Positions 1 to 64,000 of a stretch of 64,000 nucleotides of DNA are shown here, piece after piece. The notes below the pieces were generated by a model, which saw only the letters and a program-made list of their open reading frames with translations, was not told where the DNA came from and did not search any database. This DNA comes from Holothuria scabra (taxonomy: Eukaryota > Echinodermata > Holothuroidea > Aspidochirotida > Holothuriidae), in assembly GCA_037179385.1 (NCBI GenBank), contig CM074179.1, positions 36,755,224 to 36,819,223 of the forward strand. Reading direction: 5' to 3'. Numbering within the stretch: position 1 is the first letter of the stretch; each line of letters opens with the position of its first letter. Made by a program: the position numbers and the translations under genes.

Positions 1-575
1 ACATGAAACAATGAACCTTTGTGATTTGAAGACTTATACGGCAGTTTCTCTTAACCAGGATTATTCATTCTGTAGAACTAAATTTGGACATGCGAGGCGA
101 GAATCACTAAATATTTTGTTCGGTGGCGTAGATAAATTTTTTCTAGGGATTCCTGGAACTCATATTTTCCTTGTTTGTTTTGAAGCGATCCTCATTTCTG
201 TTTTTAGTAGACACGCAATTTGGAGGCGCGAAGCGGGCGGAAATGTTTACCTTTTTAATAAACAATTACTTCAAAATATAACGTTTGTACTACAGAAAAT
301 TTGTTTATTGTGCAGCCTACAGCGAGGCTACATCATGTTCTTATCAGTTAACAATTGAAATGGTAATTATTTGTTAAAAGAGTTAAAAGGGACATAATTA
401 ATGGGACTTTCAAAATTGTTGCCTTTCTTAAACAAATATTTGAAAATACAGAGCTAACATTACAAAACATTTTGGATTCTACGTTTCAAGTTTCAAGTTA
501 ATAATTCACCTCAAAATGCTAGAAGTTAACATTAATGCACAATACAACATGTAAAGATAAATACTTACATTTCAG
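1..575. other. No recognised feature
   Basis: AT-rich sequence. A 115-codon open frame at 11-358 (plus) has no domain, splice context or family resemblance that I recognise, and I do not call it a gene. Confidence 0.3.
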
Positions 576-664
576 GTGAAAGGAGCCAGAGGGAAGCAGA
601 GATGCTGTTACTAAGTCTGGCCCTCAAGAAATCAGAACAAAACATAGAAGAAGCAAAAACATAA
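576..664 (+). CDS. Candidate terminal coding exon, unknown gene
   Basis: An acceptor-like ACATTTCAG precedes an open stretch read in phase 2. It ends in TAA at 662-664 and encodes a short, charged, helix-like tail containing EAEMLLLSLALKKSEQ. The amino-acid composition looks like real coding sequence, perhaps a coiled coil. The rest of the gene would lie upstream, mostly outside the window. No family is recognised, and a chance open frame of 28 codons remains possible. Confidence 0.25.
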
Positions 665-738
665 GTTAAAAGGTAAGCAAAAAAGATAAGGAAAAATTTT
701 AAGCGGAACGAAGAACAATTAACATATAAAAAAATAGT

Positions 739-1113
739 TTATATCCAACCTTTAATATTAGGAGTGTCGAAAAGAGACTGTTTGTACCTGATTTTAAAAG
801 AATTTAGGGAAGGGCAATGTCTGATGTGATCTGGAAGGGAATTCCACAGAATAGCTCCCGAGTGTCTAATCTGAGATTTGGTTAGAGCTATTCTAGAGTA
901 GGGAATAGTAAGCAGATGATTTTTCCTGGTGTCATAATTAAGGTAATGCCTATTTTGAACATAAAAATTACTGTAGCATTTAGGCAACTTGTAATTAACA
1001 AAATTATCCATGAAAACACCAAGCTGGTATTTGTAAAGGTCGAAAACAGAAAGAATACGGAGTGATTTGAAGAGAGGTTCTGTATGATGAGTGAAACATA
1101 CATTACAAATGTT
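739..1113 (-). pseudogene. 3' fragment of a non-LTR retrotransposon reverse transcriptase ORF
   Basis: The minus-strand frame reads through about 1113 down to a stop at 739. It contains the tail motifs usual at the C-terminus of CR1/L2/Jockey-type ORF2: HTEPLFKSLRIL, then DLYKYQLGVFM, YDTRKN, and the block SGAILWNSLPDHIR followed by FKIRYKQSLFD. Only about 120 residues of the C-terminal, post-polymerase part are present. The endonuclease and the catalytic reverse-transcriptase motifs are absent, as expected for a 5'-truncated, dead copy. The clade is not determined. Confidence 0.6.
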
Positions 1114-4100
1114 ACATTACATTACAGATGTTTTCTGTTAGAAAAATCTAATCGTTGGATATTATTGGCGACGCTGCCCTCTCTTTAAACAAATATGAGG
1201 TTCCATGGCCACCAAGGATATTTATATTTACATGTTAACCTGTAGATCCTTTAGATCTTGTAGATCCTGTGGCCTGTAGGTCAAACGGCCGTTATATCCA
1301 AAATTTACCCTATTTGCGTTCATATACAGTTGCAAGTCAGTAGCTGAGGATGATCCTTCTCCATCTCCATCTTTGACAGATAACCGTTTTCAGGATAATA
1401 TGAGAATACATCTTATCGGGGGGATATTTTCAGCTTGAATACGTATGAGCACTCATTTTTTACCTCTGCATAGTCGTCGCTCAGTTTAATAAATGGATAT
1501 ACAATCAAGTACAATACAATTGACTACCACCACCAACCGAAATCACGAGAAACTTTCAACATCGGGTTAATGAACATGAGAAGTGAGGATCGGGTTACTT
1601 ACACAACTATCTGTAAAAAATATTGCACAGATCTCTCGGCTCTGTCGAGCCTATAATTTAAGCTTAGGACACAAAACTTGGCAAAAATTCTCGGCATCTC
1701 CAAGTTTGCTCGGTGAACTACCAAATGTAATCTTCTCCTCGCAGCAAAATTCTCAATATGCAAGAATTTCTCTTACCTAAGATCTTTGAAAATTTCTAGC
1801 TGTTTTGAAAGTTTGTTTCACGTTGAATTTGAGCGGTAGGATCGCAAAGCAATATGGGAGAAGTTTGAAAACGGCGCTTCCCATGGCGATAGGGTTTTCC
1901 CTGAATCGTGTGAAAAACAGTTTGCCCGAAAGAGGTTATCTCCGGAACTGTTCCGGACATTTGACAGTCCAATACATCAAAACACAGTACTTTGGCACAC
2001 AGAAAAATTTATTTTTCCTGAAATTTTCAGAGCTTTTCTCGAGCTTCCGCAAACCCTAGCTAGTTCAAGGCACAACCCGCCTGCCCAATTAGTCTCACAC
2101 TGCTCCCTCCTGTACTGGTCCTTCTGCACACTGCCTCTCTTTCCTTACATCCTGTTCTTTCCAACCTTAACATCTAGATGTCATATCCCGTTTGGCCTGC
2201 ACCATAATGTACCCAGACTGCAGAGAGGAGAACACTGCTGAACTCATGTACATGTGTGGCTATACGATAGTGCGTAGTGGTACACAAGTACATACTGTGC
2301 CTTTCAGCTACGTTAACTCCTGCCTCTCTTTCACTGAATCTAAGGGTCTGCCCGGTACACGTTATCAAGGTAAAAACAATTGAGACCTGGTTCAAAATAC
2401 TTGCTACCTGACTCTGGCCTATTTATTTCATGCAACGGTTTCAAGCAGGCAGTGATGCGCCATATCAAGTGTATGGTTTTAGGTACAATAATGTTTCAAA
2501 TCTAGATGAAATTTATTCTTACAGTATAGCACCGGGTTCTGATTTCACTAATGAGTATCCTGAGTCAATTTTACGGTCGGGTTGCCTCCACTTATTTTGG
2601 ACAGGTCATGAAGGCTTCGTGGAATGTGAGTTAGTTAGTTAGATAGAGTTTTACGGCTGATTGGTGAGCAAGAGACCTACCTGAACTGGCACTTTTTCAT
2701 CATCCACCCAAATAGTTTTCCAAACAAGATTTCCGTTGCATCCCTAAACCAAATTACTTTTAAAGATCAAAAGGTGTACAGTGAATTATACAAAAAAGCT
2801 AAATCAACTGAACGATTGCCAGCTAGACAACTGAAAGGCACTCTTTCTTGAAGCAAAGAGAAGCAGTAGACACTCGTCCAAAATACTGTACTACTCAACA
2901 ACCGCTTCTCCTTCATCCTAGAGTACTATTATGGAAAAAATAAACTGTTTATTCATTTAACCTTGGCCACATAAAGGTTTTGAATAAATATCCCACAGAA
3001 AAGCAAGGTTAAAGCAGTTAAGAGCCTTGCAAACACTTCCACATAATTGCAAATGTTACTTTCTAAGAATTTACGAAATACAATGGCAAAGGTAAGATTT
3101 ATTTACAGTCCCAAGTATGAAAAATGAGAAGAAAAAAGATTTCAGGAATTTCCTGGTCTTTTTTTCATTTTGTCATATGAATATAACATATTTGTAGACA
3201 CATACACCAATAGGTAAGATGTATTAGGGAAAACATTCCCATTTGGGTAGTTTAAAAATGACGGCTTGGTTTTTTTGCACACGCAAAAATGATGGCACTT
3301 CGGCTTTACTGACTTCAAACAGAAAAACAAGGCTCCTTAGATGAACAAAAGGAGGTATGGTTCTAACCAGAAAGCCAACAGGCGTAGTAATTCCTTGCCA
3401 TAGTCTGCATTGGGGTTAGTGTTAAAACAAGCCCCCATCCTAACACTCCCCTACAGGCATTGGGTCAAAGATACATCTGACCAGAGATGTGTAACCTTGG
3501 CTATTAGTAGCAGCAACTTTTGCTTTATGGGGGAAATGCCCTATCCAATGTCTATGGTATCCTTGCAAGTTAGCAAAAGCTGATAACCCTATTAATCCAT
3601 ACTTGAAAAAGACTTCTAATTTGCCATTCGAGTAGATTTAGTTCTTCTTTTACATATGAAAATTAATTTATACTTATACTTTCCCTTAAAACTTAATGAT
3701 ATACTTTTTTTGGAGGGGGGGGGGGGTAGTGACATGATTAATCAAAGCTGAATCGTGAAACGCTTACTGAAAGGACAATTAAAGGCATATTCTGGGGACA
3801 AAATTGATAAACTTCAAGATGTGCAGAAAAATTGTATTTTTTCGGAGGCGAAAACTTCATCTCAATAGCATATAGCTTTCGGAAAATAAAAAATTTATAA
3901 ATTAATGCATCTTTTTTCTTTTGATTTGGTGCATTATATCAATCTGTAATGTCATCGCAGCTCACTAATTTGACATTGCATTCAATATATTTATAATTTT
4001 GATGCCGCTGCAGGAAATATTAACCAACAGTGGTGGTTGTACTATTCGTAAGGTGAAGGGTGATGCTATATCTACAGGCCAAGATATTTAAACATTCCCA

Positions 4101-6549
4101 CAGTTTAAAATTTCAAGAACAAAAGGACTTTAACTAATTAAGAAAAACAAAAGGAATAAGAGAAAATATGCCCACATTAAATAACTTTTGTGGCTTTGTT
4201 GAAAAGCATCGGTATTTTGAAACAAAAATATCCAATCTTTAAAATGAGATATCTTGAGTTAGGAAAAGGAATTGGGGTTTGAAGGACACGGTGAATAGCC
4301 ACCTGAAGGCAGCTCTTTAAATAAGTGCTGAGGGAAGGATACCCCCCCCCCCCCCAGTGCAAACGCATATGCCTTTCTTCTGAAGGCTTTCCCTCGGCTT
4401 CCAAACGTTCTAAATCTTATTTGAAACTCGATGGATACCTATTACGTTACTCAATGCCCAATGAAGGTTAGAAACATTTACAGGAGGTAAAAATATTCCT
4501 TTCGTCAAAAGTTGCTGTTCCTCAAAGTTTGAACTATGAAGTAAAAATCCGTCAACATGAAATGTATAAAACTAATCAAACAGAATAAAAATTGTTCGGA
4601 TTTTTCTTCAATTGCAAGCAATACTATTTTTGTAGAAACAGGGCGCACGATTGCCCACGTTATAAATGGTCTCGTCTGGCTCAGTCATCAAAACCAATTT
4701 TCGATAAAGCCGGTTATTGGCTTCAGACAGTGAAAAATTATGTAGTTACGTAGTACTTTTGCACCAATGTTAAGAAAGTCAATGAGCCATAGTATACGGT
4801 AACTTTAAAATGCATGATCCTACACATGTTTTGCAAAAGTCTTGTCTGCATGAGTCCATAGGTTTTCCCTTTCGGGAAACCAAAAATGAACGTGAGACAA
4901 AACTTCCCACTTGGTGATATTTGACATAACTATAATCCTTCATACAGGGTTACTTTTTTGGTGTGGTTATCCAGATATTTGCAGAGATGAGGCAAGTAGT
5001 ATGCTGGTACATTTTATGCTAACAAAAATTTAAAACAAATTTTAGAATGAAACAAAGTGATAAATAATCACTGTAGGGCATTGAAACTGTAAAGCAGAAA
5101 CACCAATCTAAAAAGACACCAATGTGTAAAAGTTGTGTTCAGCAAAAATCCTAGAACAATCACACTATTTGTTAAATTTCACCAGCTTCTATACTATTTA
5201 AAAGACACTATTTCTGAAGGGTGTCAAGTTACAGTATTTCTCAGATGACTTTTGTTTAGAAACTTGATCAAGTGTACATGAACTTCTCCATATCAAAACA
5301 ATGGCTAGGCAAAAACGTTTTATTTGTGGTCAGAAGAGACAAGATAACGTGGACAGTTATTTTATGCTTTATTTAGTACAGGTGTGACTTTCATGGTGGT
5401 CTGACAGGACTGAATGCCTGCAAGGAATGGTAGAAAATAGGAATGTTTACAAACAATGGGCTGTCATGGTTGTTTTGTACTGAGATAAAAATAAGCCTTT
5501 TACAAAGGGTTTACAAGAGTCAAACACCACTTGTATAGGGACAAATTATGTCAATTGAGCTGTTTGTTTGTACGAGGTAATTCTTTCAGGACACTGTGGG
5601 GATAACTGGCAGTCAACTCTGACAAATTATGCCAGATAACAGTGACCAAATTGCATAGAGTGGGTCAGTCACAATTTGATTCATTCTATTAGGCAATGAC
5701 AGTTCGTGTGCGCTCAAGGGTATTTGACCGAATGATCAGTATAAATTTAGTTCTTTTTTTTTAAACTAATTAACTGTGGTGTATCTAATTAATCAATCCC
5801 CATTTCCAATTCATGCATGCTTGCATGCACATGTCCTCATGAGAGCAGTGGGCACAAGGTTTGCCAAATATTAACAATTTTTGCCACTGAATTTAATGTT
5901 TTCTTCATGTTTTCTGTAAAGTTATTGAAGAAGCAATGTTAGTATGTCATAAAAGAGATTCTTGTTCATAACACAGAGAACTCTCTGTTCAAAGTTTACA
6001 CTTTGGAGTTCCAAATCAGTCATCTACTTGGCTTGCATAGAACCATCTCCTTATATTTTCAGACTATGTCCCTTAATGACTCTCATACATACTGTTTTAA
6101 GTCACATGTTCCACACTCTGCTAGGAACTTTCATTTAACAGTGGAAAATCAGTTTCATGAAAATCTATTTTATTGTGGCTGCAGAATCAGCATACCCATG
6201 GTACATTTGAAGCTAACATGTCAGCCTGATGAACAGATTTTGCCTTTTAAAGTTTTTGTATTTTGCTCTGCCCACTGTTTCATGTATTTATACTTGAACT
6301 TTATGTAATAACAGGGCACAATTTCATGCCAGAATCAACATGCAGTAACTACCATGTGATGTGCCTTTTTATGCACTTAAGATTTTCTTCCTATGAGTGT
6401 GCTTCAGTATTTTACAAATACATTTTCAAATTACCTCACAAGTTAATAAACAGTTCCAAAAATTATATACCTATACCAATTACGTTACACATGCCAAATT
6501 ATTCTTACCCTTTCACCCTATCCGCTCATGGATATTAACCTCAACAGTT
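1114..6549. other. Intergenic or unresolved sequence
   Basis: About 5.4 kb of AT-rich sequence with only short open frames (under 105 codons) that lack splice context or recognisable domains. It includes a poly-G run near 3714-3726 and a poly-C run near 4342-4355. I see no gene here. Confidence 0.4.
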
Positions 6550-6960
6550 ATGTACCCTTTTGAGATGGAGTGTTTGCAAGGTTTAGATGTTTTGAACTCT
6601 GATGACCCCAAATGACCTTTGATATCCAATAAGAACAATAGGGGTCATCTACTCAATATGATCAGTCCACTTGGTAAGTATGAGATTCCTGGCAGTTACC
6701 CTTCTTGAGATATAGTGTTTACGAAGTTTTGACTTTTTACCTCTGGTGACCCCGAATGACCTTTGACCTCCACCAAAAACAATAAAAAATCTTCTACGTA
6801 ATGTGGGCAATCTACATACCAAGTATGAGATCCCTGGGGTTACCCATCTTGAGATATCGTGTTTACAAGCAGGCGTCACACACACACATAAACACACACG
6901 GCATCACCATCGCATATATTCCTTGCCTGCCTTTGGCAAGGAATCAAAAAATGGCTGATC
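6550..6960. repeat. Diverged copies of the 146-bp GACCTTTGACC satellite family
   Basis: Two to three units repeat the landmarks of the array at 62.9-64 kb in the same order: TTGAGATAT, GTGTTTACGA/GTTTTGAC, GTGACCCC, AATGACCTTTGACCTCC, CCAAAAACAATA and then AAGTATGAGATC. The last unit runs into a CA-rich stretch at 6878-6900 and ends near GCCTTTGGCAAGGAATC. The copies are diverged and short compared with the large array, so this is probably a dispersed relic. Confidence 0.6.
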
Positions 6961-7322
6961 AGTGTTATGTAAGAATGAGAGATGATTAATATCATCCCTT
7001 TTTGAAATAGAATTTGAAGTAATTCGCAAAATGCTATTAAAATGAGTAAGCAAATGGTGTTTTGCAGTATGTTCTGTTATTACGCACATTTGTCGCGAAA
7101 AGTGAGTTCCAGAATTTAACAGAAACTCAACCTATATACTTTGTAAAAAAGGACTGTTTCCTAGTGATAAATCTATCACAAACCTAAAAAATGCTTCATT
7201 GTGTTGGGTTCCCGTGCTTAAAAGCCAGTTACATTGTACTTGCAATATCTACTGACCCAAAATGGCCTTCAACCGTCACTAAAACACTTGGGTTCTCCTA
7301 CACACAAGGCCAACACACTTAA

Positions 7323-7573
7323 CCATTTACCGTTGTGCTCCGATCGGGGCATATTTGCGCGCCTCGGGAGTGGGCGGAAAAGCGGACGTAACACGCCCCG
7401 CATCAGCTTCCGTAGGCCATTGACCCCATGACCTTAAACTATTGTCTCTCTCGTTGGTGTGGCCGAATTTTCGGGTAGCTACTCTCAGTTTCAAGCTCCG
7501 CGTGAAACAGTAAAGATGGGTGAGAGCCGAGCTCTCCGTATGGGTCCAAAAGGACCCAAACAACGGTAAAGGG
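7323..7573. mobile_element. piggyBac-type MITE
   Basis: A 251-bp element with terminal inverted repeats. The left end reads CCATTTACCGTTG and the right end, reverse-complemented, reads CCCTTTACCGTTG. It is flanked on both sides by TTAA (7319-7322 and 7574-7577), the target duplication typical of piggyBac elements, whose ends commonly begin CCC. The interior is GC-rich compared with its surroundings and has no coding capacity, so it is non-autonomous. Open frames crossing it are not genes. Confidence 0.75.
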
Positions 7574-8249
7574 TTAATATGATAAATGTCTGTGGGTACT
7601 TACTTGTACTTCCACGTTTACAAAGTTCTAGTTTTTGATCTGTTGACTAAATGAACTGCACCAAAAACAACATGATTCTTCCTCTCAACATGATGACACA
7701 CCTAGAATTATGAAAAACATCTGTCATTCCCATTTTCACACATGGTTTTCAATTTGTGGCCTCTGTTGAACAAAGTTAAAACAATGCATTCGCTTCTAAA
7801 TAGCAAATAAGACATTTACCCACTCTGAATAAAGGTACAGTAGTGCTCAACTTAATCTTCTGTAACTGTTTATATAGAGTTCTCACTTTTCCAGACAAAA
7901 TGGTTCATTTGCCACACTGATCTTCAAATTAAAGTACTTTTGAGCCTACAAAATATCCCAGACTTCTCTCATTTTTTTCTGTGTATGACAGTTCCATTGC
8001 AGTGTACTGTTTTGACCAAAATTTTTTATACCAGGAATAATGACTAGCGATGGAGGAATATTCGCAACTTACACTTACCCCATTTGCAACATGCTAAACA
8101 GGTATTTTTTTCTAAAGACAACTGTTTTCTGTTGCTTTAAAGCTTTGGTTGATATATTTGAAATGTCCAACCAAACAAAACTAGTTGGAAGAGCCAGACA
8201 AGATGTTATGTTCTGCCTATTTTAAAGTCATGTAAAGTCATTTTCATTA

Positions 8250-9560
8250 GAAAGAATATTTTAAATGTTACGGAGAGACTACGGGAAATGTGTTCACCGA
8301 CAATATTAGCAGCTACGACTTTTAAAGTGGGAGCGGTGACTTTTGAAGTGAGTGGTGGCGACATTATTGGGTAGTGGCTACGCAAAGTCAATCAATGGCA
8401 GTACCCTTTTTAAGTAGCGACACAAAAAACGCACCCCCTTTAATGCCACTATCAACACAAGCTGCCACCTTCTTCCACCTCGTGCAGTCGTGTCAAAAGG
8501 GCAAAAGGAAATAACAGCGGCGTGTTTTCGTTTGATAGTGACCGAGTTTTAAGCAATGGCGAGCTATTTTAAAGCGTAAGCGGATGCGTTTGCAAGCGAC
8601 AACGTACAATTAAGCGGGGATAGCATCCTAAATTAAGCGGCGGCAATTAAAACATTCATAAATAATGGCGGTGTGATGTGATAACAGTGATCGTAATCGA
8701 TGCAGCGCTGGTAAGTTTAGAATGATGGCGCGATATCATTTAATGACAACGCAAAATGACCTGACCACCAAAATTAAGTTGACGACGTGTTTTGAAATGA
8801 CGGATAAAACGCGTCCTCAGTGTACGAACTCTAAAAAAGTCGTTGATTTAAAAAAGCTTCTTTAATATTAAACCAAATGCGAGGAAATTGTTCCACTGGA
8901 GGAATTACCTTTCAGCCAATTCAAGGGTGATGTTTTTAGAACCCTCGAAGTGAGTATTTATTATAATAGTTGTCTTTAGAAAATGACCGTTTCACTAATG
9001 GTTGGTGCAGGTTTTCTCCCCATCTCTCAAATTAGCTTTAGAGAGTAACACTGATGGGGTTCCATGGATTAATGAAGAGTATGGACTATTTCAAAACACA
9101 CCGCCAACTGTTATTAGGCTGTCCCTTTATTTTACGTTACGTTAAGTTAAACTGCGCAATTATTGTAGTTTATCAGCGGCTGCTTCGATTTAGATCGCTA
9201 CATTTTAGTTGCCGCAGTCTTATTTTTTGGGTGCTGGCAATGATTAATTGAATGACGTCAATTGAAAACATAGCTGCTAACGCTTTTAAGAAGGTCGCAA
9301 TGGCTTGCAACCGGTCACTGACAAATGAAAAGAGAAAGTTGTAGTTTCGTTATGCACTTTTGACTCTTCGTAGAACGAGGAGAGGGCATAATGTGTGCAT
9401 AACGGCTTTAAAGGGGTTGCGTTATGTTGTGTCCGCCATTTACCACCTATTAAGTGACCGCCATTACTTAGAAAGATGCGATTATCATTTCGAAAGCCAC
9501 CGCTAACACTTAATTAAAAAGTAACAGCTGCGAATCTTTGAACACCATTATAGGTGAGAT
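8250..9560. repeat. Degenerate arrays alternating GCGAC/GGCGG and TTTAA motifs
   Basis: The stretch 8260-8830 repeats, at roughly 20-bp spacing, a degenerate unit of a TTTAA/TTTGAA core followed by a GTGG-CGAC-like core. From about 9240 to 9560 similar motifs appear mostly in reverse orientation (CCGCCATT, CCACCTATTAAG). The opposed orientation around a non-repetitive middle suggests the subterminal regions of an old DNA transposon. No clear termini or transposase were found. Confidence 0.35.
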
Positions 9561-10381
9561 TTGACCCTTTGACGTTTAAAACCTAGTCCGCTAGATTGTT
9601 AACAAACGAGTTGCATATTCCTTTTTCTCATTTCAGATTCGAGTACTTGTATGTTCGGCTGGGGGCCCAAGAACCTGACTCAGACCAACAAATCAAAAGA
9701 TGATTTAAGTAATCCTGTTTTTAATACGCTATCTGCCAAGTGGTGCTTAATAAAAAAAAAATTAAAACAGTTAATAAGTACCATATTTTTATAATATTTT
9801 GCCATTATTCATTTACGTTACTAGCATTAAAAAGTTGAAGACGAGAAACATTACAATAAAATGCAAGCCTTGCACAGCACATCTTTTACACTTCACTGTT
9901 GCCCAACTAATCCAACATATGTCCAAGTGGCAGCCCCACATTGCCCAGACAATGACGAACCTTGTATGTCTAGCCAAGCTGGAACAAGTAGTGCCAATGA
10001 CACCAAAAACAACTTAAACTGGGCCGATGATCTGTCAATTTCCAGCACAATTAGTCATCCAAATTTGGGCCAGGTGCGACCTCTAGACTAGCCAGAACAA
10101 GGCCAATCGAAATCTACGATCTTACCAAATATGCAGAACGGCCACTTTCATCCATATTTAGTAACCAATTCCAGCCTAATAGATCCTCCCAATTTTGGGC
10201 AGACCAATGATCTACTGTGTAACTCCGTACTGACTGATATTACATTTCCTTGATCCCGATCCTCACTCGCGCACCCCACAAGTGCAGTTTTCATTCAAAT
10301 GTTTTGATGATTCAACATTTAGGCCTAGGTCAAAGCACTCAAGTTGAACATTCATTTTCGACTGACACCAGCATAGCAACA
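9561..10381. other. No recognised gene
   Basis: Mixed sequence with two overlapping short open frames at 9799-10091 in different phases. Several CCAATTTTGGGC-like palindromes lie between 10060 and 10205 and may be diverged transposon subterminal repeats. Nothing can be assigned. Confidence 0.3.
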
Positions 10382-10603
<222 letters not shown>

Positions 10604-10725
10604 ATTTAACGCTAATTCCCACCTTAAGGGGAAATTGTTATATCCGCTTGTACATAGGGCGAAAAATAACAATAAAATACATAAGGAAAAGAATTCGCCC
10701 TAACGTCTAACCATATAAACAACGA

Positions 10726-10736
10726 AATATATATAT

Positions 10737-10784
<48 letters not shown>

Positions 10785-10806
10785 GGTAAAAGTTATATAT
10801 ATATAT
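10726..10806. repeat. Second (AT)n microsatellite
   Basis: AT dinucleotide repeat broken by ATAAATAT interruptions, about 120 bp after the first tract. Confidence 0.9.
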
Positions 10807-10885
10807 GGTATAGTACTATGGTAACAAGGAGAGAAAATTAATTCACGCGGGGTATTTATAGCCTGTTGTCGCTTCTGGGAATCAC

Positions 10886-10960
10886 GAGCTGTTCTAGCAT
10901 AGTGGTCATAGACATCGCCCGGAAAGCGGAGGATGGTGGGTTCGATCCCCCGTGCGGCTC
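10886..10960 (+). repeat. tRNA-like sequence (SINE head or tRNA pseudogene)
   Basis: A 75-nt block with an A-box-like TAGCATAGTGG and a B-box GGTTCGATCCC. Its outer 7-nt arms, GAGCTGT and GCGGCTC, pair with two G-U wobbles. The anticodon and T stems do not form well and U33 is not preserved in the best fold, so a functional tRNA is unlikely. A polymerase III-derived SINE head or a pseudogene fits better. Confidence 0.5.
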
Positions 10961-13900
10961 AATTTTTCTCTCTGGTGTTTTTCTTCAACCGTTCCTTCTT
11001 TGATGAGAGTTTATACTCTAACTTGGATCGGTATAAAATTCACCATCGAATGTATTACTACAACACTCTCGACCTACTTATTCTAACTTCGATCTACCAA
11101 CTACGACCTACTTTATATATATATATATTAAAACATTATGAAATATACTTTCAAGAGCAATAGAAAGAAAACTTTCAGGTATAGCTGTTGTTTTCTAATA
11201 GTAATGCGACTGCTCTTGCTCTTTAAAGAGAACGGTTTATCCAAAATCGCATAATTATATGTAGGAAAAGAACCAAATATACCCATTGAGGAGAAGCTTC
11301 CATTTAAATCAGACATGTATTTTCTAGATATTGTGACGCTTGGGCAAGGCCGTGCGGAGCGCCTCGAGTTAAGTGGAGCTCCTGGGATTAGGAAGGGCTG
11401 CTCCGCAAAGCTTCTCTGCATTCTACTGGGCTTAGAGGTGTATTGTGTTAGGATTTAGGGATTTATTCCCATCCCTGTGGATCATTGTTCCTACACGAAG
11501 ATTATCCGTGGCTTACCGTAATCTACTCTTTCATGTTACCTCATGTTATGTTACATTACGAAACTTGTCCACTTTTCCATAAAAGTAATCTTGGGGTCAG
11601 ATATTTTCGGGTCCCAAGTTAATCGTAAAAATGCAAATTTGTTCATATTTCCCTAAACTTAAGCACTCGTACGACTTGTATGAATGGTATGATTATTTTA
11701 AACCAATTGTATTCAGCCTGGTATAAAAAGTATGAATAAGTAGCGTCCAGTCATGTCCATCCAGATACTACACAGTTAGGATTGTTTTTTGAGTGTTCAG
11801 CAGCACACAGAACAGCAGGAAATCCCGCAGGCAGGGTTCTGGAAACGCCCTTCAGCCGGGGAAGCTTCAACTGTGTTTGCACACCGCTGTAATTGATTAA
11901 GTTTTCTATTCCCTGTTTTATTTGTTGTTTGTGTAGCAGTTACTTTCTGTTTTGTATTCAAGAGAGTCGCTTAATAAACGTTAATTATTTTTAATTGGGA
12001 GAAGAAGCTCCCAGTTTTTGGATCCTGTATTAAATTACTTTCCAACTTTGAGCTTGTTTTACGTGCCGTTTTCCAACTTGTGAACTGTCGTTGGCCAATG
12101 AAAAAACACCAACTTAGGCCAAGACTCCCCACTGCTGCAGGCCAGCTCGCTACCACGCCTGGGACTAACAAAGCACCCAAGAAAAGAAGAAAATCGTCAC
12201 AATATCATTAACTGAAGTCACTCGATTTGTGTTCCAAATGTGAACTTGAGGCCAGCAGAGGATATATCACTTTCCTACACTAGATATATTACTTTCCTTG
12301 ACAAGGAAGTTTCTGTGTTAGTTTGTGTTGAATTTCAGACTGTTCTGTTGAAGTTTAAGTTAATAGGGATGTGACTTCCATGTGGGGAATATCTCATGCC
12401 ACATATGCAATCACTTTCTGAAAGAATATGATTGTTGAGCAGAAATTTGTTAATTAAGTTTAAGGAAAACACTGTCCGTTATTGTGAGGATATAGTGTCA
12501 TATCTGTTTTTTCAAGTTCAACTTTTTTTGAAAATGTAGCAAATTTACCTGCTCATACCTTGGAGACCAAAAATCGGATATCAATGTTAATTTCACGCTT
12601 AAAATATGGTAAGCACTCTATAACATATCAAAATTTGATTTGTCATTACACCTTTCTTTAACAGGAGTGTTGAACCAATGAGCAGATGCCCGGTTGATCT
12701 TTCTATGATTCTCATTTGTACAAAATTTAATGACTTCTTTCAATAGGTGACGAAGTCAAGAGTTATGATAATGTAGGCGCCATTGCGATGGAAAAACTTC
12801 TTTCCGAATATTTCAACACAAATAACACACGCTTTCCTTGATATCAAGTGCAAGGTGCCCCAGATACCAATTAGGATTAACGCCACTCAACTGATTGAAC
12901 AACAAATATAAATTTACTGCCAACCTTCTTATTTCTTCTTAATATTGGTGAGATGTGTATATGAATAGAGAAACAGTCTCAGTTAATTATAAGTTGATAC
13001 AAAATATAAATATACTGCAACGTATACCATGAAATTAATTAACTTTTATGGTAAGAGTTGTACAGAAAACACCAAATTCGTTTAACTATTGCGGAGAAGA
13101 CAGTTCCAAAAATTTTCCTGCCTGAAAGATAGGTGCACGTGTGGTGCACTTTATCTGGTAAGTTAGCTAGTAGTTTGTTCATTTTTATTGAAGTAAAGAA
13201 TTTTGCAAACAAAAGCTCAGACTACCTACTGGTCTGATTTTACTAACAAACCTGGGAAATGCCATTTCCGGCTATCTGAGAGGTCGCAATTTTCAAGTGC
13301 ACATCGTTTTGGGAGTGAATTTAACAGTTTTATTTTTAGAGCGTGGGTATCGGTGCGACATTGAATTTTGTGATTTGGTACAGGCAATAGTATACCTAGT
13401 AAACTTGTTCAGTTCATGACTAAGCATCCTATTGGGCACCTTTTCAATTTGGATGTAAAGGCAGAGATGGGTACATTAATATTGTTCTTAATGCACATAG
13501 CTGCATTATTCTGTCATTTGCCAGGGGATGTTATGTAGGCCTAGGCCTACTATCAAATAACTGGAATATAAATTGGTAATGATCCTCCAAAGCTGCACTT
13601 TGATATTAATTTCATGAAATGGAGTCAATTTCATGACTACTCAAAAAAAAATGCATATTTACAATCGCATTCAGTATAAGAAAGTAATTAATAGGTAGAT
13701 GTACAATTTTAAAATTGCCGGTTTTTTATTTTTATTTCAATGACGTCCTAATTTTTTTTTGTTTCATTCATTATTTTCGAATCAATATTGATGTGTTTTT
13801 TTTTTTCTTTTACGCACACTGTATTGGTGTTTACCGTCTGCAAAGTAACAGGCACCAAGAACATACTTTTGTTTGTGAAAGATAGGTTATAAATTTTTGG

Positions 13901-14162
13901 CGAATCTTCTGCTTTTTTAGCTTAAAGTGGTAAGCGTACGCAGTCCTTACCCTCTTTTGGAACCTGTGATTTTTTTCTCTTTGCACCCAACGATAATATC
14001 ACTACGACAGTTTATAGCCCACAGAATACCTGAGTTGTGCTCTTGCAATAACTTGCACATACAGCTGTACTATGCTACTTTAGAAACAACTATTTATAGT
14101 ACATCAAAAGTGAACAAGTAAAAGATGTGACAAAAAGGAAAAATAAGAGTTGCCTAGTAACC
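10961..14162. other. No recognised gene; one interspersed repeat
   Basis: Apart from the repeat at 12236-12672, listed separately, this holds AT-rich sequence with open frames under 100 codons. None has splice context or a recognisable domain. Confidence 0.4.
12236..12672. repeat. Interspersed repeat related to the copy at 42.0-42.5 kb
   Basis: It shares ordered blocks with 42004-42480: GTGARCTTGAGG, the AAGGAA stretch, TTTCAGACTGTT, GTCATAT, and TTTACCTGCTCATA. The right end runs to CACCTTTCTTTAA. The copies are roughly 65-75 percent alike by eye. It is probably a non-autonomous DNA transposon with TTAA-type flanks, but a matching left end was not found here. Confidence 0.45.
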
Positions 14163-14232
14163 ACTGCGATAGTCGAATGGTAGAGCATTCGCTACGTACG
14201 TGGGAGGTCGAGGTGTCAATACCAGGCCGAAT
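14163..14232 (+). repeat. tRNA-like sequence (weak)
   Basis: A-box-like TAGTCGAATGG followed by GTAGAGCATTCGC, with a B-box-like GGTGTCAATACC about 35 nt downstream. It resembles a tRNA-derived SINE head. The acceptor stem is not convincing. Confidence 0.35.
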
Positions 14233-16325
14233 CATAGCAAAGGCTTGACAAAAATTGTAATAGCCTAACATGCATTAGGTGTGTGCGTTATGCTCCGCGC
14301 AAGCGTTGGAGGTAGGGAGCAAGTCATAAAAACCAGAATCATCCCCCACTTTCCCGAATTCCTGGGGCTTGCCTTGGGGGGAGGTGACAACGGTTTAAAG
14401 TGGACGAAAGCCTTGGGTCTTTTAGGTACAACCGTTCAAAAGAAGTTCAACGTATTTCTCAACTGCCATCAACCATCTCTTAAATTGTCAGCGAACTCCT
14501 AAACTCCAATAAAAAAACTGAAAAACGACTATTTTTTAGAGCTACCTAAACCAACATAAAATGTAGCCGTTCACAGTGCGAACTATCTTTTACAATAGCC
14601 AGAACTTTGTGTCAGTGTTTCTAGTTTTCTCGAGAGTTTGGAAGTTTGGGGTCTAGACAATTTTTAACAGTTTCAGAAAACATTTTTAGGTGATATAAAG
14701 GAACAAATTTTTAATACAGAACTACAGTTGATAGTTCTTGAAACCGTCTAACCGGTTAATTTCAGAAAATAGCGGCTGACTTCCAGGAATTTAATATGCA
14801 CAATCCAGGAAATTTATTTCTAAAGTGTGGAAATACTATCCAGACTATGCTTTTCTTCAGTCCGCAAAGCAGCATTCCAACATGAGCGCTGCACAAGCAC
14901 CTAACGTACACAGTATAGTACTTAAAATACGGTTCTGTATGATGTACCGTACAGACTATTTAGGACTGGGCAATATACAGTCCAGCTGCTTGGGAAATAT
15001 AACTCTTTTTAATAATGGAATGATGTCTTTAGTCCCTCATCTCATTGATCCCAACAGATTTTTAGTTGATTGTATCTGCTAACCCTAAACAACCCTCATC
15101 TCTAACCATAACCCCTACCCTACAACCCCGCCCAGCCTTTAGATATTATTCCGGTATCCAATAAGCTGGGGTACTAATGAAACGGGACTAATGTAAGCTG
15201 GAGTACTGGTGATAGACAAACTAAGTTAACGGGGACTTATGAGACGTGGATCAGATGAGACAAAACAATGAAACGGGGATATAAAGAGAGCGGGACCAAT
15301 GATATGAACTTAATTAAGCAGGAGGTGGAGGCGACGAAAGAGTGGCCATAAGAAAACGACAATAAAGTGGACTCTAGCAATTAAATCACACTTTTCCCAT
15401 AGTTATGCGACTACGTAGTAATGAAACCTGGTGTGACTACGTACAAGGGTATGACTTAAAAATGTTGAACACGGGGTGACATGCGTACGTACTGCTTTAT
15501 ATTGGAAGCATAAGTTCCTAAGTGCCTTTAACCATTACATTTTGTACAAGCCAGCGTGAGCACAGGAGTAAAAAGTACAGTTACAGTTGCACGTAGAAGT
15601 TTCGCACAAATTCTCCCGTTTTCATTTGTCTCGTGTGAAAAATGTTCCTCGAGAACATAAAGTGTCACTTTACATGATCTTCATATCTAAAAAGACTCGT
15701 TAAAGGTTATGGGTCGGAACATCGTGGGGTATCAAAACCGTACGTGATACCATCTGGAGAATGGAAGCAGTGGTGGCTGTTCAGTTGGGAAGTTGACCTC
15801 GGTGTCACCGAAATATATTAGGCTCTGACTACATAGCACCATTTTGAAATTATGCCGCTTAGGGAAATGTACACTTTGAAAAAAGAAGAAACTATGAAAC
15901 TTACCAGACTTACTTCGCAAGTTATCATAAAACCAACTTCAGGCGAAATTGTCGGCCAAAAGGCCCAACAATAACTGCATGGGAGATTTTCATTTCTCAC
16001 TTTTTACACGTTTTGATGTAACAAACTTGGGTGTGGAACACCAGATATAATACGTGACACACCCTTCTTTAATGATAATGTTGCATGGAGCGGTTTTTGG
16101 AGATAAAAGTCGTACCTTGATATGGAAGTGAATAATGAACTAAGGTGTTCATGCGATCGAGTCTAAACAATACAGCACTGGTTCACTCATACGAATAAAA
16201 GTCTTAATATGTCACTTTAATAACTCAATATAACATGGGAAGCGTTTTGACGACTCCTTTGACGTAATAAAGGAGAACTTACCCCAACAATATTTAAACT
16301 TAGGTGGTCGCGCTCTATCACACAG
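14233..16325. other. No recognised gene
   Basis: AT-rich sequence with open frames under 90 codons. The stretch 15080-15125 is rich in CTAACCCTA-like words, too irregular and too short to be telomeric repeat. Confidence 0.4.
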
Positions 16326-16399
16326 GCCTCAATGGCTCAGTAGTCAGAGTATCCGCCGTGTATATGTTGGAGGTTTTATGGTTGATTCCTACTTGAGGC
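16326..16399 (+). repeat. tRNA-like sequence with perfect 7-bp acceptor arms
   Basis: Outer arms GCCTCAA and TTGAGGC are exactly complementary. A-box-like TGGCTCAGTAGTC and B-box-like GGTTGATTCC sit at tRNA spacing within 74 nt. There is no CCA and no strong T stem. I read it as a tRNA-derived SINE head or a tRNA pseudogene. It could still be an intact polymerase III unit. Confidence 0.5.
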
Positions 16400-16499
16400 T
16401 AAATTTTCCATTCTCATATCATTATCCTCTACAGAGTAAGGTTGCCCCCGTGTTCGAGGAATAATGATTTAAGGTCTTCATGCGACTATCCAATACAGC

Positions 16500-17135
16500 A
16501 CTGGTTCACACATGAATAAATGAAAATGATATCTCAAGATAAGAAAGACCAAAACCTTTCATATTTGAAATGTAGAATTGTCTTGCTAAAAAGAAATAAA
16601 TGAAATGTTCTTCGTTTAGGTCAAAGGTCATTTGAAATCAAAAGACGAAAAATTTGCGAAGACGTCATGATGCCTTGAGAAAACGATATCTCAAGGTAGA
16701 AATTACTGACACTTTTCATATTTGGTAGATTTATATTTCATGTTAAGAGGACAAACCCTATTGTTTTGGTGGAGGTCATAGGTCAGTTCAGGTAACTGGC
16801 TGTACAACTGCGAAAAAAAAAAAAAAAAAAATTTAAAGATGAATCGTAAACATGATATACAAAGGTAGGAAAGCCCGACATTCTTCATATTTGGTTTCGT
16901 AATTTATTATGTTGAGAGGAAGAACAATAGGCTACTGTTTTTGGTGACAGTAAAAGGTCATTTGAGGTCACTCTTGGTATAACTGCCAAAACCTCAAAAT
17001 GGCTTGTTAACATGATATCTCAGGATAAGAATGGTCGACGTTTTTCGAAATTTGGCATATTGGCTCACCATGTTTGGAGGGAAAACACTATATTTCTGAA
17101 CTGGAGTTAAAGGTTGTTGCTTTTATGAAATCTTT
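16500..17135 (-). repeat. Diverged satellite units in reverse orientation
   Basis: Three to four units of about 145-150 bp carry the reverse complement of the 62.9-64 kb satellite landmarks: GATATCTCAAGAT, AGGTCAAAGGTCATTTG, TTTTGGTGGAGGTCAT, and GATATCTCAGGATAAG. The TTTGGTAGA/TTTGGCATA spacer words also recur. The units are strongly diverged and contain a poly-A run at 16814-16831. Confidence 0.5.
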
Positions 17136-19938
17136 AAATTTTAAAAAATGTGATTAGGCAGTTACTCAATTTTCCTTCCCCTATAGTGTTTGAAGTTAGC
17201 ATTTAGCACTTTGTTCATTTTTTGGCTTAAAGATTTTACTCGTTCCCCTGCCCACCCTTCCCCCCGCCTGCTAAAAATATCCCATCCAGTACTCACTGCC
17301 TGGCTAAGTAAAAGTCTGAGTGGCTTTCGTTAGCTCACAGTAATTCCTCTAGATTGCAATGGTAGATTCTTTCAATATTTGTTTTCAAGATACGGAATGT
17401 TGAAAGGAAGAAGCTTATCGTTTTGTGGGTCAACCGTTATTGAGGTCTACGGGGAGGAACGTGAGGAAACCTCGTAAATTGCTGTTTTACACAATGCTTC
17501 AAGATAGGAATGATGGACACTTTAACATTCAAATTTTATATGTTGAGGGAAAACGATATTCGTTTTGTGGAGGTGAAAGGGTATTCGATTCGACCGGAAG
17601 TAAAATTGTGAAATATTTGTTATATACATTGAGACGAAAAACTTCGTCATTATCGGTGGAGAACAGCCACTTCAGTACAGGTCAAATGTCATAAAAGATC
17701 ACCAGGGGTTAAAATCGAGGTTTTGATAAAGGCATATGGGTAAGAACTTCATATTTTGTTTGTAGAAACAGTATGGTTCAGATTAAAAATAAAAAAACAA
17801 ATAATGTTGCGGTAGGATATAATTAATCTGGGGTTGGCAGCCATTAATTGGTAAAATTTCCAAAGAATTTCCAAGGTTGTTCTCTGAGGTCACCAGAGGG
17901 TAAAAAGCGAAACGTCCAATTTCCTTCCGGCAAGGGATCACTAAGCCGTTTGGCTTCCTGGTTATCCATTTAGTACTGCATGCGTGCTGTGTGTCTGCAG
18001 GGAAAACCTGCAAATATTTACATGATGAAACGTTACTTCTTACTTTTTGTAACATCTTACTCGTGTACCTGATAATTGTTATCACTTCAGGGCGGAAATG
18101 AAGCTCACAACGCGAACACTAGGATTTACTCACATTTCGATTCTGATTAATTGGTTGACAGTAACAGATACGAAAAATACACACTCACAAAATGCATTTT
18201 ATTTGGAGTAAGCTAACATTAACGAGCCAGTCAAGCATGTGTTTATTGCCGTTAATGCAGTGTGCACACAATTAAAGATCATTTAAGTGCACAAACCCTG
18301 GTACCAGTTACACCACACGCCGCCTTTGATCTACTGGGGTATCTGTGTTGCTTCCTCAAGAAACAACGTCACGGTTTAAGTTCAAACGCAAACAATCCGA
18401 CCGTGGACTAATCCTCTAGAAGGAGAACAAACAGTTATTGCATGCCTGCAGCTAGATAGCCGCAGGCATAACGCAAGAATGATTGCGCTTATGTATGAAC
18501 TATGGTATATGCACTCAACCACTGTACGTACCATATTCAACAATAACACTTAAAGAGAGTATTTCAATTTTCATGGGGTTTTCTTTCTATAACACAGTGT
18601 ATACTGTTCTTTTAAGCTGAAAGCATTGTGAAACAATTACTCACCTCTTTTCACCAATCACAAGCAAGGACTACGTAGTTCGCCCACAAAAATATGTATA
18701 TCCTTAACTGCTTCCTGTTAGCATAATGCCCTTAGAAAAATGACATCTCAACCAAATTTACATTCAGCTTCCTTCAAGTGCGCAACCAATAGGAGACCGT
18801 CATTTGAACCAGGTGTGGCTGATAACATTATTTGAGTGGAGCTGGCTGGTGACGGTTCCCTAACTATATTCTTTGCAAATCGTGTATTGTAGAATTCCAC
18901 TAAACTACTACCATGGCTAGATCAGTGTACACTGATCCAACACCGTAACACTGCATAGTGTGAGAAATGCATCCAGATTAAGTCGCTGACTGATGGGGTC
19001 TTAGAGGTCATGCTGAAAACTTGTGGAAGGGAAGGGTACCATGGTAACGTGGCAATTGTATGTTTAAAGTTTGGTAGGGTGCCTGTGCAATGAGATCAGC
19101 ATAATTATTGGAAGGAAAAAGGTATTCCCGTTTTAAATGTAACTTGCATAATATGCAGCCCATATGTCAATATTTCTCAGCTGAGAATTGCGCAGGTCTT
19201 CTGGCTCCGAGTTACAGTATTGGCACTCTACCACCGTCAGGAACGGGCTCTTTGTGCTTGTTTTTGCGCTCGCTCGAGTGCCCCTGCACAAAATATACTT
19301 TGTCCTTAGTTTGCCCACCCCCTCTAATTTTGACATTCTGGCACCGCTTGTTCAGGCGGGTAGACAAATGAAAACAGCCGTAGCTAGCCTTACCCAAAAT
19401 AGTAAAATGTGCGTTAAAATGAGTGCGCAGTATGTATTGAAGAATATCCGCTTAATACGCGTACATGTGGATATTTGCAGCGTTTACATTTTACAAATAC
19501 TAATTCTTCCTTTTCTTGATAATAAATTTATATAGAGTATATAGTATACATTGAAGTGTTTTTTTTTTTTTTTAGATTCCGTCACCATTGCTTTATAACA
19601 ACATATCCATTATTATATAAGCAATAAAATAAAAAGAAAAGATGCATGTGCAAACTGAATAGATGCAGTTGGAGTGCCTTGACTGGACGATGATCTGGCA
19701 GCTTACAAAATCTAAAGATTGGAGAATTCGGTCAATCGATTCGTCGAAATGAAAAATATCTCGGCGGGTGGAGTGGAGGGGGGGGGGGGGGGGGTGAACG
19801 TCTTCACACTAATGAAGCTGTTGGCGCCAGCGCATAACCACGTTCTTTAAAACTATAAATACTTATACACTTAACTTTCTAGCGTCCTACTGGTGAGCTG
19901 CATGTACTTACTCCTTGAAGCCGCACTTTGCAAACGTG
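17136..19938. other. No recognised gene
   Basis: The part to about 17700 is probably further decayed satellite (CAAGATAGGAATGATGG, TGTTGAGGGAAAAC). An open frame at 17425-17694 falls in it and is not considered real. The remainder shows short open frames only, a poly-T run at 19560-19573, and a poly-G run near 19780-19794. Confidence 0.35.
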
Positions 19939-20040
19939 CACTCTAAAAAATGTTTGGTATAAATTTCTACACAACACATGTGTAACTGCCAATTTGCACA
20001 ACGTTGAGTCAATTTTACACACCTCTGTGTAGTTTTAAGT
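19939..20040 (+). mobile_element. CACTA-type 5' end with subterminal repeats (third copy, partner not found)
   Basis: It begins CACTCTAAAAAATG, like the inner element at 34820 and the miniature element at 25228. TCTACACAAC, TTTGCACAACGTTG and TTTTACACAC-like subterminal words follow within 100 bp. I found no matching right end, so this may be a truncated element. An exon-1-like ORF follows at 20385. Confidence 0.5.
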
Positions 20041-20384
20041 TCAAGGAAGTGATCACTGCAAAGGTATAAAAAAGTAAAACAGTTGATTCGTATAACAAAA
20101 AAATTTAAAAGAGATTTTTTAAGTTTATAAAATATTTTTAATTTGAATTTAATTTTTTAAAACATTTAAAATTATAATTTAGAGTTAAAAGATCATTTTT
20201 ATGGTTACAATTTTTTCACAGCATTTCAATTTCAAACTCTAGCAGTAACAGTACTGCACACAGGCTTCCAATCCCAGTGTACATAGTCTTCGCGCGCGTC
20301 TATGTTCGTACGTACGTTGAACCAGCGCAGCACCGTGACTGCCGAAATCAACCTACACAATACATTTAACATTCTCTTCAAAAT

Positions 20385-20447
20385 ATGGATACAATTGACA
20401 AGCAGAAGGTGAAACTTTCTTCCCTTCAAATGGTCTTTGAAGATTGG
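20385..20447 (+). CDS. Possible exon 1 of a third SAM-element gene
   Basis: ATG opens 21 codons ending at a donor TTGG|gtgaga. The peptide starts MDTIDKQK and contains LQMVFE, which lines up with MDEFVSQK and LQDVFE of the inner SAM exon 1 if three residues are gapped. It lies 446 bp inside a CACTCTAAAA end, compared with 535 bp in the inner element and 390 bp in the outer one. Upstream it shares GTACGTACGT and GCAGCACCG words with the outer element's promoter region. No exon 2 was found, so this is tentative. Confidence 0.3.
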
Positions 20448-20519
20448 GTGAGAAGTTAGACTTTTCAGTTATTTTGTTCGTTGAGGATCAAGCAAAGACA
20501 TGCTGGAAGCCGTAGCGGC

Positions 20520-20870
20520 ACACAGTAGGGCTAACGTTAGGCTAGGCTATGGCAAAAGTACTGTAGCCTAAATTACCACTGTATATAGCCTACACCAAAT
20601 AATTGTAATACAGTGCTTTTGTTACAACTTAGGCCTAGGCCTACAGGTGTAAATTTATACTGTACAATAATGTAGGGCCTAGGCCTAAACAGTATTTCCT
20701 TGAGAAGCAGTTCCAAGTTTGGTTTCGCCGAACGGCCCTTTGCCAGAGGGTCGGAAGGACTGGAAAAAGTAAACAAACAAATTAGCTTAAGTGTAACGTT
20801 ACAGACAATCAGACATAGGCCTAGGCCTACAGTACAGTATTTAAATTGATTTTTGATTAGGCTAGGTCTA
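20520..20870. repeat. GCCTAGGC-rich tract
   Basis: Repeated TAGGCCTAGGCCTAC-type words at 20628-20645, 20675-20690 and 20815-20832. A denser tract of the same kind lies in intron 1 of the inner SAM gene. Confidence 0.6.
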
Positions 20871-22003
20871 GTTGCTCAGTTTTCTAGATTGTAACTGACT
20901 GGAGAATTTTAATTTTACAGGTGAATTGTCACCATTATATGGCGAATACCTGTGTTTGAAATTTATCTGCGATAAAAACAGGTATTCATTGACATGGTTT
21001 TGAAGAGTAATGAAAGCTCCAAGTATACTATTGAAGAATATTTTTTCCATGGGTGATGCGAGGTGAATAATAATCAGCTATTTCATGGAGATTAGTCAAT
21101 TCTGACAAAATTGGGACCAATAAAGGTAAGTAAGGCAGTAATTGACCCCAGCTGTTGTTTAGGGCCACATGTACACTGGTTATTTTTTTTTAGCTGTAAC
21201 ATACTTAGGCTTAATTGTTGTAGTAGGGGCCTGTGTCAGTTGTAGAAATTACTGTAGTAATTGTATACTATTACATTTGTTTTACAGTAACGTTTGACAA
21301 GTTTTCTTTTCCTTTCTTAATGCACAGCATTACAACCAACCAGCACATTCATGGTAGAATGTATACCATATACAGTACATTTCCACATGAGAATGTTTTG
21401 ACAGAGTGGGGAAGCTTTGGTGTGGAACATTTTGGTCTGCCGCATGCTGTCCGACATTTTGATTGGTAAGCCTGAGGATTTTAGAAACATTAATGAGCCA
21501 TTTCCTGTTCTTTGACTAGAGTAGTGTGCACAAAATTCACTTTACACATTAATTTGAAGCAAGTGATAGTTTGAAATCACAGTGTCATGCCCCCAAATGA
21601 TAAACTATTGAGAGAAGCAGAACTTGAATTTTGAAGCTTCCCACCAGCGATCAGTACGTACCAGTTATTCGGCGGCACTAGTAATGGACGTTAAATTTTG
21701 AGGCATGAAAGAGCTATAGTATCACACACGACCACTCAACTCCAATCACTGTGAGGAGTGTGATTATTGGCACACATCGACAAAGGGTTAAAACGCAGAT
21801 CAATCAGAAGTTGTACAAAAAAGTTTGCTCCAACTTTATGTACAGTTGTAATTTTCTGGTAACAGCAGTTCATTGCTTTTTTCTTTTGTTTTTTGTTTTT
21901 GGTTTCTATGATAAGAGAAACCAATGCATTCATGATGACTATTCAGATGAAGGTGGATCAGCTGCCTTTTGACTTACGTATATGTTGTTTGTTTGTTTCC
22001 ATA

Positions 22004-22138
22004 GAAAATCAACTCTTTAGGCAGTGGGCATGCCTTTTATGTGCTGTATCATGGTAGAAATTTAGAAGACTTCAAACTAAGGGAAACCAGGAGCCTGTTC
22101 AAATGCCTACCCTGGACAAGGTGTACCCATAAATTGGT
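22004..22138 (+). CDS. Candidate internal exon, unknown gene
   Basis: A 135-nt segment between an acceptor TTTCCATAG and a donor TTG|gtaagc is open in phase 0 only, for 45 codons. It includes GSGHAFYVLYHGRNLEDFKL and ends on a codon boundary. No family is recognised. It joins in frame to the candidate exon at 23421. A chance open frame is possible. Confidence 0.25.
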
Positions 22139-23420
22139 AAGCATTTATAAGTGCCTTATTATTGGGGCTGCATAAGAGTCAGTTCTTGTAAGTGTAACAT
22201 CATAGAGTAGCTGAGTGGTCTGCAGAGCTCTAGATTCTAGTCAAGCGGACTCGAGTTAGAACTTGTAAATTAGAAACTCTTCTGTTCAGTCACAGCCACC
22301 CTAAAACAAATTTGGGTTGGATTTGGAATCATATTTACACAGGTTGGTAAACTTAAGGTTCTTTCTGGCCACAAAATTAGAGACAGTTTCGATTAAAACA
22401 TGCAGACTCAAGTTACAATCATATCAGAATGCGTAATTATGTGATTGCGGCTTTATGCTTTTAGCCTATGAGGCCAAATTGACAACCCAGAACCCTGGGA
22501 AGATTTGATTTGGGCCAGGGATCTAGATTATAAAAGTCCTGCAGACTTAAGTTGCACCAGTCATAAAAGGAAGAGGAAGTCTGTGGTCACTTCCCACCTT
22601 CCGGTTGTCTCAAAATGAACTTTATAGAAAGAACTGGGCTCATGATTTTAATGGGGTGGTAGGTGGGGGAGCTGAGAATTGTAGGAAGACTACCTAGATG
22701 AAGTGCAATTCAGTGAGCAGGCATTGATTTTTTAGGCATGCCTGTGTGATTGCACACCATCACTTACTTCAAATCATTGTTAGGAGTGTGATTTTTTGCT
22801 CACCTAAATGGAGAGTGTTTAATTTATTGAAGTTAATTAAACAGGATACCTACCACACTCAGGAGTCTTAATTCCCTGAGGAGTGTGATTTGCAGCACTC
22901 CTGGAAAATCTTAAACTGAAGGCCCCAGGAGTGAGTATGATATGTGAGATTGCACATTTTTTCTGCATCATGGTGGTGATGATAGAAAAATTGCACAATG
23001 TAATAATTCTCCTGATGTGCACTATGTGCATTTTTATTACTTTTAATGTGTTTGAACTATAAGGTTTGTGTACTGTATGTTATGCCAATTGCTCTGTTCT
23101 TCTGAACGGACCGAATGCCAAACTTTAAATGTGGTAACTCTTTCATGCATGCTGACAGATTTCTGGGACTGTGCAAATTTGGTGCAAAAAGCATCCTCGG
23201 AATGCTTAAATGTTCCCCAACCCTCTACCAAAGTCTGATGCAGTGCACATTTTGGCAACTGTTTGGAAGTTTCGTCCTTGTCAATTTTATTATCATTCCC
23301 TGTAAATTACACTATTGGCATGGCACATATTTGAAGCAATCACTCTTTTGCTGAAAAGTGTTATGTTTTTGCACTTTGGGAATTCCGTCTAACATTAATC
23401 AATTTTTCTCTACCTGCAGG

Positions 23421-23513
23421 TCATAACAAACTTGTATCAGTGTCTTGGTAAACAAGAGCATGAGCGGAGACGTGAATTTCCCGTGAGGAATCGCGGAAGT
23501 TCGCAAATTTACT
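23421..23513 (+). CDS. Candidate terminal exon, unknown gene
   Basis: Follows a good acceptor CTACCTGCAG and is open in phase 0 for 30 codons, then TGA at 23511-23513. It encodes a basic tail (KQEHERRREFPVRNRG). The phase is compatible with the candidate exon at 22004-22138. No upstream exon could be joined in frame. Confidence 0.25.
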
Positions 23514-25227
23514 GACACAGTTGATTCAGTTCAAAGCCTGAATTCCTCAACTTCATTCAAGTAACTCAATTTTGCATTCCTCTACTCTACTGATATGACC
23601 AAGTGATTGTTCTTTGAAAATGTGACTCCACATTTACTCCAGGATTGGTGCTGACAAAAAGCGTAGCACTTTGGTAGTTCTAATATAGTATGGTCCATCT
23701 TCTGCTCCAAATGGATATTTATTTGGACATATATCGGTTCAAAGCTTGTTCATTACCTATTTTGTAGGAACTTGTGAAAGAACAGATTTTGAGAAAATAT
23801 AAACAGTTTCAAAGAAAGGTAGCTTTCCTCCTCAAATGAAGACAAGCTGGTTGCAGTGTCTCTTTGCACTGGTTTCAGATTCTCTCAAAGTTTCAATAGT
23901 ACTTCAATGTAAATTTGTTTCAAAGGAAATTCTTGAAGTCTTTGTTATTTTATTGTGGCAATCCAATCAGATTTTTCTTTTACATTTTTTCTGAACTTAA
24001 TTCTGCACCGCAATTGTACAATAACTTTATACTACTGTAACCAAATTTTTTTTTATTGGTTACGGTACAGTTGAGGCTGATACTCCTGCATCTGTGTAGA
24101 ATTCTTTGTAACTGACGGATATTCAAAAGCTTTCATTCTACGTACACAAAATTCAGGTCTCTTATAACCTGAAAGACCTCTTAAATGAACTGTATTCTGG
24201 TAAAAGATTACTTCAAAAGGGAAAAGGAGCTGCTGGAGCCAAAAGGTTAAGATATTCTGTCAAACTTTAGTCTTCTTTAAGTTATTTAATGTGCTTTGCT
24301 GAACAAAAATGCATTTTCTCTAGTCCAGAAAACTGTTGCAATGAAGTTAATACTGTGAGACTTGTATCTGTTGAGATACCAATGAATGATACATCATGTG
24401 AAAAGAGGAAGGTTTATGATGAGTAAAGTCAAAATATAAATTATGATACAGTGTAAATTATGATGTGAAAATTGTCAAAATATATTTAATGATACACTAC
24501 ATTTTTACATAGATACTTGTCACATGGTTTAAATACCGTTCTTTTCTGTGATATTTTGAGATTTTTGTTCTATTTTTTTCTGACGTGTGCTAATTAGCTG
24601 GATTGCTGTCTCGACTGCCTTTAAAAAAGTAACAAATACTGGAAGTCAATCCGCTAGAGGTGTTAAGTAATAAAAAACTGCACCGAATACAAAGTATGTA
24701 TTTTACTTTAATGTGGGTATGGAGTGTAAATAAATGGTTCATCCATCCAGAATTATAACATCTTTCCTTTTGGTTTTTGTGAGTTATACTTGTGAAACTT
24801 CTTAAACAACTGGTAACATCAAGCTGCATACCTTATAATTCAATATATATCATTTTCATTGTTTGACAAAATATCAACTGGCATAGACAGTAGCAACTGT
24901 TGTGCATTTTACTTAACATGATGCTATTTCCGCCTATTGAGGTTATTTGTAACTAAATGTAGTTTTGACAAGACTATAATGTAGATTTGTAGAAGTGAAG
25001 GGATGGGTTACCCTGTGAAACATTTTGCTGATTTGAATAATTCGACTAATTTTCTCTTCAACTTAAGTTTCCCTTATGTTGTGCTCCTTAACCCCCATGA
25101 CACAATCCTGGCTACGCTTATACTGATCCAGAGCTCTTGGTCTCCAGTCTTTCAGTGCCTTCAAATGTTCCTCACAATATGCGAAAAAGAATCAGCGTAT
25201 TACTAACTACTCTTATAGCACTAATTA
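23514..25227. other. No recognised gene
   Basis: AT-rich sequence with open frames under 80 codons and no recognisable domain or terminal repeat. Confidence 0.4.
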
Positions 25228-25348
25228 CACTCTAAAAAATGTGTAAATTTTACACATGTTGTGTAAATTTTTTTCACAACCATGTGTACTTTCTGATTGT
25301 GGAATAGTCACACAACGTTGTGTAAATTCTACACAACATTTTTTAGAG
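25228..25348. mobile_element. CACTA-type miniature element (MITE)
   Basis: A 121-bp element whose left end reads CACTCTAAAAAATGTG and whose right end reads CATTTTTTAGAG, reverse complement CTCTAAAAAATG. It is flanked by TA on the left (25226-25227) and TA after the right end (25349-25350), although the last two bases of the terminus seem lost. The interior is almost entirely subterminal-type words (TTGTGTAAATT, TCTACACAACA). The same words occur in the inner CACTA element, so its transposase is the likely mover. Confidence 0.65.
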
Positions 25349-27769
25349 TAAAGAGGGGAATGCCGCTGGTGCATGAGGGTTCTAATATATCTGTGGATGG
25401 AATAATTAGTTTTGGAGAGGTGTATTATTTATACCTCTACCCATTTTTACCCAACTTGCAACTTACGTTGGGGGTAAGTGGATGGGCACCAAAATCGGCG
25501 GAGGGACAAACGCACCGTAGCGAGTCTGCGAGTACTTTTACTTGTACAAGTACTATTTTACCTAAGGCATTTGTGCACTGAAATACAAGAACTTGTCATT
25601 TGCTCAGCAAGTTTCATAACTGACATTTATCTCTGTATGTACGACTTTGCAAATGTTAGTTACCTGTTTTTGAAATTTTAACAGTTCTAGCAATTTTATT
25701 TCTATCATTTGATTTAGGTATAAATTATTTATAATAAATAAAAGGGAACATTCAAAGCATGAATCAAAATGTTGTAGGAGTGTTTCAGATTTTCAACCTG
25801 ATCGTAGATGGCGAAAAGGCCATTTTTTTTTTCTTTAGTAGCTTTAGCAATTAAGCCTTTCCAAAATACCATCAGCCCTATGCAGGTGTGTAAATCATAT
25901 TTTCAAGAAATTCCCAACATCTTGCCGACAGCAGGATTTGAACAAAGTTTTAAACAAAGTTAATTCTCTTTCTTGTTGTTTCAACTTTTCTTTTCACCCC
26001 AAAAAAGGGGTTTATTTACTCTTATTAACATTTTCTTGCTGATCTTGAACATATGATTGCAAATTAAAATGTTTTATATTTTTTTTTTTTTTTTTTTTCA
26101 AGAACGGATTCTCCCAAATACCATTTTTTCAAAGCTTCTTTCTCCCAGAAAAATCGAGAGTTGTCAATTGGCTCAACCTTTCTCTTTGCATTGCGCGCAA
26201 ATCTCACTGAGTCTAAGAAATTATAATATGTGAATTTTTACTTAATTTGTTGAGTAGCTAAATTAATGAAAATCAGCTGTGTCTCACTTTTTCGAATGTA
26301 TTCTGTTTTATTCTTCCGTATTTAGCAAAATATAAATCATGTTCTATCCGGAAACATGAAAGTCAAAAGAAATGAATACCAAACTTTAGCACTACATTCT
26401 GACGTTTCATTTAGATTCTCAACACTAACACAGTAAGCTATTGCCCAGGAACACCTTGTCTATTAAAAAGAATGCTAACGCTTACATTAGAGAACTCGAT
26501 CGCCTAAAGACTTGGAAAGAATATAGTAGACTTATTTTATCTTGCCGTATGAACAAATTTTGCTTAATTAAGAATCTAAGGTTGCTCTCTTACTTTGGCA
26601 GTTCTTTAAATTTGCTTCCTCATCAGCCTCCACTCCTGTATGCCACTTTGCTTTGATAAAAATCGTCGCACTTCAAATAAGTAATATTACAACAAGTAAT
26701 TATCTTGTCGTAAGGTTTGCGTGCGAGGAGTCACAAGAACCAAACACGGCAATGAAATTCTCATATCAGACGGGATCAAAGGGTAACGTTGAACCTGTTT
26801 CTGTTCAGAAAACAAACCGAGCTAGTCTTATGTTTTAAAAGAAACTTGGACGAATTTTTACCGGTTTGATGCCAATATCAAAATGAACTGATACGGCTCG
26901 AAATAAATTGAACTACACAGGGAACGCTGGGACGACGGCTAGGGGAGCTTTAGCAAATACACGTTTTTCTTAAAAAGGCATTTTGGGCCGCCTTACATTG
27001 TTATTGTAATGTCATATCGGGCAGCTTTAGTGGTTAGCCCCCACAGACTTCAAAATTCGCTCCCCAATATCTGCTGTACATTGGTCCATTTTTTTTTTTT
27101 TTTTTTTGAATCGCTGTTTTGTAGAGGGTAGGCCCTTCCAAGTTTTCCGTTTTGCTGCCGTTTCTCATTTAGTTACTTCTGCAATACATAATGGGTTTCG
27201 ATCCTCAAAATATCGACAAAGCATTTACTTCATTCCCCACAGGGAAGTGCTACCCACTTTCCAGTTTAAGGTCCACAAAACAGGCTCACATATCACAAAA
27301 AGAGAACAAACATTCCTAAAGCATTTCTTGTCAAATTAAGAAATGAAGCAATCTCCGAAACCTACAAGAATTCTATCAGTTTCCTTTTCTGATACCTCGA
27401 GAAATCCAGGTTTGAGTTCAGCAGAAGTTCACTTAATTGTGCAATTTTTCCTTTAAATAAATGTGCAATTTTGGTTTAACATCTCATTTAATCTTTTCAG
27501 CATGGCTAAATCTGCTGGTAGCCTACACCCTAGATTCTCAACCTTTTTTTTTTTTTTTTTTCATCAGCGTACCACTTAGACTGTTCCATATTTTTGAGAG
27601 ACCCCTGTCGGGGCAAAGAAAACCTGTTGATCGACTCATTGTGAAAAACGGATGATCTTACTCAAATTATAGGAAATTTAACTTGTAATTGAATTGAAAT
27701 AGGAATTGTACCGAGATTATATAACCACATTATGCCTATTGGTAAAAATTTCATCTCCTCATCAAGGTA
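25349..27769. other. No recognised gene
   Basis: AT-rich sequence with poly-T runs near 26082-26098, 27090-27107 and 27546-27561. Open frames are all under 95 codons, without domain or splice support. Confidence 0.4.
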
Positions 27770-28016
27770 CACTCTTAATACAACAGGGTCGAGATTGACC
27801 CAAATTGGGTCAGATTTTGACCCCCAAAATGTCAGTAGGGAACTGAACCGTTTTGGGTCATGCAGACCCAAAATTTGGGTGAAATCGGAGACCCAAGACT
27901 TGGGTCAAGATACTAAACCAAAGTTTGGGTCAGGATTGACCCAAGTAAGGGCCCTCTGTAACCCAAGTTTGGATCATATCAAACAGAAGCAATTTGGGTC
28001 ACCACAAACCGGGTGG
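27770..28016. repeat. Subterminal repeats, 3' end of outer CACTA element
   Basis: Nine exact GACCCAA or TTGGGTC words within about 250 bp, several paired as palindromes (GACCCAAATTGGGTC, ACCCAAAATTTGGGT). By analogy with CACTA elements these would be transposition-protein binding sites. An open frame across them is an artefact. Confidence 0.75.
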
Positions 28017-29313
28017 TGACATTCTAAAACAGGAACTAGTACAGGGACATAATAAATGAAAAGGTGATACAAATGTTTCAACTGTGCAAATGTATTTTAT
28101 CTCCCGCCACAGTTTGGAGCTATTCTATGTCTTTACTAGTCCATACTGAGGTCAAAATGTACAAGAAAAAATGATTTGTGATACTTTAGATCAAAGATAA
28201 ATTCATTACAAATGCAAAGGAAAATATTGGGAGCATACCACCAGCCAGAAAATCATGTAAGGAGCTTGCTCAGATACACTAATGCATGGTTCAGACAATA
28301 TCTGCAGAGAGTTATTTGACATGTGAGTCAAAACTTAAGTTACTCTACTTTTTCCTGCAAGATCATATTGCCTCCAACTTACTCTAAAGCTATTTTTACT
28401 AAAAGCTTCATGAATTCTAGTGGACTATATATATTTAAGAGACCCCCCTCCCCTTCCCCCCACACACAATATCTTGACATGAAGCTGTGACAAATACAAA
28501 ACAATAGGTTCTCCTTTCAATTTTCATGACAATACCATTACATAGCATGTAAATGTTACTGCCCAATGTTTTTTCGTTACATTTAATATTGCTACCATTT
28601 TTGTTCCACTCACAAACCAACCCAGTATTACACCAGAAGAAAATTTTAAGATTTTTGTACATGTATGTCCATCTCCTTTCAGTGTTTTACATCTCAAAAA
28701 ACAAAATTTACATTTAAATCAATGAAATGTTTAACCTTTAACACGGCAATAACTAACATTCAAGTCACAAACACACATAACCCAAAACGAAGATTTTTGG
28801 CATGAAAGGAGGCAGATTGTACTTCTTATACAACTCCTTTGGTTATAAAATCATCCTTTAAGGCATGTGTAATTTTTTAAGAAGACTTAAGAAGATTATT
28901 TTAGGAGTAAAAATTGTCTTCTTGAAGAAAACTCAACATTACACACTGAACTGCAAAAAAGCTGTTAAGACATTTTGCAATAATAACCAAAGGTTGACAA
29001 AAGGAATTTGCAACAATCCACAACGCAATTTACATGCACAGCTAATGAATTGTCGAAGAAATAGTCTTCTAACTGATATCTTGAGAATGACAAAGGATAG
29101 AAAAATACTGTATTATCAGGAGATTATTGAGTAAATATGTGATTAAATAAAGGCTTAAGGGAATCCATCATTTTTGGAGCTGGGTAACCCTGGGTAGCCC
29201 TATTAGTCATGACTCCTATCATGGCGTCAATTGGCAAAAGAACATACCCCTCAGCAGCTATAAACAGTTGAAAACTAGTCTTCCAATATGTAAAATACAC
29301 CAGTGGGCTTAAG

Positions 29314-29699
29314 CATTACAGAAATCTCGGATCAGATTACGATCCCAATTTTTTTATTGCTGGTAAATATCTTCTCCATCTCTAATCGGAAAGAACCAAA
29401 TATTTGCCAACTTGTGTAAATATATGATTTGTATTGAACGACTAAGAAAGTTCGAATTGATAATGATTATTTGACACCACACCGACAAACAGCTGTTACT
29501 GGGCTACGTGTGTCCGATAACAGCCGTCCGTTGGTGTGATGTCACGAAATAATGAGTTAATATTTCGTTCTCGTAGTCCTCTGAAACAAAAAAAATATTT
29601 ACACAAGTTGGAAAATATTTGGTTCTTGCTAGAAATGGAGAATATATTTGCTAAAAATAAAAAAATCAGATTGTAATACGATCCGAAATCACTGTAATG
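29314..29699. mobile_element. Full-length palindromic (foldback) element
   Basis: The left end CATTACAGAAATCTCGGATC is mirrored by the right end, reverse complement CATTACAGTGATTTCGGATC. Similarity continues inward through TTCTCCAT, ACCAAATATTT and CAACTTGTGTAAATAT. The inner arms are also complementary (CACACCGACAAACAGCTGTTA against its reverse complement), so nearly all 386 bp can fold into one hairpin. There is no coding capacity. It lies downstream of the stop codon of the outer SAM gene. Confidence 0.75.
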
Positions 29700-29882
29700 T
29701 GACCGGCGCTTTACAATACAGGCTTCTCAACGGTGGAGCAGCCTAAATGAGGATGTCAGAAACGGGTAATAGCCCAAGACGGAGAAGAGAAAACATATGA
29801 ATGAACACATAATTAATGAAAACAGCCACTTTTGTTAAAATACCTAAAACATTTGGAACACAAACGTTAGCCCCAAAATTAC

Positions 29883-30203
29883 TTATTCAGACTTTCTTCT
29901 GATTTTTAGAAAAGCCTTTAGAGACATTACTGAAGATGACGTGGCCTTGGCAATACGTTCAATGTAGTAGATGACACTCTGCAAAAACTGCCACGAGTTG
30001 CTTGTTTGCCATGGATAGTCTATGTCATAAACATAAAAGCATTTAAAACATAAGTCAATTGCCTTCAAAAGCGAATCCTGAGGTATGACCTCTCTTTCTA
30101 TAATTACAAAGACCTGATCAGGATTCACCCTGCAACCGAGGATTAAATAAAATGACTGCTTGTTGGTGACATTTTCAAGGTAGCTGGGGATGTTCGTTCC
30201 AAC
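29883..30203 (-). CDS. Outer SAM gene, last exon (equivalent to inner exon 10)
   Basis: Acceptor TTTTTCACTTCCAG, phase 0, open for 106 codons to TAA at 29883-29885. It aligns along its length with the inner exon 10: both begin VGxNxPxYL and share SQVFVIIER/DQVFVIIER with the following LPQ/IPQ, then a cysteine-rich CFK.F and a Y-P turn. The frame is intact, which is notable given the damage elsewhere in this copy. Confidence 0.7.
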   Translation of the reverse strand, partial: VGTNIPSYLENVTNKQSFYLILGCRVNPDQVFVIIEREVIPQDSLLKAIDLCFKCFYVYDIDYPWQTSNSWQFLQSVIYYIERIAKATSSSVMSLKAFLKIRRKSE

Positions 30204-30688
30204 CTGGAAGTGAAAAATTAAAAAGAAGCATGCTAAATTTACACTTATTCAAAATTAGCCCACATAAAACTTTGAAGGAAATGATAACACTAAGATGTAT
30301 AACACTGTACAGGAAATGGCAATTTCTGCAAAAAACGAGGTATAAAAAGGATGACTTCTAAATGCAAGTCACTGTGCCATGCTTTGCTTTCCACTTTTTC
30401 TTTGGATACAGGTCCGTAGCTAGACACGGTTCCGGCGAAGGGGGGGGGGGGGCAAAAATTTTTTTCCAGGGGGAATGTTTCAGGGGGCCAATGTGTACAA
30501 ATGTATTCGCCCCCCTTGGCCCCTCCTTGACTAAAGGCCTGTTGGGTTTTCAGAAAGCGCCTTCAAACTTGAAAAAGGTTGGGCTGATGCCAGATTTAAG
30601 ACACTGTAATCTCATCCTAATAACAAACTCTGATTTTGAAATTAATGAAACACATCATTATTGTATCCATAGCAGTCAAAATTCTCAC

Positions 30689-30819
30689 CTTCCTTGCATC
30701 AACAAAGGAAGAGATGGCCTCATTTATAGTTGCCTTCCTGCTCTTCCCTTTGATTTTATGTGATCCTGTGGGAAATATGCATGGCAAGCACTGCAAGGCA
30801 ATGTTGCAGACCTCATCAT
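30689..30819 (-). CDS. Outer SAM gene, exon equivalent to inner exon 9
   Basis: Between acceptor CTTTCTTTCAG and donor AAG|gtgaga; 131 nt, starting in phase 1. It encodes CLPCIFPTGSHKIKGKSRK and then SSFVDARK, matching the inner VLPYVLPTGTMTSGKKRIK and SFIDVQP. Joins exon 8 in frame. Confidence 0.68.
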
Positions 30820-31236
30820 CTGAAAGAAAGGATACAAAACAAAAAAGTTTATCCATAAACATGCAGTTTTAAAACTTTTTAATATTTTGACAGAGTTTTG
30901 CTTTTGAAAAGCTCTTTCATAACGGATAAGAAGGCAGAACACCAAACTGGGAAATTGATTGGAAATTCACGATACAATGACTCGCCGCTGTTTAGTGTAT
31001 CCTTCTTTGGTGGCGGCAAGTACAAAGCTGCATGAAAAAGTGTTGCAGAGTACATACGAAGTGTGAAAATGGCCAAGCTGCAACAGAAAACTGCTCTAAT
31101 TCTATGGAAAAACTGTTACTGGGGCATTAAATATATCAAAACAAGCCTCACAAACTAATGCATTACAGCTCACTTTTCATACATGAACAACCTTATGACA
31201 TAAATAAGGATGAAGTGTAATTTCTGTTGTTCTTAC

Positions 31237-31387
31237 CATTATTGTTGTCAAGCTGAACATCAAGATGACGGGACCAGTCATTCTGCTTGTCGGCATACTG
31301 TAGGATATTCTTTGCGAGTCCTGTGGTCCACAAATGAAATAAGCAGTCTTCAGTGCCTGGCTTGAGGACTGCAAAATCTATGCTTAT
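31237..31387 (-). CDS. Outer SAM gene, exon equivalent to inner exon 8
   Basis: Acceptor TTGTGTTGTCTAG and donor AATG|gtaaga. Its length, 151 nt, is identical to the inner exon 8 and it has the same phases (0 to 1). It encodes ISIDFAVLKPGTEDCLFHLW, aligned with VEQDFKIMYPTKENKLYEVW, and ends in a tryptophan-containing helix like the inner copy (DWSRHLDVQL against SWQKYLQLPL). Confidence 0.68.
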
Positions 31388-31804
31388 CTAGACAACACAA
31401 AGGTTACAAAACATATCAGGGAGTCAGCCAATTTCAAAATCACCACATATGCCATAAAAAGGAGCATCTTGACACTGTTTACCTCAGCATAATTCTTTAG
31501 TGATAAGTTCAGAGTAAACCTAAACTTTAGCCAATATTAGCTTTTACAATATGCTAACATTTTGGAAATCCAGAGTTCACTCAAAGCAGTCATAACGAAT
31601 GTCATGAAAGTAAATTGATAGAACTACCTTTGATGAAAAAAAATTCAGGTAATTGTCTTTTTTATACAGTTAAGAGTTCGGTGAGAGGATAATTATATTT
31701 TGATAATGTAAAAGAATAGTAAAATCTACACTGCCTCATGTAATTTTCATTTCGAACATATTCAGTGCTTCCAAGATATCAGCACATGAATTTACCTTTG
31801 TCAC

Positions 31805-32384
31805 TTAAAGGAGATGACAAGAATGATCATTTCAGTATCAAAATTGAGAAGTAAACAAAACCTTCACCCAATGCAAAAAACCCCAACTTCATAGCTTATT
31901 TCGTTCTCGAGATATCACCATTTTTATCATTTACATGGGAGCTGCCATTTTCCAAACAAACTGACTTGTAGCAAGTCGATTTTGACATTTCAGGCTCACT
32001 TTGTAAATGAGATGTTTTTGTTTTCCTTTGTATTTTGTTTCATTGTTATGCTCCACACAAGGTTAGCATGTTCTTGTTGGTATCAGATTACAAAATTACA
32101 GGACTCACTGTGTCATTCTGAAATTATTGTTTATATAATAGCTGGACTTTTGGGTAAAAAATCAAATTAAATTACAAAGAAATACATAACTTTTGAAAAT
32201 AAAGTGAGCCTGTGACATCATAATAGACTTGCCACAAGTGGGGCATGGCAGCGCTTCTGCAAGTGATAAGAATTGCGATATCTCGAAAACCAAATAAGCT
32301 ATGAAGATGGTTTTTTTTGTATTGGATTGAAAATTTTATTTCCAAGTATGTTACTGAAATGGCTAATGTTGTCATTTCCTTTAA
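31805..32384. mobile_element. Foldback element with TTAA ends
   Basis: Inverted arms of about 200 bp: left TTAAAGGAGATGAC, right reverse complement TTAAAGGAAATGAC. Shared inner blocks are TTCATAGCTTATTT, TCGAGATATC, and AGGCTCACTTT. TTAA at 31805-31808 and 32381-32384 may be the target duplication, pointing to a piggyBac- or Kolobok-type mover. There is no coding capacity. It lies in the outer gene's intron between exons 7 and 8. Confidence 0.7.
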
Positions 32385-32992
32385 AATGAATTTCCAACAA
32401 GCAGAACTGGTAGCACCAACTCACACTTATTGGACTTGTTCTTTTTTTCAGTCTGTTCTTTTGATCCTAAAATAATAGACAGACTAATGAATTTCTTTCA
32501 AGGAATGAGAGGTTTGTGGAATCTTGAATCAACATTTCAATTACAGAAGGCTTCCTATTAAACATATTTTCAGTCAATGTAAGCCTTGTACCAAGGTTTG
32601 TAGCTCCTGCTTGCTTCAAATATGTACTGAATGAAACAGGTAATGAGGAAAATTTGTATTAAATTTCTCTACCAGATATCCGAGAGTTTGCATCTTTATT
32701 TGTTAGAGTTAGCCCTAATACAAACAATGCATGCCATCACATACCGTCCTGAATATTAAGGCATAAAAAAAAAGAAGAATGTGTACATTATGATTCATTG
32801 CATATTGTTTTTTTCCAGCTCATCCTCTTGCTTAATGTTAAAAACAGGTATCTGTCTCGCAATCCAAATAAAATTGGTGAATAGAATTGCATTTACTTAA
32901 ATTGCTAAAACATCAATGACTTGCCCCACCATGCAAACATCCCACATAGAAAACCAGTCGACAGACATATGTACAGTACAATGCATGCTTAC

Positions 32993-33183
32993 CAAGCCTG
33001 GGGTATCAAGGAGTCGTGGATACAGCAAAAAGAGTTCCTTCACAGGTTTATCAGGATTATTTTTTATCCTGGAAAGCCTTGTGTGCGCTGTTTTTCTGTG
33101 GTATTCCCTGACTTGACTTAACGGCTCCTTATTGTGTTTTAACCACTGGCTCATAGCTTCCACCTCTGCAGGATCAATGGCTT
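32993..33183 (-). CDS. Outer SAM gene, exon equivalent to inner exon 7
   Basis: Acceptor TTTTTATTCTAG and donor GGCTTG|gtaagc. It encodes SQWLKHNKEPLSQVREYHRK and YPRLLDTPGL, matching SWLKSNRQPISQVKEYMAK and YPRLLDTPGM. It needs one base from the preceding exon (phase 1), but the only upstream exon found in this copy (exon 2) ends in phase 0. Direct 2-to-7 splicing would therefore shift frame. Exons 3-6 are missing. Confidence 0.68.
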
Positions 33184-33397
33184 CTAGAATAAAAATAATG
33201 AAAAACGCTGAGTCTGTGTCGGAAGCACTTTGACTTAGATCTTTTCTTTACAGAGAAGGAAAAGGAAGATGATTCAGCATCAATGAAAATTAGAAAGAGA
33301 GAAGTTTGAAGCCTGCTGAAAACTGATAGATGACAAACTCTGGCTCAAGCAAAATTGTAATACTGTTTTCTGATTCTAATCATTATGAAAGGACCTG

Positions 33398-34303
33398 TCA
33401 AATCAGAATGCAGAATTCATTGTGTTTGCAGTATTCCCCATCATGGAAATCCTCCATCAATCCATTCTTGCTTGGTTCATGCTTTCTGATGCTTTCCATA
33501 TACCCATTACTTTCTAAGATCAGTTTCATAAGTGGTTTTATGGGCACATACTGGAATGAAACATTTCTTCATACTTGCGCTACATTTCCAGTTTGCCTAT
33601 TATTCCTCTGATAAAATGCTACTGCTATTGAAACTTCTCTTGGTGTGAGGAACATTCCACTGTCTATAAAATATTTTCTCCTCATATAATCCCCCTTAAA
33701 CCTGCCAAATGTGTTTTCACAGTTTTCAAAATCTTCCATTAAAGCACAGAAAGTGTTGTCTTCAGGCTGAATCATGTTAGCCTCAGCAAATTGGGAAGTT
33801 TTATGTTTCTAAAAACCTACAATATCTTCCAACAAATCAGACATGTGGTCAACTACACCATGGATTGTTGATTGTACTACACTACTGGAAGATAACAACA
33901 TTGCAAGAAATATGGCTATTCTTTGTTCTATTTCAGCTTTGTCAAAGTCATCCCAATTTTCATTGTTTTCAACATATTCTTCATCTTCTTCAATGTTTCT
34001 GGCTATGGGTTGATTGTTTTCAAACATACCTGGTTCATAATCACTTGAATTTTCCATGACTTCATCTGCTTGAGGAGCATGAACCTCTGTATGTTTTGAA
34101 CTCAAGTGTGCTTTAAATGTTGAGACATGATTTTTGAATGTCCTAGCACAACCATCTTGTGCACAGATAACTGACTGAGTAAAGACCCTACCAACAACAA
34201 GGTGGTGGAAGTTTCTAAAATGCCAGATTAAACGACTTGAGTCACCAAATATAAGCTGTCCACATTTGAAACAAACAAACCCCATTTTGCTACAGTAGTT
34301 CAC
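33398..34303 (-). pseudogene. Outer CACTA transposase remnant (C2H2 zinc fingers plus N-terminal third)
   Basis: It aligns with residues 1 to about 300 of the intact transposase at 38410. The alignment runs from MGFVCFKCGQ through the second finger CAQDGCARTF, an acidic linker, SSVVQSTIHGVV, REVSIAVAFYQRNNRQTGNV, YVPIKPLMKLILE and DFHDGEYCKH. In-frame stops lie at 33809-33811, 33569-33571 and 33398-33400. Faint similarity may continue to about 33330. The catalytic domain is absent, apparently removed by the same deletion that took SAM exons 3-6. Unlike the intact copy it keeps all four ligands of finger 1. It starts about 57 nt inside intron 2, the same position as in the inner element. Confidence 0.75.
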
Positions 34304-34342
34304 ACTACACTGTTTCTAGGAAAGCTGAAAGAAATGTGCTAC

Positions 34343-34473
34343 CTCATTGCATTCAAACTGCTTCAGCTCCTTAATCTGTCTGGCAGCTTTCATTCTTGGT
34401 CCAAGAGGTTTTATTAGTTCTTTTAAAGTTTCACTGTCCAGCAGAAGGAAGCTCTCTTGATCAATGAAGTTTT
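34343..34473 (-). CDS. Outer SAM gene exon 2 (C-terminal half of SAM domain)
   Basis: Acceptor TTATTTCCTTTCAG and donor GAG|gtagca; 131 nt, phase 1 to phase 0. It encodes ENFIDQESFLLLDSETLKEL and the SAM signature LGPRMK. This is nearly the same as the inner exon 2 (ENMIDKESFLLLDNEGLKEL, VGPRMK). Its phase matches exon 1 at 53025-53091. Confidence 0.75.
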
Positions 34474-34819
34474 CTGAAAGGAAATAATTGTACTTTGTTG
34501 AAATTATTCAAATGACATAATTTTACATATTAAGACTATTGTATGATACACAGGATTGACTTGATAAAAAAGTAACAGGTGTATTATTTCTGTTATACAG
34601 TATTTTATTCTTGTCAACTGCCTAGTGGGAACATAACATAATAAAAACCTGCCTTTTGTAAAGAATTAAAACAAAAAAAAATTAATTCCTTTTGTTTTTT
34701 ACCCCAAGGGCCCAAGACACTTTTTCAGTGTTAAAAACAATGTCATTGTAATAGCTTTTTAAAAAATTGATAAATTCTTTTTACCATTACGGTTATTTAC
34801 TACTTTGTTAATGCCTTTA

Positions 34820-34925
34820 CACTCTAAAACAAGTTCAGGAGAGTTGTGTAGAAAATGCTACACAACTCCTGGGTAAATTTTATTTACCCAACGTTGGTTG
34901 TCTTTTGCACAACAGCTGTGTTACC
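34820..34925. repeat. 5' subterminal region of inner CACTA element
   Basis: The terminus is followed by two palindromes: AGAGTTGTGTAG with CTACACAACTCC around a short loop, and GGGTAAATTTTATTTACCC. GCACAACAGCTGTGTTACC comes next. The motifs are shared with the 3' end of the same element and the miniature at 25228. Confidence 0.7.
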
Positions 34926-35109
34926 TAGTAGTCAAACAAAATGTCGACTAAGACAAATTCAATTTATTTAATTTATAAAAGTAACTTGAAGCTCTTGAAA
35001 TTCCAAAGGATTATTTATATGACCTTTCTAAACCTGTAATATACAATTTAGGAATTTTTTTTTTAATAAAATATTAGACTTAAAATTTGCTTGAAGCTTC
35101 TGGCAAATT

Positions 35110-35230
35110 AAGCGGGAAAGTTAATAATTGGCGCGTTTTTTGGTCTGTATACAGTGTATGTATGGGAGGCACACCAGCGACTGCGCTTGATCGTATACGT
35201 ATATACCGCGGTACGTACGTAAATTAACGT
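35110..35230 (+). promoter_or_regulatory. Candidate promoter of the inner SAM gene
   Basis: It contains AAGCGGGAAAG and ATTGGCGCG, both close to the E2F consensus (TTTSSCGC either way), then CCGCGGTACGTACGT about 140 bp before the ATG. The outer gene has CTTTCCCGTTAAC and GTACGTACGT upstream of its own exon 1, and the 20385 ORF has GTACGTACGT. No TATA box is obvious. Regulation by E2F is only inference from short motifs. Confidence 0.3.
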
Positions 35231-35354
35231 ATAGTACTACTGTAGACTGTGCCGACTACTGTTCGCAGCCGAATAGGCCCACTCTTTTTTTCTAGAATTC
35301 AGCGGTACCTTTTTTACAAAGTTAGACAATACTAATTACGAAGGTGGTTTCGTA

Positions 35355-35421
35355 ATGGATGAGTTTGTGTCTCAAAAATTGGAAGAACTGGGTCTGGCTT
35401 TGTTGCAAGATGTTTTTGAAG
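35355..35421 (+). CDS. Inner SAM gene exon 1
   Basis: ATG at 35355, 22 codons plus one base, donor GAAG|gtaacg. It encodes MDEFVSQKLEELGLALLQ and the next four residues, the first SAM helix. The outer copy's exon 1 has the same length (67 nt) and phase, which supports this start. Confidence 0.75.
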
Positions 35422-38400
35422 GTAACGTACTACTACTACTAACTTTAGTGAGTAGCCTACCAACAGTAACACTAACAGTCTAGGCCCAGCCTAGCCTAGG
35501 CTAGGCCCAAGCCTACTGTACATTAATAGTAGTATCGTAAGTCGTATACAGTAAGGCTACAATATGAGTATATCCTGCTCTATGGGCTACAATAAGTAAT
35601 TGTAATATTGTACTATTACTATACTAGTAGCCTAAGTAAATAGCCTAAGTGCTACTATCGTTAGAAGCCTATTGCCCTGAATGTACCTAGTAGTTATTAG
35701 CCTAGTAGTAGTAGTAGTAGACTAGGCCTAACGTTAGTACTAGTAGCACTAGTATAGTACTAACTACTATAGCCTAGCCTACTTGAAAATGAAATTTGAA
35801 ACTGAATTTAGGCCTAGGCTAGTGGCCTAGGCCCTAGGCCTAGACTATGTGGCCTAACACTAACAGGCCTAATACTGATAGCCTAACTTAGTGAATAGCC
35901 CCGACCACAGTCGTACAAAGCGAAGGTAATGTTGCATTTTTTTCATTTGATTTTGATAGTTTTGTGAAAGATCATAGGCCCTAGGCCTAAGATACTTACA
36001 GAATTTGTGATATGACTGTGACTTGGAGAAAATATTGTCAATTTTGGGTTTTTTGTCCTAGGTGTAACACTAATTGCCCTTATGGAGTGAATTTCGGTTC
36101 TGTAGGCCTAGGCTAGGCCTACAGTACAGCACACAGCTAGTTCCTAGCCCTACACTATATACGGTAGACCTAGGACTAGGCCCTATATAATGTAGAACGC
36201 TCTTTCAGATAAAACCACACACCTAGGCATATTTTGATGATTTTACCCTCACTGAAACCTGAAAACCTCATGTCAAAACAATTAGCATCCTCCAATTCTT
36301 GGAAATTTAATTTTCTGGTTAAAATCACTTCAAAACAGTAAAGATTTCAGCGGAAACCTTTTTGCAGGGGACCACGTGATGGCTGCAAATTTTAAATTAA
36401 AATAAAATTTGCATATGTCTCATAACCTAGCCTATGCCTAGTAAAAATTAGTCATAATTGGAAATGGCCCTTGAATTTCGGGAGATAGCATTAAGGCAAG
36501 TCCTAAACTTGATCCCCGCCCCCCCCCAACACACACACCCACTTAAAAGTAAGAGAGAGCATTTTGATATACATTATAATAGGCCTATGACTTGTTGCAA
36601 ATTCTGTAAATTAAATTCATTTTAATAATTAAATTTGACCCGAACTGTCTGAGATCGTTTGCAGAGTGGGTAGTGCCACAATATTCTCTACGTTTTAGTA
36701 TATTTGTATTAGAAATACATTTCTGTGATTTAAGACAATTAAATGTGATCGTTGTTCCCTATACTGTACCTGATATAACCTGCTTGTTTTGTTTGAAAAA
36801 AGGTTGTTTACAGAAGTCTTGTAAAATGTGATAGCAGTACCAGTAGTACAGTACCATAGGTACAGTTACAGTATGTCTTTACATTGTGTGTAACATGTCT
36901 GGAAAGGCTTTTAAACAGGGTTGTTGACTTTTTTTATTTTTTAAAAAAAAATCACAAAAGTCAGATTTTAATGATTTTAATTGGATTTTAATGATTTTAA
37001 TCAGATTGTTTCTATTTATTTAAATTTCTAAAAGATATGATATCGCCAAATTTCCTGGATGCTAGTGTGTATTCCATAACCTACAAAAAATAAAGTTTTC
37101 AGCTTCCAGGGCTATCATATGCAAAACAAAACAAAACCGTGTGGAAAAATGAAAATAAGTATAGCCTACTGTAGCAGTGTGTATACAAGAAGACAACCCT
37201 TCCATGATTGTATGATAATATGGGACACAAGACCAAAGTATTGTGCTGTATGAAAATGTTGTGTTGTGCATTTCAAAAGAAGAAAATTTGGAGAAAACAA
37301 CAATGTATTCCCAAAAGAAAATGCACACCAACAATCCTTTCAGATAGTATTGAGTAGGCTATAGGCATACAGTAGGTTGAACTACAGCAGAGAGTCTAAT
37401 TAATTCCTGGTTAAAACAGGGAACTGGTACTCCTTGTTACAGAACTCATGGTGTACTTTACATTTATTAAACAATCCATCCATCAGTTCTCAATATTTCT
37501 TTTACTAGGACTTGATAAGATCTCATTGGGCATGGTATGGGTTTTGATATGAGGGTTGGTAAAATGCAAAAATAATTGAATCCCATGTCTGGTTCATGGA
37601 GCACTCTAAGAATTTCATAAGAATCCTGTCTTTGAATCACCCCAAAATGAGCACCTTGCACCACACTGTGGTACAGTTATTACTGACATATTTGATATTT
37701 CCAAGTACTAACAAGTAACAACTTGTTGCTAGGACAGTGTTGGTGGGGAAGTTAGAATGCTGTACCTAAGCCTACGCTGTAGATTGTCTAATACTTACAG
37801 TTTTATTTGAGGGTCCTGCTGTCCTCAACCAACTTCATATAATGCCGACCATCACTATGAATTGGGTTGGTTTTTTCAGTGAAATATGGTACATCTCACT
37901 TGAACTGTAGTATTGACAGTCTATGGAGTCAACACTGATGTATCTCTTACTAGGGGTGCACATTGTGTTTAATCATTCTAAACTGTATTGTTTCTTCAAA
38001 TTAGTTGAACTCAGGGAATAAACCAACCATAAATATCTTTTTCTGACCATAAATGAAATTTTTTCAATGCAGTGATTTAAATCAATGATTTTCTGATAAA
38101 AATCATGTGATTAAAATCCCGATTTAAATCAGTGATTTTAATCAGGTGATTTAAATCAAACAACTCTGCTTTTAAATGAGTTTTTTATTATAAAAGTTTG
38201 CTTTTTCCATTGTTTTCAGAAAATATGATCGATAAGGAGAGTTTTTTGCTTTTGGACAATGAAGGTTTAAAAGAACTTGTCCCCAAGGTTGGACCAAGAA
38301 TGAAGCTGCAGAAATATTTAAGGGAATTACGAACAAAGGATGACCAGGTATTTCTACACATCCTGTACTGTACATTATAATTTTGAATGTGTAAAAAAAC

Positions 38401-41400
38401 CTACACAAGATGGGATTGGTGTGTTTTCATTGGGACAACATTATTGAAGGAAATTTGAAGGAACTCTTTAAGCACTTCAGATCCTTCTCACTTATTGCAG
38501 GAAGTGAGTTTACTTGTTATGCACGTTGTAACCAAGATGGTTGTCAAAGGACTTTCAAAAAAAGTTACTGCTTTAAGAGGCACATCAGAAAACAACACAG
38601 AAATTGTCTAGATGAAGATATTATTGTCAATGATCTGCAAAATGCAAATGGCAATTTTCCTGTAGAAAATAATGAAGAGGAATTAGAATTAATATTTGAA
38701 GGTAATGTAGAAAATGAAAATGATGCAAATGAAGATTCAGATGATGATCAGGATTTGCTAGATGAAAGGGAGCTCAAAGAAAGGTCACTTATGATGGTTT
38801 GTAGATTGAAAGCTTCGAGCAGTGTAGCTCAGAGTACTGTAGCTACCATTGTGGAAGATATGTCCCAGATTGTGGAGGATATTGTTTGTTACTTGAAGGA
38901 GAGCACAGAACGATTTCTACAAAGGCAACATGTTGATACAAGAAGTGAATCTGCCCTTCAGCTTTTTGAACAATTTGAATTATTTAAAACCCCATTCCAT
39001 GGTATTGAAACTGACTACAAACAAATTCAGTATTTGCTTAAATCCAAAAAGTTTATTCCTCCAGTTGAGAAGGAAATTGCCCTTGGCTATGCACAAAGAA
39101 CACATTCAGTCACAGGAGAAGTATTACAAGTACCAATGCCATATGTATTTAATTATGTTCCTATCAAAGATAACATCAAACTTCTTTTTGAGACCCCTGA
39201 CTTTAGAGAATGTCTTGAAGAACACCAACCAAGCACAGATGGAGTGCTTCGTGATTTTCATGATGGGCAACACTGTGCTTCCCATCCTCTTCTCAATTCT
39301 CCAAATACGCTGCAAATAATTCTGTACTATGATGATATTGAAGTGACAAACCCTTTAAGTCCAAAAGCTGGGACCCACAAACTGGGAGCATTTTACTACA
39401 CTTTCAAAAATGTCCACCCTAAACACCTTTCGACGCTTAACCACTTTTATCTAGCAGCACTCTTCAAATCATCTGATGTAACTGAGTTTGGTTATGACTC
39501 AGTTTTAAGACCCTTCGTAGATGAATTGAAAGAACTTGAGAACACAGGTATTGAAATTAACTGCGAAAATTTCGAGGGGACAATAAAAGTAGGATTGGCA
39601 CAAGTAGTAGGAGACAATCTTGGTATTAACACCCTGTTTGGATTCGCTCAAGGTTTTACAGCAAATTTTTTATGCAGAAAATGCAAAGTTCACCGTGACA
39701 ACATCAGACAGGATACAAGGTGTCAGGGGCTTCTTAGAACAAAAAGAAACTACAATGATGACTTGGAGTTGAGCAACTTACCTTTGACTGGAATTCGTTC
39801 CCAATGTCTACTAAATGAATTAAGCAGTTTTCATGTTGTTAAAAATTATGCGCCAGATATAATGCATGACATTCTTGAGGGTATTTCCCCACTGGAAATG
39901 AAGCTAGTCCTTCACCATTTGATTTCAAATGGTAACTTTGATTTAAATACACTGAATGGAAGGATAACAAGCTACAATTATGGCTTTTCTGATAATTCAA
40001 ATAAGCCATGTATCTATTCATGGCAGTCACTGCTAAATCCAGATGGATCTTCTGGCCAGAATGCCGCTCAAATGTGGGCTCTCCAAAGACATATAGGTGT
40101 GATGATCGGTGACCTCATTCCAGAAAATGATGAGTATTGGGAACTAATTCTTCTATTGTGTGATTTGATGGACATTATTTTTTCTCCAGCTATTACACCT
40201 GGTGAGTGTGCTTTTCTGGAAACTCTCATCTCTGAACACCATGAACTTTTTCTGGAGCTCTTTCCAGACCGGCACCTTAAACCCAAGCACCATTTCATGC
40301 TCCATTATCCTCTTGCAGCTTTAAAAATTGGACCACTCATTCATTATTGGGCCATGAGGTTTGAAGCGAAGCACAACTTTTTTCGCCGATTGTCTCATAT
40401 AATCTGCAATTTCAAGAACATAACCAAAAGCATGGCGTATAGGCATCAAATGTATCAGTGTCATCAAATGCTCTCAAGGAAAACATTCAAAACTGCTTCC
40501 TTTGAATTAGGACCTGGTTCATCTACCCTTCTCAGAGCTCTACCGGACTGTAATCTTTTGTCCAATTTACTTGGAATGTATCCATTGTTTGGTGATGTTT
40601 TTATAGCCAAATGGGCAAAGGTGTATGGGATCACTTACAGGAAAGGTATGATGGTTGCTCATTCAAGACCAGCAGAACTTCCAGTGTATGGGAAAATCAA
40701 AGAAGTTATTTTTCTCAGAGAATCTGTTAACCTTATTCTGGAAAAATGGGAGACATTATATTTTAAGAAGCACTTTCATGCATATATTGTACAACCTGTT
40801 CAGCCAATTGTCACTTTGGTTTCAACCATTGATAATCTGCTTGATTACCATCCCCTGCATGCAGTCCGCTCTTACACACCTGGTGATAGCAATTACTATA
40901 TTAGTCCTCGTTACCGAATTTAAGTTTCACCTGGTGATCTAGCCTAGCAGAATTATTGTGAGAACTCTTTTGTTCAATATTCTACACGGCTTGTACTTGC
41001 TAAATTTTATATATGACTATATGGGAAGGCATACCTGACTGTATCTCAATGAAATTTAAAAACGCAGATTTCACCACAGAAACAACCAGATGTGACGGAA
41101 GATTTTGATACAGATGAAGACACACAGTCAACAGCTTCTCCATTGGCTTCTTCATCAAGCGCTACCTGTAGTCCAATTATTAAATCAGCATCAGATGCAC
41201 CAGATTTACACAATTTGGATTTGCCCTCCACTTCCAAAGAAGGCCATCAAGCACATAAAAGAATGAAATTTTCAAACAAGATGTTTGTGAGTATTAAAGT
41301 GTGCCTAAAAGTCTAGAACTAATAAAAAGTGTTCTGTATATTTGATCCAACACCCATTTTCCTAGCTTGCTCCTTTGCTGGGATATTAAATGTTGAAGTT

Positions 41401-44400
41401 TATTCACTAGAATCCAAAAAATCCATTGCACAATAATTTGCAAGATTCTTGTACAACTCAAGAGTTAATGCTTTGTAATGTTTGTACAGTATGACCTGGA
41501 ATGCCCCCTGTTTTCTTGTGTACCATGCTGGACAGAGAGGGTTTGTTTAGTCAAGTCACCCCAAAGCAAGAATGCAACCACATTTTGGCAAAAAGTGTGG
41601 TAGTTTCCAGAAAAACAAAAAACTACAAAAGTATGGTAGTTTGTTGTTAAAATATTACAACAACCATGTGACAAATTAGTATACAATCTACCATTCTAAA
41701 CTAACTATATAAAATTCAACATTTTATATCTCACCTTAGGAATGTCCTCTAAAGATGGGAGTTGAACTATTGGAATTCACTTTTCATATATTTTTGAATT
41801 TTCAGACTTCAGATACACTTTAAATCTGTTATGATTTCACTACATGTCCAAACAGAGGTGTTACCATGAAGTGTCTACCTAGATGAAGAAAGTACTATAG
41901 CTTAAGTACTTCCCAATTGAAGCTATGTGCAGGAACTTTAAAGTTACATAGTGTATGATTGTACAGAATTTTTCAAACAGATGAGGAATTTGAGCAAAAG
42001 TATTAAAGGGGAAGTGTACGCAAAATCTGCAATTTCATATGAAGCAGAGGAACTAAATTTACGCAAGGTGGTGAAAATTCCATTCAAATCGGACTTGTAC
42101 TTCTCGAGATACAGAATCAGCAAATGAAGTTACAAAATGAAGATTTGTGCCTAAAAGTGAGCTTGAGGGCAGCACCACTTCCTCACATCAACAAGGAATG
42201 CTTTGTTTCTTAATGTTTTTTTCAGACTGTTGTATTCACCATGAGAAATGTGAAGGTTGTTATGTTCCGGCCCATGCCCCTAATGTAGTCACATTTTGGT
42301 AACATGAGATTTTTCAGGAGAAAATTGGTTGTAAAATTTAAATAATTTAAACAAAAGACCATTCATTAATGTGAGATGTTATGTCATATGTGCTTACTGC
42401 AAGTTCACTTTACCTGCTCATATTTTGAAAATATGGCTCAGTTGTGGCTCACTACTACCACTGTCAAAAATATAACTGACACTCACAGTGTGCTAGGTAT
42501 CTCCCTGCCAAAAAACTAGTTTACAGTGAGAGGTTGACCATGTTTTGGAGCAACAGTTTTGTATTGTTCAATAAATGTTGTTGCCTTAACCCTAAATGTT
42601 TGCCAATTTATTGTTGTTTCAGAGCGTAAAGGATGTTCTTCTAAGAGATTATGAAGGTGACACCATAATTGAAGAACTTACATCAGGATTACTGAGCGGG
42701 AAGTGCAGACGAAAAATGGTGCAGCTGTTAGTTTCAGAACTAATAGAAGTTTTTGGTGAAAGGTAAGTTCAACCAACAGTCCAACACCCATTTTTCAGGA
42801 CTTGAAAATTCTGATGCATGCAAGTGTGATGGTGCATCCCTTGAATCACTGTGAGAAGTATTGTTATACAGTGTATATGTAGATAAAGAATGGAAAGTCA
42901 GATAAACCTTTTAAAGTTTAACAAAGCAGCACACAGTTATTTTCTAAGGAGTGGGACTTGTAGCACCCTTGAAATCCAAAACTCAAGGCCTGCTTTTCTA
43001 TTATTTTTTTGAGTTTTCCATGCAATTGTTGTGTTTTTGTCCATGCTACTGTAGGTCACATACAACCACCAACCTCCTCCTTAAAATCAAACTTAGAACA
43101 TGTGTGGCTGCACTTATTTACCGTGGTCTCAAGAAAAAAATTCTCAAAAGTTTTTTTTCTTTTTTTTTTAATTTAAAACCATACTTGTTCGTTGTTACTT
43201 GGTTACCTATTAGCTCAGTTGAGTAATTGATAGTGACAAAGACTTGAAATGGTCAGCTAGTTTTACCTTACTTTTTTCTTATCACTTTGCAAGGCCAAGT
43301 GCAGATATCAAGATTCAGCTGGCAAAAAAGATCATTGAAGAATTCCCTCTAGTTAAAGATAGCATTGGGGAAGGCTATGTAAGTATTTCTTTCTCTGAAT
43401 TGGCAGACAAAACTTTAATAGGTTTAGGTATTCATTGTTAAATGACTAAGTTTAGTGGCATGGAGAATATTTCCCTAAGTACCCAAACAATTACAAGTTA
43501 CTGTATTTCTTCATTATATTTTTCCACTTGACGATTTGGCTCCTTGCATGGTTACTTTGTGTAATAAGAAATTGCTCTTCGTATATATTGCAGCTCTGAT
43601 AAGGAAAAGAAAGTGCATTTCTTATTAAGCACTGATATGGTAGTTATTTCTAGCACAATGGGTTCTCTTTTCATTGAAATAGGAATCATTCTACACACCT
43701 GGTTCTGCAAAACACCCTGCTTGTGGGTTCTTGGAGCTACGTCTAGGAAATGTAAGGAGAAAATCTACTCCGAGCAAACATTCCAAACCTAAAACTGAAG
43801 CTACTGTCACACAGGAAGTACAAGTAGACTCTGGTAAGTGATGAGACTGCTATACCCTATGTCAGAATGTAGTAAATAATGTGATTTAACTTTCTCCCTC
43901 ATGTGGGGCATGGACATGAATGAATTGCATGAATTGCTTCCTCCCCTAGTATGCCTGAGCATTGAGCATTATTTTCTGGTATGGCACCACTACAATTATA
44001 AATTTGTTATCTTCGCTCTATTGTAATTTCCATTGTTTTCACAATTTTAACATTTTGAGCAAATGTTACCCCAAATGTCACATGCTAAAATACTGTAAGT
44101 CCACTGTAAATCCTTCCCTTGATTGCTAATCTAAATAAAAGGAATAAGTATGTGAAGGGCTTATTGTGCAGTCAAGCTGTCAGTTTCTCCCAAAGGGTGG
44201 GTATAATATGCTTCATATGTGACATTGTTTGTCTGAATTAATTGGCGTTCATGACCAGATAGGAGTGTGTGAACAAACTTAGTCCCCAGTAGTTATAAAT
44301 CTACAGAGGGGAATGATGTAGCTGGTCCTCATTGTGTCTGCATGTTTCTTTTTCATAGCTAGACCAGTTCGTATATGCCTTAATTACCCCATGGGTTACT

Positions 44401-47400
44401 AGCCTCCCTAATTTTCTTAAAATGTCATAGATCTCTCAATTAGAAATGTTTCAGGAATTCCAAGCTCTCCCAAACACTTTGCATGTGAGCCACCTTTCAC
44501 AACACCAATGTATCCCTATTCCCCTCCCCTTACACCACTTTCCAGGACAGTCTCCTCTCCCACCTCGAAGAAAAATAAAGCAAAAGACCTTTGTGGTGAC
44601 AGATTGTGCATTCTCGTAAATGAGTTGGCCTTACAGTTTAACAAACTTGGGCATGAATATATCACTTGCTGGCATTATGAATAGTTTAACATGTGTCTTA
44701 TTGTTTTTGTAGAGAATAAACTCACAGAAGAAGAGAGTAGGACCCTCATTTCTTGGCTTAAGTCAAATAGGCAGCCTATTTCTCAGGTCAAGGAATACAT
44801 GGCAAAGACAGCACCACAGAGACTGTTGGCCGTGAAGGAAACAGAAGACTTGGGGAAAGTTCTTAAAGAGTACCCAAGGTTACTGGATACACCTGGCATG
44901 GTAAGTAATTAACAAAATATGTCAGGTGAAGACGTGAGATTCAAACATTATTTCAGGGAGTTGTCAGTGAAAGAGATCCAACATTTATCAGTCCTTTGAA
45001 CTAAGTAGTTGCAGACATTAAACTGCATATTGTCTTGCTCTTGAAACTTTTTTAAGGCTTGAAAGGAAATTGGTAATAAAGGCTTTGTCGTCTGCTACAT
45101 CTCAAAGACCTGTCATGATGATCCACTGCCATTACATTGCCAGTCGTAGAGGAAAATATATTAATTTCATGCTTGCGCAGCTCTTCGTCGCGTATAGAAT
45201 TTATTCAGATAGCTGTTACACAGATTTTTAAAAAAATTTCCCTCTTCGAAGATACTTAATTTTAATGCGGAAAATTATTAAGGTAGAACTGAACATTGGA
45301 TCTCCTTCCCTGACAACTCCCTGATTATTTCATGCTTATTTTTTTAAACACTTAACACTTTCTAATGATAATGACCCTGCCTCAACAGCACTAACTGGGT
45401 GATTACTGATTTCGTTGTTTTACTTTTGCTTGAAAGTCCATCAAAGGTCCATGGTTGAAGAAGCAAAATATTTTTAGTTAATACTTGCTAATAAGGCTTG
45501 TTATGTAGGTATCTATTATTCAGCTTATTACTGCTATTGAGTGTACATGAAAAGTACATCATTTACATGTAAATGACTCAAGCCACATCTGATCCACAAT
45601 TGGTTTGGGGTCTCTGAGATTCTTTTGCTCTAGCAGCATCTCTAAGTGCCCCTACAGAGTGTTTTAGCTGAAGACTATGCTTAGACATATGAGGTTGGCA
45701 GCAAGGTCTCTTCATGCTATGGTACTTCAGATGGTTAGGTCCTCCAGGCAGACACCTCAGTCAGCTGATGCTTCCAAAGTTGGACAACTTGACATATTTA
45801 GTAGTGAATAGTAGTTTATTTATTAAAGTTATCACTTCTTATTTTTTTTATTCTTTTTACAGGTTGAACAGGATTTCAAAATTATGTATCCTACCAAAGA
45901 AAACAAATTGTATGAGGTGTGGGAAACAAAAAGCAGCAAAGTGCTTGAATGGGCTCATGCTCAAAGTACTTCATGGCAGAAATATCTGCAACTTCCTTTG
46001 ACGCTAACTGAAGGTAATTATAGAACTCCATTATCGTAAATTTCATAAGTATGGGCATTTGAAATTTATTGAAATATCCTGTGCATGTTTTTGTTACATG
46101 TGACTGAATTACTTGCAAATCTGAAATCTCATATTTTCACCTCTTACATGTCAAGAACTCTAATGCACAGCATTTCGCCCTTTTAACAGGCAACTGAAAA
46201 TTATTTCCTACAAATTGAGTACTGCACCATGTATGCTTTCAGCAGTTCAGTTCTTTTTTTATTAAATCTAAGCTGAAAAGTTTCTTTAAAAACAGTGGTG
46301 AAAATAAGACTATGAAATCTTTTAAAAAACTTCTAACAAGATTCCAAAAATTAACTGGTTTCAACCATATTTTTATTCCAGCTAGGTTGTATTAAGGGAA
46401 TAATTTCATGTTCAAAGCTTGCCAAACAATTTTGAGGTTTCTAGGCCTCTCTAATACAAAATCATTTAAAATGTGAGTAGTAAAATGCGTTGCGACACTG
46501 CAAAAATTATACCAGGAAACAGGGTTGAGAAATGTATACGGGGTATGCAAACCTGATTTAGCCTGTGCAAATTACTTTAACCAAACTAAAACCTAATTTT
46601 TTTAACCTATTTTTACAGAACTGATGGCTTTATGTAACAATTTTAGAAATTCATTGTTGGTTGTTTTGTAGAAGGTATCTAAAGTTGTATTTGTTTCATT
46701 AACTTAGTTAAATTTGTGTTCCCAAAGCTCATTAACATATATCAGAGAGACATTTGTCTTTAACTCTTCATATGATTTTTTTTTTCAGAGGAAACCAAAT
46801 TAGTTGCTTTCCATGTACTCCCATATGTTTTGCCAACTGGGACGATGACCTCTGGCAAGAAGAGGATAAAGTGTACGAAATCCGAATCGGTCCGTTCATT
46901 CATTGATGTCCAACCAGTAAGTATGGTAGAAATTACATGTAAATGCAGAAAAAGGTGACTGTGCTTTCCTTGCAACCAGGTCCTGAGGTAGAAATGTTAG
47001 TTGTGGGTGTCCAAATTTGAAAAGTGGGTTTCCAAATATTTGAAGGTAATTGATTTTCAAAGCATTGTGCAAAAATGTTGGCCGCCATTTTGGAAAATCA
47101 CCCATGCAAAGGACATTTGGCTGCCAACCCCCTGCTGACAACCTAAGGTTGGGCCACTATTTACTTTTTTATGAGAGATTTCCTCACCTTAACTCCCAAA
47201 TTCTGATTTTCTACCTCAGCTTGGATTGGAGATAAACAATTTACAGCAGAAAGAGTATTTATATATTTTAATAAAGCAATACATGCACTGTACATGTTCT
47301 TACTAGGGGTGCACTGGATTTCAATCTGGTATCTAACTAGAACTTCTCTAAATCCCTTCAGATTATTAGATTTAAAAGGCACCTACAAATTAGCAATTTT

Positions 47401-48932
47401 ATAATGAATTTAAAGGGGAAACCCCTTTTTTACAGCTCAATAAACTACACATTCTCATCTATACTATCATGCGGGTCATGTTCAGGGGTTTCAGGGGTCA
47501 CCACTTTCAGTGATGTCATCGGTGAGGGTTTCCTCTCATGTTGTAGGTGTCAGCCATTCCTAGTACTCACCAAAACCGTGTTACATAAAAACCATACTCT
47601 TAATGGGTGGGGAGTGTTGGGGACACTGTAGCTGCATGGTGCCTGGATTTTTTGTGAACTGTTGCTGTATAGATACCTGGATATTTTACTCAATGGTTCT
47701 TGACTAAGTTGTTGACAGTTGTTGTATTGAGCCAGGGAGTTGCTAGAGAAGGAGAAACAACACGTTCTATAGTCTCTTTGAGGCAATGTTGGTTTCCAGC
47801 GATAATCTTGCTTTTATCCGCCAAATTCTTATCCCAATTCTTAGATAAACAAAGATTTTAGACAAATTATCAAAATTCCAATGGAGAGACGTATTCCTAA
47901 CACTCTACTCGTTAACATTTTGTTGCCAGTCGTCATGGAAAATTGTGAAATTGATGTCATTTGACGCTATCCGAGACGCAACCCATTGTTTCATTTGAAG
48001 ACAGCAACAATTTCCCTGCAAATTACTTTAATTTTATTGTTTCTTAATGATGGCAAAATTGTTTATATCTGAGGTAAAGGTATAGACTTGAACAATGCTT
48101 CCATCTAATGACGAAAGGGGAGCAATTGAAGCACCTAGTTTAATCGTTTGTTCCCAGTCGTTCTATAGAAATTGTTATTTTAAGCTTTGCCATTGGCAGA
48201 GACAAACCTCTATATCAAAGGATACACAGACAATGCCATTGTTTAAGGATTACGCGAAGGAGAATGGAAGAAATGATTATTAAAAGGTCTTAGTCACAAG
48301 AGATTTAACAATAGAAACAAAGGGACCTGTCAATCAAATAGTGGTGCCTCAAAAGATATAATCTGTTTCAAGTACATATTGTCTGGAAAAATTTGTTCGT
48401 TGTATCTCCCTCTCTAGCAACCCCCTGATTGAGCAAAGTACATCACGGAATGAACATTGACATGTTCATTTGAGACAAGATTAAGAAAACATGTAGGCTT
48501 AATGGTTTGTATTTGCTTTGTAAGGGATATTCTTCTCACTGTGTATTGTATTGATTTATCTTGTTTTTCTGGTGACTATTAGTTAGATGTTCTCCTCTAT
48601 TGTTTCACTTTCAGGTTGGGATAAATCTTCCAGAATACCTTGGTAATTTGGAGAAAGATGGAGGGAGAAAACAGCCCTTTGTACTTTTACTTGGTGAAAA
48701 GCTGTCTCCTTCGCAAGTCTTTGTTATTATCGAAAGGACTGCACTGCCACAGAACAGTGTTCTCAGTGCAGTTGATGCCTGCTTTAAGGCATTCCAGATT
48801 TTAAATTTTGAGTACCCACCAGCTTGCAAACCTGTGTGGGAATTTATCCAGCATGGGTGCTTTCAGCTTCCAGGTTGTGGCAGTATTACTTCCCTCACAC
48901 GATCTCTGTGTAGTGCGATCAGTTTAGATTGA
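35355..48932 (+). CDS. SAM-domain protein (SAMD3-like), ten exons, second protein of the inner CACTA element
   Basis: The exons are 35355-35421, 38220-38347, 41080-41286, 42623-42762, 43294-43378, 43683-43833, 44713-44900, 45863-46013, 46789-46916 and 48615-48932. All introns are GT-AG, all phases agree, and the sum is 1563 nt, or 520 residues plus TGA. Residues 1-65 form a SAM domain (FLLLDNEGLKEL, VGPRMKLQKYLREL). Residues 66-134 are an acidic, Ser/Thr-rich linker. About 135-260 hold the LLVSELIEVFGER, IIEEFPLVKDSIGEGYESFY and GFLELRLGNVRRK blocks that I associate with predicted SAMD3-like proteins of fish and invertebrates. The rest carries SQVKEYMAK and YPRLLDTPGM. The molecular function is unknown. 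SAM domains usually mediate protein-protein, sometimes RNA, contacts. By position it resembles TnpA of En/Spm. A host gene invaded by a transposon is the alternative. Confidence 0.8.
35440..36185. repeat. GCCTAGGC/TAGTAGTAG-rich tract in intron 1
   Basis: CCTAGGCCTAG-type palindromic words recur at least ten times (for example 35486-35512, 35812-35845 and 36103-36122), mixed with TAGTAGTAGTAG runs. Low-complexity, intron-confined sequence with no open frame of note. Confidence 0.7.
36916..38168. mobile_element. hAT-superfamily non-autonomous element with perfect 8-bp target duplication
   Basis: The ends are CAGGGTTGTTGA and, reverse-complemented, CAGAGTTGTTTGA. The 8-bp sequence CTTTTAAA is exactly duplicated at 36908-36915 and 38169-38176. 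Inside each end lie repeated GATTTTAATCA/GATTTAAATCA words. Eight-base duplication and CAG-starting ends are hallmarks of hAT. No hAT transposase is visible in the 1253 bp. It lies in intron 1 of the inner SAM gene, ending about 51 bp before exon 2, so it supplied nearly all sequence just upstream of the acceptor region. Confidence 0.88.
38220..38347 (+). CDS. Inner SAM gene exon 2
   Basis: Acceptor CCATTGTTTTCAG and donor CAG|gtattt; 128 nt, phase 1 to 0. It encodes ENMIDKESFLLLDNEGLKEL and VGPRMKLQKYLREL, the core and C-terminal helix of the SAM domain. The transposase ATG follows 62 nt after the donor. Confidence 0.82.
38410..40923 (+). CDS. CACTA (Tnp2-like) transposase with N-terminal C2H2 zinc finger
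   Basis: One uninterrupted 837-codon frame in intron 2 of the SAM gene. An N-terminal C2H2 finger uses C40, C45, H58 and H63. A preceding finger-like block (residues 5-27) has lost most ligands. An acidic linker follows (about 75-125). The core carries the order seen in the tnp2 family: YYDDIE with D308/D309, a mid-region VVGDNLG with D402, the CRKC knuckle at 422-425, MHDILEG at 485-491, KPKHHFMLHYP near 624-634, and WAMRFEAKH with E652. The last recalls the WMYPFER block of plant CACTA proteins. D308/D309, D402 and E652 are my candidates for the catalytic triad, unproven. The expected role is cutting and joining at CACTCT termini. The start Met aligns with the homologous ATG in the outer copy. 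No stops or frameshifts are seen. Confidence 0.8.
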   Translation: MGLVCFHWDNIIEGNLKELFKHFRSFSLIAGSEFTCYARCNQDGCQRTFKKSYCFKRHIRKQHRNCLDEDIIVNDLQNANGNFPVENNEEELELIFEGNVENENDANEDSDDDQDLLDERELKERSLMMVCRLKASSSVAQSTVATIVEDMSQIVEDIVCYLKESTERFLQRQHVDTRSESALQLFEQFELFKTPFHGIETDYKQIQYLLKSKKFIPPVEKEIALGYAQRTHSVTGEVLQVPMPYVFNYVPIKDNIKLLFETPDFRECLEEHQPSTDGVLRDFHDGQHCASHPLLNSPNTLQIILYYDDIEVTNPLSPKAGTHKLGAFYYTFKNVHPKHLSTLNHFYLAALFKSSDVTEFGYDSVLRPFVDELKELENTGIEINCENFEGTIKVGLAQVVGDNLGINTLFGFAQGFTANFLCRKCKVHRDNIRQDTRCQGLLRTKRNYNDDLELSNLPLTGIRSQCLLNELSSFHVVKNYAPDIMHDILEGISPLEMKLVLHHLISNGNFDLNTLNGRITSYNYGFSDNSNKPCIYSWQSLLNPDGSSGQNAAQMWALQRHIGVMIGDLIPENDEYWELILLLCDLMDIIFSPAITPGECAFLETLISEHHELFLELFPDRHLKPKHHFMLHYPLAALKIGPLIHYWAMRFEAKHNFFRRLSHIICNFKNITKSMAYRHQMYQCHQMLSRKTFKTASFELGPGSSTLLRALPDCNLLSNLLGMYPLFGDVFIAKWAKVYGITYRKGMMVAHSRPAELPVYGKIKEVIFLRESVNLILEKWETLYFKKHFHAYIVQPVQPIVTLVSTIDNLLDYHPLHAVRSYTPGDSNYYISPRYRI
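41080..41286 (+). CDS. Inner SAM gene exon 3
   Basis: Acceptor TTTCACCACAG, donor ATGTTT|gtgagt; 207 nt, phase 0 to 0. It encodes an acidic then serine-rich linker (TEDFDTDEDTQSTASPLASS) ending in a basic KRMKF stretch that could be a nuclear signal. Absent from the outer copy. An alternative acceptor lies 12 nt upstream. Confidence 0.65.
41321..41326 (+). terminator. Candidate intronic polyadenylation signal
   Basis: A canonical AATAAA 35 nt after exon 3 and about 400 nt after the transposase stop. It could end a transcript that includes the transposase ORF, leaving the longer transcript for the SAM protein. There is no direct support. Confidence 0.35.
42004..42480. repeat. Interspersed repeat in intron 3 (TTAAAGGGG end)
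   Basis: It starts TTAAAGGGGAAGTG and shares ordered blocks with 12236-12672, including TTTCAGACTGTTGT and TTTACCTGCTCATA. Probably a non-autonomous DNA transposon. The right end is not clear. Confidence 0.45.
42623..42762 (+). CDS. Inner SAM gene exon 4
   Basis: Acceptor TTGTTGTTTCAG, donor GAAAG|gtaagt; 140 nt, phase 0 to 2. It encodes EELTSGLLSGKCRRKMVQLL and VSELIEVFGER, a helical segment typical of SAMD3-like proteins. Confidence 0.75.
43294..43378 (+). CDS. Inner SAM gene exon 5
   Basis: Acceptor CACTTTGCAAG, donor GGCTAT|gtaagt; 85 nt, phase 2 to 0. It encodes IKIQLAKKIIEEFPLVKDS and IGEGY, continuing the conserved block of exon 4. Read-through open sequence past the donor is intron. 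Confidence 0.73.
43683..43833 (+). CDS. Inner SAM gene exon 6
   Basis: Acceptor TTCATTGAAATAG, donor CTCTG|gtaagt; 151 nt, phase 0 to 1. It encodes ESFYTPGSAKHPACGFLELR and LGNVRRKS, the arginine-rich end of the conserved SAMD3-like block, then a polar linker. The polypyrimidine tract is weak. Confidence 0.72.
44713..44900 (+). CDS. Inner SAM gene exon 7
   Basis: Acceptor TGTTTTTGTAG, donor GGCATG|gtaagt; 188 nt, phase 1 to 0. It encodes ISWLKSNRQPISQVKEYMAK and YPRLLDTPGM. It has a clear counterpart in the outer copy at 32993-33183. Confidence 0.78.
44954..45323. mobile_element. hAT-like MITE in intron 7
   Basis: The ends are CAGGGAGTTGTCAGTGAAAG and, reverse-complemented, CAGGGAGTTGTCAGGGAAGG, followed on both sides by AGATCCAA. 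The flanks share ATTATTT (44947-44953 and 45324-45330), a 7-bp duplication that may be 8 bp with one changed base. No coding capacity. The same family as 47733-48427. Confidence 0.78.
45863..46013 (+). CDS. Inner SAM gene exon 8
   Basis: Acceptor TTCTTTTTACAG, donor GAAG|gtaatt; 151 nt, phase 0 to 1. It encodes VEQDFKIMYPTKENKLYEVW and a second tryptophan helix. Same length and phases as the outer counterpart at 31237-31387. Confidence 0.78.
46789..46916 (+). CDS. Inner SAM gene exon 9
   Basis: Acceptor GATTTTTTTTTTCAG, donor CAACCA|gtaagt; 128 nt, phase 1 to 0. It encodes VLPYVLPTGTMTSGKKRIK and SFIDVQP, matching the outer exon at 30689-30819. Confidence 0.76.
46983..47219. mobile_element. 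Short TIR element in intron 9
   Basis: Inverted ends CTGAGGTAGAAATG and, reverse-complemented, CTGAGGTAGAAAATC. The 237-bp interior has no coding capacity. No clear target duplication was found, so the superfamily is unassigned. Confidence 0.5.
47733..48427. mobile_element. hAT-like non-autonomous element in intron 9
   Basis: The ends are CAGGGAGTTGCTAGAGAAGG and, reverse-complemented, CAGGGGGTTGCTAGAGAGGG. The flanks share ATTGAGC (47726-47732 and 48428-48434). 695 bp, no transposase. It belongs with 44954-45323 by its ends and by the same 7-bp flank pattern. Confidence 0.78.
48615..48932 (+). CDS. Inner SAM gene exon 10 (terminal)
   Basis: Acceptor TTGTTTCACTTTCAG; open in phase 0 for 105 codons to TGA at 48930-48932. 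It encodes VGINLPEYLGNLEKDGGRKQ, SQVFVIIERTALPQNS and a cysteine-containing C-terminus. It aligns with the outer exon at 29883-30203. No AATAAA was seen up to the element end; ATTAAA occurs near 50737 and 50866. Confidence 0.8.
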   Translation, partial: VGINLPEYLGNLEKDGGRKQPFVLLLGEKLSPSQVFVIIERTALPQNSVLSAVDACFKAFQILNFEYPPACKPVWEFIQHGCFQLPGCGSITSLTRSLCSAISLD

Positions 48933-51047
48933 CAGGGATTTTGTTTGTTTTTTTTTTTTTTTTTTGGTTTGTTTTGTTTCATCTTTCGTGTGCTACATTC
49001 AAACATGTTGTTGGTTGGTGCTTTTCTTTTAGTATTAAGATTGCTGTTGCAATCGTTGATGTTATGCAGGGTCACCTTGAGGTTTTGCAGACCCACAATT
49101 TGTTTGAATTATAGAAAAAAAATCTATTACAGAACTGTTACAGTGTCAATGCACTCAGTCTCAGATGTATTGTAGGTTTGTTTATTTTGCAGCCAATATA
49201 ATCCTCAGTCTTTATTTTGAGTTAGTGAAGAGATTTATAAAAGGGGTCATTCCTTGTCAAATCACCTAATTGAAACAAAAGAAATCTCTGAAAGTTTCAT
49301 TCTGGTTTTCTCTGTATGCCAGACAACTATCTCAAGAAATTAAGGGCTCTGGGTATTACACTAACAGAGATATTGATCCCTAAACTTGGCGAATCGTGTG
49401 ACGAAAATAGTAAAAAAAGGAAAATTTGGGCCACTATAGGAAGCCATAACTCCACTAAACAACATTTGAAAAGCTTCATATTACAGGAACCTGTTTTATG
49501 GGATAGTTTAATTATGTTTATATCATTACATGCTGGTGGGTTAAGCATTTGCTGAGAAATTGGTCCTTAAAATTGACAAAAAAGGCAAAGTGTCATTTTG
49601 CCCCTGATTTGCAAAATTTCAACAAATTTTAATTCGGTCAAAATTGGAGAAATTTCACTAAAATTTTCAGGAGATGCTTTTTTATCACTGTCTACACATA
49701 CAAATATTTTGGGAATTTTTTCGAGCAACAGCCTCCGGGATTTGACATGGAATGACCCAAAGGTTAGAGAAGGCTTTCAGACTAAAAAAAAAAACACACA
49801 ATGCTTTATACAACTTACATTACTGCCTTGATCTGTAAGCAATCCGTCTATTAAAACAGATCCGTGTATTCCATCCAGTCCATTTAGTATACAGTACTTG
49901 AAAGTTTATAGAGACTCTTATATATCTTGTATAATTTTAGACAAGGGAAATTTAGTTTACATAAAAAGTACTTATTTGTGGGCAACAATTTTGTCCTACG
50001 TTGATATTTTTTATCAAATGGTCTTCTATATTTTAGAAGGAAATCTGTCATGATATGAGGCTTTTCTTCTGCAGTATTACAATGAATATATATGCCAGCA
50101 GCATAAAAATACAAGGTGATTCTCAACCAGTACTGAGATATGAAAACCCTTTTCTTTGCAGTTTGTATGATCGCAATAAGAAACTTGCCGTCCATTGATG
50201 ATGCACCTGCATGCAAAGCTGTAGAACAAAAGATGTCACATGCACATGCATGCATGGTATTGCTGTATTTGATGGATCAGTGCTTCACAGCAGTGCCTGT
50301 TTTTTAGTACTGGACCTATATTTTTACAACATCCTGGCATTTATGTTTACCAGAATCTAGAATGCTTGTGTATGAACAAGATCTTTCAACAATGTTCCAT
50401 ACTTTATGTACCATTCGTAAATTAAATAGTTGGATTTTCTTTGTATTTGAGTGGAGGGTAGAGGGAAGGAATATTCTGATGTTTTTAAATGTTTTTATTT
50501 ATCATCATGAGAAACAACTCGTTCATTAATTTTGCCATTAGAACAACTCCCTTTTTGCATAAGAAAATGTTTTTAGGAGAGGAGGGATTGCAAACCTGGA
50601 TGATTTTGCAACCTGTAATACTGGTAAAAAGGAAGAGAGAGGAAGAGTTTGGGCAAACAGCTTTACACTGGTTTGAAATGCAAAGCATGTGTTCATCCAG
50701 TAAACTTGTTAAGCAGATATATGTTCATCTTAAATATTAAAAGACAGTAGTAGTATGCATAGCTCATGCAAAGATCAAGTTGTATAAATGTCAGTTAACT
50801 CAGAGAGGTTACTAACATACTGAAAAGTTCAAACTGGCATTTGTGGCTGCTTTTAATTCAGATTTATTAAAGTAGATATGTCCAACTCAGTTCAAGGCTT
50901 GATTTGTGTGTTTATTATTTCTTTTCTTTGACTTTCACAACTCACATGAAGCATCATGGACAGTAAAAGTGGTTACATAAAACCATTTCTAAAAAGATTT
51001 GAAATCGAAATGCATGTACTCTTGAAGCATACTGCAACCTTTCATAT
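48933..51047. other. 3' untranslated or non-coding part of the inner element
   Basis: About 2.1 kb between the SAM stop codon and the subterminal repeats. Open frames of up to 123 codons on either strand show no domain or homology that I recognise. The outer element has a comparable 2.1-kb non-coding tail. Confidence 0.5.
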
Positions 51048-51357
51048 ACACATTGTGTAAAATCTACACAACATTACCCAACAGCTGTGTACATGCTCCT
51101 ACCGGCGTTGTGTAGAAATGACACAATATTGTGTAGTTTTACTCAAGTTCCTGTGCAGTGTTTGCACGTGTTACTTATTTAACATTTGCACAACTGTTGT
51201 GTGAAAATTACACAACTGTTGAGTAAAATTACACATCAGCTGTGTAAAACAAATTTACACAACCATGTGTCATTTCTACACAACACGGGGTAGGTGCACT
51301 ATGTACACAGCTGTTGTGTAATTTTTTACACAACTTGTGAATTTTTTTTTTAGAGTG
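51048..51357. repeat. 3' subterminal repeat cluster of inner CACTA element
   Basis: Nine exact TTGTGTA or TACACAA words within about 310 bp, in both orientations, plus variants such as CAGCTGTGTAC. It ends TTTTTTTAGAGTG. The density and mixed orientation fit the binding-site clusters inside CACTA ends. Confidence 0.78.
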
Positions 51358-51861
51358 TACAATATTTATGAAGTATCATAGCTGACGCTGCACCTACAGA
51401 GTTCAGTAGTAAACATGACAATATGATCATACAGTATGGTATTTTGGTGTAAGTTTACAGTGTGTTACGCGTTGAACTATGCTGGCACATATGTAATTAC
51501 AACATTATGCCCTGTTTTTTTACCCTCCAATAGTCCCCATATCCAGTTTTGGGGTGAAAAAAAGACCAGTTTTGGGGTGAAAAAAAAAAAAAAAACAAGA
51601 CCAGTTTTGGGGTGAAAAAAACAAGACGGTTCACAGAGAAAGGGAAATTGTAGGGAACTGGGAACACTGAAGCAGATAGACAGGTTTCTAGGAGAAGAAA
51701 CAAAAATATATAAACTTTCTAAATATTAACATATTTTACATAGTAAAAAGGCTCGAGTCAGTGTAGCAAGTTCTGCAGTTTATATCAGTTGTGGTTTATA
51801 TTTTGGGCACTCTGGTGTTTGGTTGAAGAGTCAGTCATACTGTAGGTCTACAAATGGTGTC

Positions 51862-52695
51862 CGGTCAACTCGGCCCCTGAGACAACTCGGCCCCTGTACA
51901 ACTCGGCCACCGAGACATCTCGGCCACTATTGACATGCTATATTATGTATACTAACCAACTTGTGAGATTGCATTTTTGAGGAAATTTGCACAACCTAAC
52001 CTTCAGCTTTAAGAAATTGCTCAAAGTAGGCCTAAAACTAATTTGAAAATATAAGTGAAAATTTTTGAAAATGAACATTTCTTACTCTGTTTCTTGAATT
52101 ATGACAAGATTACATACCCAATCAATTAAGGCTGTAGTAAATGAATTAAAAAACAAAAAACACAACATAGGCCAACAATGTGAAAACATGACATTAATAC
52201 CTGTTTGCTTCAAGTTTAATTTTAACAGAAACATGTTTATTTCAAATTAATGCTGATGCGTATTTTTTAAACTTTGGTCAAGTAATTCAAGGCGTAATTC
52301 AGATATAATAATGGCGGGCTATGTGCATTGATTCGGTTTATATTCCATCTGTATAATATTGTTGTGGTTACAAAAGACAAAAGATAGAACTAACCAATTT
52401 TGGGCACTTGGCTCCACTCCGATCTGAGTTGGACTTTTTAAAGCCTGCTTCTGGTAGAGAGAACTGAGAAGTTCTGACCCTTTTCTTTGAAAACTGTGGA
52501 AGTTTCAGTACTTGTATTTCTAATATTATAGGGTAGTGCTTATTCAATGGTGGCCGAGTTGTCTCAGGGGCCGAGTTTCCAGGGGCCGAGTTGGTTCGGT
52601 GGCCGAGTTGTCCCGGGGCCGAGATGTCTCGGTGGCCGAGTTGTCCCAGGGGCCGAGATAACTGGGCCAAGTTGTCCCAGGGGCCGAGTTGACCG
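51862..52695. mobile_element. Foldback element with opposed GGCCGAGTTG arrays
   Basis: The left end CGGTCAACTCGGCCCCTGAG mirrors the right end, whose reverse complement reads CGGTCAACTCGGCCCCTGGG. The left arm holds four tandem copies of an ACAACTCGGCCACCGAG-like unit and the right arm about nine in reverse orientation, separated by about 600 bp of AT-rich sequence. 834 bp, non-coding. It lies in intron 1 of the outer SAM gene. Frames across the arrays give artefactual repeat proteins. Confidence 0.75.
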
Positions 52696-53024
52696 TAAAC
52701 CCTAACGTTACAAATTCCCTTTTTAACAAAATTAGACAAACAGGGCTAAAGTATGAAGCACACAGAAGTTAAGGACTATATTGATTAGGGCTTGACTAAA
52801 ATAAGGCAGTCTATGTAGTCTATCAATGCACCACGAATCAGTTTGCAACGCCTCGGCCTGGCCCATGTATACGGTAGAGGCAGCTTACGAATGATACAAA
52901 CTAACGCTAGGCCTAGCGGTAGGCACGGTAGGCCTATGTTAGGCTAACAGCGCCCGTTACTGGTATCCTGCTCCTAGACCTAGAAAGGCTCACTTCGCAG
53001 AAAGTCAGAAATTCTTCGACTTAC

Positions 53025-53091
53025 CTTCGAATGCACTCGACCACTCCATCAATCCCCATTCTTCTAATTTATTCTTGACGAAAGAATCCAT
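53025..53091 (-). CDS. Outer SAM gene exon 1
   Basis: ATG at 53091 (minus), 22 codons plus one base, donor GAAG|gtaagt. It encodes MDSFVKNKLEEWGLMEWSSA and two more residues, matching MDEFVSQKLEELGL of the inner exon 1. Length and phase are identical. It joins in frame to exon 2 at 34343-34473 over an intron of about 18.5 kb that now contains the inner element. Confidence 0.72.
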
Positions 53092-53129
53092 TTTCTCTCT
53101 TCAAATCTGGAAACTTAGTAAGTTAGCAA

Positions 53130-53205
53130 GTAACTTTCGGTGCTGCACCGCGCGTGTTAACGGGAAAGTTACGTACATAATCGACGTACGTACGTACGTG
53201 TACAC
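53130..53205 (-). promoter_or_regulatory. Candidate promoter of the outer SAM gene
   Basis: Read on the minus strand, GTACGTACGT is followed by AACTTTCCCGTTAAC (E2F-like), GTGCAGCACCG, and then the ATG. GTACGTACGT recurs upstream of the other two exon-1 candidates. Function is inferred. Confidence 0.3.
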
Positions 53206-53362
53206 GTATTTACATGTATGGCCACACTCTACTGTACTGGATCACGAAAATAGGGCTTAGCATATCAGCCGCATATGCACTCCGCAGCTCGATATCTAAA
53301 TATGCATAAGTCACGTGCTATTTGTCACCAATCGAATGTTATCATTTACTTTGACATTTAAG

Positions 53363-53481
53363 ATTGGGTCAGCCTATGACAACTGCTTGGGTCGCTGTTT
53401 ATAATTCTCAACCCAAACGGGGTCACGTAACCTGTTACCCTTAGTTTGGGTCATGAACGTGACCCAAGTGTTTTAAGGGTG
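53363..53481. repeat. Subterminal repeats, 5' end of outer CACTA element
   Basis: Three TTGGGTC and one GACCCAA word within 120 bp of the TTTTAAGGGTG terminus, matching the words at 27770-28016. Confidence 0.7.
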
Positions 53482-53813
53482 TAAGCCCCTGCACTGGAAT
53501 GTAGGATTATTTTTTTTTTTATAAATGTCGTAAAAAAAAACAGAGGAATGCCCACCTGCCTCAAAAGGTTTTACTGAAAGATGGTCATTAAAGGTGTCCA
53601 ATCCACCAAACCGGGATTATTGTAATGAAATCAGGCACACCCGCGTGCACACCAAAGCGTAAACAAAAAGTAGACCCTCTTCATGTACCATGCACGTCGT
53701 ACCTTACCTCATCGTTGATCCGGCGAGCATTTACACTACAGATAAGATCGCCTGCGCGGGGTCTGATCCTACCCCTTTACTAGGATCAAAGTCGAGCGAT
53801 CAGATCCGGGCCA

Positions 53814-53915
53814 GGGGCTCATTCCACAAAGACAAATCCTAAGTTTGATTCCCCATACTTAAATCAACAGTAAATCATACTTAAGATTGTGCGTAACTCT
53901 TTGTAGAACGGGCCC
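53814..53915. mobile_element. Short palindromic MITE
   Basis: Left GGGGCTCATTCCACAAAG and right CTTTGTAGAACGGGCC are nearly complementary, and the centre is also palindromic (CATACTTAAATCA and its complement). It appears to sit inside a larger repeat that has ATTTACACTACA and ATTCACACTACA on either side. Confidence 0.6.
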
Positions 53916-53985
53916 GTTTTCTGCATTCACACTACAAATTTGATCTCGAGCAGTGGATCAGATTCCGCGCAGGCACCCGGAATGC

Positions 53986-54207
53986 CGTGGCGGAGCTACT
54001 ACGAACGGGCGGTTGTCCCCTTGACGGACTCAACTTGCCTTTCAGCGCCCTTTTTACTCTTTTTACCGCATTGAGGCATATGTATGTACCTACCTAAAAG
54101 CTCCCCTAGAGCCTATTTTTGCCCCCTCTTACCAAATCTTCAAGCTTTGAAGCGCCCCTACAAGCCATTCTTGGCCCCTCTGAATGAATTCCCTTCCTCC
54201 ACCACTG
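53986..54207. mobile_element. TIR element of the GTGGCGGAGC family
   Basis: Left CCGTGGCGGAGC and right, reverse-complemented, CAGTGGTGGAGG, with C-rich GCCCC words inside. Related ends occur at 58501 (AGTGGCGGAGCTGCC) and, inverted, near 60070-60092. Non-coding. The family was identified by eye only. Confidence 0.45.
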
Positions 54208-54260
54208 CCTGAATGTACAGGTTCAATCCCCCCCCCCCCCCCTGCGCATGCCACTGAGAT

Positions 54261-57200
54261 AGAAAAACATCCAAGTACAGAATGTTATTGCATGGTGATG
54301 GTAGGCTTGAACATACTTGTATCCCGCTCCAGCAGCAGGATCTTCGCCCCTGTAAAGGTGTTTTTGTAGTTTCGTTACGTACGGTGTTAGCTGATAACAG
54401 AAATTGCATATCGCATTTAGCTTGACTTCTTCTTTTATTGTTATTATTATAGTTTATTATCTTTTTTACATAACCAAGTTAAAGAATCATGAACACTAAA
54501 CTGCATCCTCTTTATAATAATGAAGTTAGTTTTCCATTACTGGACATTGGTCCCGTTCTGCAATGCAAGGGGCAGCGATATTATTTTTCTAGAGATAGTA
54601 TTGTGTAGTTTTTATTTTCATTCTGTGTCATTTAAATCACAGATAGGTAGTGGTTATTATGTTGTATTTGCTGGAGCAAGTTGAGAGGCGCGCCATGTCA
54701 GTGGTGCTCCAAGCGAGTAGACTCCCCAATGTTGACATAAAATGTTGAATAGAAAACATGAAAAAACTTGAATAAGGAAATATATCTTCATCATTCAAAT
54801 ACATTCATCATGGCTGAAATATGTCCTGGAAAGCAATTAATACACTATAATGCATATGGAAATTCTCACTGCCCCAAGTTGGGCACAGTTTTTTTTTTTT
54901 TTTTTTAAAAAGGTCTCATCCTCTCACCCCAAACTACAATTTTAGTATTAGTCGACAGAAATTTTTAATTCCACATCTCTTTGATTAGCAGTAGTTTCAA
55001 ACTTCAGAGTGCAAAAGCTCATATTACTCATCATTTACTGCACCAAGAGTGATTTGATTACACAGTGAGGTCTTGTCTGGAACAAGGACTTAACAAACTT
55101 TGACCAGAGTGAATAATATGCTTAATTATATTTGAATGAGATACTTTGTTGGACTGAGAAACAACAATCTTCGTTATTTATCTCACGAATGAACAATACT
55201 AATTTCTTAAAAACCAAATCCTCTTTGTCTATTTGTTAAATATTTCGTTTGGAAATATCTGTACCGCAAAAACACCGCTCTTAACGGTTTTTTGTCCAAT
55301 TGAAGTTCAACTGAAACGTTAATTATCATTACATTGAGCAGCAATGCCCGAGAAGAGCAACTAACCTTGGGTTTCATTTCATTATTTTGAACTCCAATAA
55401 AACTCTCAGGGAAAGGTTGTCCTTGTCTATTCCAACCGACCGGTGTCAAATGACGTACTACCTTTACAGTTATACAACCCTGGCTACTTTGTGCTGGAGG
55501 GAAGAAGTTAAAACTCTTAGTTCATTTGATTATTTTATTTGTTTTATCATAACAGTAAATGAACAAGATAATAGATAAACATATACAAAGAAGTTAGTAA
55601 AGACCATTGTCGTGAATGGAAGTACTCTTAAAAACCTTCTGGATTTGAGAGAAAAAGGAACAATCCCAAAGAGAGCAGACACAACATAAACAGAAGACCA
55701 ACATAAATCCCCCTGTACAACCTCCCCCTACACGCCCACCCTCCATTCCACAGTACCCGAGGAACATTGATAAGTACTGACAAAATATTTTGATAAACCT
55801 TGATTCAAAGACGCAACAGAAGGGCTCAGCTGATTATTCTCGGGAAGTGTGTTCCATGAAGGCGATAATGGATCTATTCATGAGACTTTTCATGCAAGTC
55901 TTTCTACCAACGATTAGAGTATGATTGTCACTGATCAGCTTGTCTAGTAGGATATGTTAATTATGAATAGATTTTTTAAGGTATAAAAAGAAGGAAAAGA
56001 AAATGGTAGTTGTTCAGACACCGATAGATAAACGTAACCAGACCCATGTTGACTATATCACCAAGTTTAAGAAAGTTCAACGAAGCACATGACTCCTCTA
56101 AACACGTGGAGCAAACTCTTCATTGTGTGTGACAACCCTTTTCTGAAAAATAAATAATTTAAGTAGAATAGACTAAGTGGTACCGGACCATATACTACAA
56201 CAGTAAGAAAGATGGGGTAAAACGAAGGTAAAGTAAATTAACCTCAGGGCTCTTTGATAGTATCAACCTTCATACACTGTTAAATAGGAAACAGAAATTA
56301 TTACAATTAATATACAACTATTATTTTATTTTGCAGTTTATACCAACAGATTTTTTATGGGAAAATGGAATAAAACATGTAAATCGTGGGGTTTTTTTTT
56401 CAAAAATGGTCTTATGTCTCAATTCCACAGCTGTGTAGTACAAAATTTTACATAAATTTCATTTGTAAAATCAAGCGATACTCGTACTGCAATGCACGTG
56501 TCTTACAGAGATTACTACCTTAGCTACTTTCACTTGGATATTTCTATCAATGAATCACGTACTCTCTAATTATTTCGATTCATTCAACTGTCACAATAAA
56601 AGAAAGTGTAATTATAGATGTTCGGCTATGTTGTGAACTTGTTAACGCTCTTATGCAATGAGAATAAAATAAAGATAAACCTTGAGATGAAATATGTAAA
56701 AATAAATCTATCAAAGTGTAGGTCTAATTTACTTGACAACACAAGCAAAATGTCTAGTCCAGTCCAAAGAAATTGAGAAAGTGTTACAAAAGTGTTATAC
56801 GTAATTTTTTTTCTCACTAATGCAGGTTAAGCATTTTCTCAGTAGAAGTAACAGTGAAAGCTATTTACATTTACTTTTTGAAAGTAATAATTATTGAGAA
56901 ATCCCAATCAACTGAAAATTCTTCCAATCGAAGAAAGAGCTATGAGTTTATACCCTGGCACCTTATGTCTTAACATCATGTTTCACATCGAACCCGATTG
57001 GTAATGAATCGTATAATTGCTCGCCAATTGTTCGCAAAACATCTATTGTTCGAATGTTAAGTGAAGTCGCCGCAAGATTGTACATGATTTGCCATCTCAT
57101 TATGCTTTTGCCAATTATCATTCAGGTACTTATGGTTTCGTTTGATTAACCGAGTTATAATTAGAGACAACTTCATGATACCTTGAAAGGCGGAAAGCAT

Positions 57201-58124
57201 GAATCGGGTGTTTCTCTCCTGCTCTTTTCTTTTTCCTTCTTTTTTCACATTGTGTTTTCAAAAACAGGAGGCGATCGCTCGCTGTCCCCACTGACATCGC
57301 CCCTGTTTATATCGACAACCTTCATAACACTAATTGTTTTACCAACAAAATATTAAACGTGATCTACTCGTTCGCCTCTTCCTAGATAGACTCTAAAAGC
57401 ACCAGGCTTAATTTAACCAGGATCACCGTTCTGTTTACCCCAACATAATACTAAATAAATATTGGCAAATCAAGGTTAAACGAAATTTGCAAATCCTTGT
57501 TGAACTGAGAGGAGTTCTGGTTGAGGAAACTAGGATATAAAACAGTTTAACAAGAAAACTCAGACATGATTGTGTTGCAGGAAATACAACACCTAACCTT
57601 CTTACATTTAACCTAGTGTTTGTTAAAAGTGTGTTGTTTTACGCAGATAGTGTACGTCAAACGGCGTAAAATTTGATTTCATGCTGACAGAAAACAAACT
57701 GTTTGATGATCTTATCAATAATTTCTTTGTCTAGCTACGGCATTATCAGTCTATAATGTATGATTTGATCTGCGCTTCTTTAATTTTATTTAAAAATGGT
57801 GTCCCTAATGGAATTTTGAAGCATATAACCTCACTCGTTTGGTTTTATTCATGATACATAACATAGGCCAAAAAGAAATTACAAAGTTTGATTCGTTATA
57901 GATAGATCGTTTCACGAAGGGACATGCCACCGGACACATTAAATACTGATATTAAACCCTTTCACTTATCGTTCTCGCCAAATTTTCCCACAACTGGTAC
58001 TCATATAAATGTTTACCTGGTACTAAATCTTTTTCCAAATAGAAATTCTTCTCTTAAAATGCCTAAGAACCCTAGCAGTAAAATTAACCCCTAGTTGAGA
58101 ACCGGGTCGTTACAATATCAAAAG
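54261..58124. other. No recognised gene
   Basis: AT-rich sequence with open frames under 85 codons, a poly-T run at 54890-54906, and no terminal repeats or domains that I can support. Confidence 0.4.
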
Positions 58125-58314
58125 CAGACGCGTAGCCAGGATTGTGTCATGGGGAGGGCTTTGGTGTCATGGGTGGGGGGTGGTGGGTCACGATATGAGG
58201 GAAAAGTCTAAGGATAGAGAGAAAAAACGCTATTTTTAGATGTTTTTTGCATTGCAAGGTTTGGTCATGGGGGGTTCTAACCCCCAAAACCCTCCCCGTG
58301 GCTACACCACTGAT
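58125..58314. mobile_element. Short TIR element with CGTAGCCA-type ends
   Basis: Left GACGCGTAGCCAGG and right, reverse-complemented, CAGTGGTGTAGCCACGG, with G-rich and C-rich inner arms. About 190 bp, non-coding. A similar single end (CCGTAGCTAG) occurs near 30413. Confidence 0.45.
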
Positions 58315-58500
58315 CAAAAGTAACAACCGACTGGATGGCCAGTGCATCTGGATAGCTTAACGAAGCGTTTTTACATAACATCACTGTCGTGATATATAGG
58401 ATAAGTTTAGCTTAACAGAATTTGCAGCTGCCGTATCATGTTGTTGAGTCTGTTTTTCATGTATTGTAGTTTATCTGCTTATTTTGATTCCGCGCCTTAC

Positions 58501-58575
58501 GCAGTGGCGGAGCTGCCATATGGTCAGGGGGGAGCGGTCGCCCCCCTGACGGACCAAAATTGTCTGTCGGTGCCC
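58501..58575. repeat. Partial copy of the GTGGCGGAGC repeat family
   Basis: AGTGGCGGAGCTGCC followed by a G-run/C-run hairpin and CTGACGGACC, resembling the left part of 53986-54207. Confidence 0.45.
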
Positions 58576-59584
58576 TTTTTAGGTTTTTTACATACTTTAC
58601 TCTTGAACCATTATTGGCAAAACACATAATTTAATAGCGTTGTTGTAAGATCCAGATAACAAAATGTTCAAAGAGCTTCCAGTAACTGTACTATCTGCAC
58701 ATTATTCTGATGAAAAGGGTCTTTTGTAATATAGGAAAAGGTTTTGCCGGAACGTATCTTCATTCTTTATACGCAATAAAGAATGTTCTCGCTGTGCTTG
58801 ACACCAAGCGTGATTTTAAGCTTACAAAATACACCGACTGACATTAAATTCCCTCTCCCGGCCAATAAAAGATGTTGCAAAAGGGGCAGCAATAATTGTA
58901 GCGACAAAGGCCCCTTTGTTGTCGGGCATAATTGTCAACATAGACAATAAAAAGAGTTTATAAAGATACCAAAATAGCTTCCACAACATTTTTCAAAATT
59001 GTTTGAAGAGAACATTCAGGTTAAAATAAAATAAAACTGTTATCATAGTGGTAACGATTTAAGGGTTTTAATGAGCAGTTTCCATTCTGCTTTTCTTCAA
59101 GTTACCATTCTCATGATAAATCGCTATTTCTGACACTGCACGATAATCCCACGAAAATGCTTATTTCTGTACTTTCGTGGTCTCAAAAGCCAGAGAATTG
59201 GATCTAATAAGCCTAGGTTTAGGCTACTTTTATATATTTTGAATTCGGTATCTAGAGAGCCAAGCAGACCTTTTGTCTCGACTATTTCTTTCAATGAACT
59301 TAATTAAAGGCTATTTCAGTGTGGTCACATGATTTAAATTATGTCAATCAATGTTTCTTCGTGTACTTATCTTGATTTTTAGATGCCAAAAAAGTACACC
59401 TAACGGTGATTAATTTCCAAAACTTTTTCCCCTGTAAGATTGCTTGCTATATAGCTCTAGCAGGTTTAATCTTCATCTTCACAAAGTAGCCCACTATAAC
59501 ACTAAAATCTTGAACCGAGGCCTGACAATAACACAAAATATAATGACCGCCTTCATACTAGAATGTGAAAGTGAGGGATAGAAA

Positions 59585-59883
59585 CATGGGCGTCCGCGGG
59601 TAGGCGTAAGGGGGGAACTTGCCCTCCCCTGGAAAAAAAAAAAAACCTGAAAAACCGAAGAAAACATAAAGAAAAAGACGAAGAAAAATTAACATCAACA
59701 TTTCTTAACAATTAACCCAGTGTTTTCCCAATTTATATGCTGTAAATAGGCTTTAGAAATGCGATTTCCAGGGATCTGAGCGGCATTTTGGGCCAAAGTT
59801 TTCTTGCGCTCCCCACCCCCCCCCCTTAAAGAATTTTGTCCCCCTCCCCCCCCCCCCCGAATTTTCTTTTGCGGAGGCCCATG
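59585..59883. mobile_element. Short TIR element with CATGGGCGTCCGC ends
   Basis: Left CATGGGCGTCCGC and right, reverse-complemented, CATGGGCCTCCGC, with G-rich and C-rich inner arms and a 300-bp non-coding body. Confidence 0.55.
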
Positions 59884-60019
59884 GATAGAAAATTTAAACA
59901 TGCTTTAAAAGAAAAATTTGCCTAGGAGAAATGGCAAAGAAGTCTTCTACCAGGTGAAGAAAATCAAATGGGAAGTCTAAAAAGTCGTGGCTTCGATCGT
60001 GCTGAGGCTCAGAGTGTTT

Positions 60020-60092
60020 ACTCCTGCGAAACGCCCTTGCAGACCATTTTTGCCCCCTCTGACGAAATCCCCAGCTCCGCCACTGGCCTGAC
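60020..60092. repeat. Partial inverted copy of the GTGGCGGAGC repeat family
   Basis: It ends CCCCAGCTCCGCCACTGG, the reverse of the 58501 end, preceded by TTTTTGCCCCCTCTGACG, which also occurs in diverged form in 53986-54207. Confidence 0.45.
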
Positions 60093-60355
60093 GGTTTCCA
60101 ATTTTATTAATCGAAGCCTACAGCTTCGATTATTGGATTTGCTCAGTTTGTCAAGTGAACTCGTGCCCTTTCTTGGCTCGGCGTAATGTCTTCAGGGTGA
60201 TGCGACTCTATTTACACACGAACAATACTAACGTTATACAGCATTTCATCTGCCACGCAGTTATTTTGACTTTTTCATGAAGTGGAAATTTCCGACTACT
60301 CCCCGATTTCACCAACTTGACGGTTTTCCAATAGAATAATCAGCCTGTTTGAGGC

Positions 60356-60702
60356 ATGCAGGAAGTCTTCTTTTCGAAGGACGTTAGGCCGTTACGCAGT
60401 TCAATTGACTTTCCTCATATACTTGACTTGATCACTCATAAAATAGTCCCAGACTTGAACGCCGCTACGCAGACTAACGCTAGTACCTTACTCCACGACT
60501 ACACCATCGAAAATCCCCGCTTGTTTAACACGCTTGTCAACCGCTTAAAGTTCGTGGACACGTCATGGCTTAATCTGCGCATGTGCAAATGGCGAATCTG
60601 CGGTAGAAACATCTTACAGCCCATTTGTTGCCTACGTGAAAGGTACGTTCTTGACACAATGGCTAAAGTTGTGTTGGCGGAAGAACATTTTTCTCTGAGA
60701 AT
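60356..60702 (+). CDS. Open frame ending at a donor site, unknown
   Basis: ATG at 60356 opens 115 codons up to a good donor GAAT|gtgagt at 60703. The composition is protein-like (LDLITHKIVPDLN, FNTLVNRLKFVDTSW, CCLRERYVLDTM). No domain or relative is recognised and no following exon was found. It may be a first exon of a gene, part of an old element, or chance. Confidence 0.22.
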
Positions 60703-62264
60703 GTGAGTATGGTAGGCCGTATGCTCATTTTTGTACAGCACTTAATATTTACTCGATCGAGGCTTGGAATCAAGTGGTGCAATATTGGGTTTTTTCGTTT
60801 CGTTTCAGACCATTTTCAGTGGCTTCGATCAGTACTTGCCTGTTAGTACAAACCGTCTAGTTTTCTTTATGAATTTCCTTTAACAAGGTCCTTACGCATT
60901 CTCATAACTATTGTCTAGTTCACCTGAGTTCAACATAGTATTGTTGTAATCTTTTTTCAATGTTCTTAAATGTAAGGTTCATAGTGCGAATTTGAAATAC
61001 CAAAAATAAAAGGCATAATGAAAAGATATGTACATCATCAGTTGAGAAATCTGGAACAGAGTAGTAGAAACAGAGAGATGTATGTGGGCTTCTTGATCAG
61101 GTAACAGAAGAGCCCAATGCTAATGTCAAAGTTTGGTTTGTACCCAGTTAAATAGTGACGTCATAAACTGTCGTGGTCACTTATCTTAAACTAATTCAGT
61201 TGACAACAGCAGGCACGGTACCAACGGTCCGCATACTCCACATACCTATTTGTAACGTTTATCCCTTGAAAACCCTCCTCTTTACAATTTCTTGGGGCAA
61301 AAACTGATTTTGGTCGATATTCTTAATTTAAATGCAGACCTAAAACCATTCTCCTCTGTTTCCTCCACCAATTCAGTGAGCCACCACTGGAAAATAGGTC
61401 GCGGATGGTCCGACTTTAAGTAATGGGTTATAATTGAGATATAAAACTCCATCTAACTGACTAACTGATCGCGCGCCGCCACATCTGATTATGACATAGC
61501 ACCGTTTCCTTAATATCGTCTTTGATGCTTTCCAAGTACGTCATGTGTCTTTCGCTGGTACCTCGACGGGGTTACTGCACTATATCCCTGATTGGGAACC
61601 AGACATATTCAGGATGGAAAGTCATGATACCTTGGGAAGATAAATAAGAAGCAGGTAGTGTTAACAAAACTTTTCATGCACAATGTGTTAATAGTTTCAT
61701 AGAATAATGACAGTATTCGCTCTATCTTCTTACACCGTAATTCGATCTTACAAACGTTTCTGACCTCTTTTCGTCTTCTTTTGTTTATGGCGCCGTTTTC
61801 GGGATCATTTATTCATTACAGTTAATATTAAAATATGTTCTGGAGCCTCACGTTTTATCACGAAAGTTCCAGGTATACAATTTTCCTAATAAAAGTGTGA
61901 AATGAGAGGCGTCGGATGTTGAAATGACCAAGATTTCAAAGCATTCAGGTTCGCAAAACAACACAACCAGGACATGTTACCTGGCAGGGAATGTTCATGG
62001 CAAGGCTTTCGTCTTTACAAAAATCATGCGCTCGCATGGATGGACACGTAAATTTAAATTGAGTGAGATGTGTTCAGTGGCGCAGCTAGACAATTTTCCA
62101 GGGAGCAAGGACACACACTTTTCAAACTTCTTTTAAAAACTGAGAATACTTTCAAATGTATGGTTGTTACGTCTGGCGCTCAAAGGCACCCAAGTTGTTT
62201 GCCATTATTGCACACATATAAGAAAACAAAGAGCTTTCATTGCAGAAAGATCGGGATTCTGGTC
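60703..62264. other. No recognised gene
   Basis: Unremarkable sequence with short open frames. GTGGCGCAGCTAGACAATTTT near 62079-62099 resembles the ends of the short TIR families nearby. Confidence 0.35.
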
Positions 62265-62309
62265 AGGTCAGGTCAGGCCGAGCAAGGTCAGGTCACGTCA
62301 GGTCAGGTT
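62264..62309 (+). repeat. (GGTCA)n short tandem repeat
   Basis: Runs of GGTCAGGTCAGGTCAGG and CAAGGTCAGGTCACGTCAGG, interrupted once. Simple pentamer repeat. Confidence 0.8.
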
Positions 62310-62889
62310 AGATGGAGCTCTACGGCCCAGTTTTAAACAACTTAGTTAAAGTTCAGCCGGCCACGCGTTTCCCGTAAAAGAATCCAAAATGTGGTCGGGG
62401 ACAATTGGAAATATGTTCCTTCTGTTAGCGAACCTTAGATTGCATGGCGGATGAAGATCTTTTATGTAATTTAATATTTCCAAAGGACTTTGAATCAGGA
62501 AGGCGCTACTAGTAACACCTCCCTGTTTGAACTGCGGCTCTCCACCGGCATGTAAACATTTTTTTTTTTTCAATTTTTTTCAAATTATTTTAAAACCCAC
62601 ACTTCAACTAGAGAAAATTTGAAATTTGGTGAGAAAACTTAAAGGAGATGCTAGTTTATTCTGGGAGGTCACTTTTCCTGTTTTTAACCAGAATGCAAAA
62701 ATGCATTGAGATTTCGATAATACATTAATGTTCCGTTTCAAAGAGTGCCATCATGCATCCATCTTCTCATTCAAATGTTATACATGCAAGTTCAAAAAAT
62801 AATTTTGTCATTCCAGATGATCTTTTGAACTCCATAAAAGCCATAAGTAGCTAGAATGACAAACAACAGACAGACAAATGGACAAACAA

Positions 62890-64000
62890 CTATCTTGAGA
62901 AATCACATTTTAAAAGGTTTCCAGACTTTGACCCATGGAGACCCCAGATGACCTTTCATCTCTGCCAAAAACTATGGGGACCATCGTCTGACCACAATGC
63001 ATCCACATACCCAAATATGAAATCTATCCAAGTTTTCTTATCTTGAGATATTGCATAAGCAGGATTTTCAGACTTGGACCGACAGGGTCCCCAGATGACC
63101 TTTGACCTCCATCAAAAACATTACCTACCATTTCCTGACCATAACCCATCCACATAACAAATATGAAATCTATCGAAGCTACTTAACCTGAGATATCACA
63201 TAAACAAGATTTTCAGACTTTGACCCAAGGTGACCCCAGATGACCTTTGACCTCTGCCAAAAGCAATAGGGATCATTTACTGACTATGACACATCCGCAT
63301 ACTAAATATGAGATCTATTCAAGCTTTTTACCTTGAGATATGGTGTTAACGAGATTTTCAGACGTTAACCCCATGGTGACCCCAGATGATCTTTGACCTA
63401 CCCCCAAAACGATAGGATCCATATACTGACTATAACGCATCCACATACTACATATGAAATCTATCCAAGCTTTCTACCTTGAGATATAGTGTTAACGAGA
63501 TTTTCAGACTTTGACCCCTGGAGACCCCAGATGACCTTTGACCTATGCCAAAAACCCCAGATGACCTTTGACCTATGCCAAAAACAATAGGGACCATCTA
63601 CTGACTATATCACGTCCACATACGAAATATGAAATCTATCCAAGTTTCCTACCTTGAGATATTGCATTAACAAGATTTTCATACTTTGACCCCTGATGAC
63701 CCCAGATGACCTTTGACCTCCACCAAAAACAATAGAGACCACCTCTTGACCATATCACATCCATCTATTCAAGCTTTCTACCTTGAGATATTGTGTTAAC
63801 GAGATTTTCAGACTTTGACCACTGGTGACCCAAGATGACCTTTGACCCCCCGCCAAAAACAATGGGAACCATCTACTGACCAGAACGCATCCACATACTA
63901 AAAATAAAATCTATCCAAGTTTCCTATCTTGAGATATCGTGTTAACAAGATTTTCATTCTTCGATCCCTGGTGACCCCAGATGACCTTTGACCTCCACCA
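62890..64000 (+). repeat. Tandem satellite, about 146-bp unit, running off the window end
   Basis: Seven to eight units are marked by CCAGATGACCTTTGACC at about 62945, 63092, 63237, 63383, 63528, 63703, 63832 and 63978, mostly 145-147 bp apart. One unit has a 30-bp internal duplication at 63528-63558 and another is about 16 bp short. Each unit also has CAAAAACAATAGG, ACTGACCAT, CACATACTAAATATGAAATC, CTTGAGATAT and GTTAACGAGATTTTCA. Most units hold TGACCTTTGACCT, the complement of the DR1 consensus AGGTCAAAGGTCA. Diverged units occur at 6.6-6.9 and 16.5-17.1 kb. Confidence 0.88.

Follow-up and report, generated by a model that had tools for sequence, protein, structure and literature searches.

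Introduction

A hallmark of plant CACTA transposons is that the gene for a DNA-binding protein hosts the transposase in one of its introns. In the sections of the published account drawn on here (PMC2613891), the transposase frame of En/Spm lies in intron 1 of tnpA, and TnpA, which shows little similarity between elements, binds the subterminal repeats; plant CACTA elements share a tip and differ in their inner repeats, to which the TnpA-type proteins bind. An animal CACTA-like element, SmTRC1 of Schistosoma mansoni, was reported in 2006, and the part of that report used here describes short products lacking a transposase domain (PrA and PrB), without relatives in other animal or fungal elements, and tips that begin with CCC (PMC1636069). 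Fungal EnSpm-like elements (ESTA) generate TA duplications and bear TET/JBP genes as extra cargo according to the portion of their description used here, which defines CMCT elements by a DDE transposase with C(2)C and H(3-4)H motifs between the second D and the E (PMC12730594). A SAM gene within a CACTA element was not named in the titles and abstract openings among the matches listed, and it may have been described in Repbase only.

Here we analyse a locus of the sea cucumber Holothuria scabra in which a CACTA-type transposase is nested in a gene for a SAM-domain protein. The window is the whole stretch of 64,000 nucleotides that was analysed, and its own genome (1.19 Gb, 31 contigs) was scanned for related loci. 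We refer to the element at 34820-51357 as E1, to a decayed pair at 29895-34473 as E2, and to a second SAM-carrying family as F2.

Results

Ends and Repeats of E1

E1 is a 16.5-kb unit with the tip CACTCTAAAA at both ends and TA outside each (...TTTA to the left, TACA... to the right; Table 1). Both the exact 10-bp inverted ends and the TA flanks claimed in an earlier note on this DNA were seen in the sequence. The tip occurs four times in the window, against 0.31 expected, and 23,161 times genome-wide, against 6,478 for the reversed word. The subterminal repeats of the earlier note are also real, though lopsided, with nine copies of TTGTGTA in the last 310 bp versus two in the first 81 bp; 310-bp stretches sampled in the window outside E1 contained at most three. 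Inverted repeats starting with CAC..., as in CACTA/EnSpm (CMC, CMCT) elements, were thus found in E1, and likewise in its sister copies and at the right end of F2. Target-site duplications of CACTA/EnSpm elements measure 2-5 bp, and TA/TA was found in E1, in the sister copies on C2 and C1 and in two mini elements; repeats near the tips, a further feature of this group, are present in E1. That the E1 tips are chance ends was ruled out by the sister copies and the empty site described below.

Table 1. Positions in the window of the features of E1 and of the neighbouring pair E2.
Feature	Position	Strand	Remarks
E1 left terminal inverted repeat, CACTCTAAAA	34820..34829	+	TA before; same boundary in C2 and C1 sisters
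E1 right terminal inverted repeat, exact inverse of CACTCTAAAA	51348..51357	-	TA after
E1 left subterminal region	34820..34900	+	2 TTGTGTA
E1 right subterminal region	51048..51357	+	9 TTGTGTA, both orientations
E1 SAM exon 1	35355..35421	+	start codon 35355
E1 SAM exon 2	38220..38347	+	SAM domain
E1 transposase, 837 codons, in SAM intron 2	38410..40923	+	D308/D402/E652, C422-x2-C425, H628-x3-H632
E1 SAM exon 3	41080..41286	+	
E1 SAM exon 4	42623..42762	+	
E1 SAM exon 5	43294..43378	+	
E1 SAM exon 6	43683..43833	+	
E1 SAM exon 7	44713..44900	+	
E1 SAM exon 8	45863..46013	+	
E1 SAM exon 9	46789..46916	+	
E1 SAM exon 10	48615..48932	+	with stop
E2 SAM exon 2	34343..34473	-	decayed pair
E2 truncated transposase	33347..34285	-	in-frame stops; 57 bp past E2 SAM exon 2
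E2 SAM exon 7	33166-32990	-	
E2 SAM exon 8	31378-31250	-	weak, E 0.03
E2 SAM exon 9	30826-30680	-	
E2 SAM exon 10	30203-29895	-	

Several other sequences of this kind were observed. A further CACTCTAAAA tip with TTGTGTA-like repeats lies at 19939-20445 (plus strand) of the window, and a short frame with its ATG near 20386, about 450 bp further in, resembles SAM exon 1 by eye; none of the later exons was observed. Positions 25228-25350 hold a miniature element of 123 bp, CACTCTAAAA...TTTTAGAGTA, with many TTGTGTA-like repeats. Two short elements elsewhere in the genome, L001 and L004 (402 and 381 bp), have CACTCTAAAA tips and TA flanks and differ in their inner start sequence. A TTGACC cluster near 63.5 kb of the window looked repeat-like by eye, had neither a CACTNTAAA nor a TTTANAGTG tip nearby, and was set aside.

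The SAM Gene and the Transposase in Its Intron

Ten exons predicted in the window assemble into a single frame of 520 amino acids, with GT...AG borders in 9 of 9 introns and a Pfam SAM_1 match at residues 3-60 (E 1.7e-6, 28.8 bits, above the cut-off of 23.0). The open frame, the intron borders and this match confirmed the ten-exon, 520-residue SAM protein. Its structure model was poor (pLDDT 53), so that no DNA-binding fold is visible in it. The 439-aa SAM-protein relative P0004 comes from a contig of just 1,458 bases, a possible sign of a spliced transcript.

The transposase frame runs from stop to stop over 842 codons (38395-40923), with an ATG at 38410 that lies 62 bp past the exon-2 donor, and is held entirely by intron 2 (38348-41079). 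This confirmed the 837-codon frame claimed for the intron: E1 has the two-product layout of En/Spm, in which an intron of the second gene encloses the transposase frame. Were intron 2 retained, the frame of exons 1 and 2 would close with a stop at 38378-38380, 29 bases ahead of the transposase ATG. D308 is conserved in 62 of 63 sequences, and D402, C422, C425, H628, H632 and E652 in all 63, giving the DDE triad with C(2)C and H(3-4)H between the second D and the E that characterizes CACTA/EnSpm transposases. The match of the E1 transposase to Transposase_21 (PF02992) was below cut-off (E 0.12, 12 bits; cut-off 28.6). This domain is present in the relatives P0032 (40% identical over 100%) and P0042, and was found at E <=0.01 in 5 of 25 aligned proteins. 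The designation "Tnp2-like" is therefore founded on PF02992-bearing relatives, motifs and fold; the E1 protein's own domain match does not carry it. In the predicted structure the core resembles RAG1, a catalytic fold of the RAG/Transib kind. A scan of viral contigs revealed no relative of the transposase.

Other parts of the transposase were also inspected. Residues 697-831 (window 40498-40902) adopt in the model a BAH-like fold close to DNMT1 BAH1; none of the 25 aligned proteins matched Pfam BAH at E <=0.01, so this reading is one of fold, and the tail is possibly a chromatin reader. At the N-terminus the zinc-finger residues C40, C45 and H58 are kept in at least 62 of 63 sequences. The first finger of the E1 copy (residues 1-27, window 38410-38490) lacks the conserved positions 8 and 26, which are present in 58 and 59 of the 63 sequences, and for this reason E1 may not be fully active.

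Sister Copies and an Empty Site

Three sisters of E1 were identified in the genome, at C2:46.09 Mb, C1:37.82 Mb and C15:15.33 Mb, with 89-98% identical DNA in the aligned stretches. In the C2 and C1 sisters similarity starts and stops at the TA adjoining the tip, and the flanks are TA/TA. The tips of the C15 sister align as well, the left one with one base changed; its flanks differ from TA, and the region of exon 1 and intron 1 has lost about 1.3 kb. Three copies with the same tips are thus present in the genome, where the earlier note proposed to look for other loci bounded by CACTCTAAAA ends. The C2 sister is inserted in a 165-bp tandem repeat, and the three neighbouring units that span this position, one of which the examined stretch includes only in part, are uninterrupted and have one TA. 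Joining of the ends at an empty site, which had been set beforehand as a test, was therefore seen for the C2 sister; E1's own insertion offers no such evidence. RAG/Transib elements duplicate 5 bp of their target; the duplication at the C2 empty site is the 2-bp TA.

These copies bear on a different explanation of the locus, in which a CACTA element struck intron 2 of a host SAM gene and the CACTCTAAAA words at the outer ends are coincidental. The transposase does sit in an intron, and the genome contains many SAM matches without a scored transposase nearby (among a total of 83 scored matches, of 485 candidates, in 63 clusters). However, homology between the sisters stops at the outer ends and not at ends round the transposase, on which ground a host gene with an inserted transposon was rejected, and the C2 copy has an empty site. 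Together with the SAM exon that precedes the transposase in 25 further loci, including E2 and two sisters (see below), this makes an intron hit extremely improbable.

The C2 and C15 sisters, which are on different chromosomes, share an internal deletion that joins window position 38911 to 43989, and the C1 sister has a separate one from 38558 to 43773. Each deletion takes away the greater part of the transposase together with at least SAM exons 3 to 5. Since one deleted form is present on two chromosomes, we infer that it spread by products made elsewhere.

Recurrence of the Nested Arrangement

Directly to the left of E1, E2 (minus strand) shows the same nesting, with a transposase 34% identical to that of E1 (Table 1). 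SAM exons 1 and 3-6 had no match in the E2 stretch; since exon 1 was not found, E1 may have landed in intron 1 of E2.

Thirty-three transposase loci (30 genome loci, E2, and the C2 and C15 sisters) were searched for an upstream SAM exon. One was detected in 26 loci, 33-239 bp before the projected transposase start, and in none of the reversed controls; similarity of their DNA sorts these 26 loci into 14 groups, and E1 and E2 match by construction because their own exons were among the queries. No upstream SAM exon was found in seven loci: in L060, L062, L065 and L066 the transposase start is present, and in L070, L072 and L073 the first transposase residues were unaligned. A same-strand SAM match within 25 kb downstream accompanied 18 of 51 transposase clusters (sisters counted), versus 0.08 under random placement; the other 33 had no such match among the 83 of 485 SAM candidates that were scored. 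In the C5 family, the 3 kb to each side contained no matching ends.

Annotated proteins gave a similar picture. Among the 120 transposase relatives listed of 147 matches, six also matched the SAM protein at E <=0.01: P0022 and P0023 (Holothuria leucospilota), P0054 and P0103 (Lineus longissimus), P0088, and P0050 (Merluccius polli), the last weakly (E 0.002). The order in P0022 is SAM domain, transposase and remainder of the SAM protein, as a gene finder reading through a nested unit would give. The fused models P0022 and P0023 may hint at alternatively spliced transcripts from one promoter. The nesting is thus repeated both among divergent families within this genome and in gene models from sea cucumber and nemertean.

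From the ends, the sister copies, the empty site, E2 and the recurrence across loci it follows that the SAM gene is integral to this CACTA lineage, and there is good support for regarding it as the second gene of a mobile CACTA-type unit and as conserved from family to family. The claim that it belongs to E1 and moves with it is upheld by the sister copies and the recurring nesting. It might still be a passenger, a host gene captured by the lineage that plays no part in transposition: the link of the SAM protein to transposition is predicted only, four loci have a transposase start and no detectable SAM exon, and derivatives without SAM exons 3-6 occur at different sites, an observation that demonstrates no more than an ability of the products to act in trans. 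Against this, decay or between-family differences would be expected of a passenger, whereas conservation of the SAM protein extends from sea cucumber to fish (three of five relatives are 33-39% identical over 96-99% of its length), the SAM/transposase order recurs even with transposases 32-35% identical to that of E1, and the order is also found in the nemertean models. We therefore consider a passenger quite unlikely.

Family F2

F2 comprises eight near-identical loci of 3.2 kb (L022-L026, L029, L032 and L033; 95-99% identical), whose SAM exon 10 is 47-50% identical to that of E1. A stop lies inside the exon-10 match in six of the eight, and none has a scored transposase within 25 kb; on these grounds they are likely defective copies. 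Two of the loci were extended downstream, and their similarity stops at TTTTAGAGTG, followed by TA. The last 310 bp of these two contain 11 TTGACC and no TTGTGTA, whereas those of E1 contain 9 TTGTGTA and no TTGACC. The two families therefore have an identical tip and TA, and unlike subterminal repeats.

This combination of one tip with different inner repeats, as in plant CACTA elements, is the main ground for proposing that the SAM protein binds the ends; the broken SAM exons of F2 weaken this role, and the support that F2 gives to co-evolution is weak. By analogy, the SAM protein likely acts like TnpA. It could instead be a regulator or a host-acting protein, for instance a silencing antagonist, with the transposase alone recognising tip and subterminal repeats. 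SAM domains usually mediate protein contacts, and the transposase has zinc-finger residues of its own at the N-terminus and a BAH-like C-terminus, all of which would suit such a role. The repeats, however, differ wholly between E1 and F2, in which the SAM exon has diverged and the tip is identical, a pattern that fits a dedicated co-evolving binder, tempered by the mostly broken F2 exon; and in the sections of PMC2613891 drawn on here, plant TnpA serves as a partner protein and attaches to the subterminal repeats. A purely regulatory or host-directed SAM protein thus seems rather unlikely.

Relatives Among Annotated Genes

Annotated relatives of the SAM protein were found in Apostichopus and several fish, and the names returned were "uncharacterized protein". 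The earlier suggestion that "SAMD3-like" genes may be transposon genes holds insofar as relatives are annotated as genes in these animals; none of them is named SAMD3-like. Two SLIP-GC-like GTPases, P0128 (Betta) and P0129 (Anabas), start with a SAM domain closely similar to the one encoded by the transposon (in P0129, 45% over 49 residues), and their N-termini are possibly trapped exons 1-2. An approximate human SAMD3 sequence was matched in two stretches by a profile built from the transposon proteins (E 3.6e-8), and the E1 SAM protein alone matched it by BLASTP with E 0.034. That SAMD3 may be of transposon origin is a bold lead.

Discussion

E1 is, in our probable reading, a two-gene CACTA-type transposon with the transposase in intron 2 of the SAM gene, whose product would be a TnpA-like partner for end recognition. 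A promoter upstream of exon 1 would serve both products. Use of the exon-2 donor would remove intron 2 with the transposase and yield the SAM protein, and transposase would be made when intron 2 is kept or differently spliced. The SAM protein, perhaps oligomerised via its SAM domain, would bind the family-specific subterminal repeats and bring the transposase to the shared tip, where the predicted RAG1-like core would cut and join by means of D308, D402 and E652. End recognition in animal CACTA elements becomes directly testable with E1 and F2, because the two share a tip and differ in repeats and SAM exons.

For plant CACTA transposons, in which a DNA-binding protein gene hosts the transposase, this provides an animal counterpart in layout, conserved across families and with a recognisable domain. 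It is also a warning for annotation: among the SAM-protein genes annotated in fish and invertebrates, some likely belong to transposons, and in several gene models the SAM protein is joined to the transposase. If the SAMD3 lead is true, a vertebrate gene has a transposon relative. We put forward tentatively, as a possibility that we hold doubtful, that an ancient bilaterian CACTA system, with a RAG1-fold transposase bearing a BAH-type chromatin-reader tail and a SAM-domain end-binding partner, gave rise to vertebrate SAMD3 and to the SAM module that fronts the SLIP-GC-like nuclear GTPases of fish; SAMD3 would then be a domesticated TnpA-like protein and, beside RAG, a second instance in which this transposon clade supplied vertebrates with genes.

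Compared with the described systems, as far as the portions of the cited papers used here go, E1 shares with RAG-like transposons such as ProtoRAG two genes and a RAG1-fold transposase core (PMC4411706, PMC7204232); RAG1L and RAG2L are convergent neighbours, whereas the E1 genes are nested on one strand. With the ESTA elements it shares, in a comparison by features, the TA duplication, a CMCT-type transposase with C(2)C and H(3-4)H, and the resemblance to RAG1; those elements are fungal and have TET/JBP cargo, whereas E1 carries a SAM gene (PMC12730594). SmTRC1 and the animal TRC elements resemble it in being CACTA-related and in combining a large transposase frame with shorter transposase-free products (PMC1636069); unlike these, the second protein of E1 has relatives in sea cucumbers and fish and a named domain. 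The closest likeness in layout is to maize En/Spm (tnpA, tnpD), with CACT... tips, dense subterminal repeats, internally deleted copies and a multi-exon gene that holds the transposase frame in an intron (PMC2613891), so that the En/Spm-like arrangement recognised in the earlier note agrees with the published one. The SAM protein is accordingly an animal counterpart of TnpA in layout, as seen in the nesting of E1 and its recurrence, and no kinship in sequence is claimed; E1 differs from En/Spm in its 2-bp TA duplication, in the SAM domain of its second protein and in the position of the transposase in intron 2.
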